This document shows positions 1 through 45,976 of a stretch of DNA of 45,976 nucleotides, piece after piece. The notes under the pieces were generated by a model, which was given only the letters and a program-made list of their open reading frames with translations, searched no databases and had not been told where the DNA came from. The position numbers and the translations under genes are program-made. The stretch is taken from positions 1 to 45,976 of the forward strand of contig JAIEEQ010000079.1 in assembly GCA_029067355.1 (NCBI GenBank). The letters run 5' to 3'. Each line of letters starts with the position of its first letter. Position 1 is the stretch's first letter. The DNA comes from Anaeroplasmataceae bacterium (lineage in GTDB: Bacteria; Bacillota_I; Bacilli_A; Acholeplasmatales; Anaeroplasmataceae).

Positions 1-62
1 AATCTTAAAACTGTGTGTGTGCCGATATATCCGGCTCCTCCTGTTACTAATATTTTTTTCAT
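1..62 (-). CDS. galE: UDP-glucose 4-epimerase, N-terminal fragment
   Basis: Only the first 20 codons lie in the window; the gene runs off the left edge. The start ATG (60-62) follows the ribosome binding site AGAGGTGAA. The visible N-terminus contains ILVTGGAGYIG, the NAD-binding Rossmann glycine motif (TGGAGYIG) characteristic of GalE-type epimerases of the extended SDR family. The enzyme would interconvert UDP-Glc and UDP-Gal (or the GlcNAc/GalNAc pair) for surface polysaccharide. It follows the ABC exporter genes by about 55 bases on the same strand. Another SDR sugar epimerase is possible, since only the cofactor motif is visible. Confidence 0.75.
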   Translation of the reverse strand, partial: MKKILVTGGAGYIGTHTVLR

Positions 63-117
63 ACTTTCACCTCTATTAAAAAATTTTAACATAAAGCTTG
101 AAATAATGCAATTCCCT

Positions 118-1938
118 TTATTCTAACTCCAGTTTCCCTGTGTATAACTGATGATATATCCCTTTTTGTGCTAAAAGCTCCTCATGTGTTCCCCGCTCCA
201 TCACCTTTCCATGGTCTAAAACAAGGATGGCGTTTGCATTTCTTACTGTTGAAAGTCTATGAGCAATAACAAAAACCGTTCTGCCCTTCATTAACTTATC
301 CATTCCCTCTTGTACAAGACGTTCTGTTCTGGTATCTATGGAAGAGGTTGCTTCATCAAGAATTAATACTGGAGCGTTAGCTACTGCCGCTCTTGCGATA
401 GATAAAAGCTGACGCTGTCCCTGGCTTAAGTTTCCTCCATCTGAAGAAACGAGAGTATCATAGCCCTGTGGAAGCTTTTTTATAAAGTTATGAGCATTCG
501 CAAGCTTTGAAGCCTCTACAATTTCTTCATCAGTTGCATCCAATCTTCCATATCGAATATTTTCTTTTATGGTACCTGTAAACAAGCTTGTATCCTGCAA
601 CACAACACCTAAGGAACGACGTAAATCGTCCTTTTTAATATTTTTAATATTAAAGCCATCATAGGTTATTTCGCCTCCTTCAATTTCATAGAAGCGATTA
701 ATTAAATTCGTTATTGTGGTTTTTCCTGCGCCTGTTGCCCCAACAAAAGCAATCTTTTGTCCTGGCTTAGCATAAAGGCTTAAATCAGTCAATATGCGTT
801 TCCCAGCTGTATAAGAAAAGTCAACCTGATAAAAACGGACATCTCCCTGAAGTGAAGTATGCTTCCCATTCTTCTCCTTCCAGCTCCACTGATTCTTTCC
901 AGTCCGCACCAATTCTATATCTCCTTGATCCATTTCTTCTTTTTCATCCATCAGCTTAAATAAGCGTTCTGCCCCTGCAAGACCATTCAACAATAGATTG
1001 GCTTGATTTGTAAATTGATTAATTGGCATTGCTGCTTGCCTTACAAATACCAAATAGGAGGCAATTCCTCCTAAGGAAAAGGAAATAAATGGAATATAAT
1101 CTAATGCTATGAAGCCGCCTATAATAGCTACAATTGCATAATTAATATATGAAATTGAAACAACCATAGGAATCATAGACATAGAGTATTGCAATGCTGT
1201 CTGCCCTGCCTCTTTCAATTTTTGATTCTGCTTCTTAAACTCCTCAATGTTAGCTTCCTCATGATTAAATACTTTTACAACCTTTTGTCCACTAAGCATT
1301 TCTTCTACAAAGCCATTAACATTAGCCATACCTCTTTGTTGTTGTCCAAAGGCCTTTTTACTTTTTTTAGAAGCATAAATAATATAAATCGCCATAATGA
1401 AATAAAATAAAATCACAAAAAGAGAAAGAAGCCAATTTAAAACAAATAATAGAACAATTAGACCTATAATCTGAATACTATTAGAAATCAGCATAGCAAA
1501 TGCATTATTCATAGCTTCGCTTAATGTGTCAATATCATTTGTAAAATTGCTCATAATTTCTCCATGCGTTCTTTGATCAAAATAGACTAAAGGGAGCTGT
1601 TCCATTTTCTTAAAAATGTCTCTCCGCATTTCAAAAATGATTTTTTGAGCTAAGCGAATCATAATTTGAGAATAGCCTAACGTAGATAGAACACCAATAC
1701 TGTAAATTCCTATCTCTATACCTAAAGCATACCAAAGCTTTGAAAACCCAGGATCCTGTGTATAGTTGTCTATGATAGGGCGAAACATATAGGTTCCTAG
1801 CAAATTGGCTGATGCAGAAAGTGTAACTAGAATGGCAACAATAAATACCAACACCTTATGCTTTCCCATATAGCGTAATAAACGTCTTATCGTTTTCTTT
1901 AAATCATCTGGTCTTTTAATTGATGTTACTGGTGGCAT
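118..1938 (-). CDS. ABC exporter half-transporter, canonical ATP site
   Basis: This is a 606-aa half-transporter of the multidrug/lipid exporter type: a six-helix membrane domain (about residues 25-310) followed by an ATPase domain. Visible motifs are Walker A GATGAGKTT (around residue 400), signature LSQGQRQ, Walker B VLILDEATSSID with the catalytic Glu, and the switch histidine in IAHRLST. All catalytic residues are intact, in contrast to the partner gene upstream. The start ATG has AGGAGGTG in front of it and overlaps the end of the partner ORF by 13 bases, so translation is probably coupled. The pair resembles BmrCD/LmrCD heterodimers; the substrate cannot be told from sequence. Confidence 0.9.
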   Translation of the reverse strand: MPPVTSIKRPDDLKKTIRRLLRYMGKHKVLVFIVAILVTLSASANLLGTYMFRPIIDNYTQDPGFSKLWYALGIEIGIYSIGVLSTLGYSQIMIRLAQKIIFEMRRDIFKKMEQLPLVYFDQRTHGEIMSNFTNDIDTLSEAMNNAFAMLISNSIQIIGLIVLLFVLNWLLSLFVILFYFIMAIYIIYASKKSKKAFGQQQRGMANVNGFVEEMLSGQKVVKVFNHEEANIEEFKKQNQKLKEAGQTALQYSMSMIPMVVSISYINYAIVAIIGGFIALDYIPFISFSLGGIASYLVFVRQAAMPINQFTNQANLLLNGLAGAERLFKLMDEKEEMDQGDIELVRTGKNQWSWKEKNGKHTSLQGDVRFYQVDFSYTAGKRILTDLSLYAKPGQKIAFVGATGAGKTTITNLINRFYEIEGGEITYDGFNIKNIKKDDLRRSLGVVLQDTSLFTGTIKENIRYGRLDATDEEIVEASKLANAHNFIKKLPQGYDTLVSSDGGNLSQGQRQLLSIARAAVANAPVLILDEATSSIDTRTERLVQEGMDKLMKGRTVFVIAHRLSTVRNANAILVLDHGKVMERGTHEELLAQKGIYHQLYTGKLELE

Positions 1939-3665
1939 TCTGATACACCTCCTAGCTGGACGTGATACAAATCCTGATAAATTAAAGAACGCTCTAAAAG
2001 CTCCTTGTGTGTTCCTACATCTACAATTTGTCCATTTTCCATAATAATAATCTTATCTGCATTCATTACAGAAGCAACTCGTTGAGCGATAACGATGTTT
2101 GTTACTCCCTCTAATCCCCGGATACTATTCATAATCTTTCTCTCTGTTTCCATATCGCACGCAGAGGTCGAATCATCAAAAATAATGATTTTAGGCTTTT
2201 TCAATAACGCTCTGGCAATACATAGCCTTTGCTTTTGTCCTCCAGATACGTTAACTCCCCCTTGTCCTAAATCATAGTCTAACCCGCCAGGAAGTCGATC
2301 TAAAAATTCATCTGCACAGGCTAATCTGCAAGCCTCTTCAATTTCCTTTTGTGAAGCGTTTGGATTTCCCCAAAGAAGATTATCCTTAACACTTCCACTA
2401 AATAAAACATTCTTTTGTAATACAATCGCAATTTGCTCACGAAGCACCTTCAAATCATATTCCTTTACGTCCTGTCCACCCAGTAGAATTTGACCTGAGG
2501 TTACATCATACAAGCGAAGAATTAAAGATACTAGAGTGGATTTTGCTGCCCCCGTTCCTCCTAATATACCTACACTCTCCCCTGCATTTATTTTCAAATT
2601 AATATCAGATAAAACAAACTCCTCACTTTGTTCTTGATATTTGAAATAAACATTTTTAAATTCAATTTCTCCTGAAGAAACCTCTAATAACGCATCAGTC
2701 CTTGAGCATATACTGGATTCTTCAGTTAAAACCTCCTTTAATCGTCTAGAGGATGCAAAGGAACGATTGATTAAAAGAAATACATTTGAAAGCATCATCA
2801 ATGAATTTACCACCTGTAAAACATAGGATAACAATGCTGATAAGCTTCCTACCTTTAATTCAGAGTTATGCACCATTACAGCTCCAAAGCCTAATAGCAA
2901 AACCGTAACACCATACATTACCAACTGAAAAGAAGGTAAATTCAACTGAGCAATTTTAAATGTGTTTTTTGTAGTTTCCATAACCTTTGTATTTGCTGAC
3001 TGGAATTTCTTTATCTCATAGTCCTCACGAACATAGGATTTAACCGTCCTTATTCCAGCTACATTTTCACGCACCACCTGATTGACCTGATCTATATTCG
3101 TTTGAAGTATATTGTATTTAGGTGCCGTCTTCCATAAAATTAAAATGAGTATTACTCCTAAAACTGGAATACAGGCTATAAAAATCCATGCAAGCTGTGG
3201 TGCCATAGCAAAGGAAAGTCCAATCCCCATAATCAACATAAGCGGAGCTCTACATAAAGGACGTATTCCACCAACCAAAGTATTTTGCATCACCATAACA
3301 TCATTCGTGATTCGAGTAACTAAAGAGGAAGTTTTAAAATGGTCTAGGTTAGAAAAGGAATATTCCTGAATTTTTTGGAAAACCTCTTCTCTTAGGGTAT
3401 AAGAAAAATTCGTTACTAGTCTGGCGTTAAATTTTGCATAAAAATGTCCTGTAACTAACGATATTAAGGCACAGCCAATGATAAGTCCTCCTGATAAGAG
3501 AATTTGATTCATATTCTGTTCATGAATTCCTTTATCTATGATGTCCTTCATTAAAAAAGGAATAATTAATTCAAATACAGATTCAACAATAATCAAGCCG
3601 ACAGCTAAAATCATATCCTTTTTATATCTTCCTAAATAGCGTAAAATAAACCACAGTTCCTTCAT
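1926..3665 (-). CDS. ABC exporter half-transporter, degenerate ATP site
   Basis: First gene of the exporter pair, about 579 aa from the ATG at 3665, chosen because AAAGGAGG lies just upstream (an in-frame TTG 18 bases earlier overlaps that site). It has an N-terminal six-helix membrane domain and a C-terminal ATPase. Walker A reads GGTGAAKST, with Ala where Gly is usual; Walker B ends FDDSTS, Asp replacing the catalytic Glu; and the switch histidine is Gln in VIAQRVAS. The signature VSGGQKQR is intact. This is the usual pattern of the non-catalytic half of heterodimeric ABC exporters, where one of two ATP sites hydrolyses slowly or not at all. Confidence 0.9.
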   Translation of the reverse strand: MKELWFILRYLGRYKKDMILAVGLIIVESVFELIIPFLMKDIIDKGIHEQNMNQILLSGGLIIGCALISLVTGHFYAKFNARLVTNFSYTLREEVFQKIQEYSFSNLDHFKTSSLVTRITNDVMVMQNTLVGGIRPLCRAPLMLIMGIGLSFAMAPQLAWIFIACIPVLGVILILILWKTAPKYNILQTNIDQVNQVVRENVAGIRTVKSYVREDYEIKKFQSANTKVMETTKNTFKIAQLNLPSFQLVMYGVTVLLLGFGAVMVHNSELKVGSLSALLSYVLQVVNSLMMLSNVFLLINRSFASSRRLKEVLTEESSICSRTDALLEVSSGEIEFKNVYFKYQEQSEEFVLSDINLKINAGESVGILGGTGAAKSTLVSLILRLYDVTSGQILLGGQDVKEYDLKVLREQIAIVLQKNVLFSGSVKDNLLWGNPNASQKEIEEACRLACADEFLDRLPGGLDYDLGQGGVNVSGGQKQRLCIARALLKKPKIIIFDDSTSACDMETERKIMNSIRGLEGVTNIVIAQRVASVMNADKIIIMENGQIVDVGTHKELLERSLIYQDLYHVQLGGVSECHQ

Positions 3666-3686
3666 ATTATACCTCCTTTTCAATTA

Positions 3687-3720
3687 TAAAGGGACTAGAT
3701 TTACAGGTCCAGTCCCTTAT
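3687..3720 (-). terminator. Hairpin between zinc-ribbon gene and ABC operon
   Basis: AAGGGACT pairs with AGTCCCTT across a short loop; on the minus strand the second arm is followed by TTTATAATT, a weak U-tract. It lies downstream of the zinc-ribbon gene and just before the ABC exporter ribosome binding site, so it may terminate or attenuate transcription into the ABC genes. Confidence 0.5.
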
Positions 3721-3731
3721 GTTTTTAAAAT

Positions 3732-4280
3732 TTAATTTGCTCCATTTCCTTTTGCCATGCTTAGATATTTTAATGCTAGGCTATAATACATTTCGCAATT
3801 TGCCTTAGCTTCATCATATTGATCCTTGCTGATTCCCATATAAGGATCATATCCTTTTTCAAAGTCTGCTATTTTAGAATCCTCAGCCAAACAATAATAT
3901 AATTCTCCTAAGGCTGCCTGTGCAAGAGGATGCCCTCTGTCAGCCGCTAATCTTAAAAACTTTTCACAGCTAGCATCATACTTTTTGGTTTTATATAAAC
4001 AATATCCAATCATATAAATTACTTCAATGTCATCCGTCCCTGCATAGTCTATCAAATAAGACAACGCTGCTGCATACTCCTGATTTTTAAATAAATCAAC
4101 AGCTTTATCTAAATTAGATTGTTCTTTTGGAGCAGGCTGTTCATAGGAAAAAGAGGGTTGCTCAGGCTTTGCTTGAGGCTGGACAGTTTGTCCCTCACCT
4201 AAGGATTCTCCACACATAGGACAAAATTTAAAAGATTCATTCAATTTAAATCCACAATTAGGGCAAAAATTATATTTCAT
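3732..4280 (-). CDS. Zinc-ribbon protein with TPR/Sel1-like repeats
   Basis: A 182-aa cytosolic protein. The N-terminus carries two CxxC knuckles (FCPNCG and FCPMCG, residues about 6-24), a zinc-ribbon as found at the head of many Firmicute membrane or scaffold proteins. A Pro/Gln/Glu-rich linker (about 30-55) leads to helical repeats with Sel1/TPR character, such as the YMIGYCLYKTKKYD and AQAALGELYY segments. The start has AAAGGAGA upstream. It follows the DUF402 gene by 15 bases, so the two are probably co-transcribed. The molecular role is unknown; repeat proteins of this kind usually bind other proteins. Confidence 0.7.
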   Translation of the reverse strand: MKYNFCPNCGFKLNESFKFCPMCGESLGEGQTVQPQAKPEQPSFSYEQPAPKEQSNLDKAVDLFKNQEYAAALSYLIDYAGTDDIEVIYMIGYCLYKTKKYDASCEKFLRLAADRGHPLAQAALGELYYCLAEDSKIADFEKGYDPYMGISKDQYDEAKANCEMYYSLALKYLSMAKGNGAN

Positions 4281-4295
4281 AATACTCGTCTCCTT

Positions 4296-4868
4296 TTACT
4301 GCTGAAGCATTTTATAACAGGCGTCAATAAATTCATAATATTTTAACCTATTCCTATTATAACCCTCAACAATATTTTTTGCAACTAAAAAGGCTAAGTC
4401 ATACTCCTCTTTTGTTATTAACTGTTCCTGAAATGCCTGATATAGCTCATCCTCGTCAAGCAAAACTGGATCTTTATCTCGGGATATAATCACATCTAAG
4501 AACATATCTAAAAAACAAGGGTTATCTGGTTGTGTAAAATCATTTTCTTTTGTAATATCAAAATAGCTATCTAATAACACTCCCTTATCATCATAAAGAA
4601 CCGTTAACCACCAATGCTCATTTTTAGGAGCAAATTGTAGCCATTTATAATTCGTATCTAACACCGTGTTTTGTTGATTTTGACGTTTTACAATAACGGG
4701 ATTTGTCACTTCTAAAAATGTTAGTAAAGCAATTGCTCCATTAAAATGAGCATCGTTAACATAAGCATACTTGTATTCTTTCCTTTTAACATTCTCCCAT
4801 TCATCTCTTCTCATACTTTTATGCAATAATTTCAAGAAAAACACCAACCCGTAAATCATCTTTAACAT
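4296..4868 (-). CDS. DUF402 domain protein
   Basis: A 190-aa protein whose middle and end match the DUF402 family: a hydrophobic strand with WWLTVLYDD, an acidic DSYFDIT, the conserved LDVIISRD, then LDEDELYQAF and a helical tail. In studied relatives (the Ntdp group) these acidic residues bind divalent metal for nucleoside tri/diphosphate hydrolysis; other members are fused to RNA-binding domains. Activity here is inferred from family only. The start used is the first ATG after a stop and lacks a strong ribosome binding site; an internal ATG at residue 19 (MRRDEWENV) is an alternative. It is the last ordinary chromosomal gene before the integrated element. Confidence 0.65.
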   Translation of the reverse strand: MLKMIYGLVFFLKLLHKSMRRDEWENVKRKEYKYAYVNDAHFNGAIALLTFLEVTNPVIVKRQNQQNTVLDTNYKWLQFAPKNEHWWLTVLYDDKGVLLDSYFDITKENDFTQPDNPCFLDMFLDVIISRDKDPVLLDEDELYQAFQEQLITKEEYDLAFLVAKNIVEGYNRNRLKYYEFIDACYKMLQQ

Positions 4869-4972
4869 ATAAATTATATCATAAAAGTAGAGAACAATTC
4901 AACCATAATCCCTTTTAAACTTTGTATTGATTTTTTTAAAACTCTAGAGCTCTTTACTTTTATTTCCATGCT

Positions 4973-5206
4973 CTGGATTTTACAAACGAGGAAATCAAAG
5001 AGAATAATTTCAAATATAATCCACTGAAGAACTTTGAATAATTTCAATGCCGTTCAAGTCTTACTCCGTTATTGAAAAATGAGGAATTAGAAACGAAAAA
5101 AGGCTGACATTTCAAAGCTAAAATTTCTTGAAAAATCAACCTTTTCTCCATATCTAAAATTTAGAATTTCGACCCTCTAAATTTAATGATTTCTTTGGAG
5201 CCACAG
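4973..5206 (+). pseudogene. 3' remnant of a second integrase plus its att arm
   Basis: From about 4973 a short reading frame encodes LDFTNEEIKENN and then FKYNPLKNFE before TAA at 5039-5041. This matches the last residues of the intact integrase that ends at 20379. The next 154 bases, up to the core TTGGAGCCACAG, align without gaps to the stretch after the intact integrase, with about 93% identity counted by eye. Upstream of 4973 the match stops abruptly. This is best explained as the right end of an earlier, related element in the same tRNA site, the rest of which was deleted. Confidence 0.85.
5195..5206. repeat. Left attachment core
   Basis: TTGGAGCCACAG matches the last bases of tRNA-Gly (minus strand, including CCA). 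Sequence to the right diverges from the tRNA at once (TCCG instead of AGCG), marking the left end of the element. Confidence 0.85.
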
Positions 5207-5266
5207 TCCGTTTTTCAAAATCTACCCATTTTTCCCTATTAGTTTATTCAATTTTCAAAGAACACT

Positions 5267-5346
5267 TGAATATGATTTTCCCATATTCAGCCCTATTATA
5301 CTTATGTGGTGTTTATAAAATATGAACATGCATATATTTTATGAAC
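5267..5346. promoter_or_regulatory. Palindromes at the left end of the element
   Basis: Contains the inverted repeat TGAATATG/CATATTCA (5267-5274, 5282-5289), then an AT-rich palindromic pair (5311-5327 and 5331-5346) that includes the 13-mer ATATTTTATGAAC at 5334-5346. The same 13-mer in reverse complement occurs before the integrase and before the 136-aa gene. It may be integrase arm or repressor binding sites; no gene is visible here. Confidence 0.5.
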
Positions 5347-5370
5347 AAAAATAAAAAATTTTTCTCTATA

Positions 5371-5406
5371 AATGAGATTGGATCTCCCTCTAATCTCATT
5401 TTTTTA
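5371..5406 (+). terminator. Hairpin terminator
   Basis: AATGAGATT (5371-5379) pairs with AATCTCATT (5392-5400), followed on the plus strand by seven T. On the minus strand it lies just after the stop of the small regulator gene but has only a weak U-tract, so it may act in both directions. Confidence 0.65.
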
Positions 5407-5659
5407 CTTCTTTTTTCTCAAATCTAATATATACTCTTTTGTATCAATATCATAATAAACTTCTATTTCTTGACCTAAAAAAAATTTAAACTCTGATATG
5501 AATATCTTAATCTCCCCTATATAGTTATAAATCGTTACTCTATTATCAAGTTCTAAAGCATACTCAACTAAATCTCTTTTGATTTTTCCATCTAAAAGTA
5601 AGTGATGATAAATGAACAGACAAGCTGTTGTCTTTGTAAATTTCGTTTTTTTTACCCAT
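5404..5659 (-). CDS. Small winged-helix regulator, frameshifted in an A8 tract
   Basis: The minus-strand product contains FIYHHLLLDGKI, then ISEFKFFLGQEIEVYYD and a basic end, a pattern like the N-terminal DeoR/WYL-type winged helix standing alone (about 85 aa). The ideal ribosome binding site AGAGGAGG with 6-base spacing serves an ATG at 5657-5659, but this ATG is one base out of frame with the conserved part: ATG GGT is followed by eight A (5646-5653). With seven A the product would begin MGKKTKFTKTTACLF and continue correctly. A 12-base palindrome TCCTCTAGAGGA overlaps the ribosome binding site. Either the gene is broken, is phase-variable, or relies on slippage in the A-tract. An upstream in-frame ATG at 5694 has no good ribosome binding site. 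Confidence 0.55.
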
Positions 5660-5734
5660 GTTATACCTCCTCTAGAGGAATCATCCAATCCCATTAAGAT
5701 TTATTATACCATGTATAACTGTTTATCAAAACTA

Positions 5735-5763
5735 TTGCTTTTTTGGATTTAGTTGATTATAAT
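5735..5763 (+). promoter_or_regulatory. Promoter of small RNA 1
   Basis: TTGCTT (5735-5740), 17-base spacer, TATAAT (5758-5763). Start of transcription expected near 5770. No open reading frame follows. Confidence 0.8.
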
Positions 5764-5769
5764 ACTTAC

Positions 5770-5870
5770 ATAGAGTTGATTTGACCTCAGCAATGAGGCA
5801 GGCTTCAATCAAGAAGCGGGCATAGCAATATGCTGTCAGTCGAAAGGACGGAATTTCAGCTCTTTTTTTA
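5770..5870 (+). ncRNA. Structured small RNA 1 (about 100 nt)
   Basis: Between a consensus promoter and a T-run lies a compact multibranch fold. The closing stem is GAGTTGA (5773-5779) with TCAGCTC (5856-5862), followed directly by TTTTTTT. Inside are four hairpins: CCTC-AGCAAT-GAGG (5785-5798), GCTTC-AATCAA-GAAGC (5802-5817), GCAT-AGCAAT-ATGC (5820-5833) and GTC-GAAAG-GAC (5839-5849). Two hairpins carry the identical loop AGCAAT. There is no ribosome binding site or ORF. It does not match a riboswitch or tRNA that I recognise. A regulatory RNA or a replication/packaging signal of the element are both possible. Confidence 0.65.
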
Positions 5871-5880
5871 TTTTAAAACC

Positions 5881-5908
5881 TTGACAATTCTATTAATTAT
5901 GATAAAAT
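5881..5908 (+). promoter_or_regulatory. Promoter of small RNA 2
   Basis: TTGACA (5881-5886), 16-base spacer, TAAAAT (5903-5908), only about 12 bases after the end of small RNA 1. Confidence 0.75.
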
Positions 5909-5914
5909 ATTGAC

Positions 5915-6080
5915 TAGTGGAAGGACCTAAACCTTATATGGCAAGGCTACCTTGAATTATTAACAATTAGAACGACGGTTTTAATTTAGTTAGAGTTCTA
6001 AAGAGTTCTTACGACGGTAAGAGTTTGCGAAAGCAAAAATCCACAGATTATTGAGGGTGTATAGAAATATGCACCCTTTT
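5915..6080 (+). ncRNA. Structured small RNA 2 (about 165 nt)
   Basis: A second promoter-to-terminator unit. Stems seen by eye: GTGGA (5917-5921) with TCCAC (6040-6044) as a possible closing helix; CAAGG-CTA-CCTTG (5942-5954); TTAGAAC (5967-5973) with GTTCTAA (5995-6001); CTTAC-GACG-GTAAG (6008-6021); TTTGC-GAAA-GCAAA (6024-6037). The sequence ACGACGG occurs twice (starting 5972 and 6011). It ends in a strong terminator hairpin. There is no start codon with a ribosome binding site. Family unknown. It is convergent with the 136-aa basic protein gene and shares only its terminator region with it. Confidence 0.65.
6055..6080 (+). terminator. Terminator of small RNA 2
   Basis: A nine-pair stem GGGTGTATA / TATGCACCC (one G-U) closed by a GAAA tetraloop and followed by TTTTATTT. 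Confidence 0.85.
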
Positions 6081-6489
6081 ATTTATGTCTTTCCAGCTTT
6101 CTTTTTTCACGCTTAGATAACTTGCTTATTGCTTCATTTATATTTTTCTCTTCGATGGTATGCTCTGTAACCTTTATATTTCCATTTTTCTTATTTAATC
6201 TTTTTACAGAAGTATTACCTTTTTCTTTCACTTCTTCATGGGTAATTATATGTTTACCAAAAACAGATTTTTTAGAAAGCTTTGGATCCGCAACAACTTC
6301 TACCTCATCTGCAGTTGTCTTTGAATTGTGAGTATAGATTTTCATAGCGGTTAGATCTTCAGTTTTTTTATTTACAGAAGTAACAGCAAGTAGCCTATTT
6401 TTATTTGATTTTTTTTGATCTTTATTTGTTACAAGTTTATCATCTGTACTTGAAATGATAGTCCCCTTTTTTATTTCTTTTTTCTTCAT
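6079..6489 (-). CDS. Lysine-rich basic protein of unknown function
   Basis: 136 aa, start ATG with AAGGAG 8 bases upstream. The protein is strongly charged and basic, beginning MKKKEIKKGTIISS and ending KLSKREKRKLERHK, with no membrane segment and no motif I recognise; it is probably partly disordered. A nucleic-acid-binding role would fit the charge but is only a guess. It has its own promoter region, where the 13-mer GTTCATAAAATAT (6526-6538) lies, separated by two hairpins from the membrane-protein operon. It is the last leftward gene before the small RNA pair. Confidence 0.6.
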   Translation of the reverse strand: MKKKEIKKGTIISSTDDKLVTNKDQKKSNKNRLLAVTSVNKKTEDLTAMKIYTHNSKTTADEVEVVADPKLSKKSVFGKHIITHEEVKEKGNTSVKRLNKKNGNIKVTEHTIEEKNINEAISKLSKREKRKLERHK

Positions 6490-6525
6490 TTTTACATCTC
6501 CTTGTCAATAATATACATATAACTT

Positions 6526-6562
6526 GTTCATAAAATATAAATAGTTCATATTTTATATACAA
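6526..6562 (-). promoter_or_regulatory. Operator-like 13-mer at promoter of 136-aa gene
   Basis: GTTCATAAAATAT at 6526-6538 recurs before the integrase and at the left end; next to it GTTCATATTTTATAT (6544 onward) forms an inverted partner. On the minus strand TTGTAT and TTATAT 16 bases apart could be the promoter, with the 13-mer just downstream of the -10. Confidence 0.5.
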
Positions 6563-6570
6563 GAATTTTT

Positions 6571-6604
6571 AAGGATAGAGATTTTAAGTTCTCTATCCTT
6601 TTTT
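6571..6604 (+). terminator. Strong hairpin, plus-strand terminator form
   Basis: AAGGATAGAGA (6571-6581) pairs with TCTCTATCCTT (6590-6600), 11 pairs, followed by TTTT on the plus strand. No plus-strand gene ends here, so it may block antisense transcription into the membrane-protein genes. Confidence 0.55.
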
Positions 6605-6611
6605 CTCTTCA

Positions 6612-6636
6612 AAAAGTGGAATAACAAGCCACTTTT
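6612..6636 (-). terminator. Terminator of the ATPase/exported-protein operon
   Basis: AAAAGTGG / CCACTTTT stem with a 9-base loop; on the minus strand it is followed by T. It overlaps the stop codon (6635-6637) of the last small membrane protein gene. Confidence 0.65.
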
Positions 6637-6844
6637 ACTCTTCATACTTCCTGAAGATACTTATAAAATTAAACCTCTTTGTAGCTTCTAAAGTCCACTC
6701 AGATACTTTCTCAAATATCTTATGCCCTATGTAGTCTAATCCTCTTAAGGGATAGCTAATAGCCATGATAATACCTTCTATGATATTCACAATTAACGCA
6801 AATATCATCAGCAAAAATAATCCTATATTTTTTAATAGCTTCAT
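6635..6844 (-). CDS. Small membrane protein (69 aa)
   Basis: Starts at the ATG 6844, 11 bases after AGGAGG; the in-frame TTG at 6853 is too close to the ribosome binding site. Residues about 5-30 form a hydrophobic helix (IGLFLLMIFALIVNIIEGII), followed by an amphipathic, basic/aromatic tail. Last gene of the leftward operon that holds the Zot-like ATPase and the anchored exported proteins. Short one-helix proteins at this place are coat or minor coat proteins in filamentous phages; that role is inferred from context only. Confidence 0.6.
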   Translation of the reverse strand: MKLLKNIGLFLLMIFALIVNIIEGIIMAISYPLRGLDYIGHKIFEKVSEWTLEATKRFNFISIFRKYEE

Positions 6845-6859
6845 AATATGCAATACCTC

Positions 6860-7015
6860 CTATTTTTTGAATATAAATTTTACAATCTGGTAAACAACTA
6901 TAAAGGGACTACAAAGGATCCTCCAGATGCCTTGTAGCCCTGTCATAGCCTTACCAAGCATACTTAATACAATAATGATTCCTAGACCGATTCCGATATA
7001 AATTAACCATTTCAT
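6860..7015 (-). CDS. Very small membrane protein (51 aa)
   Basis: The ATG at 7013-7015 overlaps the stop of the upstream exported-protein gene as ATGA, so translation is coupled; a longer frame from 7045 has no ribosome binding site. The product begins MKWLIYIGIGLGIIIVLSM, one membrane helix, then an amphipathic stretch ending in KFIFKK. Size (about 50 aa), single helix and basic end resemble major coat proteins of filamentous phages, though no signal peptide is seen. It could equally be a minor coat or assembly protein. Confidence 0.55.
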   Translation of the reverse strand: MKWLIYIGIGLGIIIVLSMLGKAMTGLQGIWRILCSPFIVVYQIVKFIFKK

Positions 7016-8475
7016 AGAGATTTCATAATAGGAATAATAATCCATTTAAACAAAAGGAATATAACAACTATGAATAGAATAAGATCTATAACTCCAATTG
7101 CCATTAGTCCTGCTTCAGGAATATTACTCCAGCCAAAGATATTAGCAGTGGTAGTTCCTAAAAATAAAAGAAATTGTTCAAACCAGGTTTTCTTTAAAGG
7201 TCCACTAGGATTGATAGGGTTTGTAGGTGTATCTGGTCCGTCATTATCTACAACAATTGAGCTATAAATTTTTCCATCCGTTTCATAAACGAGCTTCGTT
7301 AGACGTACATTATCTACAAGTGAATATACCCAGCAAGGATTACTGCCAGGATAATTTACTCTGTAATCTCCAAAGCTAAACATAATAGAATGATCATAAT
7401 CCGTGAATCGGCTTTTCTCCTCTTCTGTCAATCTATCTATTTCCATTGTGGATAATTCTTTTAGACGATTGGAAGCTGGACTTTGAAAGGCATCAATTTC
7501 TATTGTTTTCCCATTGTAAGGAAATTGAGTAATTTCAGGGGTAATCTCAACATGTACTTTTTCTGTATTTGCAAAATCTCCTCGATTCAAATTACCAGAA
7601 TAAATATACTTTAATATTTCTTCCATTGTGAAATTATTCGCATAGCCCATTGTTGTAAAACGAATGCTATCCCATGTCATATTAGCTGATAGAATTTGTT
7701 CTACTTTCTTATTTGTGGAAAAATTATAAAAATATACAATTTGAGGCTTGTAGCTAGATTGAGTAATCCCTAAGTAGGAAAGGATCTCGTTTCGGATTGG
7801 AGCTTGAGAAGCAAAGGGATTTGTTTCAAATAAATATTTCCAGCTTGTAAAAGTTTCTATAATGACTGGTACAACACAATCCTTTAAAATATAAATCACT
7901 GAGTCATAGTTTATGTAATCCACTCGATTACCTCCAGTTTCAAATTCTGTTACATACGTACAGACGAAGGTATCCATCCCAGAATCGTTTATGTCAATGC
8001 TATACTTTCTTACAAGGTCGGTAATTTTATAAAGCTCTTCTATCTTAAAACAATAGATTCCTGCCTCCTCATCCTGTTTGCATAAATCCATTTCTTTACT
8101 GGTGTTATTATAATGCAGGGTTTTAGAAAAGGAATCACTTATCGTTATATCCAAAATGACATTTAGATCCCCATGTAGTCCTGGTGAATATACATAAATA
8201 TAGGTTGCAAAAGGGGTTGAATAATTTTCAGCTACAAAAATGATGAATTGTTCTGCGTATCCATTTTCAGTATAAAATAGATCCAGACGTTCTTTGTTTT
8301 CCCCTGTAATTACATAATCACTATACGTTAAGCCAAATACTTCCAAATCCTCTTTAATTGAGGATTCATCCGTTATAGAGCTTAGATATTTGGTTTCCTC
8401 TGAAGCACTACCTGTCATGACAGGTAATACCATAAGTAACAACCCAGTCAAAAATACTAGTATAACTCTTTTCAA
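7012..8475 (-). CDS. Exported protein with C-terminal membrane anchor (487 aa)
   Basis: Starts with TTG at 8473-8475 after AAGGAGG. There is a signal peptide (about residues 1-25: basic start, hydrophobic core, GSAS), then a long exported domain of unknown fold, a Pro/Asn-rich linker (DTPTNPINPSGP, about 420), and a strong C-terminal membrane helix with a short tail ending in KSL. The topology, secreted body with C-terminal anchor, is that of pIII-type tip proteins of filamentous phages and of cell-surface adhesins. It is followed with an ATGA overlap by a 51-aa membrane protein. No enzyme motif is recognised. Confidence 0.6.
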   Translation of the reverse strand: MKRVILVFLTGLLLMVLPVMTGSASEETKYLSSITDESSIKEDLEVFGLTYSDYVITGENKERLDLFYTENGYAEQFIIFVAENYSTPFATYIYVYSPGLHGDLNVILDITISDSFSKTLHYNNTSKEMDLCKQDEEAGIYCFKIEELYKITDLVRKYSIDINDSGMDTFVCTYVTEFETGGNRVDYINYDSVIYILKDCVVPVIIETFTSWKYLFETNPFASQAPIRNEILSYLGITQSSYKPQIVYFYNFSTNKKVEQILSANMTWDSIRFTTMGYANNFTMEEILKYIYSGNLNRGDFANTEKVHVEITPEITQFPYNGKTIEIDAFQSPASNRLKELSTMEIDRLTEEEKSRFTDYDHSIMFSFGDYRVNYPGSNPCWVYSLVDNVRLTKLVYETDGKIYSSIVVDNDGPDTPTNPINPSGPLKKTWFEQFLLFLGTTTANIFGWSNIPEAGLMAIGVIDLILFIVVIFLLFKWIIIPIMKSL

Positions 8476-8519
8476 TATAAAACCTCCTTAAAAGTTGGAA
8501 GAGGGTTTTACCCCTCTTC

Positions 8520-10262
8520 TTATTGACTCGTTTTTCTTCTCGTAAGTTTAAGGAAAATAAACAATCCTACAATTACCAATCCTAACCCGTAAGTAGCCCA
8601 GATCCAGAAGCTCCACTCCTGGTAGTTCTTGAAATTAAAGAAGTTTTCTGTATAGCCTTCAATAGAGAAAAACTTATCAAAATCAAAGCCCTTAGTTTCT
8701 GCTGGATCTTCATCATTAAAGACAGCTAACGTGAAGGCGTATGTTTCTCCATCTGCCATACAAACCTCCAGTGCGTAATCACCCAAGACATGCGTATCAT
8801 ATTCCCCTTGAATCTCTAAAATGTCTGAAGCCTGGACCTGAAGAACTCTAGCTGCATGATTGATTATCATATCCTTAGTAAGTGTTTCTCCTTGCTTCAG
8901 CATAATATAATGATTGTCATAGAAGATTCCAGGAGCTGAATCGTCCTCAACCTCAATTGTTACAGCTAGAGAATTGCTGTTGTTAGCACTATTGGTTGTC
9001 GTGATAGTTACATGATAGGTTCCTACCTTTTTAGCGTTCTTCAGATACTCATCAAAACCAGCTACTTCAAAGTCAAGATCTCCATCGTATCCATCTGTGG
9101 AGGAATAGTGAGCTTTGAATTCTTCAAGCGTAAGCTTCTCGTTTGTTCCAGTTGTAATTTTAGAAGGTCCTGCAAGAACTGGCGTTCCTCCGTTCTTAAC
9201 TGAAATATAAACTGTATGAGAAACACTTTTGTTGGATGAACTATCCGTCGCCCGTAAGGTTACGCTGTAATTTCCTACAATATGCTCATTACCTGTAAAG
9301 GTATCAGATACGACCTCAATCACAGGATTACTATCAACATTATCAGTAGCCTTATGATCTGCGATAATATCATCAAGAGTTACTGTGTGATCGTAATTGA
9401 GATCATAGCTTGAAGTCGTCCAGGTAAATACGGGTGCTGTATCATCATAACGATACACAGTAATTACACCTGTTGAGGTATTTCCTGATTTATCAGAAGC
9501 CTCAATTTCAATAGTGTAAGTTCCGACTTCCATTTCTCCTGGTGTATATGTGGAAGAGGTTGCTGTAACGGGCACTCTTCCATCAGTCTCATCAATAGCG
9601 TACACATGACTTAACAGCTCATCAATCGAAGGCTGGCTATCAACGTTCACAGAGATATTGACTGTTCCGCCAATCACTGGAGCTTTGACATCATACACCT
9701 CGTAAATTTCACACCATGCCTGATCGAAAGCTTGTGTTTCCTGAGCATTATACATGTGAACTAAAATATCAAAATCATCCTGGATAGAGTAGAATCCTGC
9801 CTCCAGCTCCACACCCTCTACGTTGGTAATCTGGCTGTAATCATACGCTGGAATGGACTGATATGTTCCTGGTTCTACAAAGTCAACCACGATAGCTGAA
9901 CTGGTTACTATTGGGTACCTGCTGGTTTGTAAATTAAACAGCGTTCCCAAATTGTAATTTTGGAATTTTGGACTACTGATACGAATGCCTAGCTCATATC
10001 TAGAGTCTGCCTCCTCTGAAAAGGTTTCGTAAGTCAACTCAAAGGTTTCTATGATGCAAGCTTGTCCGCCTCCAAAATCCTTTGTAGCAGCTAAGGGCAT
10101 GATTCCTGATTCTTCAGCTTCGATTGTTTCATTCACAATTGTAGGTGTATCTACTTCTGTTTCCTGTGCAGCATGGGTGATAATTCCACCTAGCCCCACA
10201 AGTAAGAAAAACACACTCGCAAAAATAAACAATGTGTAATACTTAATACTTTTCTTTTTCAT
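8520..10262 (-). CDS. Exported Ig-repeat protein with C-terminal anchor (580 aa)
   Basis: Start ATG after AAAGGAG, overlapping the ATPase gene stop as ATGA. A signal peptide (residues 1-32, ending near THAAQ) is followed by a novel domain and then at least three Ig-like repeats of the HYR/DUF5011 kind (about 190-275, 275-358, 360-445). These are marked by D.SGNTSTG, DSSSNKSVS and related ends, and by repeated GTYTIEIEA/GNYSVTLRA-type strands. A C-terminal membrane helix (about 545-570) and RRK tail anchor it. Ig-like folds on anchored proteins bind receptors or sugars. Together with its neighbours it is a candidate virion adsorption protein; a plain cell-surface adhesin is the alternative. 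Confidence 0.7.
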   Translation of the reverse strand: MKKKSIKYYTLFIFASVFFLLVGLGGIITHAAQETEVDTPTIVNETIEAEESGIMPLAATKDFGGGQACIIETFELTYETFSEEADSRYELGIRISSPKFQNYNLGTLFNLQTSRYPIVTSSAIVVDFVEPGTYQSIPAYDYSQITNVEGVELEAGFYSIQDDFDILVHMYNAQETQAFDQAWCEIYEVYDVKAPVIGGTVNISVNVDSQPSIDELLSHVYAIDETDGRVPVTATSSTYTPGEMEVGTYTIEIEASDKSGNTSTGVITVYRYDDTAPVFTWTTSSYDLNYDHTVTLDDIIADHKATDNVDSNPVIEVVSDTFTGNEHIVGNYSVTLRATDSSSNKSVSHTVYISVKNGGTPVLAGPSKITTGTNEKLTLEEFKAHYSSTDGYDGDLDFEVAGFDEYLKNAKKVGTYHVTITTTNSANNSNSLAVTIEVEDDSAPGIFYDNHYIMLKQGETLTKDMIINHAARVLQVQASDILEIQGEYDTHVLGDYALEVCMADGETYAFTLAVFNDEDPAETKGFDFDKFFSIEGYTENFFNFKNYQEWSFWIWATYGLGLVIVGLFIFLKLTRRKTSQ

Positions 10263-12226
10263 ATTCTTTGTTCTCCTTTGTTATTTTGATTATTATTGAT
10301 AATAGGAATATATCGTGCCTCAAATAATTCCTCTTTATCTACTTTCATAAAGTTTTGTCCTGCTGGATACCCCATACGGACAATGGTATCTCTTAAAATC
10401 TGCATCCTCTTATCCCAGTTTGTTACATGATAGAAATCCAAACATGACTCAACCGCTCTAGCTTCTGCGATAGATTCCATATAGCGGTCATTATAACGTC
10501 CCATAGAATCCGTCATCCTAAAATATAGATCTATCTTAAATGATTCATGAAACATTGGCTTGTTTCTATCTAAAAGCTTCTTTAATGTGGTTTCCTGTAA
10601 GTTCACAGCTACTGGCTGATCGGAAATCGTTGCGGTAATTCGGATGATTCCATAGCGGCTGCTATTTTGCCTAATTTTTTCAAGTAGAATTTTATTCCAA
10701 CTCTTAAAGGCTTCTGTAATTCTTCCTGATTGTTTTATCCTCTTTCTTTCAATTGCCTCCATCTTTAAGATGTACTTTTCTTTCATCGTAGCTTTGTATA
10801 GCCTCTCATAAAAATCATACTGCACTTTAGAGCTGGTATAAAAGGCTTCTGTTCTTTCCTCATCCTTAAGTTCTCCACGGCTTGCAAAGAAATCAGTAAT
10901 TTTCTGGAAAAAGGATAAAATCGCATTTCTCTTCAATGCTCCTGGAATCTCTTCACGATTCAGGATATTAATATAACATGCGTCTAGCTCTCGTAGCTTC
11001 TTATTCATTCTTTGGCTGTCATGACAAATCTGTATGATATGGAAATGCTTGAAGAAATGCCCATAGAAAGCCTTGAAATCTCTTAGTCGGTATTCATCAA
11101 TCATTTTTTGGACCAGATTATCTCTGTTTGGCATCCAGGTATCCTCTTCCGTGTCATACCATATCGTCCAATCTAAAAGTGGAAATTCTACCTTTTCCTG
11201 ATACTCTAAAGTTACCTTTGACCCATCATCTAGAATTTTCGTTCTCTTCTCATTCTTCTTAGATGCCAGTGCCATAAAATACACACTATTCTCTTTAGCC
11301 ATAAGACCCGTCTTTGGATCCTCAACATAGGGCTGATTGATTGCTACAAAATTCTTCACTACATATACTCTTACCCATAAAAAGAAATACTCATTTAACA
11401 GATCCAGAAAGTGAAGCCTGGATATTCCATCATCAAACATATACTTGCTTTTAAAGTCAACCTTGTTCTTTAAGGACCTCTTATACTCATTTAAAAGCTC
11501 TTGATATTTGATATCCTTTAAATATCTTTCCTTTAAAAAACAACGATATCTGGGCATACCTGCAAGCTGCATAAAGGCTTCTCTTCTTTTATTCCTGGAA
11601 GGCTGATAAAACTGTTTTGAATAAATCCATGCAACATTCTCTACCAGTTCAAAATCAAAGATGTAACAGATCCTCCTGATATATGCCATAATTCTTTTGG
11701 TTTGTAATGCAAAGAAGCGTACCAATATGGAAGTGATTGATATCCCTGTTGTATCCTTTCCAACTCTTGGAGGTCCAAATATCTTAATGATGGATGCCAG
11801 CTTATAACAGATGTACTGATCGGTTAAAAGAACGTATCCCTCTAATATAGACTGTCTACCAAATAACTCATGATAGATCCAAAAGAGGAAAAATAGCCCT
11901 GCTGTTCCAAAGCCAAGCCCCACCATCCACCAAATTAGAGATACAATAAACACTCGATTATAAAAATACTGAACTAAAAATATAACCAGAATTACAGCTT
12001 CCACTAACGCTAGTATTTTTAAAATTACCTTAGATAGATACTTCCTGTTCTCATAAACAATCTCATAAAGCTTGTTCCAAAGAGGAAGGACCTTCCCAAG
12101 AGTAAGCCCTACAAGAAGTCCTATGATGTGGTATATAAATTTGCAAATCTTCCAGAAGCACTTAAGATAATGTTCCGCCCAGATAATATAAGGGGATTCC
12201 GTTGAAAGTCTTATCTCAGTTTTCAA
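10259..12226 (-). CDS. Membrane P-loop ATPase, Zot/pI-like
   Basis: 655 aa, TTG start (12224-12226) overlapping the upstream stop. The N-terminus has about three membrane helices (residues 27-48, 70-90, 95-118), then a Walker A GPPRVGKD at 151-158 (Asp follows the Lys where Ser/Thr is usual, then TT). A likely Walker B is WTIWYDTEED (353-362), followed by HIIQICHDSQRMNKKLREL (396-414), which resembles the segment after Walker B in Zot family ATPases (hydrophobic strand, Q/D, S/P, then K-x-x-R-x-L). Zot proteins drive filamentous phage assembly at the membrane. N-terminal helices before the P-loop are also seen in conjugative coupling proteins, which is the main alternative, but no other transfer gene is present. 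Confidence 0.55.
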   Translation of the reverse strand: MKTEIRLSTESPYIIWAEHYLKCFWKICKFIYHIIGLLVGLTLGKVLPLWNKLYEIVYENRKYLSKVILKILALVEAVILVIFLVQYFYNRVFIVSLIWWMVGLGFGTAGLFFLFWIYHELFGRQSILEGYVLLTDQYICYKLASIIKIFGPPRVGKDTTGISITSILVRFFALQTKRIMAYIRRICYIFDFELVENVAWIYSKQFYQPSRNKRREAFMQLAGMPRYRCFLKERYLKDIKYQELLNEYKRSLKNKVDFKSKYMFDDGISRLHFLDLLNEYFFLWVRVYVVKNFVAINQPYVEDPKTGLMAKENSVYFMALASKKNEKRTKILDDGSKVTLEYQEKVEFPLLDWTIWYDTEEDTWMPNRDNLVQKMIDEYRLRDFKAFYGHFFKHFHIIQICHDSQRMNKKLRELDACYINILNREEIPGALKRNAILSFFQKITDFFASRGELKDEERTEAFYTSSKVQYDFYERLYKATMKEKYILKMEAIERKRIKQSGRITEAFKSWNKILLEKIRQNSSRYGIIRITATISDQPVAVNLQETTLKKLLDRNKPMFHESFKIDLYFRMTDSMGRYNDRYMESIAEARAVESCLDFYHVTNWDKRMQILRDTIVRMGYPAGQNFMKVDKEELFEARYIPIINNNQNNKGEQRI

Positions 12227-12723
12227 TTAAAGCTCACCCTCACTTTATATACTGGTTTTGGAGGCGGCTCCTCTGGCTGTCTAGATATGTTATTTAATTC
12301 AGGGTGAAGCTTATCTATATCCTGATTAATAGCTTGAAGCTTTGCAGCTGTGATTCTTTTTTCCTGCTCCTCTATCTCCATAAATACAAACAATACAGAA
12401 TCTAATCTTAAATGGCGTTCCGCCGTTATCCAAACACCAGTTTTTTTATCATAGTGTCTTCTGTTCCACCTGGTAATCAGCTTAGCTTCTTTTAGCCGCC
12501 TCAGCCTCTTTTCCACAGTTGATACTGGAATAGGCTCAGAATCCTCTTCTTTTTTTAGATTCTCAGCTATTTCTTCATTAGACCAGGTTAAATCCCCATA
12601 GACTAATAATGGTAAGAATAAGGCATCAAAGAACTCCTGGTCCCCAGTTCGTAAAGCTTTGTAGGCTTCCATATCCTGGTAGATACTTGTATAGGTATTT
12701 GCTTTTATTAATAGATTGGGCAT
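12223..12723 (-). CDS. Winged-helix DNA-binding protein (166 aa)
   Basis: Start set at ATG 12721-12723, 8 bases after AAGGAGGTG; the frame is open further upstream but through a terminator hairpin. It has a helical N-terminus, then a winged-helix-like segment (LTWSNEEIAENL, STVEKRLRRLKEAKLITRWNRR) and a charged Pro-rich end. It looks like the initiator or repressor winged helices of mobile elements. It is the first gene of the operon that continues with the ATPase, both exported proteins and the small membrane proteins, and its expression is set by a promoter and attenuator just upstream. Function unassigned. Confidence 0.6.
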   Translation of the reverse strand: MPNLLIKANTYTSIYQDMEAYKALRTGDQEFFDALFLPLLVYGDLTWSNEEIAENLKKEEDSEPIPVSTVEKRLRRLKEAKLITRWNRRHYDKKTGVWITAERHLRLDSVLFVFMEIEEQEKRITAAKLQAINQDIDKLHPELNNISRQPEEPPPKPVYKVRVSFN

Positions 12724-12756
12724 AAGCTTCACCTCCTTTTTTTTAAGCATAAAAAA

Positions 12757-12798
12757 ACGTGAATGCTTTAGGACATAGTATTCCTTATACATTCACGT
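12757..12798 (-). terminator. Attenuator hairpin before the ATPase operon
   Basis: ACGTGAATG (12757-12765) pairs with CATTCACGT (12790-12798), and on the minus strand a run of T follows. It lies only about 20 bases after its own promoter -10 and 34 bases before the start codon, so it acts within the leader rather than ending an upstream gene. Confidence 0.75.
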
Positions 12799-12817
12799 CA
12801 TTTATTTGATTACCTTT

Positions 12818-12846
12818 ATTCTAGCATACTCAATTTGAATTTTCAA
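12818..12846 (-). promoter_or_regulatory. Promoter P1 of the ATPase/exported-protein operon
   Basis: Minus strand TTGAAA (12841-12846), 17 bases, TAGAAT (12818-12823) with an extended TGC before it. Near-copy of promoter P2 200 bases upstream: both share the downstream stretch AATAAAGG.AATCAAATA. Confidence 0.75.
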
Positions 12847-12857
12847 TACAATTCCTC

Positions 12858-12938
12858 TTACTTTTTATGAGAATTGCTATTTCTAACTATTAGGTAAATC
12901 AAAAGTAATAAAACACTTAATATCCCCAAGACTTCCAC
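12858..12938 (-). CDS. 26-aa hydrophobic peptide, possible type I toxin-like
   Basis: GTG start (12936-12938) seven bases after AGGAGG, stop at 12858. The peptide is MEVLGILSVLLLLIYLIVRN followed by SNSHKK: one membrane helix and a basic tail. This resembles the short membrane peptides of type I toxin-antitoxin systems and holin-like toxins of Firmicutes. It has its own promoter (P2) and an attenuator hairpin in the leader. No antisense RNA promoter was found with confidence, so toxicity is only inferred. A small coat or regulatory peptide is the alternative. Confidence 0.6.
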   Translation of the reverse strand: MEVLGILSVLLLLIYLIVRNSNSHKK

Positions 12939-12966
12939 TTCCTCACCTCCTTTGTTGCAACAAAAA

Positions 12967-13000
12967 AAGGATAATAGTACGTACTTGTACCATTATCCTT
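12967..13000 (-). terminator. Attenuator hairpin before the 26-aa peptide
   Basis: AAGGATAAT (12967-12975) pairs with ATTATCCTT (12992-13000), with inner GTAC/GTAC pairs; followed on the minus strand by seven T. Placed like the P1 attenuator, about 23 bases after the P2 -10 and 29 before the start codon. Confidence 0.8.
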
Positions 13001-13022
13001 CGTCTAGTATTTGATTGCCTTT

Positions 13023-13051
13023 ATTTTAGCATAAATCAAACGGAATTACAA
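13023..13051 (-). promoter_or_regulatory. Promoter P2 of the 26-aa peptide
   Basis: Minus strand TTGTAA (13046-13051), 17 bases, TAAAAT (13023-13028) preceded by TGC (extended -10). Downstream AATAAAGGCAATCAAATA nearly repeats the P1 region. Confidence 0.7.
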
Positions 13052-13131
13052 GCATTGAATGCACTACCACTCACAAAATCATTTCTCGATTGCTGATACG
13101 AAGCTATGCAGTTCCTCCAAAACAGATTAAG

Positions 13132-13296
13132 CTATCCTCTAGGATAGAAAAAGCATATAAAAACAAGGTGGCGGGCGGGGGTTTACAAAAAGAAAATAAT
13201 AAAACTATAAGTCAATAACAATAGTCAAAATAGTAATGCCAAGTGGCATTGCGGACGCAAAAAAGTAGACCCGACCACTTGGGGCGGGTAGTAACC
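13132..13296. other. Gene-free origin-like region
   Basis: About 530 bases (13060-13590) hold no convincing gene. Within them are a palindrome CTATCCTCTAGGATAG (13132-13147), a G-rich patch GGTGGCGGGCGGGGGTTTAC (13167-13186) in otherwise AT-rich DNA, the hairpin AATGCCA-AG-TGGCATT, and paired inverted boxes CCAAGTGG (13239-13246) and CCACTTGG (13275-13282). Next to these the minus strand reads TTACTACCCGCCCC, which recalls the TACTAC nick sites of pMV158-type rolling-circle origins. A replication or transfer origin of the element is plausible; no HUH initiator is visible to confirm it. Confidence 0.4.
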
Positions 13297-13520
13297 CTCA
13301 ATTTTTTACATAGCTCATACGAAGAGATATTCCCTATAATTAACTAAATAATTTATATAAAACAATATACTTTTTTCAAAGAAAAAAGGTTATGGGTCAT
13401 ACTTTCTTTTTTGTGTACATTCATAGTTAGAGAATAACCAATAATTAATATTAATAATACATATTTATACTTAAAATTTAGGCAAAAAAAAACCCTTTTA
13501 AGGTCTATCCAGCACGAAAA

Positions 13521-13545
13521 GGGAATCAGTGATTCCCATTTTTTT
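13521..13545 (-). terminator. Bidirectional terminator after the initiator candidate
   Basis: GGGAATCAGTGATTCCC (13521-13537) is a perfect hairpin with TTTT on the minus side and ATTTTTTT on the plus side. It lies 54 bases after the stop of the 277-aa gene. Confidence 0.75.
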
Positions 13546-13590
13546 AGGTTTCCAGAACAACAACGCACACACAACAATAATTCATTACTA

Positions 13591-14424
13591 CTATCCCCTC
13601 TTCGTTTGAATTGCTTTATCCATTGCATTTAGCAAACGATTAAAGCTTTCAGGAGCTTTTTTAGGAGGCTCAGTAGAGACTTGATACCGGTCAGGATCTG
13701 ATGGACTGCCACGCAAGGCTATTTCTGCTGCCTCAGCGTATGCAGCTGCATCCTGCTCCTTCTGTAAATCTATTGTGTGTCCTGGTATGTAATTTTTAAT
13801 TAGTTTGGTTACATCGTAGAAGCTTCTGCTCACTGTGTAGAGAAAGCCATAAAACATTTGCTTAGCGGTATTATAACGCTCAATTTTAGCCCTTTTTCTG
13901 AACAATTCAAATTGTCCCTGTAAATGCTTGGTGTAGCTCATTTGACGGGCTCTGACAAGCTTTTTTAAGCGGCTCTTTGCACGGAGGCTTTTAAAGACCA
14001 ATCCTTCAGTAGTAAATACAGAGAAGTACTTATGAATACGATGCCATTTCATATATACCTTTCTGTAGATCCATTTCTTTGGATTGTTCCCTCTTTTTAT
14101 CCACTCCTTCTTGGAACAATCTGCATATACAACATCAATTAGGTCTACACCGCCTTTATCCTCTGAGGACTTAAGAATGCGAAAGGCTTCTTTAATATTA
14201 CGCACAGTACAATCAGCATATCCCCATTTCCTGAATACTCTTTTAATTGTAGAATACTTCTGATAAAATACAAGATTATGATGCTTTGGCTGTAAATACC
14301 ACCAAAGCAGATAATGAAGTACTTTGATCCAATCAGGAATACCTGGTGTTGCGATATACCCATCAATACCAATGCCATGTGCTGAATACTCATATTCTTT
14401 TTTCTTTTTCTTTGTCTGATTCAT
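13591..14424 (-). CDS. Replication-initiator-like winged-helix protein (277 aa)
   Basis: ATG after AAAGGAGG. A Lys-rich start is followed by a likely winged helix: IKVLHYLLWWYL, then YSTIKRVFRKWGYADCTVRNIKEAFRIL, the layout of plasmid and phage initiator DNA-binding domains. The rest is basic, helical and aromatic (RKVYMKWHRIHKYF), with a Pro-rich tail. No HUH motif or primase motif is seen. It is flanked upstream by direct repeats and two large stem-loops and downstream by an origin-like patch, which supports a replication role. Family not recognised, so a regulator is the alternative. Confidence 0.5.
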   Translation of the reverse strand: MNQTKKKKKEYEYSAHGIGIDGYIATPGIPDWIKVLHYLLWWYLQPKHHNLVFYQKYSTIKRVFRKWGYADCTVRNIKEAFRILKSSEDKGGVDLIDVVYADCSKKEWIKRGNNPKKWIYRKVYMKWHRIHKYFSVFTTEGLVFKSLRAKSRLKKLVRARQMSYTKHLQGQFELFRKRAKIERYNTAKQMFYGFLYTVSRSFYDVTKLIKNYIPGHTIDLQKEQDAAAYAEAAEIALRGSPSDPDRYQVSTEPPKKAPESFNRLLNAMDKAIQTKRG

Positions 14425-14484
14425 GGTGTAAACCTCCTTTCTAATATTCTAATGCGTTCTATCACGCATCGACATTTTGACATG

Positions 14485-14564
14485 TGTACACTTGTACACT
14501 CGATTCCTGATAGTTCCTCCCCATAAGGGGATAGTGCAGCTTAGCAGTGCCGCACTATCAGGAA
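14485..14564. repeat. Tandem TGTACACT and complex stem-loop
   Basis: TGTACACT occurs twice head to tail (14485-14500). Then TTCCTGATAG (14504-14513) and CTATCAGGAA (14555-14564) form a perfect 10-bp inverted repeat enclosing CCCC-ATAA-GGGG and a competing stem GATAGTGC/GCACTATC. Two GATAG copies compete for one CTATC, so alternative folds exist. It lies just upstream of the initiator candidate; iteron/origin or leader regulation are both possible. Confidence 0.6.
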
Positions 14565-14622
14565 AGGTTCGTTTTTATAAAAAAACTAGAAAAATTTTTA
14601 AAGCTTATTCTTCTTTCAAACA

Positions 14623-14680
14623 AGCTTCCACAGAAGCACCAACCTTAGGGAGTAGTATTGCTGGTGCTTCTATGGAAGCT
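14623..14680. repeat. 19-bp inverted repeat with 20-nt loop
   Basis: Arms 14623-14641 and 14662-14680 match at 18 of 19 positions (begins AGCTTCCA, ends AGCACCA). The loop contains GGGAGTAGTAT on the plus strand (ATACTACTCCC on the minus). It starts right after the stop of the 159-aa gene but has no U-tract, so it is not a normal terminator. Confidence 0.75.
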
Positions 14681-14681
14681 C

Positions 14682-15161
14682 TCAGCTCTTGGCTGAAGGC
14701 TTTGACTTTTTAGGCTGTTCTAGTGGCTGTTCTACCGTGATTGAAATATTCTTAATAGCTTCCTCGAATATCTTCTTTAAATAGCCATTCTGAGTATCTA
14801 CTAGCCTTTGTAGCTGTTCAATTTGCTGAGCAGTAAAATACTTCTCATCTGTGTAGGTTTCCTGATCCATAACATAGATCTCTTCACCTGGCTTCTTCGG
14901 CAAGAGTTTCTTATTTGCTTTAAATACTCTTGATATTTCTTTAGCAAAAATCGCATCTGGAACACTTACCTCATAAATCACATGTTCTTTTGGTTGTTGT
15001 TCAGCAAATTTAGAGGTGATGAAGTTATTACCAGATATAACAGTAGCTAAGGTTTCCCTGTTTAAATCACTATTCTTAAGTGTCATATTGTAATAACTGG
15101 CATTGAGATCTTGTATGTCTACAAAATCTCTGCTTCCAATTCTGATTACATTAAATTTCAT
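14682..15161 (-). CDS. Unknown protein of the element (159 aa)
   Basis: ATG 10 bases after AAAGGAGG. The N-terminal part (about 1-95) is mixed alpha/beta; the middle has a helical segment (TAQQIEQLQRLVDTQNGYLK) that may form a coiled coil; the tail is Pro/Lys-rich (EQPKKSKPSAKS), typical of small DNA-binding or scaffold proteins. No family recognised. It follows the 63-aa zinc-finger protein with a short overlap and is the last gene before the 19-bp inverted repeat, in an operon with a DnaQ-type exonuclease. A single-strand DNA-binding role would suit the context but no OB-fold motif could be confirmed. Confidence 0.5.
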   Translation of the reverse strand: MKFNVIRIGSRDFVDIQDLNASYYNMTLKNSDLNRETLATVISGNNFITSKFAEQQPKEHVIYEVSVPDAIFAKEISRVFKANKKLLPKKPGEEIYVMDQETYTDEKYFTAQQIEQLQRLVDTQNGYLKKIFEEAIKNISITVEQPLEQPKKSKPSAKS

Positions 15162-15349
15162 TTTCTTTCCTCCTTTATTCCATACATTTTCAGAACTCTT
15201 CCAAGTATAACAAACTCTGTATTACATTTATTACAACATCGATCCTTAGGCTTAAAACTTTCAAATTTACCATTAATAAACGCTCCATCAGGGTTATTTC
15301 CCCATTTATTTTCTAAGGGCTTTTTACATATACAGCATTTCTTTTTCAT
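15158..15349 (-). CDS. Small zinc-finger protein (63 aa)
   Basis: Four paired cysteines (CCICKKP near residue 5 and CCNKCN near residue 39) mark a treble-clef or zinc-ribbon fold. Such small proteins in phages often bind DNA or modify host polymerase. It starts just after the stop of the exonuclease gene (2-base gap) and overlaps the next gene, so it belongs to one leftward operon. Function unknown. Confidence 0.6.
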   Translation of the reverse strand: MKKKCCICKKPLENKWGNNPDGAFINGKFESFKPKDRCCNKCNTEFVILGRVLKMYGIKEERK

Positions 15350-15351
15350 TT

Positions 15352-16182
15352 CTATTGTCCACCCTTCTTTAATTTTAAAAGAGCGTTTTGCCGTCCCCTA
15401 GAACTTTGGTAGACATTTAGATTGGTATCTCTTATATGCATGAGGATTGCTACTACATGCTTACAGATTCGGTTTCCTCCATCTAAACAATCTAAGCATG
15501 TACAATGACTGTCTATTAACTGATTCTTGTTGTTGAATAGTAAGTTCTGATAATAACTTTTAACACCGCTTCTAACAAGTGCATATTTTCCTACATACTC
15601 TACAATCAAAGCGTCTGGAGTCCCAATAGTTTTTGCCTGAGCTGCCTTGTGTGAATACTCAATCACAAAATCAATACTCTTATAATCAAAGAACTTATTT
15701 GATAGCTCCTTCTTAAATTTGTAGTAACAATAAAGGGTTGCTTTTGTATCCTCTAAGGAATCATGAGCTTTAAATTCATATCCATAGTAGTTAGCTAGAT
15801 CAACTAACTTAAACCACTTCCTATACTCCTTATCTACCTCTAACATAAGGTCATAAGCTTTCGTATAGTCAATGGGGATTCCATATTTCTCTAGCATTTT
15901 CAAATCAAAATCTAATCCATTATACACAACGATTCTTTCTGCTGAAGATATCAGCTGTTGAACGTTGTTTACATAACAATGAAAGGATGGCTTATCCTTT
16001 ACCATTTCTGGAGTAATACCATGTACTGCTTCAGCTTCCTTCCATTCAGTAATAGTATCTGGCTTGCAATACTCATTTAAAAGAGTATTATACATGCCAT
16101 CTATAATTGATATCTGAAGGATCTCATCCTTAGCAATATCTAGTCCAGTTGTTTCTAAATCAACAACAATTAAATTCATCAT
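15352..16182 (-). CDS. DnaQ-like 3'-5' exonuclease fused to SWIM zinc finger
   Basis: 276 aa. The first 170 residues are a DEDD exonuclease: Exo I VVDLETTGLD (Asp8, Glu10), Exo II VVYNGLDFDLKML, and Exo III HDSLEDTKATLYCYY, with the His and Asp of the DEDDh type. The C-terminal third holds CTCLDC followed by ICKHVVAIL, a CxCx(n)CxH SWIM zinc-finger pattern, typical of DNA- or protein-binding modules on nucleases and transposases. It probably trims or proof-reads DNA during replication of the element. The start codon overlaps the upstream stop as TAATG. The exonuclease-SWIM join is uncommon. Confidence 0.8.
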   Translation of the reverse strand: MMNLIVVDLETTGLDIAKDEILQISIIDGMYNTLLNEYCKPDTITEWKEAEAVHGITPEMVKDKPSFHCYVNNVQQLISSAERIVVYNGLDFDLKMLEKYGIPIDYTKAYDLMLEVDKEYRKWFKLVDLANYYGYEFKAHDSLEDTKATLYCYYKFKKELSNKFFDYKSIDFVIEYSHKAAQAKTIGTPDALIVEYVGKYALVRSGVKSYYQNLLFNNKNQLIDSHCTCLDCLDGGNRICKHVVAILMHIRDTNLNVYQSSRGRQNALLKLKKGGQ

Positions 16183-16382
16183 TATTTTATCTCCTTTAAT
16201 TCACTCCATATGTTTTTTAATGCTTTTGAAATTTGTTGTAATACCTCTGATGCATTTAAAATCTCAAATTTTTCATCCTCATCCTCTGTACTGCTTACTT
16301 TTTTTAATAGATCTCCTGCAATTAAATACAGTTCCAATGAATGATTATCTATTTTTTTTAGTATTTCTTCCACCTGTCCCAC
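16182..16382 (-). CDS. Small helical protein (66 aa)
   Basis: Predicted all-helical and acidic (KVSSTEDEDEKFEILNASE), no recognised family. It lies 5 bases after the ParB/XRE-like gene and overlaps the exonuclease start as TAATG, which fixes it in the operon and suggests coupled translation. No further function can be read. Confidence 0.5.
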   Translation of the reverse strand: MGQVEEILKKIDNHSLELYLIAGDLLKKVSSTEDEDEKFEILNASEVLQQISKALKNIWSELKEIK

Positions 16383-16387
16383 ACTCC

Positions 16388-17218
16388 CTATAATGCCTGT
16401 AGCTGCTTCAAGATGTTCTGAAGTTTGGATAACGAAGCATTTCTATCCATTGCAGTACGTAATATTTGATTCACTAATGGATTCTCTGTAGCATAAGTAA
16501 CTAAATCAGGAGCTAGCTTTTTTCTCCTGATACAATCTTTGTCAACCCATTTATACATCTCTTTCATTTCATCTGCAGATAGTTCTAATACCTGGATTAA
16601 TCTATCATAGAAGCTTTGAGGTTTTCCTAGTAACCCTCTATGACCTGTTTCTACATCTGAATAGGTTTGCCATGGCATCTTTAATGCTCTAGCCATTTGA
16701 CCTTTGCTATATCCCTTATCTAACCTTTTCAATTTGATAAAGGATCCAAAAGAATCTACTGGGATAGATTTTTTTACTATATCAATAATTGGCTCTTCTA
16801 AAACTGTACCTGCTGGAGCTTCCTCCTTTTTATCCTGGTATGAAGCTAAGGTTCTTTTCACTTCCTTGACACTCATATCCTCAATATGATGTTCCTGAAG
16901 AAATGCTGTAGCTTCTTCTTCAGGAAGTTTAGATAATATTTCAAGCTTCGTAACACCAATCTTTCCAGTTGACTGGAAAAATTCTTCTGAATAATTCTCT
17001 GCAAGCTTAATGTAAGTATAAGCTTGGCTTTTCTTAATATTTAAGGCATTTAAGGTATAGTCCTCAAAAGAACTATACCCTGCAGTTTCATATGCTTTGC
17101 TTGCTTTCATATCATACAAGGCTTTACAGAACTCATACAAATACAAGCCAACTTTCCTTGCAGCTTGTAAAATTTTGTTATGTTGTTCTTGAAAACTTAC
17201 AACATCATACTTACTCAT
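16388..17218 (-). CDS. ParB/DUF3102-like plus XRE HTH regulator (276 aa)
   Basis: Start at ATG 17216-17218, nine bases after GGAGG; the frame is open upstream but without a ribosome binding site. The N-terminal half (SFEDYTLNALNIKKSQAYTYI and the following helices) resembles DUF3102/KorB-type phage helix-turn-helix proteins. The C-terminal half has a Cro/C1-type HTH (FIKLKRLDKGYSKGQMARAL, then WQTYSDVETGHRG). Two DNA-binding modules suggest a regulator or partition-like protein of the element. It is in the leftward operon between a 131-aa protein and a 66-aa helical protein. Confidence 0.6.
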   Translation of the reverse strand: MSKYDVVSFQEQHNKILQAARKVGLYLYEFCKALYDMKASKAYETAGYSSFEDYTLNALNIKKSQAYTYIKLAENYSEEFFQSTGKIGVTKLEILSKLPEEEATAFLQEHHIEDMSVKEVKRTLASYQDKKEEAPAGTVLEEPIIDIVKKSIPVDSFGSFIKLKRLDKGYSKGQMARALKMPWQTYSDVETGHRGLLGKPQSFYDRLIQVLELSADEMKEMYKWVDKDCIRRKKLAPDLVTYATENPLVNQILRTAMDRNASLSKLQNILKQLQAL

Positions 17219-17219
17219 T

Positions 17220-17615
17220 TTAATTTGCCTCCAAAAAAGCTTTATGAAGCTTAATATATAAAGCATTTAAAAATATAAGTTCCTTATCTTGCTTTGGATC
17301 TAAACCATTATTCTTTACAATTAGTATTTTTAATTCTGCTCGATGCGCTAAACTAGAAACCAGACTCATTAGTTCTAATTTGTTAAATTGTGGAATCTTT
17401 ACATCCTCACAGTTTAGCTTCTTTTGGATATCCTCATGCATTGAGTATAAATGATTTGATTCTTCTGTATGATAAAGTTCATCGAATAATTTGTACATTA
17501 ATAAGACATCCTGATTACATTCAACCAACACTTCTTTTTCAGCTTTAGATAGTGTGATGCTTTCCTCATACATACTTCCACAGCAAGGTTTTTCAGTAAC
17601 TAGCTTCTTTTCCAT
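17220..17615 (-). CDS. Unknown protein (131 aa)
   Basis: Start at ATG 17613-17615 after AAGGAG (spacing about 9); longer frames overlap the previous gene. There is a CCGS motif near the N-terminus and long helices after it (LSKAEKEVLVECNQDVLLMYKLF, split here by charged residues). No family recognised. Gap of one base to the ParB/XRE-like gene and four bases from the upstream stop, so all are in one operon. Confidence 0.5.
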   Translation of the reverse strand: MEKKLVTEKPCCGSMYEESITLSKAEKEVLVECNQDVLLMYKLFDELYHTEESNHLYSMHEDIQKKLNCEDVKIPQFNKLELMSLVSSLAHRAELKILIVKNNGLDPKQDKELIFLNALYIKLHKAFLEAN

Positions 17616-17619
17616 ACGA

Positions 17620-17934
17620 CTACTCCTTTTCAAAGTGCTTACTATAATCATTATTAGTTTCCTCTAAATAATTATAGTGTTCCAGATTCTCTGAAGTGAT
17701 ATATTCAGTTCTTCCAGAAAGGTACATCTTAAATCCTTTCTTTTCATCGTAAGGATCTTTTAGCCAGGATGTAATAATCTCAATTTCATCCTCAACTAAA
17801 TCTACAGCATCTAAATTGGAATCCGCTTTTCTAACTAGCTGCACTTCTGCTATATGTATCTGTAGCATATTGATTACTTGTGCTGCCTCATACTCCTTTA
17901 ATTCTTTTAGTTTTTCAAAATTTGTTTTCCCCAT
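17620..17934 (-). CDS. Unknown acidic helical protein (104 aa)
   Basis: ATG preceded by AAGGAAAGG. The N-terminal helices (FEKLKELKEYEAAQVINML) and the acidic middle and tail suggest a small soluble protein. No family recognised. First gene after the 21-bp inverted repeat, so its expression may be affected by that stem-loop. Confidence 0.5.
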   Translation of the reverse strand: MGKTNFEKLKELKEYEAAQVINMLQIHIAEVQLVRKADSNLDAVDLVEDEIEIITSWLKDPYDEKKGFKMYLSGRTEYITSENLEHYNYLEETNNDYSKHFEKE

Positions 17935-17975
17935 AATTTTTTACCTTTCCTTTTCTATATATTAAAGCTTTGGGT

Positions 17976-18050
17976 AAGCTTCTATCTGGTAAACACCCAT
18001 GAGTAATTGGGAGATAGTATATAGTGTAAGTGTTTACCAGATAGAAGCTT
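17976..18050. repeat. Perfect 21-bp inverted repeat with 33-nt loop
   Basis: Arms 17976-17996 and 18030-18050 are exact reverse complements (AAGCTTCTATCTGG at the outer end). ATTAAAGC (17963 region) and GCTTTAAT (18070 region) extend it with bulges. The plus-strand loop contains GGGAGATAGTAT, near-identical to the loop of the 19-bp repeat at 14623. No U-tract follows on either strand, so it is not an ordinary terminator. A strand-specific origin or packaging signal is possible. Confidence 0.8.
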
Positions 18051-18074
18051 GTCCCTCATGAGGAGGGGCTTGCT

Positions 18075-18365
18075 TTAATAGTAATCTTCATCATAAGGTT
18101 CTTCCTCTTCTTCAGGAAGCCCATTTAATTTGCTTAAATCAGATATTTTCAAGTTTGCATCAGCATAGGAATAAAACTTCTTAGTAGTTTTCTCGAGTTT
18201 CTTTTTAAGCTTTTTATCCTTAGCCTCCAGCTCTTCTACAATGTGTTTTCCGCTCTTGGCAGCTTTATTAGCCTGGATAGCATTAGCATTTAACTTGATA
18301 TCATGCTGTAACTCTAATATCTGATCCTGAAGCTTCTTTGCTTTATTTATGTGATATTGCGACAT
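18075..18365 (-). CDS. Coiled-coil protein (96 aa)
   Basis: Nearly all helix, with heptad-like runs (KAKKLQDQILELQHDIKL and ELEAKDKKLKKKLEK) and an acidic tail EEEEPYDEDYY. A soluble coiled coil, family unknown. ATG follows AAAGGA with short spacing; it lies 11 bases after the 84-aa membrane protein, so the two are co-transcribed. It may form a scaffold or bind DNA together with neighbours. Confidence 0.55.
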   Translation of the reverse strand: MSQYHINKAKKLQDQILELQHDIKLNANAIQANKAAKSGKHIVEELEAKDKKLKKKLEKTTKKFYSYADANLKISDLSKLNGLPEEEEEPYDEDYY

Positions 18366-18376
18366 GCTTTCCTTTC

Positions 18377-18631
18377 TTATTTTTCTTTCCGATTAGCTAT
18401 CGCTCTCTTTCCTACCCAGACACCCCACACAATTAAAATAACAATAGCTGAGAATGCCAGGAATAGATAAGAGCCTGAAGAATCCACAAACATATTAACC
18501 TGTTCTGCTGATATATTTAATCCAAATATATGGATTCCATATAATCTCCAGTTCGTCATAACTACTAATCCAGAAAGAATAATACTTATAGTAATTATGA
18601 ATTTTAAGATTAATGAAATTTTACTTTTCAT
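18377..18631 (-). CDS. Two-helix membrane protein (84 aa)
   Basis: ATG seven bases after AAAGGAG. Hydrophobic helix 1 (LILKFIITISIILSGLVVM, residues about 6-25) could be a signal peptide or membrane helix; a short exposed segment follows (NISAEQVNMFVDSSG); helix 2 (YLFLAFSAIVILIVWGVWVG) ends in a basic tail KRAIANRKEK. A signal-like helix, a short outside part, then a helix and a basic tail is the layout of filamentous phage major coat precursors, but this is inferred. First gene of the long leftward operon. Confidence 0.6.
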   Translation of the reverse strand: MKSKISLILKFIITISIILSGLVVMTNWRLYGIHIFGLNISAEQVNMFVDSSGSYLFLAFSAIVILIVWGVWVGKRAIANRKEK

Positions 18632-18648
18632 TGATATTCTCCTTTCTT

Positions 18649-18684
18649 GTTCTAGAGATGCAGTCGGGCAACCACATCTCTAGA
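18649..18684 (-). promoter_or_regulatory. Leader hairpin before the 84-aa gene
   Basis: TTCTAGAGATG and CATCTCTAGAA, 11 perfect pairs with a 14-base loop, ending about 10 bases before the ribosome binding site. No U-tract. Likely an mRNA leader structure. Confidence 0.6.
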
Positions 18685-18685
18685 A

Positions 18686-18760
18686 ACAAAAAATCCGATG
18701 GTTATCGGACACTTAGGTATAATATAGTATTTGACAAACAATTCTTATAAGTGCCCGATA
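18686..18760 (-). promoter_or_regulatory. Terminator/antiterminator switch of the leftward operon
   Basis: On the minus strand TCCGAT-AACC-ATCGGA (18708-18693) followed by TTTTTT is a terminator. Its first arm is also part of TAAGTGTCCGATA (18714-18702), which can pair over 13 positions (one G-U) with TATCGGGCACTTA (18760-18748). The two folds exclude each other, as in transcription attenuators. The leader then continues to the 84-aa gene. The signal that chooses the fold is not visible. Confidence 0.6.
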
Positions 18761-18889
18761 GGTCAAGGGTACCTATAAATTGACGTGAATCGAAAAGGCA
18801 CCCCTGAAGTAATTCTGATAGGAATTTTAATTCCTCATGGTTCAACAAAAAAGATAAAATAGGCACTGCAATTCTCTTGACTCTATGGT

Positions 18890-19040
18890 ATAATGTAGGT
18901 GTCAAACTAAATGTAAATACCATTTTTTCAAGAAAATAGGCTTTATTGTCTGTTTTCTCATTTTTTATTGATTTGTTGTAAAGTAATGCTTTACATTATG
19001 AATTTTACAACAAGTCTTCTTTTGTGTCAAGCACTAATTT
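18890..19040. promoter_or_regulatory. Divergent control region with operators
   Basis: Between leftward operon and XRE gene. Plus strand has an extended -10 TGGTATAAT near 18896. Nested inverted repeats TTGTTGTAAA/TTTACAACAA and GTAAAG/CTTTAC lie at about 18972-19015, just before the repressor gene, as expected for its operator. No gene of more than marginal quality between 18690 and 19060. Confidence 0.5.
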
Positions 19041-19060
19041 ACAAAGGGGGCGTGGTAATA

Positions 19061-19276
19061 GTGAATTTTTTTCACAAAAACTTTATTTTCATTATAGAAA
19101 AAAAACAAATTATACTTTCAAATATGGCTAAGAAAATAGGTATAACTAGACAGGCTATAAATGAATATAAAAAAGGTAAATATCCTACTTATGACAATTT
19201 GATAAAGATTTCTTATTTTTTAGACATTACCATAGATGATTTATTAACCAAAGACCTCTCCTCTTCTGAGGAATAA
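19061..19276 (+). CDS. XRE-family repressor (71 aa)
   Basis: GTG start at 19061 after AAAGGGGG; upstream codons in frame lack a ribosome binding site. The short protein contains a Cro/C1-type HTH: SNMAKKIGITRQAINEYKKG, then PTYDNLIKISYFLDITIDDLL, the usual second half of XRE domains. It probably keeps the leftward operon and/or the integrase off. It lies next to the integrase on the same strand and is divergent from the operon, a classic lysogeny module layout. Confidence 0.8.
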   Translation: MNFFHKNFIFIIEKKQIILSNMAKKIGITRQAINEYKKGKYPTYDNLIKISYFLDITIDDLLTKDLSSSEE

Positions 19277-19285
19277 AAAATTACC

Positions 19286-19316
19286 CTATCAGTAGTTAAC
19301 TAATAGGGTAAAAAAT
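19286..19316 (-). terminator. Hairpin between repressor and integrase
   Basis: TTACCCTAT and ATAGGGTAA, nine pairs; the A-tract in front makes it a good terminator for minus-strand transcripts and only a hairpin for plus-strand ones. Confidence 0.55.
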
Positions 19317-19332
19317 GGTATTTAATTGAAAT

Positions 19333-19362
19333 TTGACAAAAAATATGTTCATAAAATATTAT
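19333..19362 (+). promoter_or_regulatory. Integrase promoter with 13-mer operator
   Basis: TTGACA (19333-19338), 18 bases, TATTAT (19357-19362). The 13-mer GTTCATAAAATAT (19347-19359) sits in the spacer and -10, where a bound regulator would block RNA polymerase. Confidence 0.6.
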
Positions 19363-19428
19363 CCGTTTAAAAATTATAAACACTGCATGAGTATACTTAA
19401 TTTACACACAAAGAAAGAGGTATATATA

Positions 19429-20379
19429 ATGCAATCAAATAATTTTAAACCAACAATTTCTATTGAGGACGTTTTTAGTCTGTTCACGATTAAAAATCAA
19501 GAATTCAAATCTATGGAGCTTAATGCTCTTCTAATTCAGTACGTAAAGATGCAAGAATCGAAAGTTCGTCCAGATACAATAAATATGTATTTGGATCATC
19601 TTGGAGATATGATAGAATTCTTTAATGCTCATGGAGTATATGAAACCAAACATATTAACCAGGATATTATTGATCGTTACATTAGATACAGTCAAAATGT
19701 AGCTCATAATAAGAATATCACAATTAATAAGCGTATTGGTATTCTTACAGCCATGTTGAGAAGAACAGCTGAAGCTGGTCTTATTACTCAACCAGAATAT
19801 AAGTTCCAGAAGCTTAAAGAAACATCAGCTAAAATTGAGACTATCAAGCCTGAAACTGTTAAGAAGATACTTGCTCAAATCAATTCTATGAAGCTATCAC
19901 ACCAGGTAATTATCTATCTTCTTCTTTCTACTGGAATACGTAGAAATGAATTAGTAAATATCAAGATACAAAATATCAACTTTAGAAACAAGTCTATCTA
20001 CCTTGAATTTACTAAAAGTGGAAAACCTAGATTTTGCTACTTTGCTGAAAAGCTCGAAAAGCTTCTGCAGGAACTAATATCTAAGAATGATCCAAAGAAT
20101 CCTTACTTATTCCAGCATCATGATAGTCATATAGATAAGATGACTGTTTCTTCCATGCTCTATAAGCTTAAGAGGGATTTGGATATTGATATCCTAAGCT
20201 CTCATAAATTTAGGCACCTATACGCAACACAGCTACTTAAAAATGGTGCTGATATCTTTTCTGTGAAGGAACTCATGGGACATCAAAGACTAGAAATTAC
20301 ACAAAGATATTTAGATTTCACAAATGAAGAATTGAAACAAAACAACTTCAAATATAATCCACTGAAGAACTTTGAATAA
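19429..20379 (+). CDS. int: Tyrosine site-specific integrase
   Basis: 316 aa from ATG 19429 (AAAGAGG upstream; the longer frame from 19333 covers the promoter). N-terminal SAM-like DNA-binding region with YVKMQESKVRPDTINMYLDHL; the catalytic domain has Arg in STGIRRNEL, Lys in FTKSGKPRF, HKFRH (HxxR), LMGHQRLE (His) and the nucleophile Tyr in TQRYLDFT. All active-site residues are present, so it is likely functional. It ends 154 bases from the tRNA-Gly core, as usual for tRNA-targeting integrases. A 3' copy of the same gene remains outside the left end. Confidence 0.95.
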   Translation: MQSNNFKPTISIEDVFSLFTIKNQEFKSMELNALLIQYVKMQESKVRPDTINMYLDHLGDMIEFFNAHGVYETKHINQDIIDRYIRYSQNVAHNKNITINKRIGILTAMLRRTAEAGLITQPEYKFQKLKETSAKIETIKPETVKKILAQINSMKLSHQVIIYLLLSTGIRRNELVNIKIQNINFRNKSIYLEFTKSGKPRFCYFAEKLEKLLQELISKNDPKNPYLFQHHDSHIDKMTVSSMLYKLKRDLDIDILSSHKFRHLYATQLLKNGADIFSVKELMGHQRLEITQRYLDFTNEELKQNNFKYNPLKNFE

Positions 20380-20402
20380 TTCCAATGCCGTTCAAGTCTT
20401 AC

Positions 20403-20490
20403 TCCGTTATTGAAAAATGAGGAATTAGAAACGAAAAAAGGCTGATGTTTCAAAGCTAAAATCTCTTGAAAAATCAACCTTTTCTCCATA
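20403..20490. repeat. Imperfect inverted repeat in the att arm
   Basis: AAAAGGCTGATGTTTCA and TGAAAAATCAACCTTTT can pair at about 15 of 17 positions. The same structure is in the remnant at 5096-5148. It may terminate integrase transcription or serve recombination. Confidence 0.5.
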
Positions 20491-20532
20491 TCTAAAATTT
20501 AGAATTCCACACCTCTAAATTTGATGATTTTC

Positions 20533-20544
20533 TTGGAGCCACAG
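20533..20544. repeat. Right attachment core
   Basis: TTGGAGCCACAG, overlapping the 3' end of tRNA-Gly; exact partner of 5195-5206. Confidence 0.9.
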
Positions 20545-20608
20545 AGCGGAATCGAACCGCCATCATATGCATGGCAAGCATAGGTACTAACCGTTGTACT
20601 ACTGCGGC
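20534..20608 (-). tRNA. tRNA-Gly (GCC)
   Basis: Minus strand, 75 nt with encoded CCA. Acceptor arms GCCGCAG and CTGTGGC pair (one G-U), the T-arm loop reads GTTCGATTCC, and the anticodon loop CTTGCCATG carries GCC. Its 3' end is the integration target and is kept intact by the element. Confidence 0.95.
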
Positions 20609-20885
20609 AAATTTTTTGTGCATTATTATTATAGCACAAGATGAAATAATTTCAAGTTATTTTTAAAATAAAATTAAAATTATCAAAACACAAAAAATCC
20701 ATAAATTATATAGTTTATTTTCACAAACAAAACGTAGCATCTTCACATCATTAATATAAAATTATAATACTTATGAAAACTTTAAAATATTTTTAAGTCT
20801 TATTGAAAAGATTGTCGTAAAAAAGTACCTTTGCATAAATTGAATTTTAAAGGAAATATTAACTATGTAAAGGAGAAAATTAACT
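20609..20885 (+). other. Upstream region of rubrerythrin
   Basis: AT-rich, no gene. TATAAT at 20763-20768 is a possible -10; no clear repressor site such as a PerR box was recognised. Confidence 0.35.
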
Positions 20886-21419
20886 ATGGATTTAAAGAAC
20901 ACGAAAACAGAAAAAAATTTAATGACAGCCTTCACTGGCGAAGTGCAGGCACATGCAAAATATTTATACTTTGCAGATAAAGCAAAACAAGATGGTTATG
21001 AGCAAATTGCTGAAATTTTTCAATATACTGCTGATAATGAGCTTGAACATGCTAGATTGTGGTTTACCCATTTAGGACTATTAAATGATACCTTAACCAA
21101 CTTAAATACAGCAGCTAGTGGTGAAAATTTTGAATGGTCAAAAATGTATAAGGAGTTTGCCGAAACTGCAAAACAGGAGGGTTTCCCTCAACTAGAACGT
21201 CTTTTTAAGGGCGTTGCAGCAATTGAAAAGCACCACGAGGAACGCTATAATAAATTAATAGCTAATATGGAAAATAATGAAGTATTTGAAAAGGTTGATG
21301 AGGAATTGTGGCAATGTAGAAATTGCGGCCACATTCACCATGGAAAAAAGGCTCCAGGCGTCTGTCCTGTATGTATGAAGGAACAAAGCTTCTTCCAAAT
21401 CTATCCAGAAAATTACTAA
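20886..21419 (+). CDS. rbr: Rubrerythrin
   Basis: 177 aa. N-terminal ferritin-like four-helix domain with metal ligands in [20 protein letters not shown] and [10 protein letters not shown] (ExxH pairs of the di-iron centre), and a C-terminal rubredoxin domain with CRNCG and CPVC. Reduces hydrogen peroxide with electrons from a reductase; typical oxidative-stress defence in anaerobes. ATG follows AAAGGAG. Single gene between the tRNA and a bidirectional terminator. Its presence supports an anaerobic or microaerobic host. Confidence 0.95.
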
Positions 21420-21454
21420 AATAGCTTCTGTCTATCTAAAATTTTGACCCAAGA

Positions 21455-21492
21455 AAAAAGCTGAAAGTATTTTTATACAATCAGCTTTTTTT
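21455..21492. terminator. Bidirectional terminator
   Basis: AAAAAGCTGA (21455-21464) pairs with TCAGCTTTTT (21481-21490), inner GTAT/ATAC; ends rubrerythrin and, on the other strand, the lipoprotein operon. Confidence 0.85.
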
Positions 21493-21499
21493 GTACAAA

Positions 21500-22990
21500 T
21501 TATAAAGAATAATCTGGAAAATATTTTTCTCTAGCCCATGCTGGCAGATATTGAATATAATTTCTAAATTGGAACACCTTTGTTTCATGAAGCTTAAAGT
21601 TTTCTTCTCCTGTAACTTTATTTTCATAATCACTTAGCGTGTCATTCCAAACGCCAACATTATCCGTTAAGGTCAAATCATAATAGCCCTTCATTGTAGG
21701 AGATCCTTCAAAGGTAACACTATCTTCTCCATAGGACGTAAATTTCATCGTTCCATTAACAGCATTCCAATATACATTTAAGCTATTAGAAATATTCGGT
21801 GCCTTATATATACGTTCAATCGCAGCCGCTGCTGGATGCCCTGATGCAGCATTTAAATTGTAATCTTTACCTTTTTGAGGACCACTTGGAGGTACTCCAT
21901 AGCGATCAGCGCGAGCTGCCGAGATAGCTACGGCCTTTGGATTTAATGCATTTAACAGTTCTTGAGAATTTGATCCATGAGATCCATGATGTGATGCTTT
22001 ATATAAGGTAACCTCTGGCAAAATCTCATTTCTCATTAAGGTCTTTTCACTTTCGCTTGTTAAATCTCCTCCTGAAAAGAATTTAAAATCCTTATAATTA
22101 AAGATAACTGTTAAAGAGGCTGGATTTGATGCGGTAGTTTTATCTGCTGTAATATAATTTCCAGTGTTTAAAATGTCAACATAGAATTCACTTGTTAAAT
22201 AGTATCTGTTTGTGGCACCATTTATTTGATTTGCACAATCATAAGCAGAATGATATTGCGTGCCTTTAGGAATATATTTCTGACGAGCTGCTAATACGTT
22301 TCCACCACCAACTCCACCATAGTCAATCATTAATGAAATATTATCTATTCCTGTTAAAGCTTTTGCAATACCATCAATATGATCACCATCACTATGAGAC
22401 ACCATAAAAGCATCCAACCTTCTATCTGTAACCTTTTCCATCAAAAGCTGATTGACATAGGTACCATCATACTCATATCCTGCATCAATAAGAACTTCAA
22501 CATTTCCTTTTTTGATAAAGATAGAGTCAGCATAAATGTGTTGCATCTCAATAAAATAAACTTCAATAGGCTCATCTTCTCCTTCATTTCCCAAGAAAAT
22601 CGGATCATCTGCAGAAAGTCCACTTCCTACCCCCTTTTGTTCAACCTTAGTTTTTGAGATAATATAAATACTATCATTGATATAAGGATAGTTTATTACA
22701 GATGCACTTATAATTGTTGTTCCTACCTTCTTGATTTCAACCTCTCCAGTAGAAGAGATGGAAACAGCTTCTGGATTAGAGCTTTCCCACACAATATCAG
22801 ATGTACTTACAGGTGTTGTAATCGTATCCAATGAGAAGGTGTCTCCAACAAAAACATTTAATTCATCTATGGTTTGATTTTCTCTTACAATATCAATCCC
22901 AGTTATAACTACTTCCTTTGGATTACTACAAGAAACCAAGCTCACAAGGGTTAATCCAAAAAGAATAATAAAAATAATTTTTCTTTTCAT
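21500..22990 (-). CDS. Lipoprotein: Ig-like domain plus ComEC-type metallo-beta-lactamase
   Basis: About 496 aa from ATG 22988-22990 (GGGGGAAGG upstream). Signal peptide with lipobox LVSC. A bacterial Ig-like domain of the BIG_2 kind follows (about 30-115, VWESSNPEAVSISSTGEVEI). Then a metallo-beta-lactamase fold of the ComEC/Rec2 branch: VLIDAG, SHSDGDHIDG (metal ligands HxDxDH), FFSGGDLTSESE and SHHGSHGSN. The last part (about 400-496) is of unknown fold. In ComEC the domain is a DNase that acts during uptake; here it would act outside the membrane, anchored by lipid. Nuclease activity is inferred. Confidence 0.8.
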   Translation of the reverse strand: MKRKIIFIILFGLTLVSLVSCSNPKEVVITGIDIVRENQTIDELNVFVGDTFSLDTITTPVSTSDIVWESSNPEAVSISSTGEVEIKKVGTTIISASVINYPYINDSIYIISKTKVEQKGVGSGLSADDPIFLGNEGEDEPIEVYFIEMQHIYADSIFIKKGNVEVLIDAGYEYDGTYVNQLLMEKVTDRRLDAFMVSHSDGDHIDGIAKALTGIDNISLMIDYGGVGGGNVLAARQKYIPKGTQYHSAYDCANQINGATNRYYLTSEFYVDILNTGNYITADKTTASNPASLTVIFNYKDFKFFSGGDLTSESEKTLMRNEILPEVTLYKASHHGSHGSNSQELLNALNPKAVAISAARADRYGVPPSGPQKGKDYNLNAASGHPAAAAIERIYKAPNISNSLNVYWNAVNGTMKFTSYGEDSVTFEGSPTMKGYYDLTLTDNVGVWNDTLSDYENKVTGEENFKLHETKVFQFRNYIQYLPAWAREKYFPDYSL

Positions 22991-23004
22991 AAGACCTTCC
23001 CCCA

Positions 23005-25038
23005 TTACTTAAAAAGTATGATATTGTCAATATTTACTCGTTTTCCCTCAGATCCTATGATATAAATTGCTATACGCTTAGACCCCTCTGGCAAAGCAAT
23101 ACGATAAGTATCTAAGGAAGAATCTAAAGTCAAAGCTACCCCTGAATCCACCCAGGTTTCTGTATCAGATAATAAATATTCAACACCTAGGGTTATTGCA
23201 GAATCATTTCCAAAAATTGCCGCATCAAATTGAACAAAATTATACTCACCAAATTGCTGAACTTCTATTCTACCCGCCTTAGTAGAATCTGCATTGTTTT
23301 GCATCCTGATTCCAAAGCGTCCTTCTGTTTTATCATCATTTGCTATTAAAGAATTTCTTAATAGCCAGGTTATTTTTGGCGTTCCAAGTTCTACAAGATC
23401 ATTATTTGTCTTATCTGTATAGCTTGGTTTTGTTTCTGATTGTCCATAGGAGTTAGCATCTAATGCATCTTCACAATCTAAGGATACCAATATTTCATGG
23501 TTAAATTCTGTACCTAATACATTTACCTTAAATGTCTTTGTTTCAGTTAACTCTGGCGCTTTATTATGCTTTAATGTAGCGGTCAAGGTTACTAAAGTAT
23601 CTGAGGCTAAATGGGTTACTTTCTTAGTGGCAACATCAATAACACCTGTATTATCACTAGACCATGTTATAACAACATCTTCAAAACCAGTAACAGTAGT
23701 AAGTAAGTTTATAGATACAGCATCAACTCCTAATGAAGCCTTTAAGGCTAAATTTCCTTTTATAGAAGCAAGCTGTTCTGCTGGAGAAGCTTCCTTAACC
23801 TTTAAATCTGAAGATTTTAATATCTGAATTTGTGGGCTTGCTTTTCCATAGCCAAAAGCAGTCATAATTCCCTGAAACTCTAAAGAGGTATTTATTATAG
23901 CCTTTTTGAAAATAGCTCCAATAGTATTAAATTCTACTTCTGTCATATTCTTAGGCTCCACTCTTAAATCTATTGCTTTTCCTTCCATAGTTACACTTAC
24001 GCTATAAGCCTTAGTACTTACAGAAGGTGTTTTTGTAATGATGGCTTGTCCCTTTATAAAAGAATTATGATAAGGGCTCATATCATCCAAAGAGGAAACA
24101 TCCTTGCCCGTAACATCATTTATAGTATAGGTTAAATTTTCTGAACTGTTTTTAAAATACTCAACATCTACAATTTCATTGTTTCCTTGATGGTACTTCT
24201 TTGCGCCACCTACTTCATAACACTTCCCAACCTCAACTGGATATAATGAAGCATTTTGATTATAAACATAATAGCCATCTACACCATTTTGAATATAATA
24301 GGAAACCATAGAATCAGAAACAGGAGCAACATGGGTTACTATACCCTTAACCTTAACAAGAGTTCCATTTTCTGCATTCATAAAATCAGCATGAGAAGTA
24401 AAATCCATATCTAAAAAATCTCCACTTGCTGGAGCTGCAACAATTGTAACAGATATTGTGTCTTTAATTGTTGAATCATTCTTGCAAGTAGCTGTAATCT
24501 TCACACTGCCTTCTTTTATACCAAGTAAGGTTGCACCTCTTACCTGAGCAATAGTATCATCATTAGAAGACCATACTACACTTTGTGATGCATCAGAAGG
24601 AGAAACAGTAGCTGTTAAAGCCATGCTCTCACCCACTTTTAATTCTTTTTCTGTGGATGTGATTTTTACACTAGTTGGATTCACAACCTCTACTGGCTTA
24701 GCATGAATCACTAAAGCAAAGCTTTGTGTAATCTCATTGTCACTTACAGATGATGCAATAATGCTCACCTTTCCTTCAGCAATTCCAGTAACTAGGCCAT
24801 TTTCATTAACACTGGCCAATTCTAAATCACTAGAAGACCACGCAACTCGTTTGTCTGTTGCATTCTCTGGAAACACAGTTGCTGTCAGCTGTAAAGTTTC
24901 ATCTACTTGAATTTCACGTACGTTTCCCTCTGAGCTAATCGTAATTCCTGTTACAGACACATTACCATTACATGAAACAAGTATTAAAACTGTAAATAAA
25001 GAAGCAATAAAACATAAAAATATTTTTTTGAATTTCAT
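23005..25038 (-). CDS. Lipoprotein with BIG_2 repeats and OB-fold-like region
   Basis: 677 aa with signal peptide and lipobox LVSC. Two BIG_2 Ig-like domains (about 27-115 and 120-200; RVAWSSSDLELASVNENGLV and VVWSSNDDTIAQVRG), then a region like the OB-fold of secreted nuclease-associated proteins (VKVKGIVTHVAPVSDS, about 225-400), a further Ig-like domain (ITWSSDNTGVIDVATKKV, about 440-510) and a jelly-roll-like end (about 515-677). It stops one codon before the metallo-beta-lactamase lipoprotein, so the two probably form one surface complex. Substrate binding, perhaps DNA or polysaccharide, is inferred. Confidence 0.7.
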   Translation of the reverse strand: MKFKKIFLCFIASLFTVLILVSCNGNVSVTGITISSEGNVREIQVDETLQLTATVFPENATDKRVAWSSSDLELASVNENGLVTGIAEGKVSIIASSVSDNEITQSFALVIHAKPVEVVNPTSVKITSTEKELKVGESMALTATVSPSDASQSVVWSSNDDTIAQVRGATLLGIKEGSVKITATCKNDSTIKDTISVTIVAAPASGDFLDMDFTSHADFMNAENGTLVKVKGIVTHVAPVSDSMVSYYIQNGVDGYYVYNQNASLYPVEVGKCYEVGGAKKYHQGNNEIVDVEYFKNSSENLTYTINDVTGKDVSSLDDMSPYHNSFIKGQAIITKTPSVSTKAYSVSVTMEGKAIDLRVEPKNMTEVEFNTIGAIFKKAIINTSLEFQGIMTAFGYGKASPQIQILKSSDLKVKEASPAEQLASIKGNLALKASLGVDAVSINLLTTVTGFEDVVITWSSDNTGVIDVATKKVTHLASDTLVTLTATLKHNKAPELTETKTFKVNVLGTEFNHEILVSLDCEDALDANSYGQSETKPSYTDKTNNDLVELGTPKITWLLRNSLIANDDKTEGRFGIRMQNNADSTKAGRIEVQQFGEYNFVQFDAAIFGNDSAITLGVEYLLSDTETWVDSGVALTLDSSLDTYRIALPEGSKRIAIYIIGSEGKRVNIDNIILFK

Positions 25039-25342
25039 ACCTCTTTTTGTATATCTTATATTGTACTTATAAAATATACGAACCCCTTTCTTTAAAATAA
25101 TTTTGTGTTGTCAGTACAAAACAACTTCTTAACGACCAAATTTGCCGATAAGAAAAAAGTGTTGTATTGTAGCACTAACTGTTTTTTGATTTTTTAAAAA
25201 GTAATATTCTAAAAAAGGGGTGGCTTGGCTACGATCTTTACCTTATACTATGATTATAACATACTTCATATTCAATCCATAGACATTTTTGCAAAAAATT
25301 ACAAATATCGACTTTTCCCAAAAAATCTGCTCATAAAAACAA
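25039..25342 (-). other. Leader/promoter region of the lipoprotein operon
   Basis: About 300 bases without a gene. AT-rich with some short inverted repeats, for example CTTA.CG and CG.TAAG around 25120-25160. No riboswitch recognised and no convincing -35/-10 pair. Confidence 0.3.
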
Positions 25343-25378
25343 AAATGTTTATAAGCAAATTTACGCTCATAAACATTT
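25343..25378 (-). terminator. Terminator of the choloylglycine-hydrolase-type gene
   Basis: AAATGTTTAT (25343-25352) and ATAAACATTT (25369-25378), with further AGC/GCT pairs, followed on the minus strand by TTTGTTTTT. Confidence 0.8.
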
Positions 25379-25398
25379 AAGATTCCTATTTTTAGATT

Positions 25399-26592
25399 TT
25401 ATATACTATAATAAAATTTCGCTGTATCATCCTTATAATTTTCATTTGGAATGAAATAGGAGGTATGCTTTGTTAGATTGTAAACAACACTATGTACCGT
25501 ACAGCCATTATGTCCTTCTTTATAATAGCGCTGTCCTACACTTTCTAATATATCCATTGCCTGCTGTTCATCTGCTAGTTTTCCATCAGTCTTTTTAAGT
25601 CCGTCATAAATAATATTATAACGATCAAATCCAGGCTTGTCTTCATCTGTTTCATAATAACCAGGCTGAACAATAAAATTCGTAATCCACTGATAGCTAG
25701 CTTCCGCTTCTCTTTGACCAATATGATCATCTTGGTCATTATAGGTTACTACTAGCTTACGTGCTGTTCCATCATTATCTGTTTTATCTGTTCCATTCAC
25801 CCATTCTAAAATTGCACTTTTTCCAGTCGCATCCGCAACCATATAGTGATAGCTGGTTTGAGCAGAATCATGTAAATCATATTTTTCTACTAAGGAAACA
25901 GCTTCTTCTACTGTTGCTGCATAATCTAAAATTAATCGCAGCATTGTTGTAGAGGTAATATCAGGTTTATCTGTCTTTTGATCAGTAGCAACTGTTTTTT
26001 CATCCCCCTGATAGGACATGAAAATTGCACAGGATACCCCCTTTTCATTCATTCCATCTAATGGAACAAATGGAGCAGCTAATGCTGTAATTCGATTCAT
26101 CAATCCTGTAACATCCTTGTCCGTAGAGAGTCCTAAAAATTGAAGGTCAATGGTAGAAATTGACTTATATCCGTGTGATGGATTTGTTTTCACTATACAA
26201 GTATTCGTTTTATCAAAATCATAGTTTCTTCCAAATACGCGATCTCCATTTTCCAATTCCGCAGTAAATGCAGAACAAGCAATTTCGCTTTCACTTATCT
26301 TCATTGGGATTAGACCTTTCGTAATATGACTGGTAATATAACTAATTAATTCACTATCAGAGCTTGCACCCTTTTCAATAAACTCCTCAAAATAGTAATC
26401 CCCACTAACCGTCATTTCATATAAAGCTCCATCCTTATGATCATCATTTCTATTTCTAATTTTTTTAAAGGAAAAAGCTGTATTTATTTCATTATGCCAA
26501 ACAGAATAAACTGTTATTGTTCCTATCAATGCTATTCCAAATAAAGCACAAATAAAAATCAGTAAAATTCTTTTAATTAATTTCTTCTTCAT
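25399..26592 (-). CDS. Choloylglycine-hydrolase/penicillin-V-acylase family amidase
   Basis: 397 aa. N-terminal membrane helix (residues 8-30) or uncleaved signal, then a pro-region, then the Ntn-hydrolase start ACSAFTAELENGDRVFGRNYDF: Cys is the likely nucleophile released by self-cleavage, and GRNYDF is the family signature (Arg and Asp in the active site). Members hydrolyse bile-salt amides, penicillin V or N-acyl homoserine lactones. The anchored form here would act outside the cell. Substrate cannot be told by eye; bile-salt hydrolysis is plausible in a gut host. It faces a TetR gene across a palindrome. Confidence 0.8.
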   Translation of the reverse strand: MKKKLIKRILLIFICALFGIALIGTITVYSVWHNEINTAFSFKKIRNRNDDHKDGALYEMTVSGDYYFEEFIEKGASSDSELISYITSHITKGLIPMKISESEIACSAFTAELENGDRVFGRNYDFDKTNTCIVKTNPSHGYKSISTIDLQFLGLSTDKDVTGLMNRITALAAPFVPLDGMNEKGVSCAIFMSYQGDEKTVATDQKTDKPDITSTTMLRLILDYAATVEEAVSLVEKYDLHDSAQTSYHYMVADATGKSAILEWVNGTDKTDNDGTARKLVVTYNDQDDHIGQREAEASYQWITNFIVQPGYYETDEDKPGFDRYNIIYDGLKKTDGKLADEQQAMDILESVGQRYYKEGHNGCTVHSVVYNLTKHTSYFIPNENYKDDTAKFYYSI

Positions 26593-26610
26593 AAAAAAAC
26601 TCCTTTATGC

Positions 26611-26634
26611 TATAATTTAAACAAGTTAATTATA
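26611..26634. promoter_or_regulatory. Divergent promoters and TetR operator
   Basis: TATAATTTAA then ACAAG then TTAATTATA is an almost perfect palindrome that contains a TATAAT -10 for each direction (plus at 26611-26616, minus at 26629-26634). A repressor bound here would control both genes. Confidence 0.6.
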
Positions 26635-26671
26635 CATAACATATGTGAGACAAAAAAGGTGGGAATTGTCT

Positions 26672-27193
26672 ATGGATAAGCGGCTGGAATTAAATTTAGA
26701 GGTAAAGAATTCAATAGTTAAGGCATTATTCTTATTGATACAACAAAAAACAATCTCTGAAATAAGTATTGTTGAGCTTGTTCAAAAAGCAGGCGTGGCA
26801 AGAGCAAGCTTTTATAGAAATTTCAAAGCAAAGGAGGATGTGATACATTTTTTCTTATCTAATCTTCTACTTCAGTATAAAGAAAAATACGCTGCGGATC
26901 TAGCTCATATAGCCAGATATGACAACGTACTTCGGACCTTTCGTTATGTATATACCTTTCAAGTGGAATTAAGAGCCTTGTTCTGTGCCAAAATGGGACA
27001 AATGCTGTTAGACGCAATGAATGAATACATAATAGCAAGTACCAATTTACAGCACGAAAAGCAACTCTATAAGTATCCTTTTTATTCCTATGCTGGTGCC
27101 CTATACAATGTGATTTATTATTGGATAATGACAGATTGCAAAGAAAGTGTAGAGGATATTACAGAAGCCTATTTTCAATCCTTACATTTATAA
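26672..27193 (+). CDS. TetR-family regulator
   Basis: 173 aa from ATG 26672 (AAAGGTGGG upstream). The N-terminal HTH reads ISIVELVQKAGVARASFYRNF with KAKEDVIHFF after it, classical TetR. The C-terminal ligand domain is of the TetR_C type found in YfiR/DhaS-like regulators. Divergent from the amidase gene with a shared palindrome, so it probably represses that gene and itself; the ligand may be a bile acid or other amphipathic compound (inference). Confidence 0.85.
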   Translation: MDKRLELNLEVKNSIVKALFLLIQQKTISEISIVELVQKAGVARASFYRNFKAKEDVIHFFLSNLLLQYKEKYAADLAHIARYDNVLRTFRYVYTFQVELRALFCAKMGQMLLDAMNEYIIASTNLQHEKQLYKYPFYSYAGALYNVIYYWIMTDCKESVEDITEAYFQSLHL

Positions 27194-27201
27194 TTTAATT
27201 A

Positions 27202-27492
27202 TCATTTTAACAATGCATTATCAGTTCTAACTTCTTTTAACAAGGATAAAAGCTTAGGATCCTTCTCAATTAAAAATATTAATCTTGCAATAGGACCATT
27301 AATGGCATTTTTTCCTTGCTCCCATTTTTCAATAGCCTTTTTGCTCACGCCAAAATAGTCTGCTAGTAAGGCTTGGCTCATATTTAAACTCATTCTAAAA
27401 TTCCTCAAGTATTTTCCATCAATATAAGAGTAATCTCTTTCTATTATTTGAATTGACTTGTTTTTTATTTTTTCTATATCTATTATACCCAT
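27202..27492 (-). CDS. XRE-family protein, MqsA/HigA antitoxin-like
   Basis: 96 aa, ATG after GGAGG. The N-terminal 25 residues are followed by an HTH: YLRNFRMSLNMSQALLADYF, GVSKKAIEKWEQGKN, then NGPIARLIFLIEKDPKLL. The last block (small residue, R-L-x-x-L-I-E-K-x-P) is typical of MqsA/HigA-type antitoxins and of related free regulators. It is second in a small operon after a 48-aa ORF, with a palindrome at the promoter, so self-regulation is likely. Confidence 0.75.
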   Translation of the reverse strand: MGIIDIEKIKNKSIQIIERDYSYIDGKYLRNFRMSLNMSQALLADYFGVSKKAIEKWEQGKNAINGPIARLIFLIEKDPKLLSLLKEVRTDNALLK

Positions 27493-27519
27493 ATTTTTCC
27501 TCCAAGTTAATTTATGCTT

Positions 27520-27666
27520 TCAAAATATTCTACACAATTCTTTTAATTGCTTATAAGCACATTTTATTTTTGATGATAGCAAACTTTCAAATGATTTATC
27601 ATCTATATCAACATATTTTTCTCTGTCCTGAGGATCAATCAAGAAATATATTTTATCTTGTTGCAA
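27520..27666 (-). CDS. 48-aa ORF before XRE gene, possible toxin remnant
   Basis: TTG start (27664-27666) eight bases after AAGGGAG; product MQQDKIYFLIDPQDREKYVD and so on, ending CRIF. It ends 28 bases before the XRE start. Position and promoter fit a toxin-antitoxin operon, but 48 aa is about half the length of a HigB/RelE or MqsR toxin, and no catalytic motif is seen. It could be a small regulator or a decayed toxin. Confidence 0.45.
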   Translation of the reverse strand: MQQDKIYFLIDPQDREKYVDIDDKSFESLLSSKIKCAYKQLKELCRIF

Positions 27667-27695
27667 TGTACTATCTCCCTTCTTCCGTTTTTTTG

Positions 27696-27746
27696 CCCTA
27701 TGTTGTAGGGTGTAATTATTGTATCATATTAAAAATTTTATTTCAA
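27696..27746 (-). promoter_or_regulatory. Promoter and operator of the XRE operon
   Basis: Minus strand TTGAAA (27741-27746), 17 bases, TACAAT (27718-27723); just downstream CCCTA-TGTTG-TAGGG (27696-27710) is a palindrome placed to act as operator. Confidence 0.75.
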
Positions 27747-27793
27747 TACTCTTTTCTATTCTTTAAAAATAAATATTATAATATCCTTAAAGC

Positions 27794-27820
27794 AAAAAAT
27801 GGCATAATGTTTTTATGCCA
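27794..27820 (-). terminator. Terminator of the phosphocholine operon
   Basis: TGGCAT / ATGCCA hairpin followed by TTTTTTG on the minus strand, 15 bases after the transporter stop. Confidence 0.8.
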
Positions 27821-27835
27821 CTCATCAATGTGATT

Positions 27836-29491
27836 TTATAAAGATTGTACCTGATCTTCAACTTGTTCCTTTTGAATGTCAGAACAAATCATCATTTCCT
27901 TTTCTTCTTTTTGATGTTCAGTATTCACCGCTTTTAAAGCATCATAATTCATTCCCATAAAGGATAGTTCTTTTAAATATTTCTTAGCATCTATAAAAAA
28001 ACTAACCACAATTAAAATAATTATAATACCAATCGGAAAAGCACAAATGATACTTAAAGATTGCAGATTACTCATTGAACTTTCCGAGAAAACTAACGCA
28101 ATTGGAAAAACAATCAATAGAACACACCAAATTAATTGTATAATTTTATGAGGCTTCTCATCATCCTTAAGCTCTTTGTAGCAATAGCAGGATGCCGTAT
28201 AAGCTATGGAGTCAAAGGAAGTCGCATAAAATGCCATCATAGTAAATAATACCAAAATCATAATAAATATAGAGCATGGCATTGACTGAATTATAGTAAT
28301 AATTATAGAATAAATATCTCCTGAGGCCTGATATTCAGCAACTAAATCCTTAATTCCAGAAACCTGCAAATTCATTGAATAATTTCCTAAAATAATAAAA
28401 CTAACAATTGTAGATCCTACTCCAAATACAAAGCCTCCTAAAATCGTTTGTTTAATTGTTCTTCCTTTTGAGATGTTACCAATAAAGAATGGAGCAGCAA
28501 CACACCAAACCATCCAATATGCCCAATAATATATTGTCCAATTTTGAGGAAAGCTTGATGTTCTATTAGGATCTGTTTCTGTTGACAAGCCAATAAAATT
28601 TTGTAGCATTCTTCCAAAAGAGGTAATCCCCGTTTCAATAATATATTGTGCCTTCCCACTAAACAACAAAACAAATATCAATAATCCAAAAAAGGATATT
28701 ATACATACCTTTGCTAAAATACTGATTCCCTTAAATCCATGAAGTAGAGAAAAGGTATATACTGCAAAGGTTACAATAAGAATGATAATGGTTATAATCT
28801 TTCTGTCAATTGTAATATGGAAAAGTGTTTCAATGATTGTGGCCATCAAAGGTGTAGCTATTGTAAATGTTGTTGCAGTTCCTGCCAAAAGTGCAAACAC
28901 TGCTAAAAGATCAATGATTCTTCCAGGAATGCCTCTTGCCTGTTTGCCTAATATTGGACTACAAGCCTCACTATATCTTTGTCTGTTTTTCTTTCTAACA
29001 TGAAGCATAAACCCAAAAGCAACTGCAAGGACTAAATAAAATGCCCACGGAATAAAGCTCCAATGAAATAGCGGGTAAACTCCAGCCCACTCCTGAATCG
29101 TCCCCATTTCCTCTAAATGTGGATCAGAAGCATACATAATCCATTCTGAAAAGGAATAGAATAAAATATCCGCAGCAAGACCACAGGTGAACATCATACA
29201 ACCCCAAGAAAAAAACGAATACTTTGGCTTCTCATTTGGCTCACCTAAAACTATTTTTCCATATTTAGAAAAAGCAATGAACAAGGCAATGCATAAAATT
29301 GCAACCCCAATTACAATATAATAGGTTCCCATTGTATCTCCAAAGAAGCCTCTTACCTTACTTAAAATATTATTAGATTGACTAGGTAAGACCATAAATA
29401 GGATACACAAAACTATGATACTCACAACGGGTACAATAGTAATCAGCCAATCAATTTTACTTTTTTTCATTTTTTCTATTAAATTTTTCAT
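27836..29491 (-). CDS. BCCT-family transporter, likely choline uptake
   Basis: 551 aa, about 12 membrane helices. It shows the BCCT (betaine/choline/carnitine) pattern: CGLAADILFYSFSEWIMY, the HWSFIPWAFY tryptophan-rich segment of helix 4, and TIYYWAYWMVWCVAAPFFIG in the substrate helix 8. The start overlaps the stop of the cytidylyltransferase as TAATG, and the operon encodes choline kinase and CTP:phosphocholine cytidylyltransferase. It therefore most likely supplies choline for phosphocholine decoration of surface polymers, in place of the DMT-type LicB used by pneumococci. Confidence 0.85.
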   Translation of the reverse strand: MKNLIEKMKKSKIDWLITIVPVVSIIVLCILFMVLPSQSNNILSKVRGFFGDTMGTYYIVIGVAILCIALFIAFSKYGKIVLGEPNEKPKYSFFSWGCMMFTCGLAADILFYSFSEWIMYASDPHLEEMGTIQEWAGVYPLFHWSFIPWAFYLVLAVAFGFMLHVRKKNRQRYSEACSPILGKQARGIPGRIIDLLAVFALLAGTATTFTIATPLMATIIETLFHITIDRKIITIIILIVTFAVYTFSLLHGFKGISILAKVCIISFFGLLIFVLLFSGKAQYIIETGITSFGRMLQNFIGLSTETDPNRTSSFPQNWTIYYWAYWMVWCVAAPFFIGNISKGRTIKQTILGGFVFGVGSTIVSFIILGNYSMNLQVSGIKDLVAEYQASGDIYSIIITIIQSMPCSIFIMILVLFTMMAFYATSFDSIAYTASCYCYKELKDDEKPHKIIQLIWCVLLIVFPIALVFSESSMSNLQSLSIICAFPIGIIIILIVVSFFIDAKKYLKELSFMGMNYDALKAVNTEHQKEEKEMMICSDIQKEQVEDQVQSL

Positions 29492-30210
29492 TATAGTCCC
29501 TCACCATATTCTTCATATTTCCTATCCATTGAAATTAATTCTTCAATACTATCTATCTCTACAATATCCTTACTCCCCATAGGGTAAATTGTCAAATCAA
29601 ATTTATCCTTATGTAAAAACATAGCCACATCATCCCAATAGATTTGATTATTTTTGTTTTTTTCAAATTCTAATTCTAATAATACCTTAAGCATTTTCCC
29701 ATCTTTAGCATTCCATCTAGATACACTATATAATTGCCAGCCCTGATTTCCTCCTGTTCTACTACAAGAAATTACACAACCATTCTCAACCTGCTGAAGC
29801 CATTCATTTGTGTCATGCTCAACCCATACACTATTATATCCAGATTTATCAAAATCCTTAAAAAGGATTGCAGGATTGTTTATAATCTGATCTCCATCTA
29901 AAACGATGGCATCCTCTAAATAATTTCTTGCAACATACAAAGACGAAATATTGTTACAGCTATCATAATATGGATTTTCAATAAATATGAGATTTGGATA
30001 TTTTGATTTTAAACCTTCAAATTTCTCTTTTAAATAACCAACCACAAGATATATTTCAGAAATTTCATTTTGAAGTAAAGCATCTATAATTGTATCAATC
30101 ATTCTTGTTCCATTCACTTCTACCAATGGCTTGGGTATGCGTAACGTTATTGGCTTCATTCTATTTCCAAGTCCAGCAGCTAAAATAATAGCTCTTTTAA
30201 TTTTTTCCAT
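29491..30210 (-). CDS. licC: CTP:phosphocholine cytidylyltransferase-like
   Basis: 239 aa from ATG 30208-30210 (GGAGATG upstream). Nucleotidyltransferase fold with AIILAAGLGNRMKPITLRIPKPL (split motif: LAAGLGNR and KPL bind the CTP phosphates), LDGDQII (metal-binding Asp) and DIVEIDSIEEL near the end, as in LicC. Makes CDP-choline. A second LicC-like domain is present in the upstream fusion gene, so the operon has two; one may use another alcohol phosphate. The gene overlaps the upstream one by 14 bases. Confidence 0.8.
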   Translation of the reverse strand: MEKIKRAIILAAGLGNRMKPITLRIPKPLVEVNGTRMIDTIIDALLQNEISEIYLVVGYLKEKFEGLKSKYPNLIFIENPYYDSCNNISSLYVARNYLEDAIVLDGDQIINNPAILFKDFDKSGYNSVWVEHDTNEWLQQVENGCVISCSRTGGNQGWQLYSVSRWNAKDGKMLKVLLELEFEKNKNNQIYWDDVAMFLHKDKFDLTIYPMGSKDIVEIDSIEELISMDRKYEEYGEGL

Positions 30211-31903
30211 TATTATCATCTCCAAAATACTTTAGCACCATTCTAGAATATACTTTTGCATACCGATACTGAGTTAAAGCATATTCTCCAAATTCTACCC
30301 CTAGCATACGTTTATATTCACACCAATTGCTCCAAAGAAGTCCACAAATAGCAACATAGGCATAAATTTTATATCGTATATTTTCTTCACATTCATTACA
30401 AAAATATATATCAATTATTTTGTCAATATACTCCTTGTCGTATCCTGCATAGATAGCAAACATTGCTAAGTCTACATGAACATCCTGCATTCCTGCATAT
30501 TCCCAATCAATCAACCGAATATTTCCATCAGGGTCAATTAAGAAATTATCTGGAACCGCATCTATATGAGTCAGATAATGTGGAGCATTGAATTGCTCAA
30601 TAATTTTTCTAAGCTTTAAAATATTACGCTTCACTTCTTTGTAATCCTTAAAAAGAGATTGATGATTAAAAAGCTCTTCATAGTATTCAATTTGAGAATA
30701 TAAATCGAAGGCGTGATCAACAATGATCTTTTTCTCATGAAACTTTCTTAAAAAGGGAATACACCTTTCCAAATCTTCCTTGTCAAACGGATTACAAACT
30801 TGTGTTTGATTGATAAATTTTGTAATCTTAACCCCGTTTTCTGGATTGAAAAATATAATCTCATCAGAAATTTTCAATGGATTTACTTTCGCATACACCT
30901 GATGTTCTTGATGGCGATTGATCAGCTTGTCCGTTCCCTCTCCAGGTATCCTCATAATATATTTATCTTGAGCTACTTCAAATAAAAAGGATCGATTTGT
31001 CATTCCTTTCTTTAAAGTAGAAACATTTTTAATATCCTTTACATCAATATGAAAGCATTCCTTAATTAAATCTATATGCTCATTTTTTAAGCTTTCTGAT
31101 TCTTGATCTATTTTGCGAAGCTGTTCATAGGTGTTTATCTCAAAGAAACAATCTTTATGAATAATCTTACTTGCTATTTTAAAGGATTTTTGATCCAAAA
31201 GAGAATCCTCCCAAAAGCTAAATTCATTTGAGGATACAGCACGCAAGTTAGAAACAAGAGCCTTTGCATCCAAATTATTAATATAAGCTAACCCAACTGC
31301 GTTTAAGAAGATATTTTTTCCTTTTATTAAAAAGCCTTTTTCATCAATATAGTAAAAGCCGCGTTTACTCTTTTCATCAGAAAGCATATACCATGAATCA
31401 TTTTCTAATGTGCTAAATGGATTTTCATAAAAATATAAATCTCCTGGAACAATATAAGAATTCCCAATCAAATGAGAAGCAAGAAATAAACTCTTACTGT
31501 TGGAATCTTTATAATATTCATTATTCACAAGAAGCTTCAAATTATACTTATCAATTAAATATTCAAATTTTTCTTTCATAAATCCAACAACAATGGTAAT
31601 ATCTTTTATACCCACTTCATGAAGCTGATGAATTAATCTTTCAATTAGCACTTCTTTTTTTATTGTTAAAAGAGCCTTCGGCGTTTGATTAATTGGTATC
31701 ATTCTCAATCCAAAACCAGCAGCCAATATGATTGCGTTTTTTACAAGGTAGTTTGAATTATCTATGTTGGAATGCTTCATATCTAAATTTTTAATAATTT
31801 GATTAACCTTTCCTAAGGAGAATCCTGTTAATTCAGATAGTTCTCTTTGTGTATATCTACCCGTTATCAAAAGCTTATAGATCTCAAATTCACTTTTGTT
31901 CAT
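30197..31903 (-). CDS. HTH + nucleotidyltransferase + choline kinase fusion
   Basis: 568 aa. Residues 1-45 form a winged helix (YTQRELSELTGFSLGKVNQI); 53-270 a LicC-like nucleotidyltransferase (ILAAGFGLR, PKALL, PGDLYFY); 275-560 a choline/ethanolamine kinase of the APH fold (LicA type) with HIDAVPDNFLID (catalytic Asp, Asn) and IDWEYAGMQD (metal-binding Asp). One protein can thus phosphorylate choline and activate it with CTP, and the HTH may tie it to gene control. In the nucleotidyltransferase PGDLYFY replaces the more usual DGD motif. First gene of the operon, with a consensus promoter. Confidence 0.85.
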   Translation of the reverse strand: MNKSEFEIYKLLITGRYTQRELSELTGFSLGKVNQIIKNLDMKHSNIDNSNYLVKNAIILAAGFGLRMIPINQTPKALLTIKKEVLIERLIHQLHEVGIKDITIVVGFMKEKFEYLIDKYNLKLLVNNEYYKDSNSKSLFLASHLIGNSYIVPGDLYFYENPFSTLENDSWYMLSDEKSKRGFYYIDEKGFLIKGKNIFLNAVGLAYINNLDAKALVSNLRAVSSNEFSFWEDSLLDQKSFKIASKIIHKDCFFEINTYEQLRKIDQESESLKNEHIDLIKECFHIDVKDIKNVSTLKKGMTNRSFLFEVAQDKYIMRIPGEGTDKLINRHQEHQVYAKVNPLKISDEIIFFNPENGVKITKFINQTQVCNPFDKEDLERCIPFLRKFHEKKIIVDHAFDLYSQIEYYEELFNHQSLFKDYKEVKRNILKLRKIIEQFNAPHYLTHIDAVPDNFLIDPDGNIRLIDWEYAGMQDVHVDLAMFAIYAGYDKEYIDKIIDIYFCNECEENIRYKIYAYVAICGLLWSNWCEYKRMLGVEFGEYALTQYRYAKVYSRMVLKYFGDDNNGKN

Positions 31904-31933
31904 TTTGTGAGCCTCCGTTGTTTATTTTTGAAC

Positions 31934-31962
31934 ATTATATCATAAAAAACCCTTATAGTCAA
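31934..31962 (-). promoter_or_regulatory. Promoter of the phosphocholine operon
   Basis: TTGACT (31957-31962), 17 bases, TATAAT (31934-31939) on the minus strand. Confidence 0.85.
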
Positions 31963-31980
31963 ACCTAGATTTATATAGGG
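31944..31980 (-). terminator. licD terminator overlapping the next promoter
   Basis: AACCCTATATA pairs with TATAAGGGTT and is followed by TTTTTT on the minus strand; its second arm lies inside the spacer of the next promoter, so the end of licD and the start of the licC/A operon are interlocked. Confidence 0.65.
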
Positions 31981-32790
31981 TTACTTCTTATAAAGCTTAT
32001 AAAAGTGGTGTCCAACACGCTCGTTTTCTGGAGGAAGCTTCATATAATCTCCATAGGTCTTTGTCAAAATATGGTCATATTCCTTTGGTATAAAGTACAT
32101 ACCACCTTCAAAGCTATGCTTTATAAGCTCCTGAAATATTTTCTTTTCAAAAAATTTGCCATCTGCCGCATACCATGCAGGACAACCAACATAATTGGAG
32201 GTAGCGTAATCCTTTGTGGCAATAATGCGGTCTATTTTTTTAAAATAATGCTTCTTCCCCATAAGAGTTGCCCATTTCCAAATGAAAAATTTAGCCAGTC
32301 TTCTTATAAACTTAGGATCCTTAACTAATTTTTTTCTTCCAGCCATAAAGCATAAGGAGCCTAAATATTTAATTTTCTTTTCATATTTTAAACATTCCTT
32401 TAAAGTTACTCCCATTCCATCCAAAGGATATACATCAATAAATGCACCAATTCCATAATCCTCTACATAGTTTGATTGAATGATATAATCTGTATTTGAT
32501 ATACGTGCTATCATATAAGGATACTTTTCATTAACCTCTTTAGTAAAGAGCTTTAATTTCCCATTGTATTCCTGTTTCATATATTCCATTAGCTTATCAT
32601 AATCTGGACGTGGCATCATAATATCAAGATCATCATCCCAGGGAATGAAACCATTATGTCTAACTGCACCAATTAATGTTCCATAAATCAAAAAATATTG
32701 AAATCCCTTTTCTTCACAAATTGTAGCAATTTCATCAAGTATTTCTACTGATAGTCTTTGAACCTCTTTTATATCCTTGACTTCTTCCAT
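31981..32790 (-). CDS. licD: LicD-family phosphocholine transferase
   Basis: 269 aa from ATG 32788-32790 (AGGTGA upstream). LicD signature: FLIYGTLIGAVRHNGFIPWDDDLDIMM (shown in the parts GTLIGAVRHNG and PWDDDLDI), nucleotidyltransferase-like Asp pair for metal. Transfers phosphocholine from CDP-choline to a surface sugar, in pneumococcus GalNAc of teichoic acids. Just upstream of the operon that makes CDP-choline, so the set is complete here: uptake, kinase, cytidylyltransferase, transferase. Confidence 0.9.
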   Translation of the reverse strand: MEEVKDIKEVQRLSVEILDEIATICEEKGFQYFLIYGTLIGAVRHNGFIPWDDDLDIMMPRPDYDKLMEYMKQEYNGKLKLFTKEVNEKYPYMIARISNTDYIIQSNYVEDYGIGAFIDVYPLDGMGVTLKECLKYEKKIKYLGSLCFMAGRKKLVKDPKFIRRLAKFFIWKWATLMGKKHYFKKIDRIIATKDYATSNYVGCPAWYAADGKFFEKKIFQELIKHSFEGGMYFIPKEYDHILTKTYGDYMKLPPENERVGHHFYKLYKK

Positions 32791-32919
32791 ATATATCACC
32801 TAGTAAAATCAATTTTCATTGATAAATTTATTTAAAATAAAAATCAGCTTTGCTGTTTCAAACCACTCAAATGAGTCTAGTTTTTTTAGCGCTTCTTCCT
32901 TCATTTGAATTCGATTTTT

Positions 32920-33741
32920 TTATTCAGACGATTTTAGCTCATTTAAAATTTCTTTTATACTTTGAAAGGTAAATGTTGGTTTAATATTTCCATTTACAAT
33001 GTCATCCACCGCTGCCTCTCCAGATAGAACACATACCGCGGTAACATTAGAATTAATTCCAGTAGCAATGTCAGTGTAAAGTCGATCTCCAACAACCACA
33101 GTTTCTTCCTTATTACAAGAAAACTTATCCATTGCCAAATCCACCATTAAAGAGTTTGGTTTCCCAATGTACAATGGTTGTTGTCCTGTGGCATTGGTAA
33201 GCATTTGACATATTGATCCACAATCTGGAATAAAACCAAAATGAACGGGACAAGCCAAATCTGGATTGGTTGCAATAAAAGGTAATTTCCTAGTAAGCAG
33301 TTCAGAGGTTTTTCTAAGCTTTTCGCTTGTAAGCTCTGTATCAAAGCCAACAAGGACAGCATCAATATCCTCTTCTACATCAGTAGAAACATGGATTTTT
33401 CCCTCACATAATTCTTTAATAAGAGAATCTGTTCCTTGAACATAGATTTTCTTGTTTTTATACTTGTCCTGTAAATAAACAATGCTAGCTTGTGTGGAGG
33501 TGAAAAAATCCTCCTTTGTTGCCTCTATGCCCATAGTTCTTAGCTTGCAAACATAGTCTTCTACGGAACGAGAAGAATTATTCGTAATAAAAACATATTG
33601 AATTTCATTTTCTTTTAAATAGGATAAAAACTCTTTTGTTCCATCAAATAGCGTGTTTTCATTATAGATAGTTCCATCCATATCTAGCAGAAATAATTTT
33701 TTATGCTTCAAATCTGTTGCGGGTTTACCAAAAAAATCCAT
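32920..33741 (-). CDS. HAD-family phosphatase (NagD-like)
   Basis: 273 aa. HAD motif I LLDMDGTIYN, motif II FITNNSS, motif III lysine in YIGKPN, motif IV VVGDRLYTDI, with the C2a cap of the NagD/4-nitrophenylphosphatase group. Four bases after the nucleotidyltransferase gene and in one operon with a glycerol-1-phosphate dehydrogenase homologue. In the CDP-2-glycerol pathway of pneumococcal capsules (Gtp1-Gtp2-Gtp3) a HAD phosphatase of this kind makes dihydroxyacetone; the same role is possible here. A general phosphoglycerol phosphatase is the alternative. Confidence 0.75.
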   Translation of the reverse strand: MDFFGKPATDLKHKKLFLLDMDGTIYNENTLFDGTKEFLSYLKENEIQYVFITNNSSRSVEDYVCKLRTMGIEATKEDFFTSTQASIVYLQDKYKNKKIYVQGTDSLIKELCEGKIHVSTDVEEDIDAVLVGFDTELTSEKLRKTSELLTRKLPFIATNPDLACPVHFGFIPDCGSICQMLTNATGQQPLYIGKPNSLMVDLAMDKFSCNKEETVVVGDRLYTDIATGINSNVTAVCVLSGEAAVDDIVNGNIKPTFTFQSIKEILNELKSSE

Positions 33742-33745
33742 AAGA

Positions 33746-34453
33746 TTACTCCCTGAATAGATTTTCAGCAGCAGCTAAGTCGTCATGATTGTCAATTTCT
33801 AGCCAACGTCCCTTTAGTGGACAGGCTTTAAAATTCACTTCGCCTAAAACATCATGTAAGGCAACCTCACTCCAAAGCTTAAGTTCTGTTTTATCTTCAA
33901 TATATTCCCTACACTTTTTGAAGAAGACTTCTCCCGCTGAAGGAGAAAACTTGTATACATCTATGGAAACTCCTAAGGCTTCCTCTGGAGAAATTTGCTT
34001 AGAAATATGAGATAAAACACCATTACTCTCTGTTACCTTCATAGATTCTTCAATGTACTTCCCAATCTCAACAACAATCGCATTCTCATAAGGACATGCA
34101 AGAAGTTCCTGAATGACAGAGGCATCATAGAAAACATCAGCATTCATCATAAGAAATGCTTCTCCCTTTAGGATATCCTTTGCCAGATAAGCAGAATACA
34201 TATTGTTTGTGTTCGCATAATCTACACTGCGAATAAACTGAATGCCAGAAAAATTAGAAGAAACTGCCTCTTCCAAAACCTCTGCCTTATACCCAGAAAT
34301 AATCGTTATATCTGTTATCCCATTTTCATGTAAATTTTCAATTTGCTTAAATAGAATTGGTTTTCCATTTACAGGCACCATAGACTTTGGACAATGGTCT
34401 GTTATAGGTGCCAATCTAGATCCTAATCCAGCTGCTAAAATTAATGCTTTCAT
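33746..34453 (-). CDS. Nucleotidyltransferase for glycerol or sugar phosphate
   Basis: 235 aa, ATG after GAGGAGG. Motifs ILAAGLGSRLAP, CPKSMVPVNGKP, MNADVFYD (metal site) and WLEIDNHDDL near the end mark the sugar-phosphate/alcohol-phosphate nucleotidyltransferase fold. Its place between the glycerol-1-phosphate dehydrogenase homologue and the HAD gene, one base after the former, suggests it makes a CDP-glycerol-type donor (CDP-1- or CDP-2-glycerol). NTP choice is not visible. Confidence 0.75.
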   Translation of the reverse strand: MKALILAAGLGSRLAPITDHCPKSMVPVNGKPILFKQIENLHENGITDITIISGYKAEVLEEAVSSNFSGIQFIRSVDYANTNNMYSAYLAKDILKGEAFLMMNADVFYDASVIQELLACPYENAIVVEIGKYIEESMKVTESNGVLSHISKQISPEEALGVSIDVYKFSPSAGEVFFKKCREYIEDKTELKLWSEVALHDVLGEVNFKACPLKGRWLEIDNHDDLAAAENLFRE

Positions 34454-34454
34454 T

Positions 34455-35471
34455 TTAATATGCCTCCTCGATTTGCTTATATATTGCTTCTATCTTTTCT
34501 CTTGTTAGTTCTATTTCATTTAAAATGGTATATCGATTTGGACGAGTAAATCGCGCCTTCAGCCAAGCATCAATAAAGATTTCCTTTGAAATTCCTAATG
34601 CGGATGGCCGTACATCTATTTCGTTATACTTCAAAAATCGTACAAGCTTGTTGAAATTTTGATTTTGCAGAATTGAGCTTACCAAAGCTCCAAGTCCAAC
34701 CAAGTATCCGTGCAATACCTGAATCTGCGGATAATGTGCCACAATAGCGTGATTAAACAGATGCTCTGAGCCACTACATGGTCTAGTATTTCCCTTAAGC
34801 TCCATCGCAACTCCAGATAAAACAATAGATTCACAAGTGATCTTAATTTTCAAATCCTCATCAATAGTTTCAGGTAAATTGAACAAGCTCCAAAATGAAT
34901 TAGAGGAAATCATTTTTGCCACATCATCAGTCTTTTCTTTTCCTCTTTTAATTGCCAAATCCCAATCATATAAAGCAGTATAATTGGAAAGAATGTCACA
35001 TATTCCTGCCTTTAAATATTTTTTTGGAGAGTTCTTAATTAAATCAATATCAATAACTACCACATCAGGTGATTTGGATGGTAGACCATCTGTACGTTCA
35101 CCATCAAATTTTAAAACAGAGGTGTTTGAGCATACTCCATCATTAGAAATAATCGTTGGTATTGATATAAGCTTCTTCTCGCTATACTTAGCTGCCAGCT
35201 TACAGGTGTCATTTACTGTTCCTCCGCCTATGGAAACAAGACATTCATAATAGTTTACGATTAAATGCTTAGAAAGAGTCAGCGCTTCTTCAACTCTATA
35301 ATCCTGAACAAAATACAAATCACAGTTCTCAAATACTACTTTTTGTTCAATTTCTTTTTTAAATAAAGTGTAGATGTCTTCACTACTGACTACCAAAACC
35401 TTTTCAAAATTTTTTAGTAGTTCTTTTAAAGTATCCCAAGCATTATGTTCAATTATAATCTGCTTATTCAT
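34455..35471 (-). CDS. sn-Glycerol-1-phosphate dehydrogenase family (AraM/EgsA-like)
   Basis: 338 aa. NAD-binding GGGTVNDTCK; metal ligands and active site near DGVCSNTSVL, CDILSNYTALYDW, RPCSGSEHLFNH and QVLHGYLVGLG, typical of the iron-containing alcohol dehydrogenase branch with G1P dehydrogenases. Reduces dihydroxyacetone phosphate (or dihydroxyacetone in Gtp2-like enzymes). First gene of the three-gene set; ATG after AGGAAG with a TATAAT -10 upstream. In bacteria AraM makes archaeal-type G1P, so a lipid role is possible, but the neighbours favour a CDP-glycerol donor. Confidence 0.8.
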   Translation of the reverse strand: MNKQIIIEHNAWDTLKELLKNFEKVLVVSSEDIYTLFKKEIEQKVVFENCDLYFVQDYRVEEALTLSKHLIVNYYECLVSIGGGTVNDTCKLAAKYSEKKLISIPTIISNDGVCSNTSVLKFDGERTDGLPSKSPDVVVIDIDLIKNSPKKYLKAGICDILSNYTALYDWDLAIKRGKEKTDDVAKMISSNSFWSLFNLPETIDEDLKIKITCESIVLSGVAMELKGNTRPCSGSEHLFNHAIVAHYPQIQVLHGYLVGLGALVSSILQNQNFNKLVRFLKYNEIDVRPSALGISKEIFIDAWLKARFTRPNRYTILNEIELTREKIEAIYKQIEEAY

Positions 35472-35496
35472 GAATCTTCACTTCCTAACAATCCTT

Positions 35497-35530
35497 ATTA
35501 TACACTACTTTTATTTAGAATTCGATAATA
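35497..35530 (-). promoter_or_regulatory. Probable promoter of the CDP-glycerol-type operon
   Basis: TATAAT (35497-35502) on the minus strand with a weak -35 (TCGAAT) 17 bases upstream, 25 bases before the start codon. Confidence 0.5.
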
Positions 35531-35540
35531 AATTTAAATC

Positions 35541-37322
35541 CTATTCTACGGTAACGCTTTTTGCCAGGTTCTTCGGCTTATCTACATCATTGCCCTTTAA
35601 TGTTGCTGAATAATAGGCAAGAAGTTGCGTTACAGCAACACTAACTAATGGAGATAGATAATGAGCAACATCTGGAACAATAAAATCATCTTCACCTTCA
35701 GATAAAGTTTCCATAGAGATAACCACTGGCAAAGCTCCACGAGAAACGGTTTCCGCCAAATTAGAACGCACAATTGCGTTTGTGTTTTCCTGAGTGCAGA
35801 TTGCAATTACAGGAGTTCCTTCAGTGATTAACGCAATAGACCCATGCTTTAGCTCTCCTGAAGAAAAGGCCTCTGTATGAATATACGCAATTTCCTTAAG
35901 CTTTAGTGCAGATTCCAAGCAAGCCCAATAATCAATCCCTCTTCCAATATAGAAAATATCATTAGCATCTTTTAATTTTTCTGCGATTTGCTTGATAACT
36001 CCCTTTTGATCTAAGATTTTTTCTATTGCTAAAGCAATTCTATTCAAATTGGTTTTTAAATTCGTTATCTTATGCGTTAAGGCTTTTGCCAAGATAGCAC
36101 AAACAACCACCTGTGCCATATAAGACTTTGTTGATGCAACCGCAATTTCTGTACCCGCACAAATATCCAAAGTATAGTCCGCAATTGAATTCATTGTAGA
36201 GGTCTTGGAGTTTGTAATGGCTATTGCTGGAAACCCTTGAGCTTTAAACTTTTTCATTACAGCAATACTATCTGCTGTTTCTCCAGATTGACTCAAATAA
36301 ATGAAAACCGGTTTGTCTTTAATTAAAGGCGTTGAATAAACTAATTCAGAGGCTACAAAAACCTCACTAGGAATCCCGCATAGTTTTTCAAAATAATATT
36401 TTGCCATATAGGATGCATACATTGAAGTTCCACAAGCAACAAAGTTAATTTTATCACACGAAAGAATGACATCAATAATTTCTTTATCTATATTGATTTC
36501 TTCTTCCACAAAATAGTTAGATACAAGATTCCTAATCACACCAGGCTGTTCATGAATTTCCTTTAGCATATAATGCTCAAAGCTTCCCTTTGAAATTTCA
36601 TCTATACTGATATTCATTGGAACTGCCTGATATTCTGCTGGCACTCCCATAATATCATACAAAGAAAATCCATCCTTTCTTATTTCCGCAAAGGTTAAAT
36701 CCTGCATAATAATGTAGGAATCACAATGACCTGCAAGAGGTATAACATCACTTGCTAAAATAAATTCATGCTCAGAAATTCCAATATGCATTGGAGCCTT
36801 ATTCTTACATACATAAAGCCTATCTGGAGTATGATCATCAATTAATAAGAAGGCATAGGATCCTTCTAGCTTACTCATTGTTTTTCTTATCGCATCTCTT
36901 ATAGAAAGGCTGCGAGAATAAAGTTCAATCAGATTAACGATTACCTCAGTATCTGTTTCACTTACAAAGGTTATCTCCTTTAGATAATCTGCCTTTATTT
37001 TTTTAAAATTATCTATAACTCCATTGTGAACAATGGTAAATCGCTTGTTTTGAGATTGATGAGGGTGAGAATTGATTTGATTCGGCTTGCCATGTGTTGC
37101 CCACCTCGTATGTCCAATCCCTAGAGTAGACTGAATTGTTGGATCAATAATCATTTCCAAATGAGAAACTCTTCCCTTATCTTTAAAAATATGAACTTTC
37201 TTCTGATTATTCAAAAGAGCTATACCAGCAGAATCATATCCCCTATATTCTAACTGCTTAAGACCATGAACAATAACCTCTTTTGCTTGTTTTTTTCCAA
37301 TATATCCAATGATTCCACACAT
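35541..37322 (-). CDS. glmS: Glutamine-fructose-6-phosphate aminotransferase
   Basis: 593 aa from ATG 37320-37322 (GGGAG upstream; the longer frame only adds MGVSL). Begins MCGIIGYIG with the nucleophile Cys at residue 2, so the start is firm. Glutaminase domain (GHTRWATHGKPN, HNGVIDN), then two SIS sugar isomerase domains (VACGTSMYASYMAKYYFE, SQSGETADS), ending in KNLAKSVTVE as in all GlmS proteins. Makes glucosamine-6-phosphate. There is no room for a glmS ribozyme: the gene follows glmU by about 15 bases in one operon. Confidence 0.95.
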   Translation of the reverse strand: MCGIIGYIGKKQAKEVIVHGLKQLEYRGYDSAGIALLNNQKKVHIFKDKGRVSHLEMIIDPTIQSTLGIGHTRWATHGKPNQINSHPHQSQNKRFTIVHNGVIDNFKKIKADYLKEITFVSETDTEVIVNLIELYSRSLSIRDAIRKTMSKLEGSYAFLLIDDHTPDRLYVCKNKAPMHIGISEHEFILASDVIPLAGHCDSYIIMQDLTFAEIRKDGFSLYDIMGVPAEYQAVPMNISIDEISKGSFEHYMLKEIHEQPGVIRNLVSNYFVEEEINIDKEIIDVILSCDKINFVACGTSMYASYMAKYYFEKLCGIPSEVFVASELVYSTPLIKDKPVFIYLSQSGETADSIAVMKKFKAQGFPAIAITNSKTSTMNSIADYTLDICAGTEIAVASTKSYMAQVVVCAILAKALTHKITNLKTNLNRIALAIEKILDQKGVIKQIAEKLKDANDIFYIGRGIDYWACLESALKLKEIAYIHTEAFSSGELKHGSIALITEGTPVIAICTQENTNAIVRSNLAETVSRGALPVVISMETLSEGEDDFIVPDVAHYLSPLVSVAVTQLLAYYSATLKGNDVDKPKNLAKSVTVE

Positions 37323-37337
37323 AAGGCTCACTCCCAA

Positions 37338-38591
37338 CTATTTTTTAAAACCATATTTTGAGGCATATCCTGGCTTGGTAACTTGCTTAGCTCTTGCGAT
37401 TGCAAAAGCTCCCTCTTCTACATCAGAAGTAATCGTAGATCCCGCTGCAATGAAGCTTTCATCTTCTATGTTGATTGGGGCTATCAAGTTAGAATTACAG
37501 CCAATAAAAACATCATTTCCTATTGTTGTTCTATATTTGTTCTTTCCATCATAGTTCACTGTTACACATCCACAACCCCAATTTACATGATCTCCACAGG
37601 TCGTATCTCCAATATAGGTCAAGTGGGCAACATTTGTTTTGGTTCCCAGTACTGAATTCTTTATTTCAACGAAATTCCCAATTCTATCTTTTTCACCAAT
37701 GATGCTATTCATACGAATATGAGCAAAAGGCCCCACTGTTGCATTACTACAAATTTTTGAATCTGAAACCACGGATTGAATACATGTAGCATTATCCTCT
37801 ATAATTGAATTTTCCAAGGTGGTATTGGGTCCAATCGTACTATTTTTTCCGATTTTCGTTTCTCCCCATAAATTACAGCCTGAATAAATAACTGTTCCAG
37901 CCCCTATTTCCACTTGTGAAGCTATTGTTGTAGAATTTGGATTTATGATTCTAACGCCATTTAATATGTGCTTTTTAAGAATGGTTTTTCTTACTTCCTC
38001 TTCTACACAGGATAAATCATATAAATCATTAACACTACTCAAATTAATAGAATCCTTAAATGTAAAGAATCCTATCTTTATTTTTTCCTCTAATGCTAGT
38101 AAAATATCTGTCATACCATATTCTTTTTTCTCTTCAGAAGAACATTGTTCTAGAACAGATAAAAAAATATTATTTCTAATACAATAAAAGTCCGTAGTTT
38201 CTTCCTTAATCTTTCCAATTGTAACATCATTATTTTCATTCAAATGAGTTGAAATCATCTGATTTAAAATTTCCTCATCTACTAAAGGTACATCTCCTGG
38301 CAAAATCAATGTATGTCCATCTTCTTTCAAAAATGAAGATGCACATTTTAAGGCATGTATCATACTAAAGGGTTCATTTTGAACAACATATTCAACTTGA
38401 TTCTTTAAAATATCCTGTAAAATTTCCTTTTCTTGTCCAACAACACAGATTACTTGATTTACCATACTTTTTTTTAAAGCATCAACAACATATTCTATCA
38501 TGGGCTTCTTTAATAAAGAAACTGCACACTTTGGCAATTCTGTGTTTAAACGAGATCCTTTTTCTGCTGCTAACACAATAGCATAATTCAT
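37338..38591 (-). CDS. glmU: Bifunctional GlmU, uridylyltransferase/acetyltransferase
   Basis: 417 aa from ATG 38589-38591 (AAGGAG upstream). N-terminal pyrophosphorylase begins MNYAIVLAAEKGSRLNTELPK: the nucleotide-binding loop normally reads LAAGxGTR, so Glu (codon GAA) takes a Gly position. LPGDVPL is the metal site. C-terminal left-handed beta-helix with hexapeptide repeats, VGPFAHIR and the acetyltransferase histidine region HLTYIGDT and NYDG. Shorter than the usual 450-460 aa. It joins glmM and glmS in one operon for UDP-GlcNAc. The N-terminal activity might be altered. Confidence 0.9.
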   Translation of the reverse strand: MNYAIVLAAEKGSRLNTELPKCAVSLLKKPMIEYVVDALKKSMVNQVICVVGQEKEILQDILKNQVEYVVQNEPFSMIHALKCASSFLKEDGHTLILPGDVPLVDEEILNQMISTHLNENNDVTIGKIKEETTDFYCIRNNIFLSVLEQCSSEEKKEYGMTDILLALEEKIKIGFFTFKDSINLSSVNDLYDLSCVEEEVRKTILKKHILNGVRIINPNSTTIASQVEIGAGTVIYSGCNLWGETKIGKNSTIGPNTTLENSIIEDNATCIQSVVSDSKICSNATVGPFAHIRMNSIIGEKDRIGNFVEIKNSVLGTKTNVAHLTYIGDTTCGDHVNWGCGCVTVNYDGKNKYRTTIGNDVFIGCNSNLIAPINIEDESFIAAGSTITSDVEEGAFAIARAKQVTKPGYASKYGFKK

Positions 38592-38592
38592 T

Positions 38593-39885
38593 TTAGACAC
38601 TCTCCTTGACCAGCTTAACAAGCTCTTCAATATACTTTTCAACAATTTGTTCATCTAAAGCCATTACTGTAATACGAATAAGCTCCTCTGTGCCAGAAGG
38701 ACGAACAATAATCTTGCAATCCCCATGTAAGGAATTCTTCATCTCCTCAATTCTCTTGAATAAGGTCGGATGCTGAAGCACTTTATTTTTATCCTTAACC
38801 TTAATATTAATCATTACATCCTTATATAAGACAAGGTCTTCAAACCAATCTTCTATTCTGGTGTTTGTTTTTGAAAGAATTTGACAAAGATATAAAGCAT
38901 TTAAAACACCATCTCCTGTATGAAGTAAATCTGGAAGAATAATATGTCCACTATTTTCTCCACCCAAAGAAAGATTTCTCTTTTGGAGCTCAGAAATGAT
39001 ATATTTATCTCCAACCTCCGTTTCAATGACCTTTATACCTCGCCTATTTAAGTCTTTTATCAATCCCAAATTACTCATTTTTGAAAGAACAATTGTATCT
39101 TCTTTTAGCAAATGCTCAGATTTTAAATAGCGGGCAAAAAGATAAATCATTTTATCTCCGTCTATTGTATTTCCTTTGCAATCAACACATAATACACGAT
39201 CTCCATCTCCGTCAAAAGCAAAACCAATATCACAGCCTTCTTGAACAACTGCCTGTTTTAATGAATCCAAATGAGTTGATCCACATTCTCGGTTAATGTT
39301 ATAACCATCTGGACTATGATGAAGAACAACCAATCTCTTGGAAACCTTTGAAAAAACTGCTGGAGCCGTTTTATAGGTTGCACCATTTGCACAATCAATT
39401 GCAATTTTCAAATTCGTTTTAGCAACATATTGATTCAAAAGACTAAAATATTGTGATAAAGACTCAAAGGAAAAACGAAAGCTTCCAATTTCTTTATTAA
39501 AGGACTCTACATGATCAATGTAATTTTCAATCCTTTTTTCCTCTGCTTCTGTTAGTTTGAATCCCAAATTAGAAATTTTGATTCCATTATCTTGATACGG
39601 ATTATGGGAAGCTGTAATCATAACTCCAGTTACTTTATTAACATAAGAATAATAAAGTAGTGCAGGAGTAGGTACAATCCCTATATGCTTAACCTTAAGT
39701 CCCCTTGACAAGCATCCAGAGGCCAACGCTAAGGATAGCATATCCTTTGAAATTCTTGTGTCCGTAGCAATAACAACTGTTTTACTAGGCAAAAGAGATA
39801 ATGCCATACCAACACGAGTTACTAAATCTAATGTTAACTTTTCATTTGGAATTCCACGAATTCCATCAGTACCAAAATATTTCAT
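38593..39885 (-). CDS. glmM: Phosphoglucosamine mutase
   Basis: 430 aa from ATG 39883-39885 (AGAGGG upstream). Starts MKYFGTDGIRG, the family N-terminus; active serine in TASHNPYQDNG; metal site FAFDGDGDRV; sugar loop GGENSGH; phosphate loop RPSGTEELIR. Converts GlcN-6-P to GlcN-1-P between GlmS and GlmU. First of the glm genes in transcription order, just after a lipoprotein gene. Confidence 0.95.
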   Translation of the reverse strand: MKYFGTDGIRGIPNEKLTLDLVTRVGMALSLLPSKTVVIATDTRISKDMLSLALASGCLSRGLKVKHIGIVPTPALLYYSYVNKVTGVMITASHNPYQDNGIKISNLGFKLTEAEEKRIENYIDHVESFNKEIGSFRFSFESLSQYFSLLNQYVAKTNLKIAIDCANGATYKTAPAVFSKVSKRLVVLHHSPDGYNINRECGSTHLDSLKQAVVQEGCDIGFAFDGDGDRVLCVDCKGNTIDGDKMIYLFARYLKSEHLLKEDTIVLSKMSNLGLIKDLNRRGIKVIETEVGDKYIISELQKRNLSLGGENSGHIILPDLLHTGDGVLNALYLCQILSKTNTRIEDWFEDLVLYKDVMINIKVKDKNKVLQHPTLFKRIEEMKNSLHGDCKIIVRPSGTEELIRITVMALDEQIVEKYIEELVKLVKESV

Positions 39886-39907
39886 CTTTAAATCCCTCTC
39901 TCCCACT

Positions 39908-40837
39908 TTAAACTTTCATTGTTACAATTTGAGCAATACTGCCTGGTCGTGCCAATCCAAATAACAAATAAAACTCATCATCTTTTCTATAAGAAAATAA
40001 ACCTTCAGCCTCAAAGATACCAGGAATAATAATTTTGTCAACTTCTTCCCTCTCTTTTAAATCAATAATCTGAATTTCGACTCCTTTATATTTACTAGCT
40101 CGTTCTGTCTGAATATTACAAGCAATGAAAAGCTGATTTCCTATCAGTGTTGCTCCCTGCACAAAAACTGCATCCCATTGCTTTTCAAATATTTTTTCTG
40201 CCTGCATTGACTCTAAATTATAAAGATAAACACAAAGCTTATCTGTCGATTCATGTTTTACATTAAAAGTTTCTTTTGGGGGTATATCTGGAAGATAATC
40301 CTGTGTAACTAAGATGAGTTCATTCTCAGAATAGGAACAAACACCCATTAAGCAACGAATTGAAATTCCTTGTGCTGGTTCTATTCCTTTAATCTCCAAT
40401 CTTTCAATTTTGTCCTCTTCCATAGTCCATTTATACAATTTCTGGGTTTCTCCTAAATAACTGGTAATTTTAGATCCCACAATATACATTGTATCTCCAA
40501 TAAAACAAAAATCATTATCATGACCTGTTTCCTTTGGCTTTGTCATTTCTGCTATGTATTTCTGTGTATTAAAATTATAAACCAAAACTCGATTAGAACC
40601 ATCTAGCTTAAATAAATATTCTTGGCTCTTATCCAACCCAACAGATTGTATCCTCCATTCATTTTGTTCTTTTCCAATATCCTTAAATAGTCTAATTTCA
40701 TATTCCATTTCTGCCCTTTGACTATGTCCTTTATAAATCAGCAGAGGTTCCTTGTCATTATTTCCTGAACAGGAAACAAAAAAGATGGAGCACAAAAATA
40801 AAATCACCATTATTGCTGCTTTTGATATATTTCTCAT
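39908..40837 (-). CDS. Lipoprotein, possible beta-propeller
   Basis: 309 aa. Signal peptide and lipobox FVSC; the rest is rich in beta strands with repeated blocks (KLYKWTMEEDKIERLEI, KLCVYLYNLESMQAEKIFE, GVEIQIIDLKEREEVDKIII), suggesting a beta-propeller. No family recognised. It lies between the glycerophosphotransferase and glmM, so a role in envelope polymer export or sensing is possible but unproven. Confidence 0.6.
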   Translation of the reverse strand: MRNISKAAIMVILFLCSIFFVSCSGNNDKEPLLIYKGHSQRAEMEYEIRLFKDIGKEQNEWRIQSVGLDKSQEYLFKLDGSNRVLVYNFNTQKYIAEMTKPKETGHDNDFCFIGDTMYIVGSKITSYLGETQKLYKWTMEEDKIERLEIKGIEPAQGISIRCLMGVCSYSENELILVTQDYLPDIPPKETFNVKHESTDKLCVYLYNLESMQAEKIFEKQWDAVFVQGATLIGNQLFIACNIQTERASKYKGVEIQIIDLKEREEVDKIIIPGIFEAEGLFSYRKDDEFYLLFGLARPGSIAQIVTMKV

Positions 40838-40851
40838 AGTTCCTGCAATTC

Positions 40852-42015
40852 CTATCTTTTATTTTTTATCATCATATCTATATACTGCACAACCTCTTTA
40901 GAAGCTGATCCAAGAGGATAATAGTTTAATAGATTCATAAAAGACTGAACATTTTGATTATAATATGATTCATCAAAGGTTAAAATATTATGGATAAGCT
41001 CTTCTTCTGTTTTGGCAATTGGAAAAGGTAACTCTGTGATTGAAAAGTACATTTCTCTTTCCGTTTGAAGATATTGCTGTAAGTCCTTTGTAAAAAGAAA
41101 AACCTTCTTTTGGATTGCCGAAAACTCAAACATTGTAGAGGAATAATCTGTGATTAAAATATCAGATGCCAAGAGTAGCTCCTGCATATCTGGATAAGAG
41201 CTTGCATTAATTACTCTTTCACTTTCTTTAATATGCTGATATAGCATAGTATCATTTGGATGCAAACGAATTAATAAAACAAATTCATCTTTAAAGCTGT
41301 TCTCAAAGGCTGAAATAGCTTCTTCATAATCAAATGTAAAAACATCCATATTTCTAGTTTGTCTAAAGGTAGGAGCATATAATATAATTTTTTTAGATTG
41401 GGATAAACCAAAAAAGTCCTTAACCTTCAATTGAAAGTCCTGAGGATTTCTAGCTAGCATATCCTCTCTGGGAACTCCCTTTTCTAAAACCTCTCCACTA
41501 TACCAGAAATCATTTAAATAAAGCTGTGTACACCATTTGGAATTTGAAAGCATCAAATCTGTAATTTTGCCATCTTTTTTTGCTTTCTTAATGTAATTTC
41601 TATCTAATAATTCTTCAGCTGATTTTTCTATTTTTTTAAGTGGAATACTACCATGCCAAGTTTGGATATAAAATTGCTTTTTCTTTTTCCTGACTCTTAA
41701 TCCGTTGCGGATATTATCAATCCAAACTTTTGCCGTAGCTAATTCATAATATGCTCGAATAGACCCATATTTCACCTTATGAATCCCATTTGGAAGCACA
41801 GACTCCATATCCTTTACTAACCAAACAAGATGATAAGGCTTATTTTGCTTAAGCATCTCCTCAGCAATATATTTAGGATTGTCCCCATAGCCCTTTCCTC
41901 CAAAATTTTGAAAAACTATTTTTTTCTTATGAATTGGGAAGAAAGAGAAACAAAAGCCAATCATACCATAAAATATTTTGTAAATCAGATGATAGATGAA
42001 CTTCAATATCTTCAT
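40852..42015 (-). CDS. CDP-glycerol glycerophosphotransferase-like (TagB/TagF family)
   Basis: 387 aa. N-terminal amphipathic/hydrophobic segment for membrane association; IQTWHGSIPLKKI holds the conserved WHG of the family; LYAPTFR, LIRLHPND and DILITDYSSTMFEF are the remaining donor-site motifs of the Glyphos_transf fold. Adds glycerol phosphate (or ribitol phosphate) from a CDP donor to a lipid-linked sugar or polymer. Pairs well with the CDP-glycerol-type genes at 32920-35471. Single-domain length, so it may be a primase-like or single-addition enzyme. Confidence 0.85.
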   Translation of the reverse strand: MKILKFIYHLIYKIFYGMIGFCFSFFPIHKKKIVFQNFGGKGYGDNPKYIAEEMLKQNKPYHLVWLVKDMESVLPNGIHKVKYGSIRAYYELATAKVWIDNIRNGLRVRKKKKQFYIQTWHGSIPLKKIEKSAEELLDRNYIKKAKKDGKITDLMLSNSKWCTQLYLNDFWYSGEVLEKGVPREDMLARNPQDFQLKVKDFFGLSQSKKIILYAPTFRQTRNMDVFTFDYEEAISAFENSFKDEFVLLIRLHPNDTMLYQHIKESERVINASSYPDMQELLLASDILITDYSSTMFEFSAIQKKVFLFTKDLQQYLQTEREMYFSITELPFPIAKTEEELIHNILTFDESYYNQNVQSFMNLLNYYPLGSASKEVVQYIDMMIKNKR

Positions 42016-42026
42016 AATTTAATCTC

Positions 42027-42260
42027 CTAGGCCAACTTATCTTGAATTAGCATTTGATAAAATGATTTTACATACATTTCACAATTTTGTTTGTAAAAAT
42101 CCATAATTCCCTCTTGAGCAAGAGAATCCTTTTTCATCTTCTGCTTACATTTATAGACTGTGTTTTGGTTAAATAAATTAAAACGATATTCAATTGAAGC
42201 CAATTTAAGAAAGGAAGGCTTATTAAGAATTCTTCTTATCTTTTTTTTAATTAACTTCAT
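42027..42260 (-). CDS. Small basic protein (77 aa)
   Basis: ATG after AGGAGG, overlapping the flippase end by 14 bases and ending 11 bases before the glycerophosphotransferase. Basic, helical, no membrane segment, no family recognised. A conserved operon position would be needed to judge whether it is real; the strong ribosome binding site supports it. Confidence 0.5.
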   Translation of the reverse strand: MKLIKKKIRRILNKPSFLKLASIEYRFNLFNQNTVYKCKQKMKKDSLAQEGIMDFYKQNCEMYVKSFYQMLIQDKLA

Positions 42261-43812
42261 TACGTTTTTTCCTCCTAAGCTTTGAACATACCATATTCAA
42301 ATAATACTTATAGTTTGGATCAATCAAGGAAATAGAACCTATACAAACTGTTGCAATTCCCCCAGTGGAAATTAATTTTAAAACAAAGCCCCCCCAGCCC
42401 TCAATCTTAATAAATGAATTTACATAATATACAAGGCTGGCAACCAATACAATTGTAATTAATTCTAAAATATATTTTAGGTAAAACTTTAACGGAGAAA
42501 CCTTAAGAACCCTTTTATGAACAATATAAGGCTCAAACCAAAGAATTGTAAGAATAAAGCTTACCGTTGTAGCAATAAATATACCAATCAAGCCAAGCTT
42601 CCACCCCAATAATATGGAGAGAATGATATTGATGATTCCCTGAATTAAAGGGCGAAATTTACCATACTTATATAAGCCATAGGCATCTCTAAATATTACA
42701 GCAGAAAACACAAGACCTGGTAACAAATAATTTAAAGTAATCACAATTACTATTGGAAATTCCAGCAAATAAGAATCCTCTTTTAACCAAATGGTAATAA
42801 ATGGATTCAATAAATCTACTAAGCAAATAGCTGTAATACCAAATAAAACAAATACTAAATAGTTTATTTTATTATAAATATCCTGCTTCTTCTCATAATC
42901 CTCTTCATTGATATTGGCAACACTTGGAGTTAATGCAAAGAATATACTTTGGACCATTGTAGTAACATATAAGATCATCATAGAATAATTAGAATAAACT
43001 CCAACAACATCCAAGCCTAGCATTTTTGAAATAATCATATTGTCTGTTGCTGCATATAGCTTACCACCAATCTGGTATAAAGCCAATGCGGCAATATCTG
43101 TAAAGATTACCTTTTTTTCTTCTTTTGTTAAAAACGAATCGTTTTTCTTGAATATCTCTGGATGCCTCTTCATTGCAATTATACTTGCAACGAACTCTAC
43201 AAAAATAGAGAAGAAAATAGAAATAGTTAAATAAATATAAAAGTTCTTTGTGGCATAAAGAATCACAATTAATACCACACTTTTCACGATTTCTATAATC
43301 AGATTGACTATTTTAATAAAATACCCCTCTTGATGGGCATTTAAAATGCAGTTTTTATAAGAAAATAAGAAATACGGCAAAACAGTGTTAAGTAAATACA
43401 GCACATAGATAACAGGTAAATTTAAAAAATCATAATCTTTATAATTGGCTATCAGTAAGGGTAATGCTGGTATTACACACAGCCCAGCGCCTAAAAGAAT
43501 GGAGCCAATAACAATATAGCATTTTTTATAAAGCTTATACAAAGCCTGTACTTTTGAAGCGTCATTTTCTCTTATGGCTTTATACATACTAAATACAATA
43601 GCTGTACCTATTCCCAATTCAGCCACAGATAAAAATTGAAGAATCTCTGAAAATAAACTTGATGCTCCCAAATACGTTTTTCCAAGCGTTTGTATAAATA
43701 CAGTTTTTAAAACAAAGCCTAAAATGATTTTAAGAATACTGCTTAATAAACTAAACCCAGAATTCAACTTGGCATAATGTGTTCTGTTTTTTTTCTTTGC
43801 TGCGGTTTCCAT
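42247..43812 (-). CDS. Polysaccharide flippase (Wzx/PST family)
   Basis: 521 aa with about 14 membrane helices. It begins with a basic tail and GFSLLSSILKIILGFVLKTVFI, continues with GASSLFSEILQFLSVAELGIGTA, typical of the PST/MVF family, and ends in basic KLRRKKRNEVN. Moves lipid-linked repeat units across the membrane. ATG after AGGAGGGG, 36 bases after the glycosyltransferase. Confidence 0.85.
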   Translation of the reverse strand: METAAKKKNRTHYAKLNSGFSLLSSILKIILGFVLKTVFIQTLGKTYLGASSLFSEILQFLSVAELGIGTAIVFSMYKAIRENDASKVQALYKLYKKCYIVIGSILLGAGLCVIPALPLLIANYKDYDFLNLPVIYVLYLLNTVLPYFLFSYKNCILNAHQEGYFIKIVNLIIEIVKSVVLIVILYATKNFYIYLTISIFFSIFVEFVASIIAMKRHPEIFKKNDSFLTKEEKKVIFTDIAALALYQIGGKLYAATDNMIISKMLGLDVVGVYSNYSMMILYVTTMVQSIFFALTPSVANINEEDYEKKQDIYNKINYLVFVLFGITAICLVDLLNPFITIWLKEDSYLLEFPIVIVITLNYLLPGLVFSAVIFRDAYGLYKYGKFRPLIQGIINIILSILLGWKLGLIGIFIATTVSFILTILWFEPYIVHKRVLKVSPLKFYLKYILELITIVLVASLVYYVNSFIKIEGWGGFVLKLISTGGIATVCIGSISLIDPNYKYYLNMVCSKLRRKKRNEVN

Positions 43813-43849
43813 TCTTCCCCTCCTGTTCTTTTTAATATAGATTTTTATA

Positions 43850-44761
43850 TCAGTAAAATATTGTGAAAAATTTTAAATAAAGCTTTTTCAAAAAGGAACA
43901 ATCTAATTGAAATGCATATTTTCTTGCAATCCTTTTAAACTGCTTAGTTTCTTCTTTCCTATCTTTTTTTGGTTCAATATACTTTAGCCAATGAATACAT
44001 TGGACCAAATAGCAATAAATAGCTTTCTTCATTAATTGATCCTCATGATACCCCTTATAAAAATCAATGGAAAATCTTATCGCCTGCACACAATCTACAC
44101 GTCTTTTTACAGATGTGGTCATAATGCTATTTTCCCGAATTCTATAAATATAAAGCTGCTCTAAAATAATTGCACATTTTTTTGAATAGTAAATTGCCTT
44201 ATAGGTAGTATATTCATCCTCATGAATTTTCCCCTCTGGAAAACGAAGAGATTCAAACAACCTTTTAGAATAAAGCTTATTCCATGTTACAAAGGATAAA
44301 TTTGAAATTGTATCATCATATATATTGTTCAATAATTCTGATGCCGCACAAACAGAATACTTATCCTGTTCAACATTAATTTTCGTTTCCGTAGATTTCA
44401 CATATCTACAACAGCTCAATTCTACATCAGAATCCTCTAAAAAAGGCTGTACAAGCCTTTCTAAAAATGTAGGCTCTAGATAGTCATCAGAATCAACAAA
44501 GGATAAAAGATCATACGTGGCAACATCTATCCCTGCATTCCGAGCAGAGGAAAGTCCTCCATTCTCCTTATGAATGACCTGTACCCTTGAATCCAATTTT
44601 GCATATTCATCGCACAAAGCTCCTGATTCATCAAGAGATCCATCATCTACCAAAATAATCTCAAAGCGCTGATAAGTCTGGGATAAAATAGAATCCACAC
44701 ATTGCTTCAAATAATCTTTAACATTGTAAACTGGTACAATTACTGATATAAAGTTCTTCAT
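43850..44761 (-). CDS. Family 2 glycosyltransferase
   Basis: 303 aa. GT-A fold: ISVIVPVYNVKDYLKQCVDS, EIILVDDGSLDESG, NGGLSSARNAGID and SFVDSDDYLEP (DxD motif), then a helical C-terminus. Adds a sugar from a nucleotide donor, probably UDP-linked, to the lipid-linked unit. Co-transcribed with the polymerase-like gene (11-base gap). The specificity cannot be read. Confidence 0.9.
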   Translation of the reverse strand: MKNFISVIVPVYNVKDYLKQCVDSILSQTYQRFEIILVDDGSLDESGALCDEYAKLDSRVQVIHKENGGLSSARNAGIDVATYDLLSFVDSDDYLEPTFLERLVQPFLEDSDVELSCCRYVKSTETKINVEQDKYSVCAASELLNNIYDDTISNLSFVTWNKLYSKRLFESLRFPEGKIHEDEYTTYKAIYYSKKCAIILEQLYIYRIRENSIMTTSVKRRVDCVQAIRFSIDFYKGYHEDQLMKKAIYCYLVQCIHWLKYIEPKKDRKEETKQFKRIARKYAFQLDCSFLKKLYLKFFTIFY

Positions 44762-44772
44762 ATGCTTCTCCT

Positions 44773-45924
44773 TTACGCTGCTGCCTTCTTATAATCCTTT
44801 TTGCTATTAAAGGTTAATAGTCCTATAAGAAGATAAAAATAGATTAAGCCAATATAGAAATCAAACAAAGAACATAACAGGAAAGTACTTAAGCCAATAA
44901 TAAACATACGATATACAGATTTCTTTTCGTTCCTATTACAAACCTTAACAGAGGTTATAAAGAACTTAATAAATATAACAGAGCCAACAAGTCCTGTCAT
45001 CATCAGAAATTCTAATAAAATATTATGTGCATGAGTTGTTCCATACAAATAGTAATTATTAATTTGCTGGTCAGTTAAGCTTCCATAACCAAAAACAGGC
45101 TTTTCTAAAAAGCGGTCAAAGGCCAATGGCCAAATCTTTTCTCTTGAAGATAAGCCTTTTTTTCCAATAAGCCCTGTGATTGAATCAACTAATGATGCAT
45201 TATAGAAAAAGGTTACAAATAGAACAGCTATAACAATGAGAGTTGTACAAGTTTTCAAATTGAAAACTCTGTTCACAAAAGGATCATACAAGAATGCAGT
45301 TGCGATTAACAATACGGCATAGGCCACTAATCCCGTCACAGCAAAGGTATAAGCTAATCCAAAAAAACCAACCAATGAAATTACATAGCTTATCAATTGA
45401 ATTTTTTTTCTATATTTTAAATCATAAAGGAATAAAAGGCAGCATAACACAATCAAAATAAAGGCCGAACGATTATCTCCTCCTAAAAAGTATTTATCAT
45501 AAGAAATAATCGCAGTTGCAAAAAGAGGATGGTCAATGATAATTGTAAAAGTATGTAGACAAATATAAACCGCGGAAATATTATACAAAGTTTTAAAAAT
45601 ATACTTTTCAAATTTAGACGAACGATAATAGTCAAAAAACATAAAAAGACCAAAGACAGATAATATTTCCATCAAATAGCTCATAATATTATGGTTTAAA
45701 GCTAACCCAACACACCACGACAGTAAGAATAACCAGCATATTTTGGTTATTCGACTCACTCTTTTTCTTTGAATGATAAACATCAAAACTAAAACCAAAG
45801 TTACTAAAATTTTACCAATTTGAAAAACCTTATCTAACATTGGTATCAAAGAAACATTAAAGGGCTTTAAATATATTATAAAAAATAATACAATAAAAAT
45901 CTTATTTCCCAAATTACTTTTCAT
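44773..45924 (-). CDS. O-antigen polymerase/ligase-like membrane protein
   Basis: 383 aa with about 10-12 membrane helices and a large outside loop containing GLSSREKIWPLAFDRFLEKPVFGYG and HAHNILLEFLMMTGL, the R...GYG...H-NxxLE signature of the Wzy_C family. Polymerises or ligates repeat units. ATG after AAAGGAG. Only about 50 bases remain upstream in the window. Confidence 0.85.
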   Translation of the reverse strand: MKSNLGNKIFIVLFFIIYLKPFNVSLIPMLDKVFQIGKILVTLVLVLMFIIQRKRVSRITKICWLFLLSWCVGLALNHNIMSYLMEILSVFGLFMFFDYYRSSKFEKYIFKTLYNISAVYICLHTFTIIIDHPLFATAIISYDKYFLGGDNRSAFILIVLCCLLFLYDLKYRKKIQLISYVISLVGFFGLAYTFAVTGLVAYAVLLIATAFLYDPFVNRVFNLKTCTTLIVIAVLFVTFFYNASLVDSITGLIGKKGLSSREKIWPLAFDRFLEKPVFGYGSLTDQQINNYYLYGTTHAHNILLEFLMMTGLVGSVIFIKFFITSVKVCNRNEKKSVYRMFIIGLSTFLLCSLFDFYIGLIYFYLLIGLLTFNSKKDYKKAAA

Positions 45925-45976
45925 GTCTATCTCCTTTCTTCAAAATGATATATAAAGCTTACAAATAATTGTTTTC

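Follow-up and report, generated by a model that had tools for sequence, protein, structure and literature searches.

The window analysed here, 45,976 nucleotides of an Anaeroplasmataceae genome, carries three adjoining genes for a G1P-dehydrogenase-type enzyme, a nucleotidyltransferase and a HAD-IIA protein, here called Gtp1, Gtp2 and Gtp3 (Table 1). Gtp1 and Gtp2 are 1 base apart and Gtp2 and Gtp3 4 bases, all on the minus strand, and the coordinates and Pfam matches agree with an earlier sequence-only reading, which had placed these three families in one tight operon. That reading had also put a Tag-type transferase nearby, and a PF04464 gene does lie upstream of the triad in the same locus, its product matching Glyphos_transf over model positions 8-365 of 367 (269 bits, cut-off 22.1). 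The interval between dehydrogenase and transferase holds glmS-, glmU- and glmM-like genes and one for a 309-aa protein without a Pfam match. The locus's own LicC, of which the stretch 29491-30210 was the query in searches, provided an internal contrast to Gtp2.

Table 1. Genes of the triad and its surroundings in the window.
Feature	Coordinates	Strand	Match
TagF/TarF-like glycerophosphotransferase, 387 aa, PF04464	40852..42015	minus	Pfam Glyphos_transf, 7.8e-80
Wzx-like flippase, family-2 glycosyltransferase and Wzy-like O-antigen ligase/polymerase (surface-polysaccharide setting)	42247..45924	minus	
GlmM-like phosphoglucosamine mutase	38593..39906	minus	TIGR01455, 430.9 bits, slightly below cut-off 447.55
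GlmU-like bifunctional enzyme	37338..38654	minus	TIGR01173, 381 bits, cut-off 366.85
GlmS-like glucosamine-6-phosphate synthase (UDP-GlcNAc supply)	35541..37337	minus	TIGR01135, 664.9 bits, cut-off 418.05
Gtp1-like G1P-dehydrogenase-type enzyme, 338 aa	34455..35471	minus	Pfam Fe-ADH_2, 2.8e-24
Gtp2-like nucleotidyltransferase, 235 aa	33746..34453	minus	Pfam NTP_transferase, 2.8e-15
Gtp3-like HAD-IIA protein, 273 aa	32920..33741	minus	Pfam Hydrolase_6, 4.3e-27
LicD-family phosphotransferase, adjoining the triad	31981..32799	minus	PF04991, 1.1e-43
LicC-like CTP:phosphocholine cytidylyltransferase	29491..30225	minus	

Gtp1 retains GGG...D..K, SNDG, D159, RPCSGSEHLF and LHG, and the signature of G1P dehydrogenases (G1PDH), RPxSG[SA]EH, was complete in 25 of 37 aligned rows, its own included. 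The solved chain nearest to its AlphaFold model (pLDDT 91.7) was 3ce9, which carries the label glycerol dehydrogenase (Z 39.9), followed by M. jannaschii G1PDH entries (Z 37.0-38.0), 5fb3 (36.7) and B. subtilis AraM 9h4x (36.6); glycerol dehydrogenases other than 3ce9 reached at most Z 32.4. Against the NCBIfam equivalog for G1P dehydrogenase, NF002022, Gtp1 scored 228.7 bits and so stayed below the cut-off of 413, as did an AraM-like protein from another locus (L084, 213.5 bits). Judged from its signature and fold, Gtp1 is likely to convert dihydroxyacetone phosphate to sn-glycerol-1-phosphate. Since Gtp1 and AraM have the G1PDH fold in common, the gene could also belong to an archaeal-type ether lipid pathway (AraM/PcrB), a context that, had the best matches been to it only, would have refuted the proposal of the sequence-only reading. 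PcrB was found in none of the 8 genomes searched, the window's among them, while controls including B. subtilis matched, and Gtp1 fell outside the clade of rows taken as AraM-like and lies in a polysaccharide setting. We therefore reject the lipid reading, to which we give next to no credence, on the failure to find PcrB and on the position of Gtp1 in the tree.

The alignment of Gtp2 with LicC (1jyk) covers the nucleotide-binding half (E 6e-25) and does not extend into the acceptor half, in contrast to that of the LicC encoded in the locus, which spans nearly the whole length. The TNEW box of LicC is kept in the latter but was not found in Gtp2, which has GKYIEESMKV at that stretch, and a choline (LicC-type) reading of Gtp2 is hence rejected. 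Moreover, Gtp2-type enzymes have GxSID[VI]YK where six other aligned paired nucleotidyltransferases have GEYIG, so that their acceptor may differ. E-x-MKV was dropped as a mark of G1PDH-paired nucleotidyltransferases, because the motif or a close form of it also occurs in control enzymes without a G1PDH neighbour (DEEVKV in L140, ADDMKV in L141, EEEVKY in L143), which makes it a motif of the wider family and no evidence for glycerol; a phosphonate-type relative (L142) is without it. The same motif still separates these nucleotidyltransferases from the LicC of the locus.

The nucleotidyltransferase family does not by itself prove glycerol, since plasmid relatives of Gtp2 have other partners, with no G1PDH beside them in four of the four examined; two further ones, from Streptomyces and Nonomuraea places, do have a G1PDH beside them. 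With wider relatives also occurring among phosphonate and aminotransferase genes, the module might make another CDP-alcohol, such as an amino-alcohol or a longer polyol, rather than a glycerol derivative. We consider this very unlikely given the G1PDH signature and the PF04464 neighbour, and no aminotransferase was seen by eye directly beside the triads.

Gtp3 has the HAD motifs DMDGT, TNNSS, GKP and GDRLYTD and exceeds the cut-off of the HAD-IIA model TIGR01460 (151.6 bits compared to 100.15). The order dehydrogenase-nucleotidyltransferase-HAD recurs in three further loci, each with a PF04464 gene at most 4 kb away: L009, from a Bacilli MAG (G632), with 62, 59 and 58% identity to the window's Gtp1, Gtp2 and Gtp3, respectively; and L107 and L108, both in genome G665, with 64-66% for Gtp2, 55% for Gtp3 and only ~36% for Gtp1, which forms a separate branch in the tree. 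A further locus, L106 (G959), has the order PF04464-Gtp1-Gtp2 and, over the 20 kb covered, lacks a HAD. As the loci were retrieved by a Gtp1 search, their Gtp1 genes cannot count as independent evidence, and only the nucleotidyltransferase, HAD and PF04464 neighbours do; given its recurrence in L009, L107 and L108, the shared three-gene order is more than chance. Our neighbour survey comprised 111 locus rows with a G1PDH-like match, many being repeat reads of one place and many having only ~1.5 kb of flank, and in these a HAD of at least 55% identity stood beside the dehydrogenase only in the window (L001), L009, L108 and L107 (together with L073, which is a short read of L107), and one of 41-42% in L067 and L084. 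In four of the five Gtp2-type loci, two of the four being in one genome, the HAD shows 55-58% conservation, and its start lies at most 4 bases (gap or overlap) from the end of Gtp2, which suggests that it takes part in the pathway. Plasmid searches, judged by the best places in 181 (Gtp1), 432 (Gtp2) and 141 (Gtp3) records, gave no match of at least 60% identity, and the 28 stretches of viral contigs that matched a pattern included no relative.

Bacteria are commonly assumed to make their CDP-glycerol with TagD, in the sn-3 form. In the window's genome, a draft that is 96.96% complete, a search for TagD (TIGR01518, cut-off 165.4) did not find it, the only matching ORF (24.8 bits) being CoaD (177.2 bits against a cut-off of 103.3), next to which lies a GpsA gene, and the PF04464 gene of the window was the only one found. 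TagD likewise had no match in the genomes of L009 and L106, and two weak ones in that of L107 and L108 (44.8 and 40.2 bits) belong to heptose enzymes of the RfaE/HldE type. Gtp1 was found in none of 10 congeners, and those with a PF04464 gene (G130 and G135) have in that locus a TagD-like/GFO_IDH fusion instead (114.9 and 121.4 bits, below the cut-off). Because neither TagD, PcrB nor a second PF04464 gene was found in the window's genome, and GpsA is present, the triad probably supplies the PF04464 transferase with CDP-glycerol. With GpsA present, Gtp2 could in principle use sn-glycerol-3-phosphate and thus stand in for the TagD not found, yielding ordinary CDP-sn-3-glycerol, which is the normal substrate of PF04464 enzymes (PMC5974469), while Gtp1 and the HAD act elsewhere. 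This strikes us as improbable, as a dedicated G1PDH-type gene lying only 1 base away from Gtp2 would seem purposeless if GpsA supplied Gtp2, and such a gene is present in all five loci, although it was the means by which they were found.

We favour as the likely explanation that the triad is a Gtp1-3-like module which makes not the usual CDP-sn-3-glycerol but another CDP-activated glycerol phosphate, whichever of two products this may be, and that the PF04464 transferase of the locus adds it to a surface polysaccharide bearing LicD-type, probably phosphocholine, groups. Gtp1 would supply sn-glycerol-1-phosphate, the HAD would work on a phosphoester, Gtp2 would couple the resulting product with CTP, and the transferase would place glycerol phosphate onto, or into, the polysaccharide. 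For the product we lean slightly towards CDP-2-glycerol, because pneumococcal Gtp1-3 were reportedly found by Wang et al. in 2010 to make it and because Gtp2 of this type is closely associated with the HAD; CDP-sn-1-glycerol is almost as likely. The latter, an overlapping account that we hold possible at well below even confidence, would have Gtp2 activate the product of Gtp1 directly, with the HAD merely a clean-up or regulatory phosphatase. It accords with the G1PDH signature kept in Gtp1 and with nucleotidyltransferase-G1PDH pairs that have no HAD match: L106 and L114, with PF04464; L007, from DPANN; L109-L111, with WecG/TagA family and PF04464 (32.5-41.7 bits, cut-off 22.1); and L112 and L063, with a CDP-alcohol transferase. 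Furthermore, the TagF-like Cps7D makes polymer from CDP-1-glycerol according to PMC8262930, where this compound is described as likely absent in bacteria and known through an activity in archaea that had not been assigned to an enzyme. A pathway role for the HAD, suggested by its conservation and closeness to Gtp2, and an acceptor that may differ, as the motif in place of GEYIG indicates, argue against it. The literature searched, which included few subscription papers, contained none of the names CDP-1-glycerol, CDP-sn-1-glycerol, CDP-L-glycerol or glycerol-1-phosphate cytidylyltransferase, while the short form CDP-1-Gro appeared in three papers and CDP-2-glycerol in two.

To our knowledge, the origin of glycerol-2-phosphate in the pneumococcal CDP-2-glycerol pathway is unexplained. 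We speculate, with considerable doubt, that the HAD might be a phosphomutase that moves the phosphate of sn-glycerol-1-phosphate via its own aspartate to the 2-hydroxyl, so that glycerol-2-phosphate would arise with no kinase involved, and that pairs of G1PDH and LicC-fold cytidylyltransferase might constitute an overlooked bacterial route that provides surface polymers and lipids with archaeal-handed (or symmetric) glycerol phosphate. The loci with and without the HAD form a set for testing how glycerol-2-phosphate arises, and a genome in which a G1PDH-type module seems to supply the only PF04464 transferase lends itself well to asking which glycerol phosphate a TagF-like enzyme uses in the cell.

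Compared with known systems, Gtp1 has the fold, NAD motif, SNDG, RPxSG[SA]EH and LHG of the EgsA/AraM G1P dehydrogenases but adjoins a cytidylyltransferase-type gene, in a genome in which no PcrB was found, and belongs to a separate clade from the AraM-like rows. Wall teichoic acid systems fed by TagD/TarD and TagF-like capsule polymerases have the PF04464 transferase in common with the window (TarF model 183.2 bits, cut-off 550) and differ in having a TagD-type cytidylyltransferase, none of which was found in the window's genome. In favour of our account, some TagF-like polymerases accept both CDP-glycerol enantiomers in vitro (PMC5974469, PMC8262930); against it, there is a glycerol-phosphate polymerase that takes the sn-3 form exclusively (PMC11666461). 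LicC has only its nucleotide-binding half in common with Gtp2. In the presumed Streptococcus genus (that of G928, the sole Strep_his_triad match among 299 genomes), searches run without a positive control gave no match to Gtp2 at E<=1e-30 in 284 genomes and matches to Gtp1 at 1e-6 in 39 of 40 (best 2.6e-19), read from their scores as being of glycerol-dehydrogenase level. Of the likeness to pneumococcal Gtp1-3 proposed in the sequence-only reading, gene content and order stand, matching the wchX-gtp1-gtp2-gtp3 order printed for the 23F capsule locus in PMC3493582, and we take the triad as Gtp1-3-like on this basis rather than on sequence comparison with the pneumococcal proteins. Both are dehydrogenase-nucleotidyltransferase-phosphotransferase arrangements with a putative glycerol phosphotransferase beside them in a capsule locus; they differ in that the host here is no pneumococcus, and may differ in the transferase, which is a PF04464 protein in the window.

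The dehydrogenase, nucleotidyltransferase (NTP) and HAD protein that the sequence-only reading had named as a possible source of CDP-2- or CDP-1-glycerol (Gtp1, Gtp2 and Gtp3, after pneumococcal gtp1-3) are genuine, intact and tightly packed, with gaps of 1 and 4 bases, and the transferase claimed nearby is a gene of the glycerophosphotransferase family (PF04464) upstream on the same strand. Between them, also on that strand, lie glmS-, glmU- and glmM-like genes and a 309-aa protein that gave no match in a Pfam search; further upstream, beyond the transferase, are a Wzx-like flippase, a glycosyltransferase and a Wzy-like protein. Downstream of the triad follow LicD, a fused protein that appears to combine a regulator with functions of the LicC and LicA types, a LicC-like protein and a BCCT transporter. 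The whole is a locus for surface polysaccharide that includes genes of the phosphocholine type. A phage-type integrase adjoining a tRNA-Gly gene suggests that the window's left part holds an integrated element.

Coordinates of features in the window and at the compared loci
Feature	Locus	Positions	Strand
Gtp1, dehydrogenase	window	34455-35471	minus
Gtp2, NTP	window	33746-34453	minus
Gtp3, HAD	window	32920-33741	minus
PF04464 transferase	window	40852-42015	minus
309-aa protein, lipoprotein-like start (by eye), between glmM-like gene and transferase	window	39908-40837	minus
568-aa fusion: winged-helix (HTH), NTP and choline-kinase/APH domains	window	30197-31903	minus
LicC-like protein (as searched)	window	29491-30210	
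Integrase and tRNA-Gly	window	19333-20608	
Lone Gtp1 relative	L053 (G457)	8717-9736	
HAD-IB and G1PDH-like pair	L057	8256-10006	
HAD-IB and G1PDH-like pair	L113	8467-10271	
TagD-like/GFO_IDH fusion, aminotransferase-like gene adjoining (by eye)	L120 (G130)	14357-15715	
TagD-like/GFO_IDH fusion, aminotransferase-like gene adjoining (by eye)	L121 (G135)	5373-6674	
PF04464 and cytidylyltransferase-family pair	L143	3778-5675	

Gtp1 scored 228.7 bits against the sn-glycerol-1-phosphate dehydrogenase (G1PDH) model NF002022, below its cut-off of 413, and also matches solved G1PDHs. Its predicted structure (pLDDT 91.7) is closest to 3ce9 (C. acetobutylicum, labelled glycerol dehydrogenase; Z 39.9), followed by solved G1PDHs (Z 36.6-38.0), including that of M. 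jannaschii with NADPH and DHAP and B. subtilis AraM, with other glycerol dehydrogenases at Z 32.4 or less. The motif RPxSG[SA]EH, which may read the substrate phosphate, is complete in 25 of 37 aligned rows (the window, the other triads, the paired copies except those of Streptomyces and Nonomuraea, plus others) and missing from both rows scanning as glycerol dehydrogenase (L033, L059). Aligned 3ce9 has PxSGAEH without the preceding R, and in several lone G1PDH-like copies A, K or S replaces this R. In the 37-row tree, Gtp1 groups with L009, a triad in a Bacilli MAG, and the lone G457 copy (100/100), apart from rows taken as AraM-like. This G1PDH character favours CDP-sn-1-glycerol as the product. 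By eye, the neighbours of the lone copy (54% identity) are a gyrB-like and a gyrA-like gene, one on either side; the 12.9 kb read gave no hit for an NTP or a HAD.

The first half of Gtp2 matches LicC (1jyk; profile E 6e-25), the match stopping short of the acceptor half; the window's own LicC-like protein aligns with LicC across nearly its whole length. Both of the latter have a TNEW box, which we take from the LicC structure to be the choline-holding site, where five Gtp2-type proteins read ESMKV instead. In a second acceptor-side stretch, these five Gtp2-type proteins have GxSID[VI]YK, as opposed to GEYIG in six other paired NTPs aligned. E-x-MKV was dropped as a mark of G1PDH-paired NTPs and not used as evidence, because control NTPs with other partners carry the same or a near form.

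Gtp3 is a HAD-IIA protein carrying the HAD motifs and so, from its sequence, should be capable of forming phospho-aspartate. The closest solved proteins are 4-nitrophenylphosphatase and NagD-like proteins, with glycerol-3-phosphate phosphatases further off; its sequence would suit a phosphatase, a phosphotransferase or a mutase equally. Elsewhere, two genomes (L057, L113) each have an MtnX-like HAD-IB phosphatase gene immediately ahead of a G1PDH-like gene and overlapping it, a pair that may yield glycerol from DHAP.

The order dehydrogenase-NTP-HAD is kept in L009 (62/59/58% identity to Gtp1/Gtp2/Gtp3) and in two loci of genome G665, L107 and L108 (Gtp2 64-66%, Gtp3 55%, Gtp1 about 36%), each with a PF04464 gene ≤4 kb away; as these loci were retrieved by Gtp1 search, the independent evidence is the NTP, HAD and PF04464 neighbours only. 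Gtp1 of L107 and L108 lies on a separate tree branch from that of the window, and therefore Gtp2 and Gtp3 have been held together more tightly than Gtp1. Conservation of the HAD favours CDP-2-glycerol; the existence of HAD-free NTP-G1PDH pairs favours the sn-1 form. L106 (G959) has the order PF04464-Gtp1-Gtp2 and no HAD within the 20 kb read. HAD-free pairs at L109-L111 (three genomes; L109 and L111 dehydrogenases almost identical) adjoin WecG/TagA-family and low-scoring PF04464 genes, possibly a wall-teichoic-acid pathway fed by G1P. Others stand beside CDP-alcohol transferases (L112, L063) or a PF04464 gene (L114), and one is in a DPANN archaeon (L007). Within the window's genus the module is sporadic, with Gtp1 in 0 of 10 other genomes. 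A plasmid of Solidesulfovibrio (L143) has a PF04464 gene (175.5 bits) with a cytidylyltransferase-family gene immediately after it, and the 10.7 kb read there gave no G1PDH hit.

The genome that holds the window, 1.79 Mb in 89 contigs with a completeness of 96.96%, has one PF04464 gene, that of the window. Its sole match to the model of TagD, the usual CDP-sn-3-glycerol source, was a 24.8-bit ORF that is CoaD, adjoined by a GpsA gene, and PcrB was not found in it, the B. subtilis control giving a signal. TagD had no match in G959 or in L009's genome (G632, completeness not given), and two weak ones in G665, both RfaE/HldE-type. Two congeners, G130 and G135, both without Gtp1, have a PF04464 gene (only 28.9 bits in G135), and at these loci a TagD-like/GFO_IDH fusion (114.9 and 121.4 bits, below the cut-off of 165.4), possibly another unusual CDP-alcohol module. 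PF04464 enzymes thus seem to be served by differing activation modules inside one genus.

As a whole, the most likely account, which we consider fairly probable, is that the window's module supplies its PF04464 transferase with a CDP-glycerol other than the sn-3 form. In extracts from the literature, two TagF-like polymerases accept both enantiomers of racemic CDP-glycerol, one of them, Cps7D, making polymer from sn-1 CDP-glycerol alone (PMC5974469, PMC8262930); CDP-1-glycerol is considered likely absent in bacteria (PMC8262930), and a glycerol-phosphate polymerase is restricted to the sn-3 form (PMC11666461). Between the 2-form, which the pneumococcal report likewise favours, and the sn-1 form, the evidence is nearly even; the boldest reading, in which the HAD would be a mutase converting G1P to G2P, would reconcile the two sets of evidence. 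For the CDP-2-glycerol pathway, a 2010 paper reportedly makes Gtp1 a dihydroxyacetone reductase, Gtp3 a glycerol-2-phosphotransferase and Gtp2 the cytidylyltransferase. One source terms gtp1-3 glycerol-2-phosphate synthesis genes and has one strain with wchX and without gtp1-3 (PMC6332807), and in another the 23F order is wchX, gtp1, gtp2, gtp3, annotated after wchX as putative glycerol-2-phosphate dehydrogenase, nucleotidyl transferase and phosphotransferase (PMC3493582).
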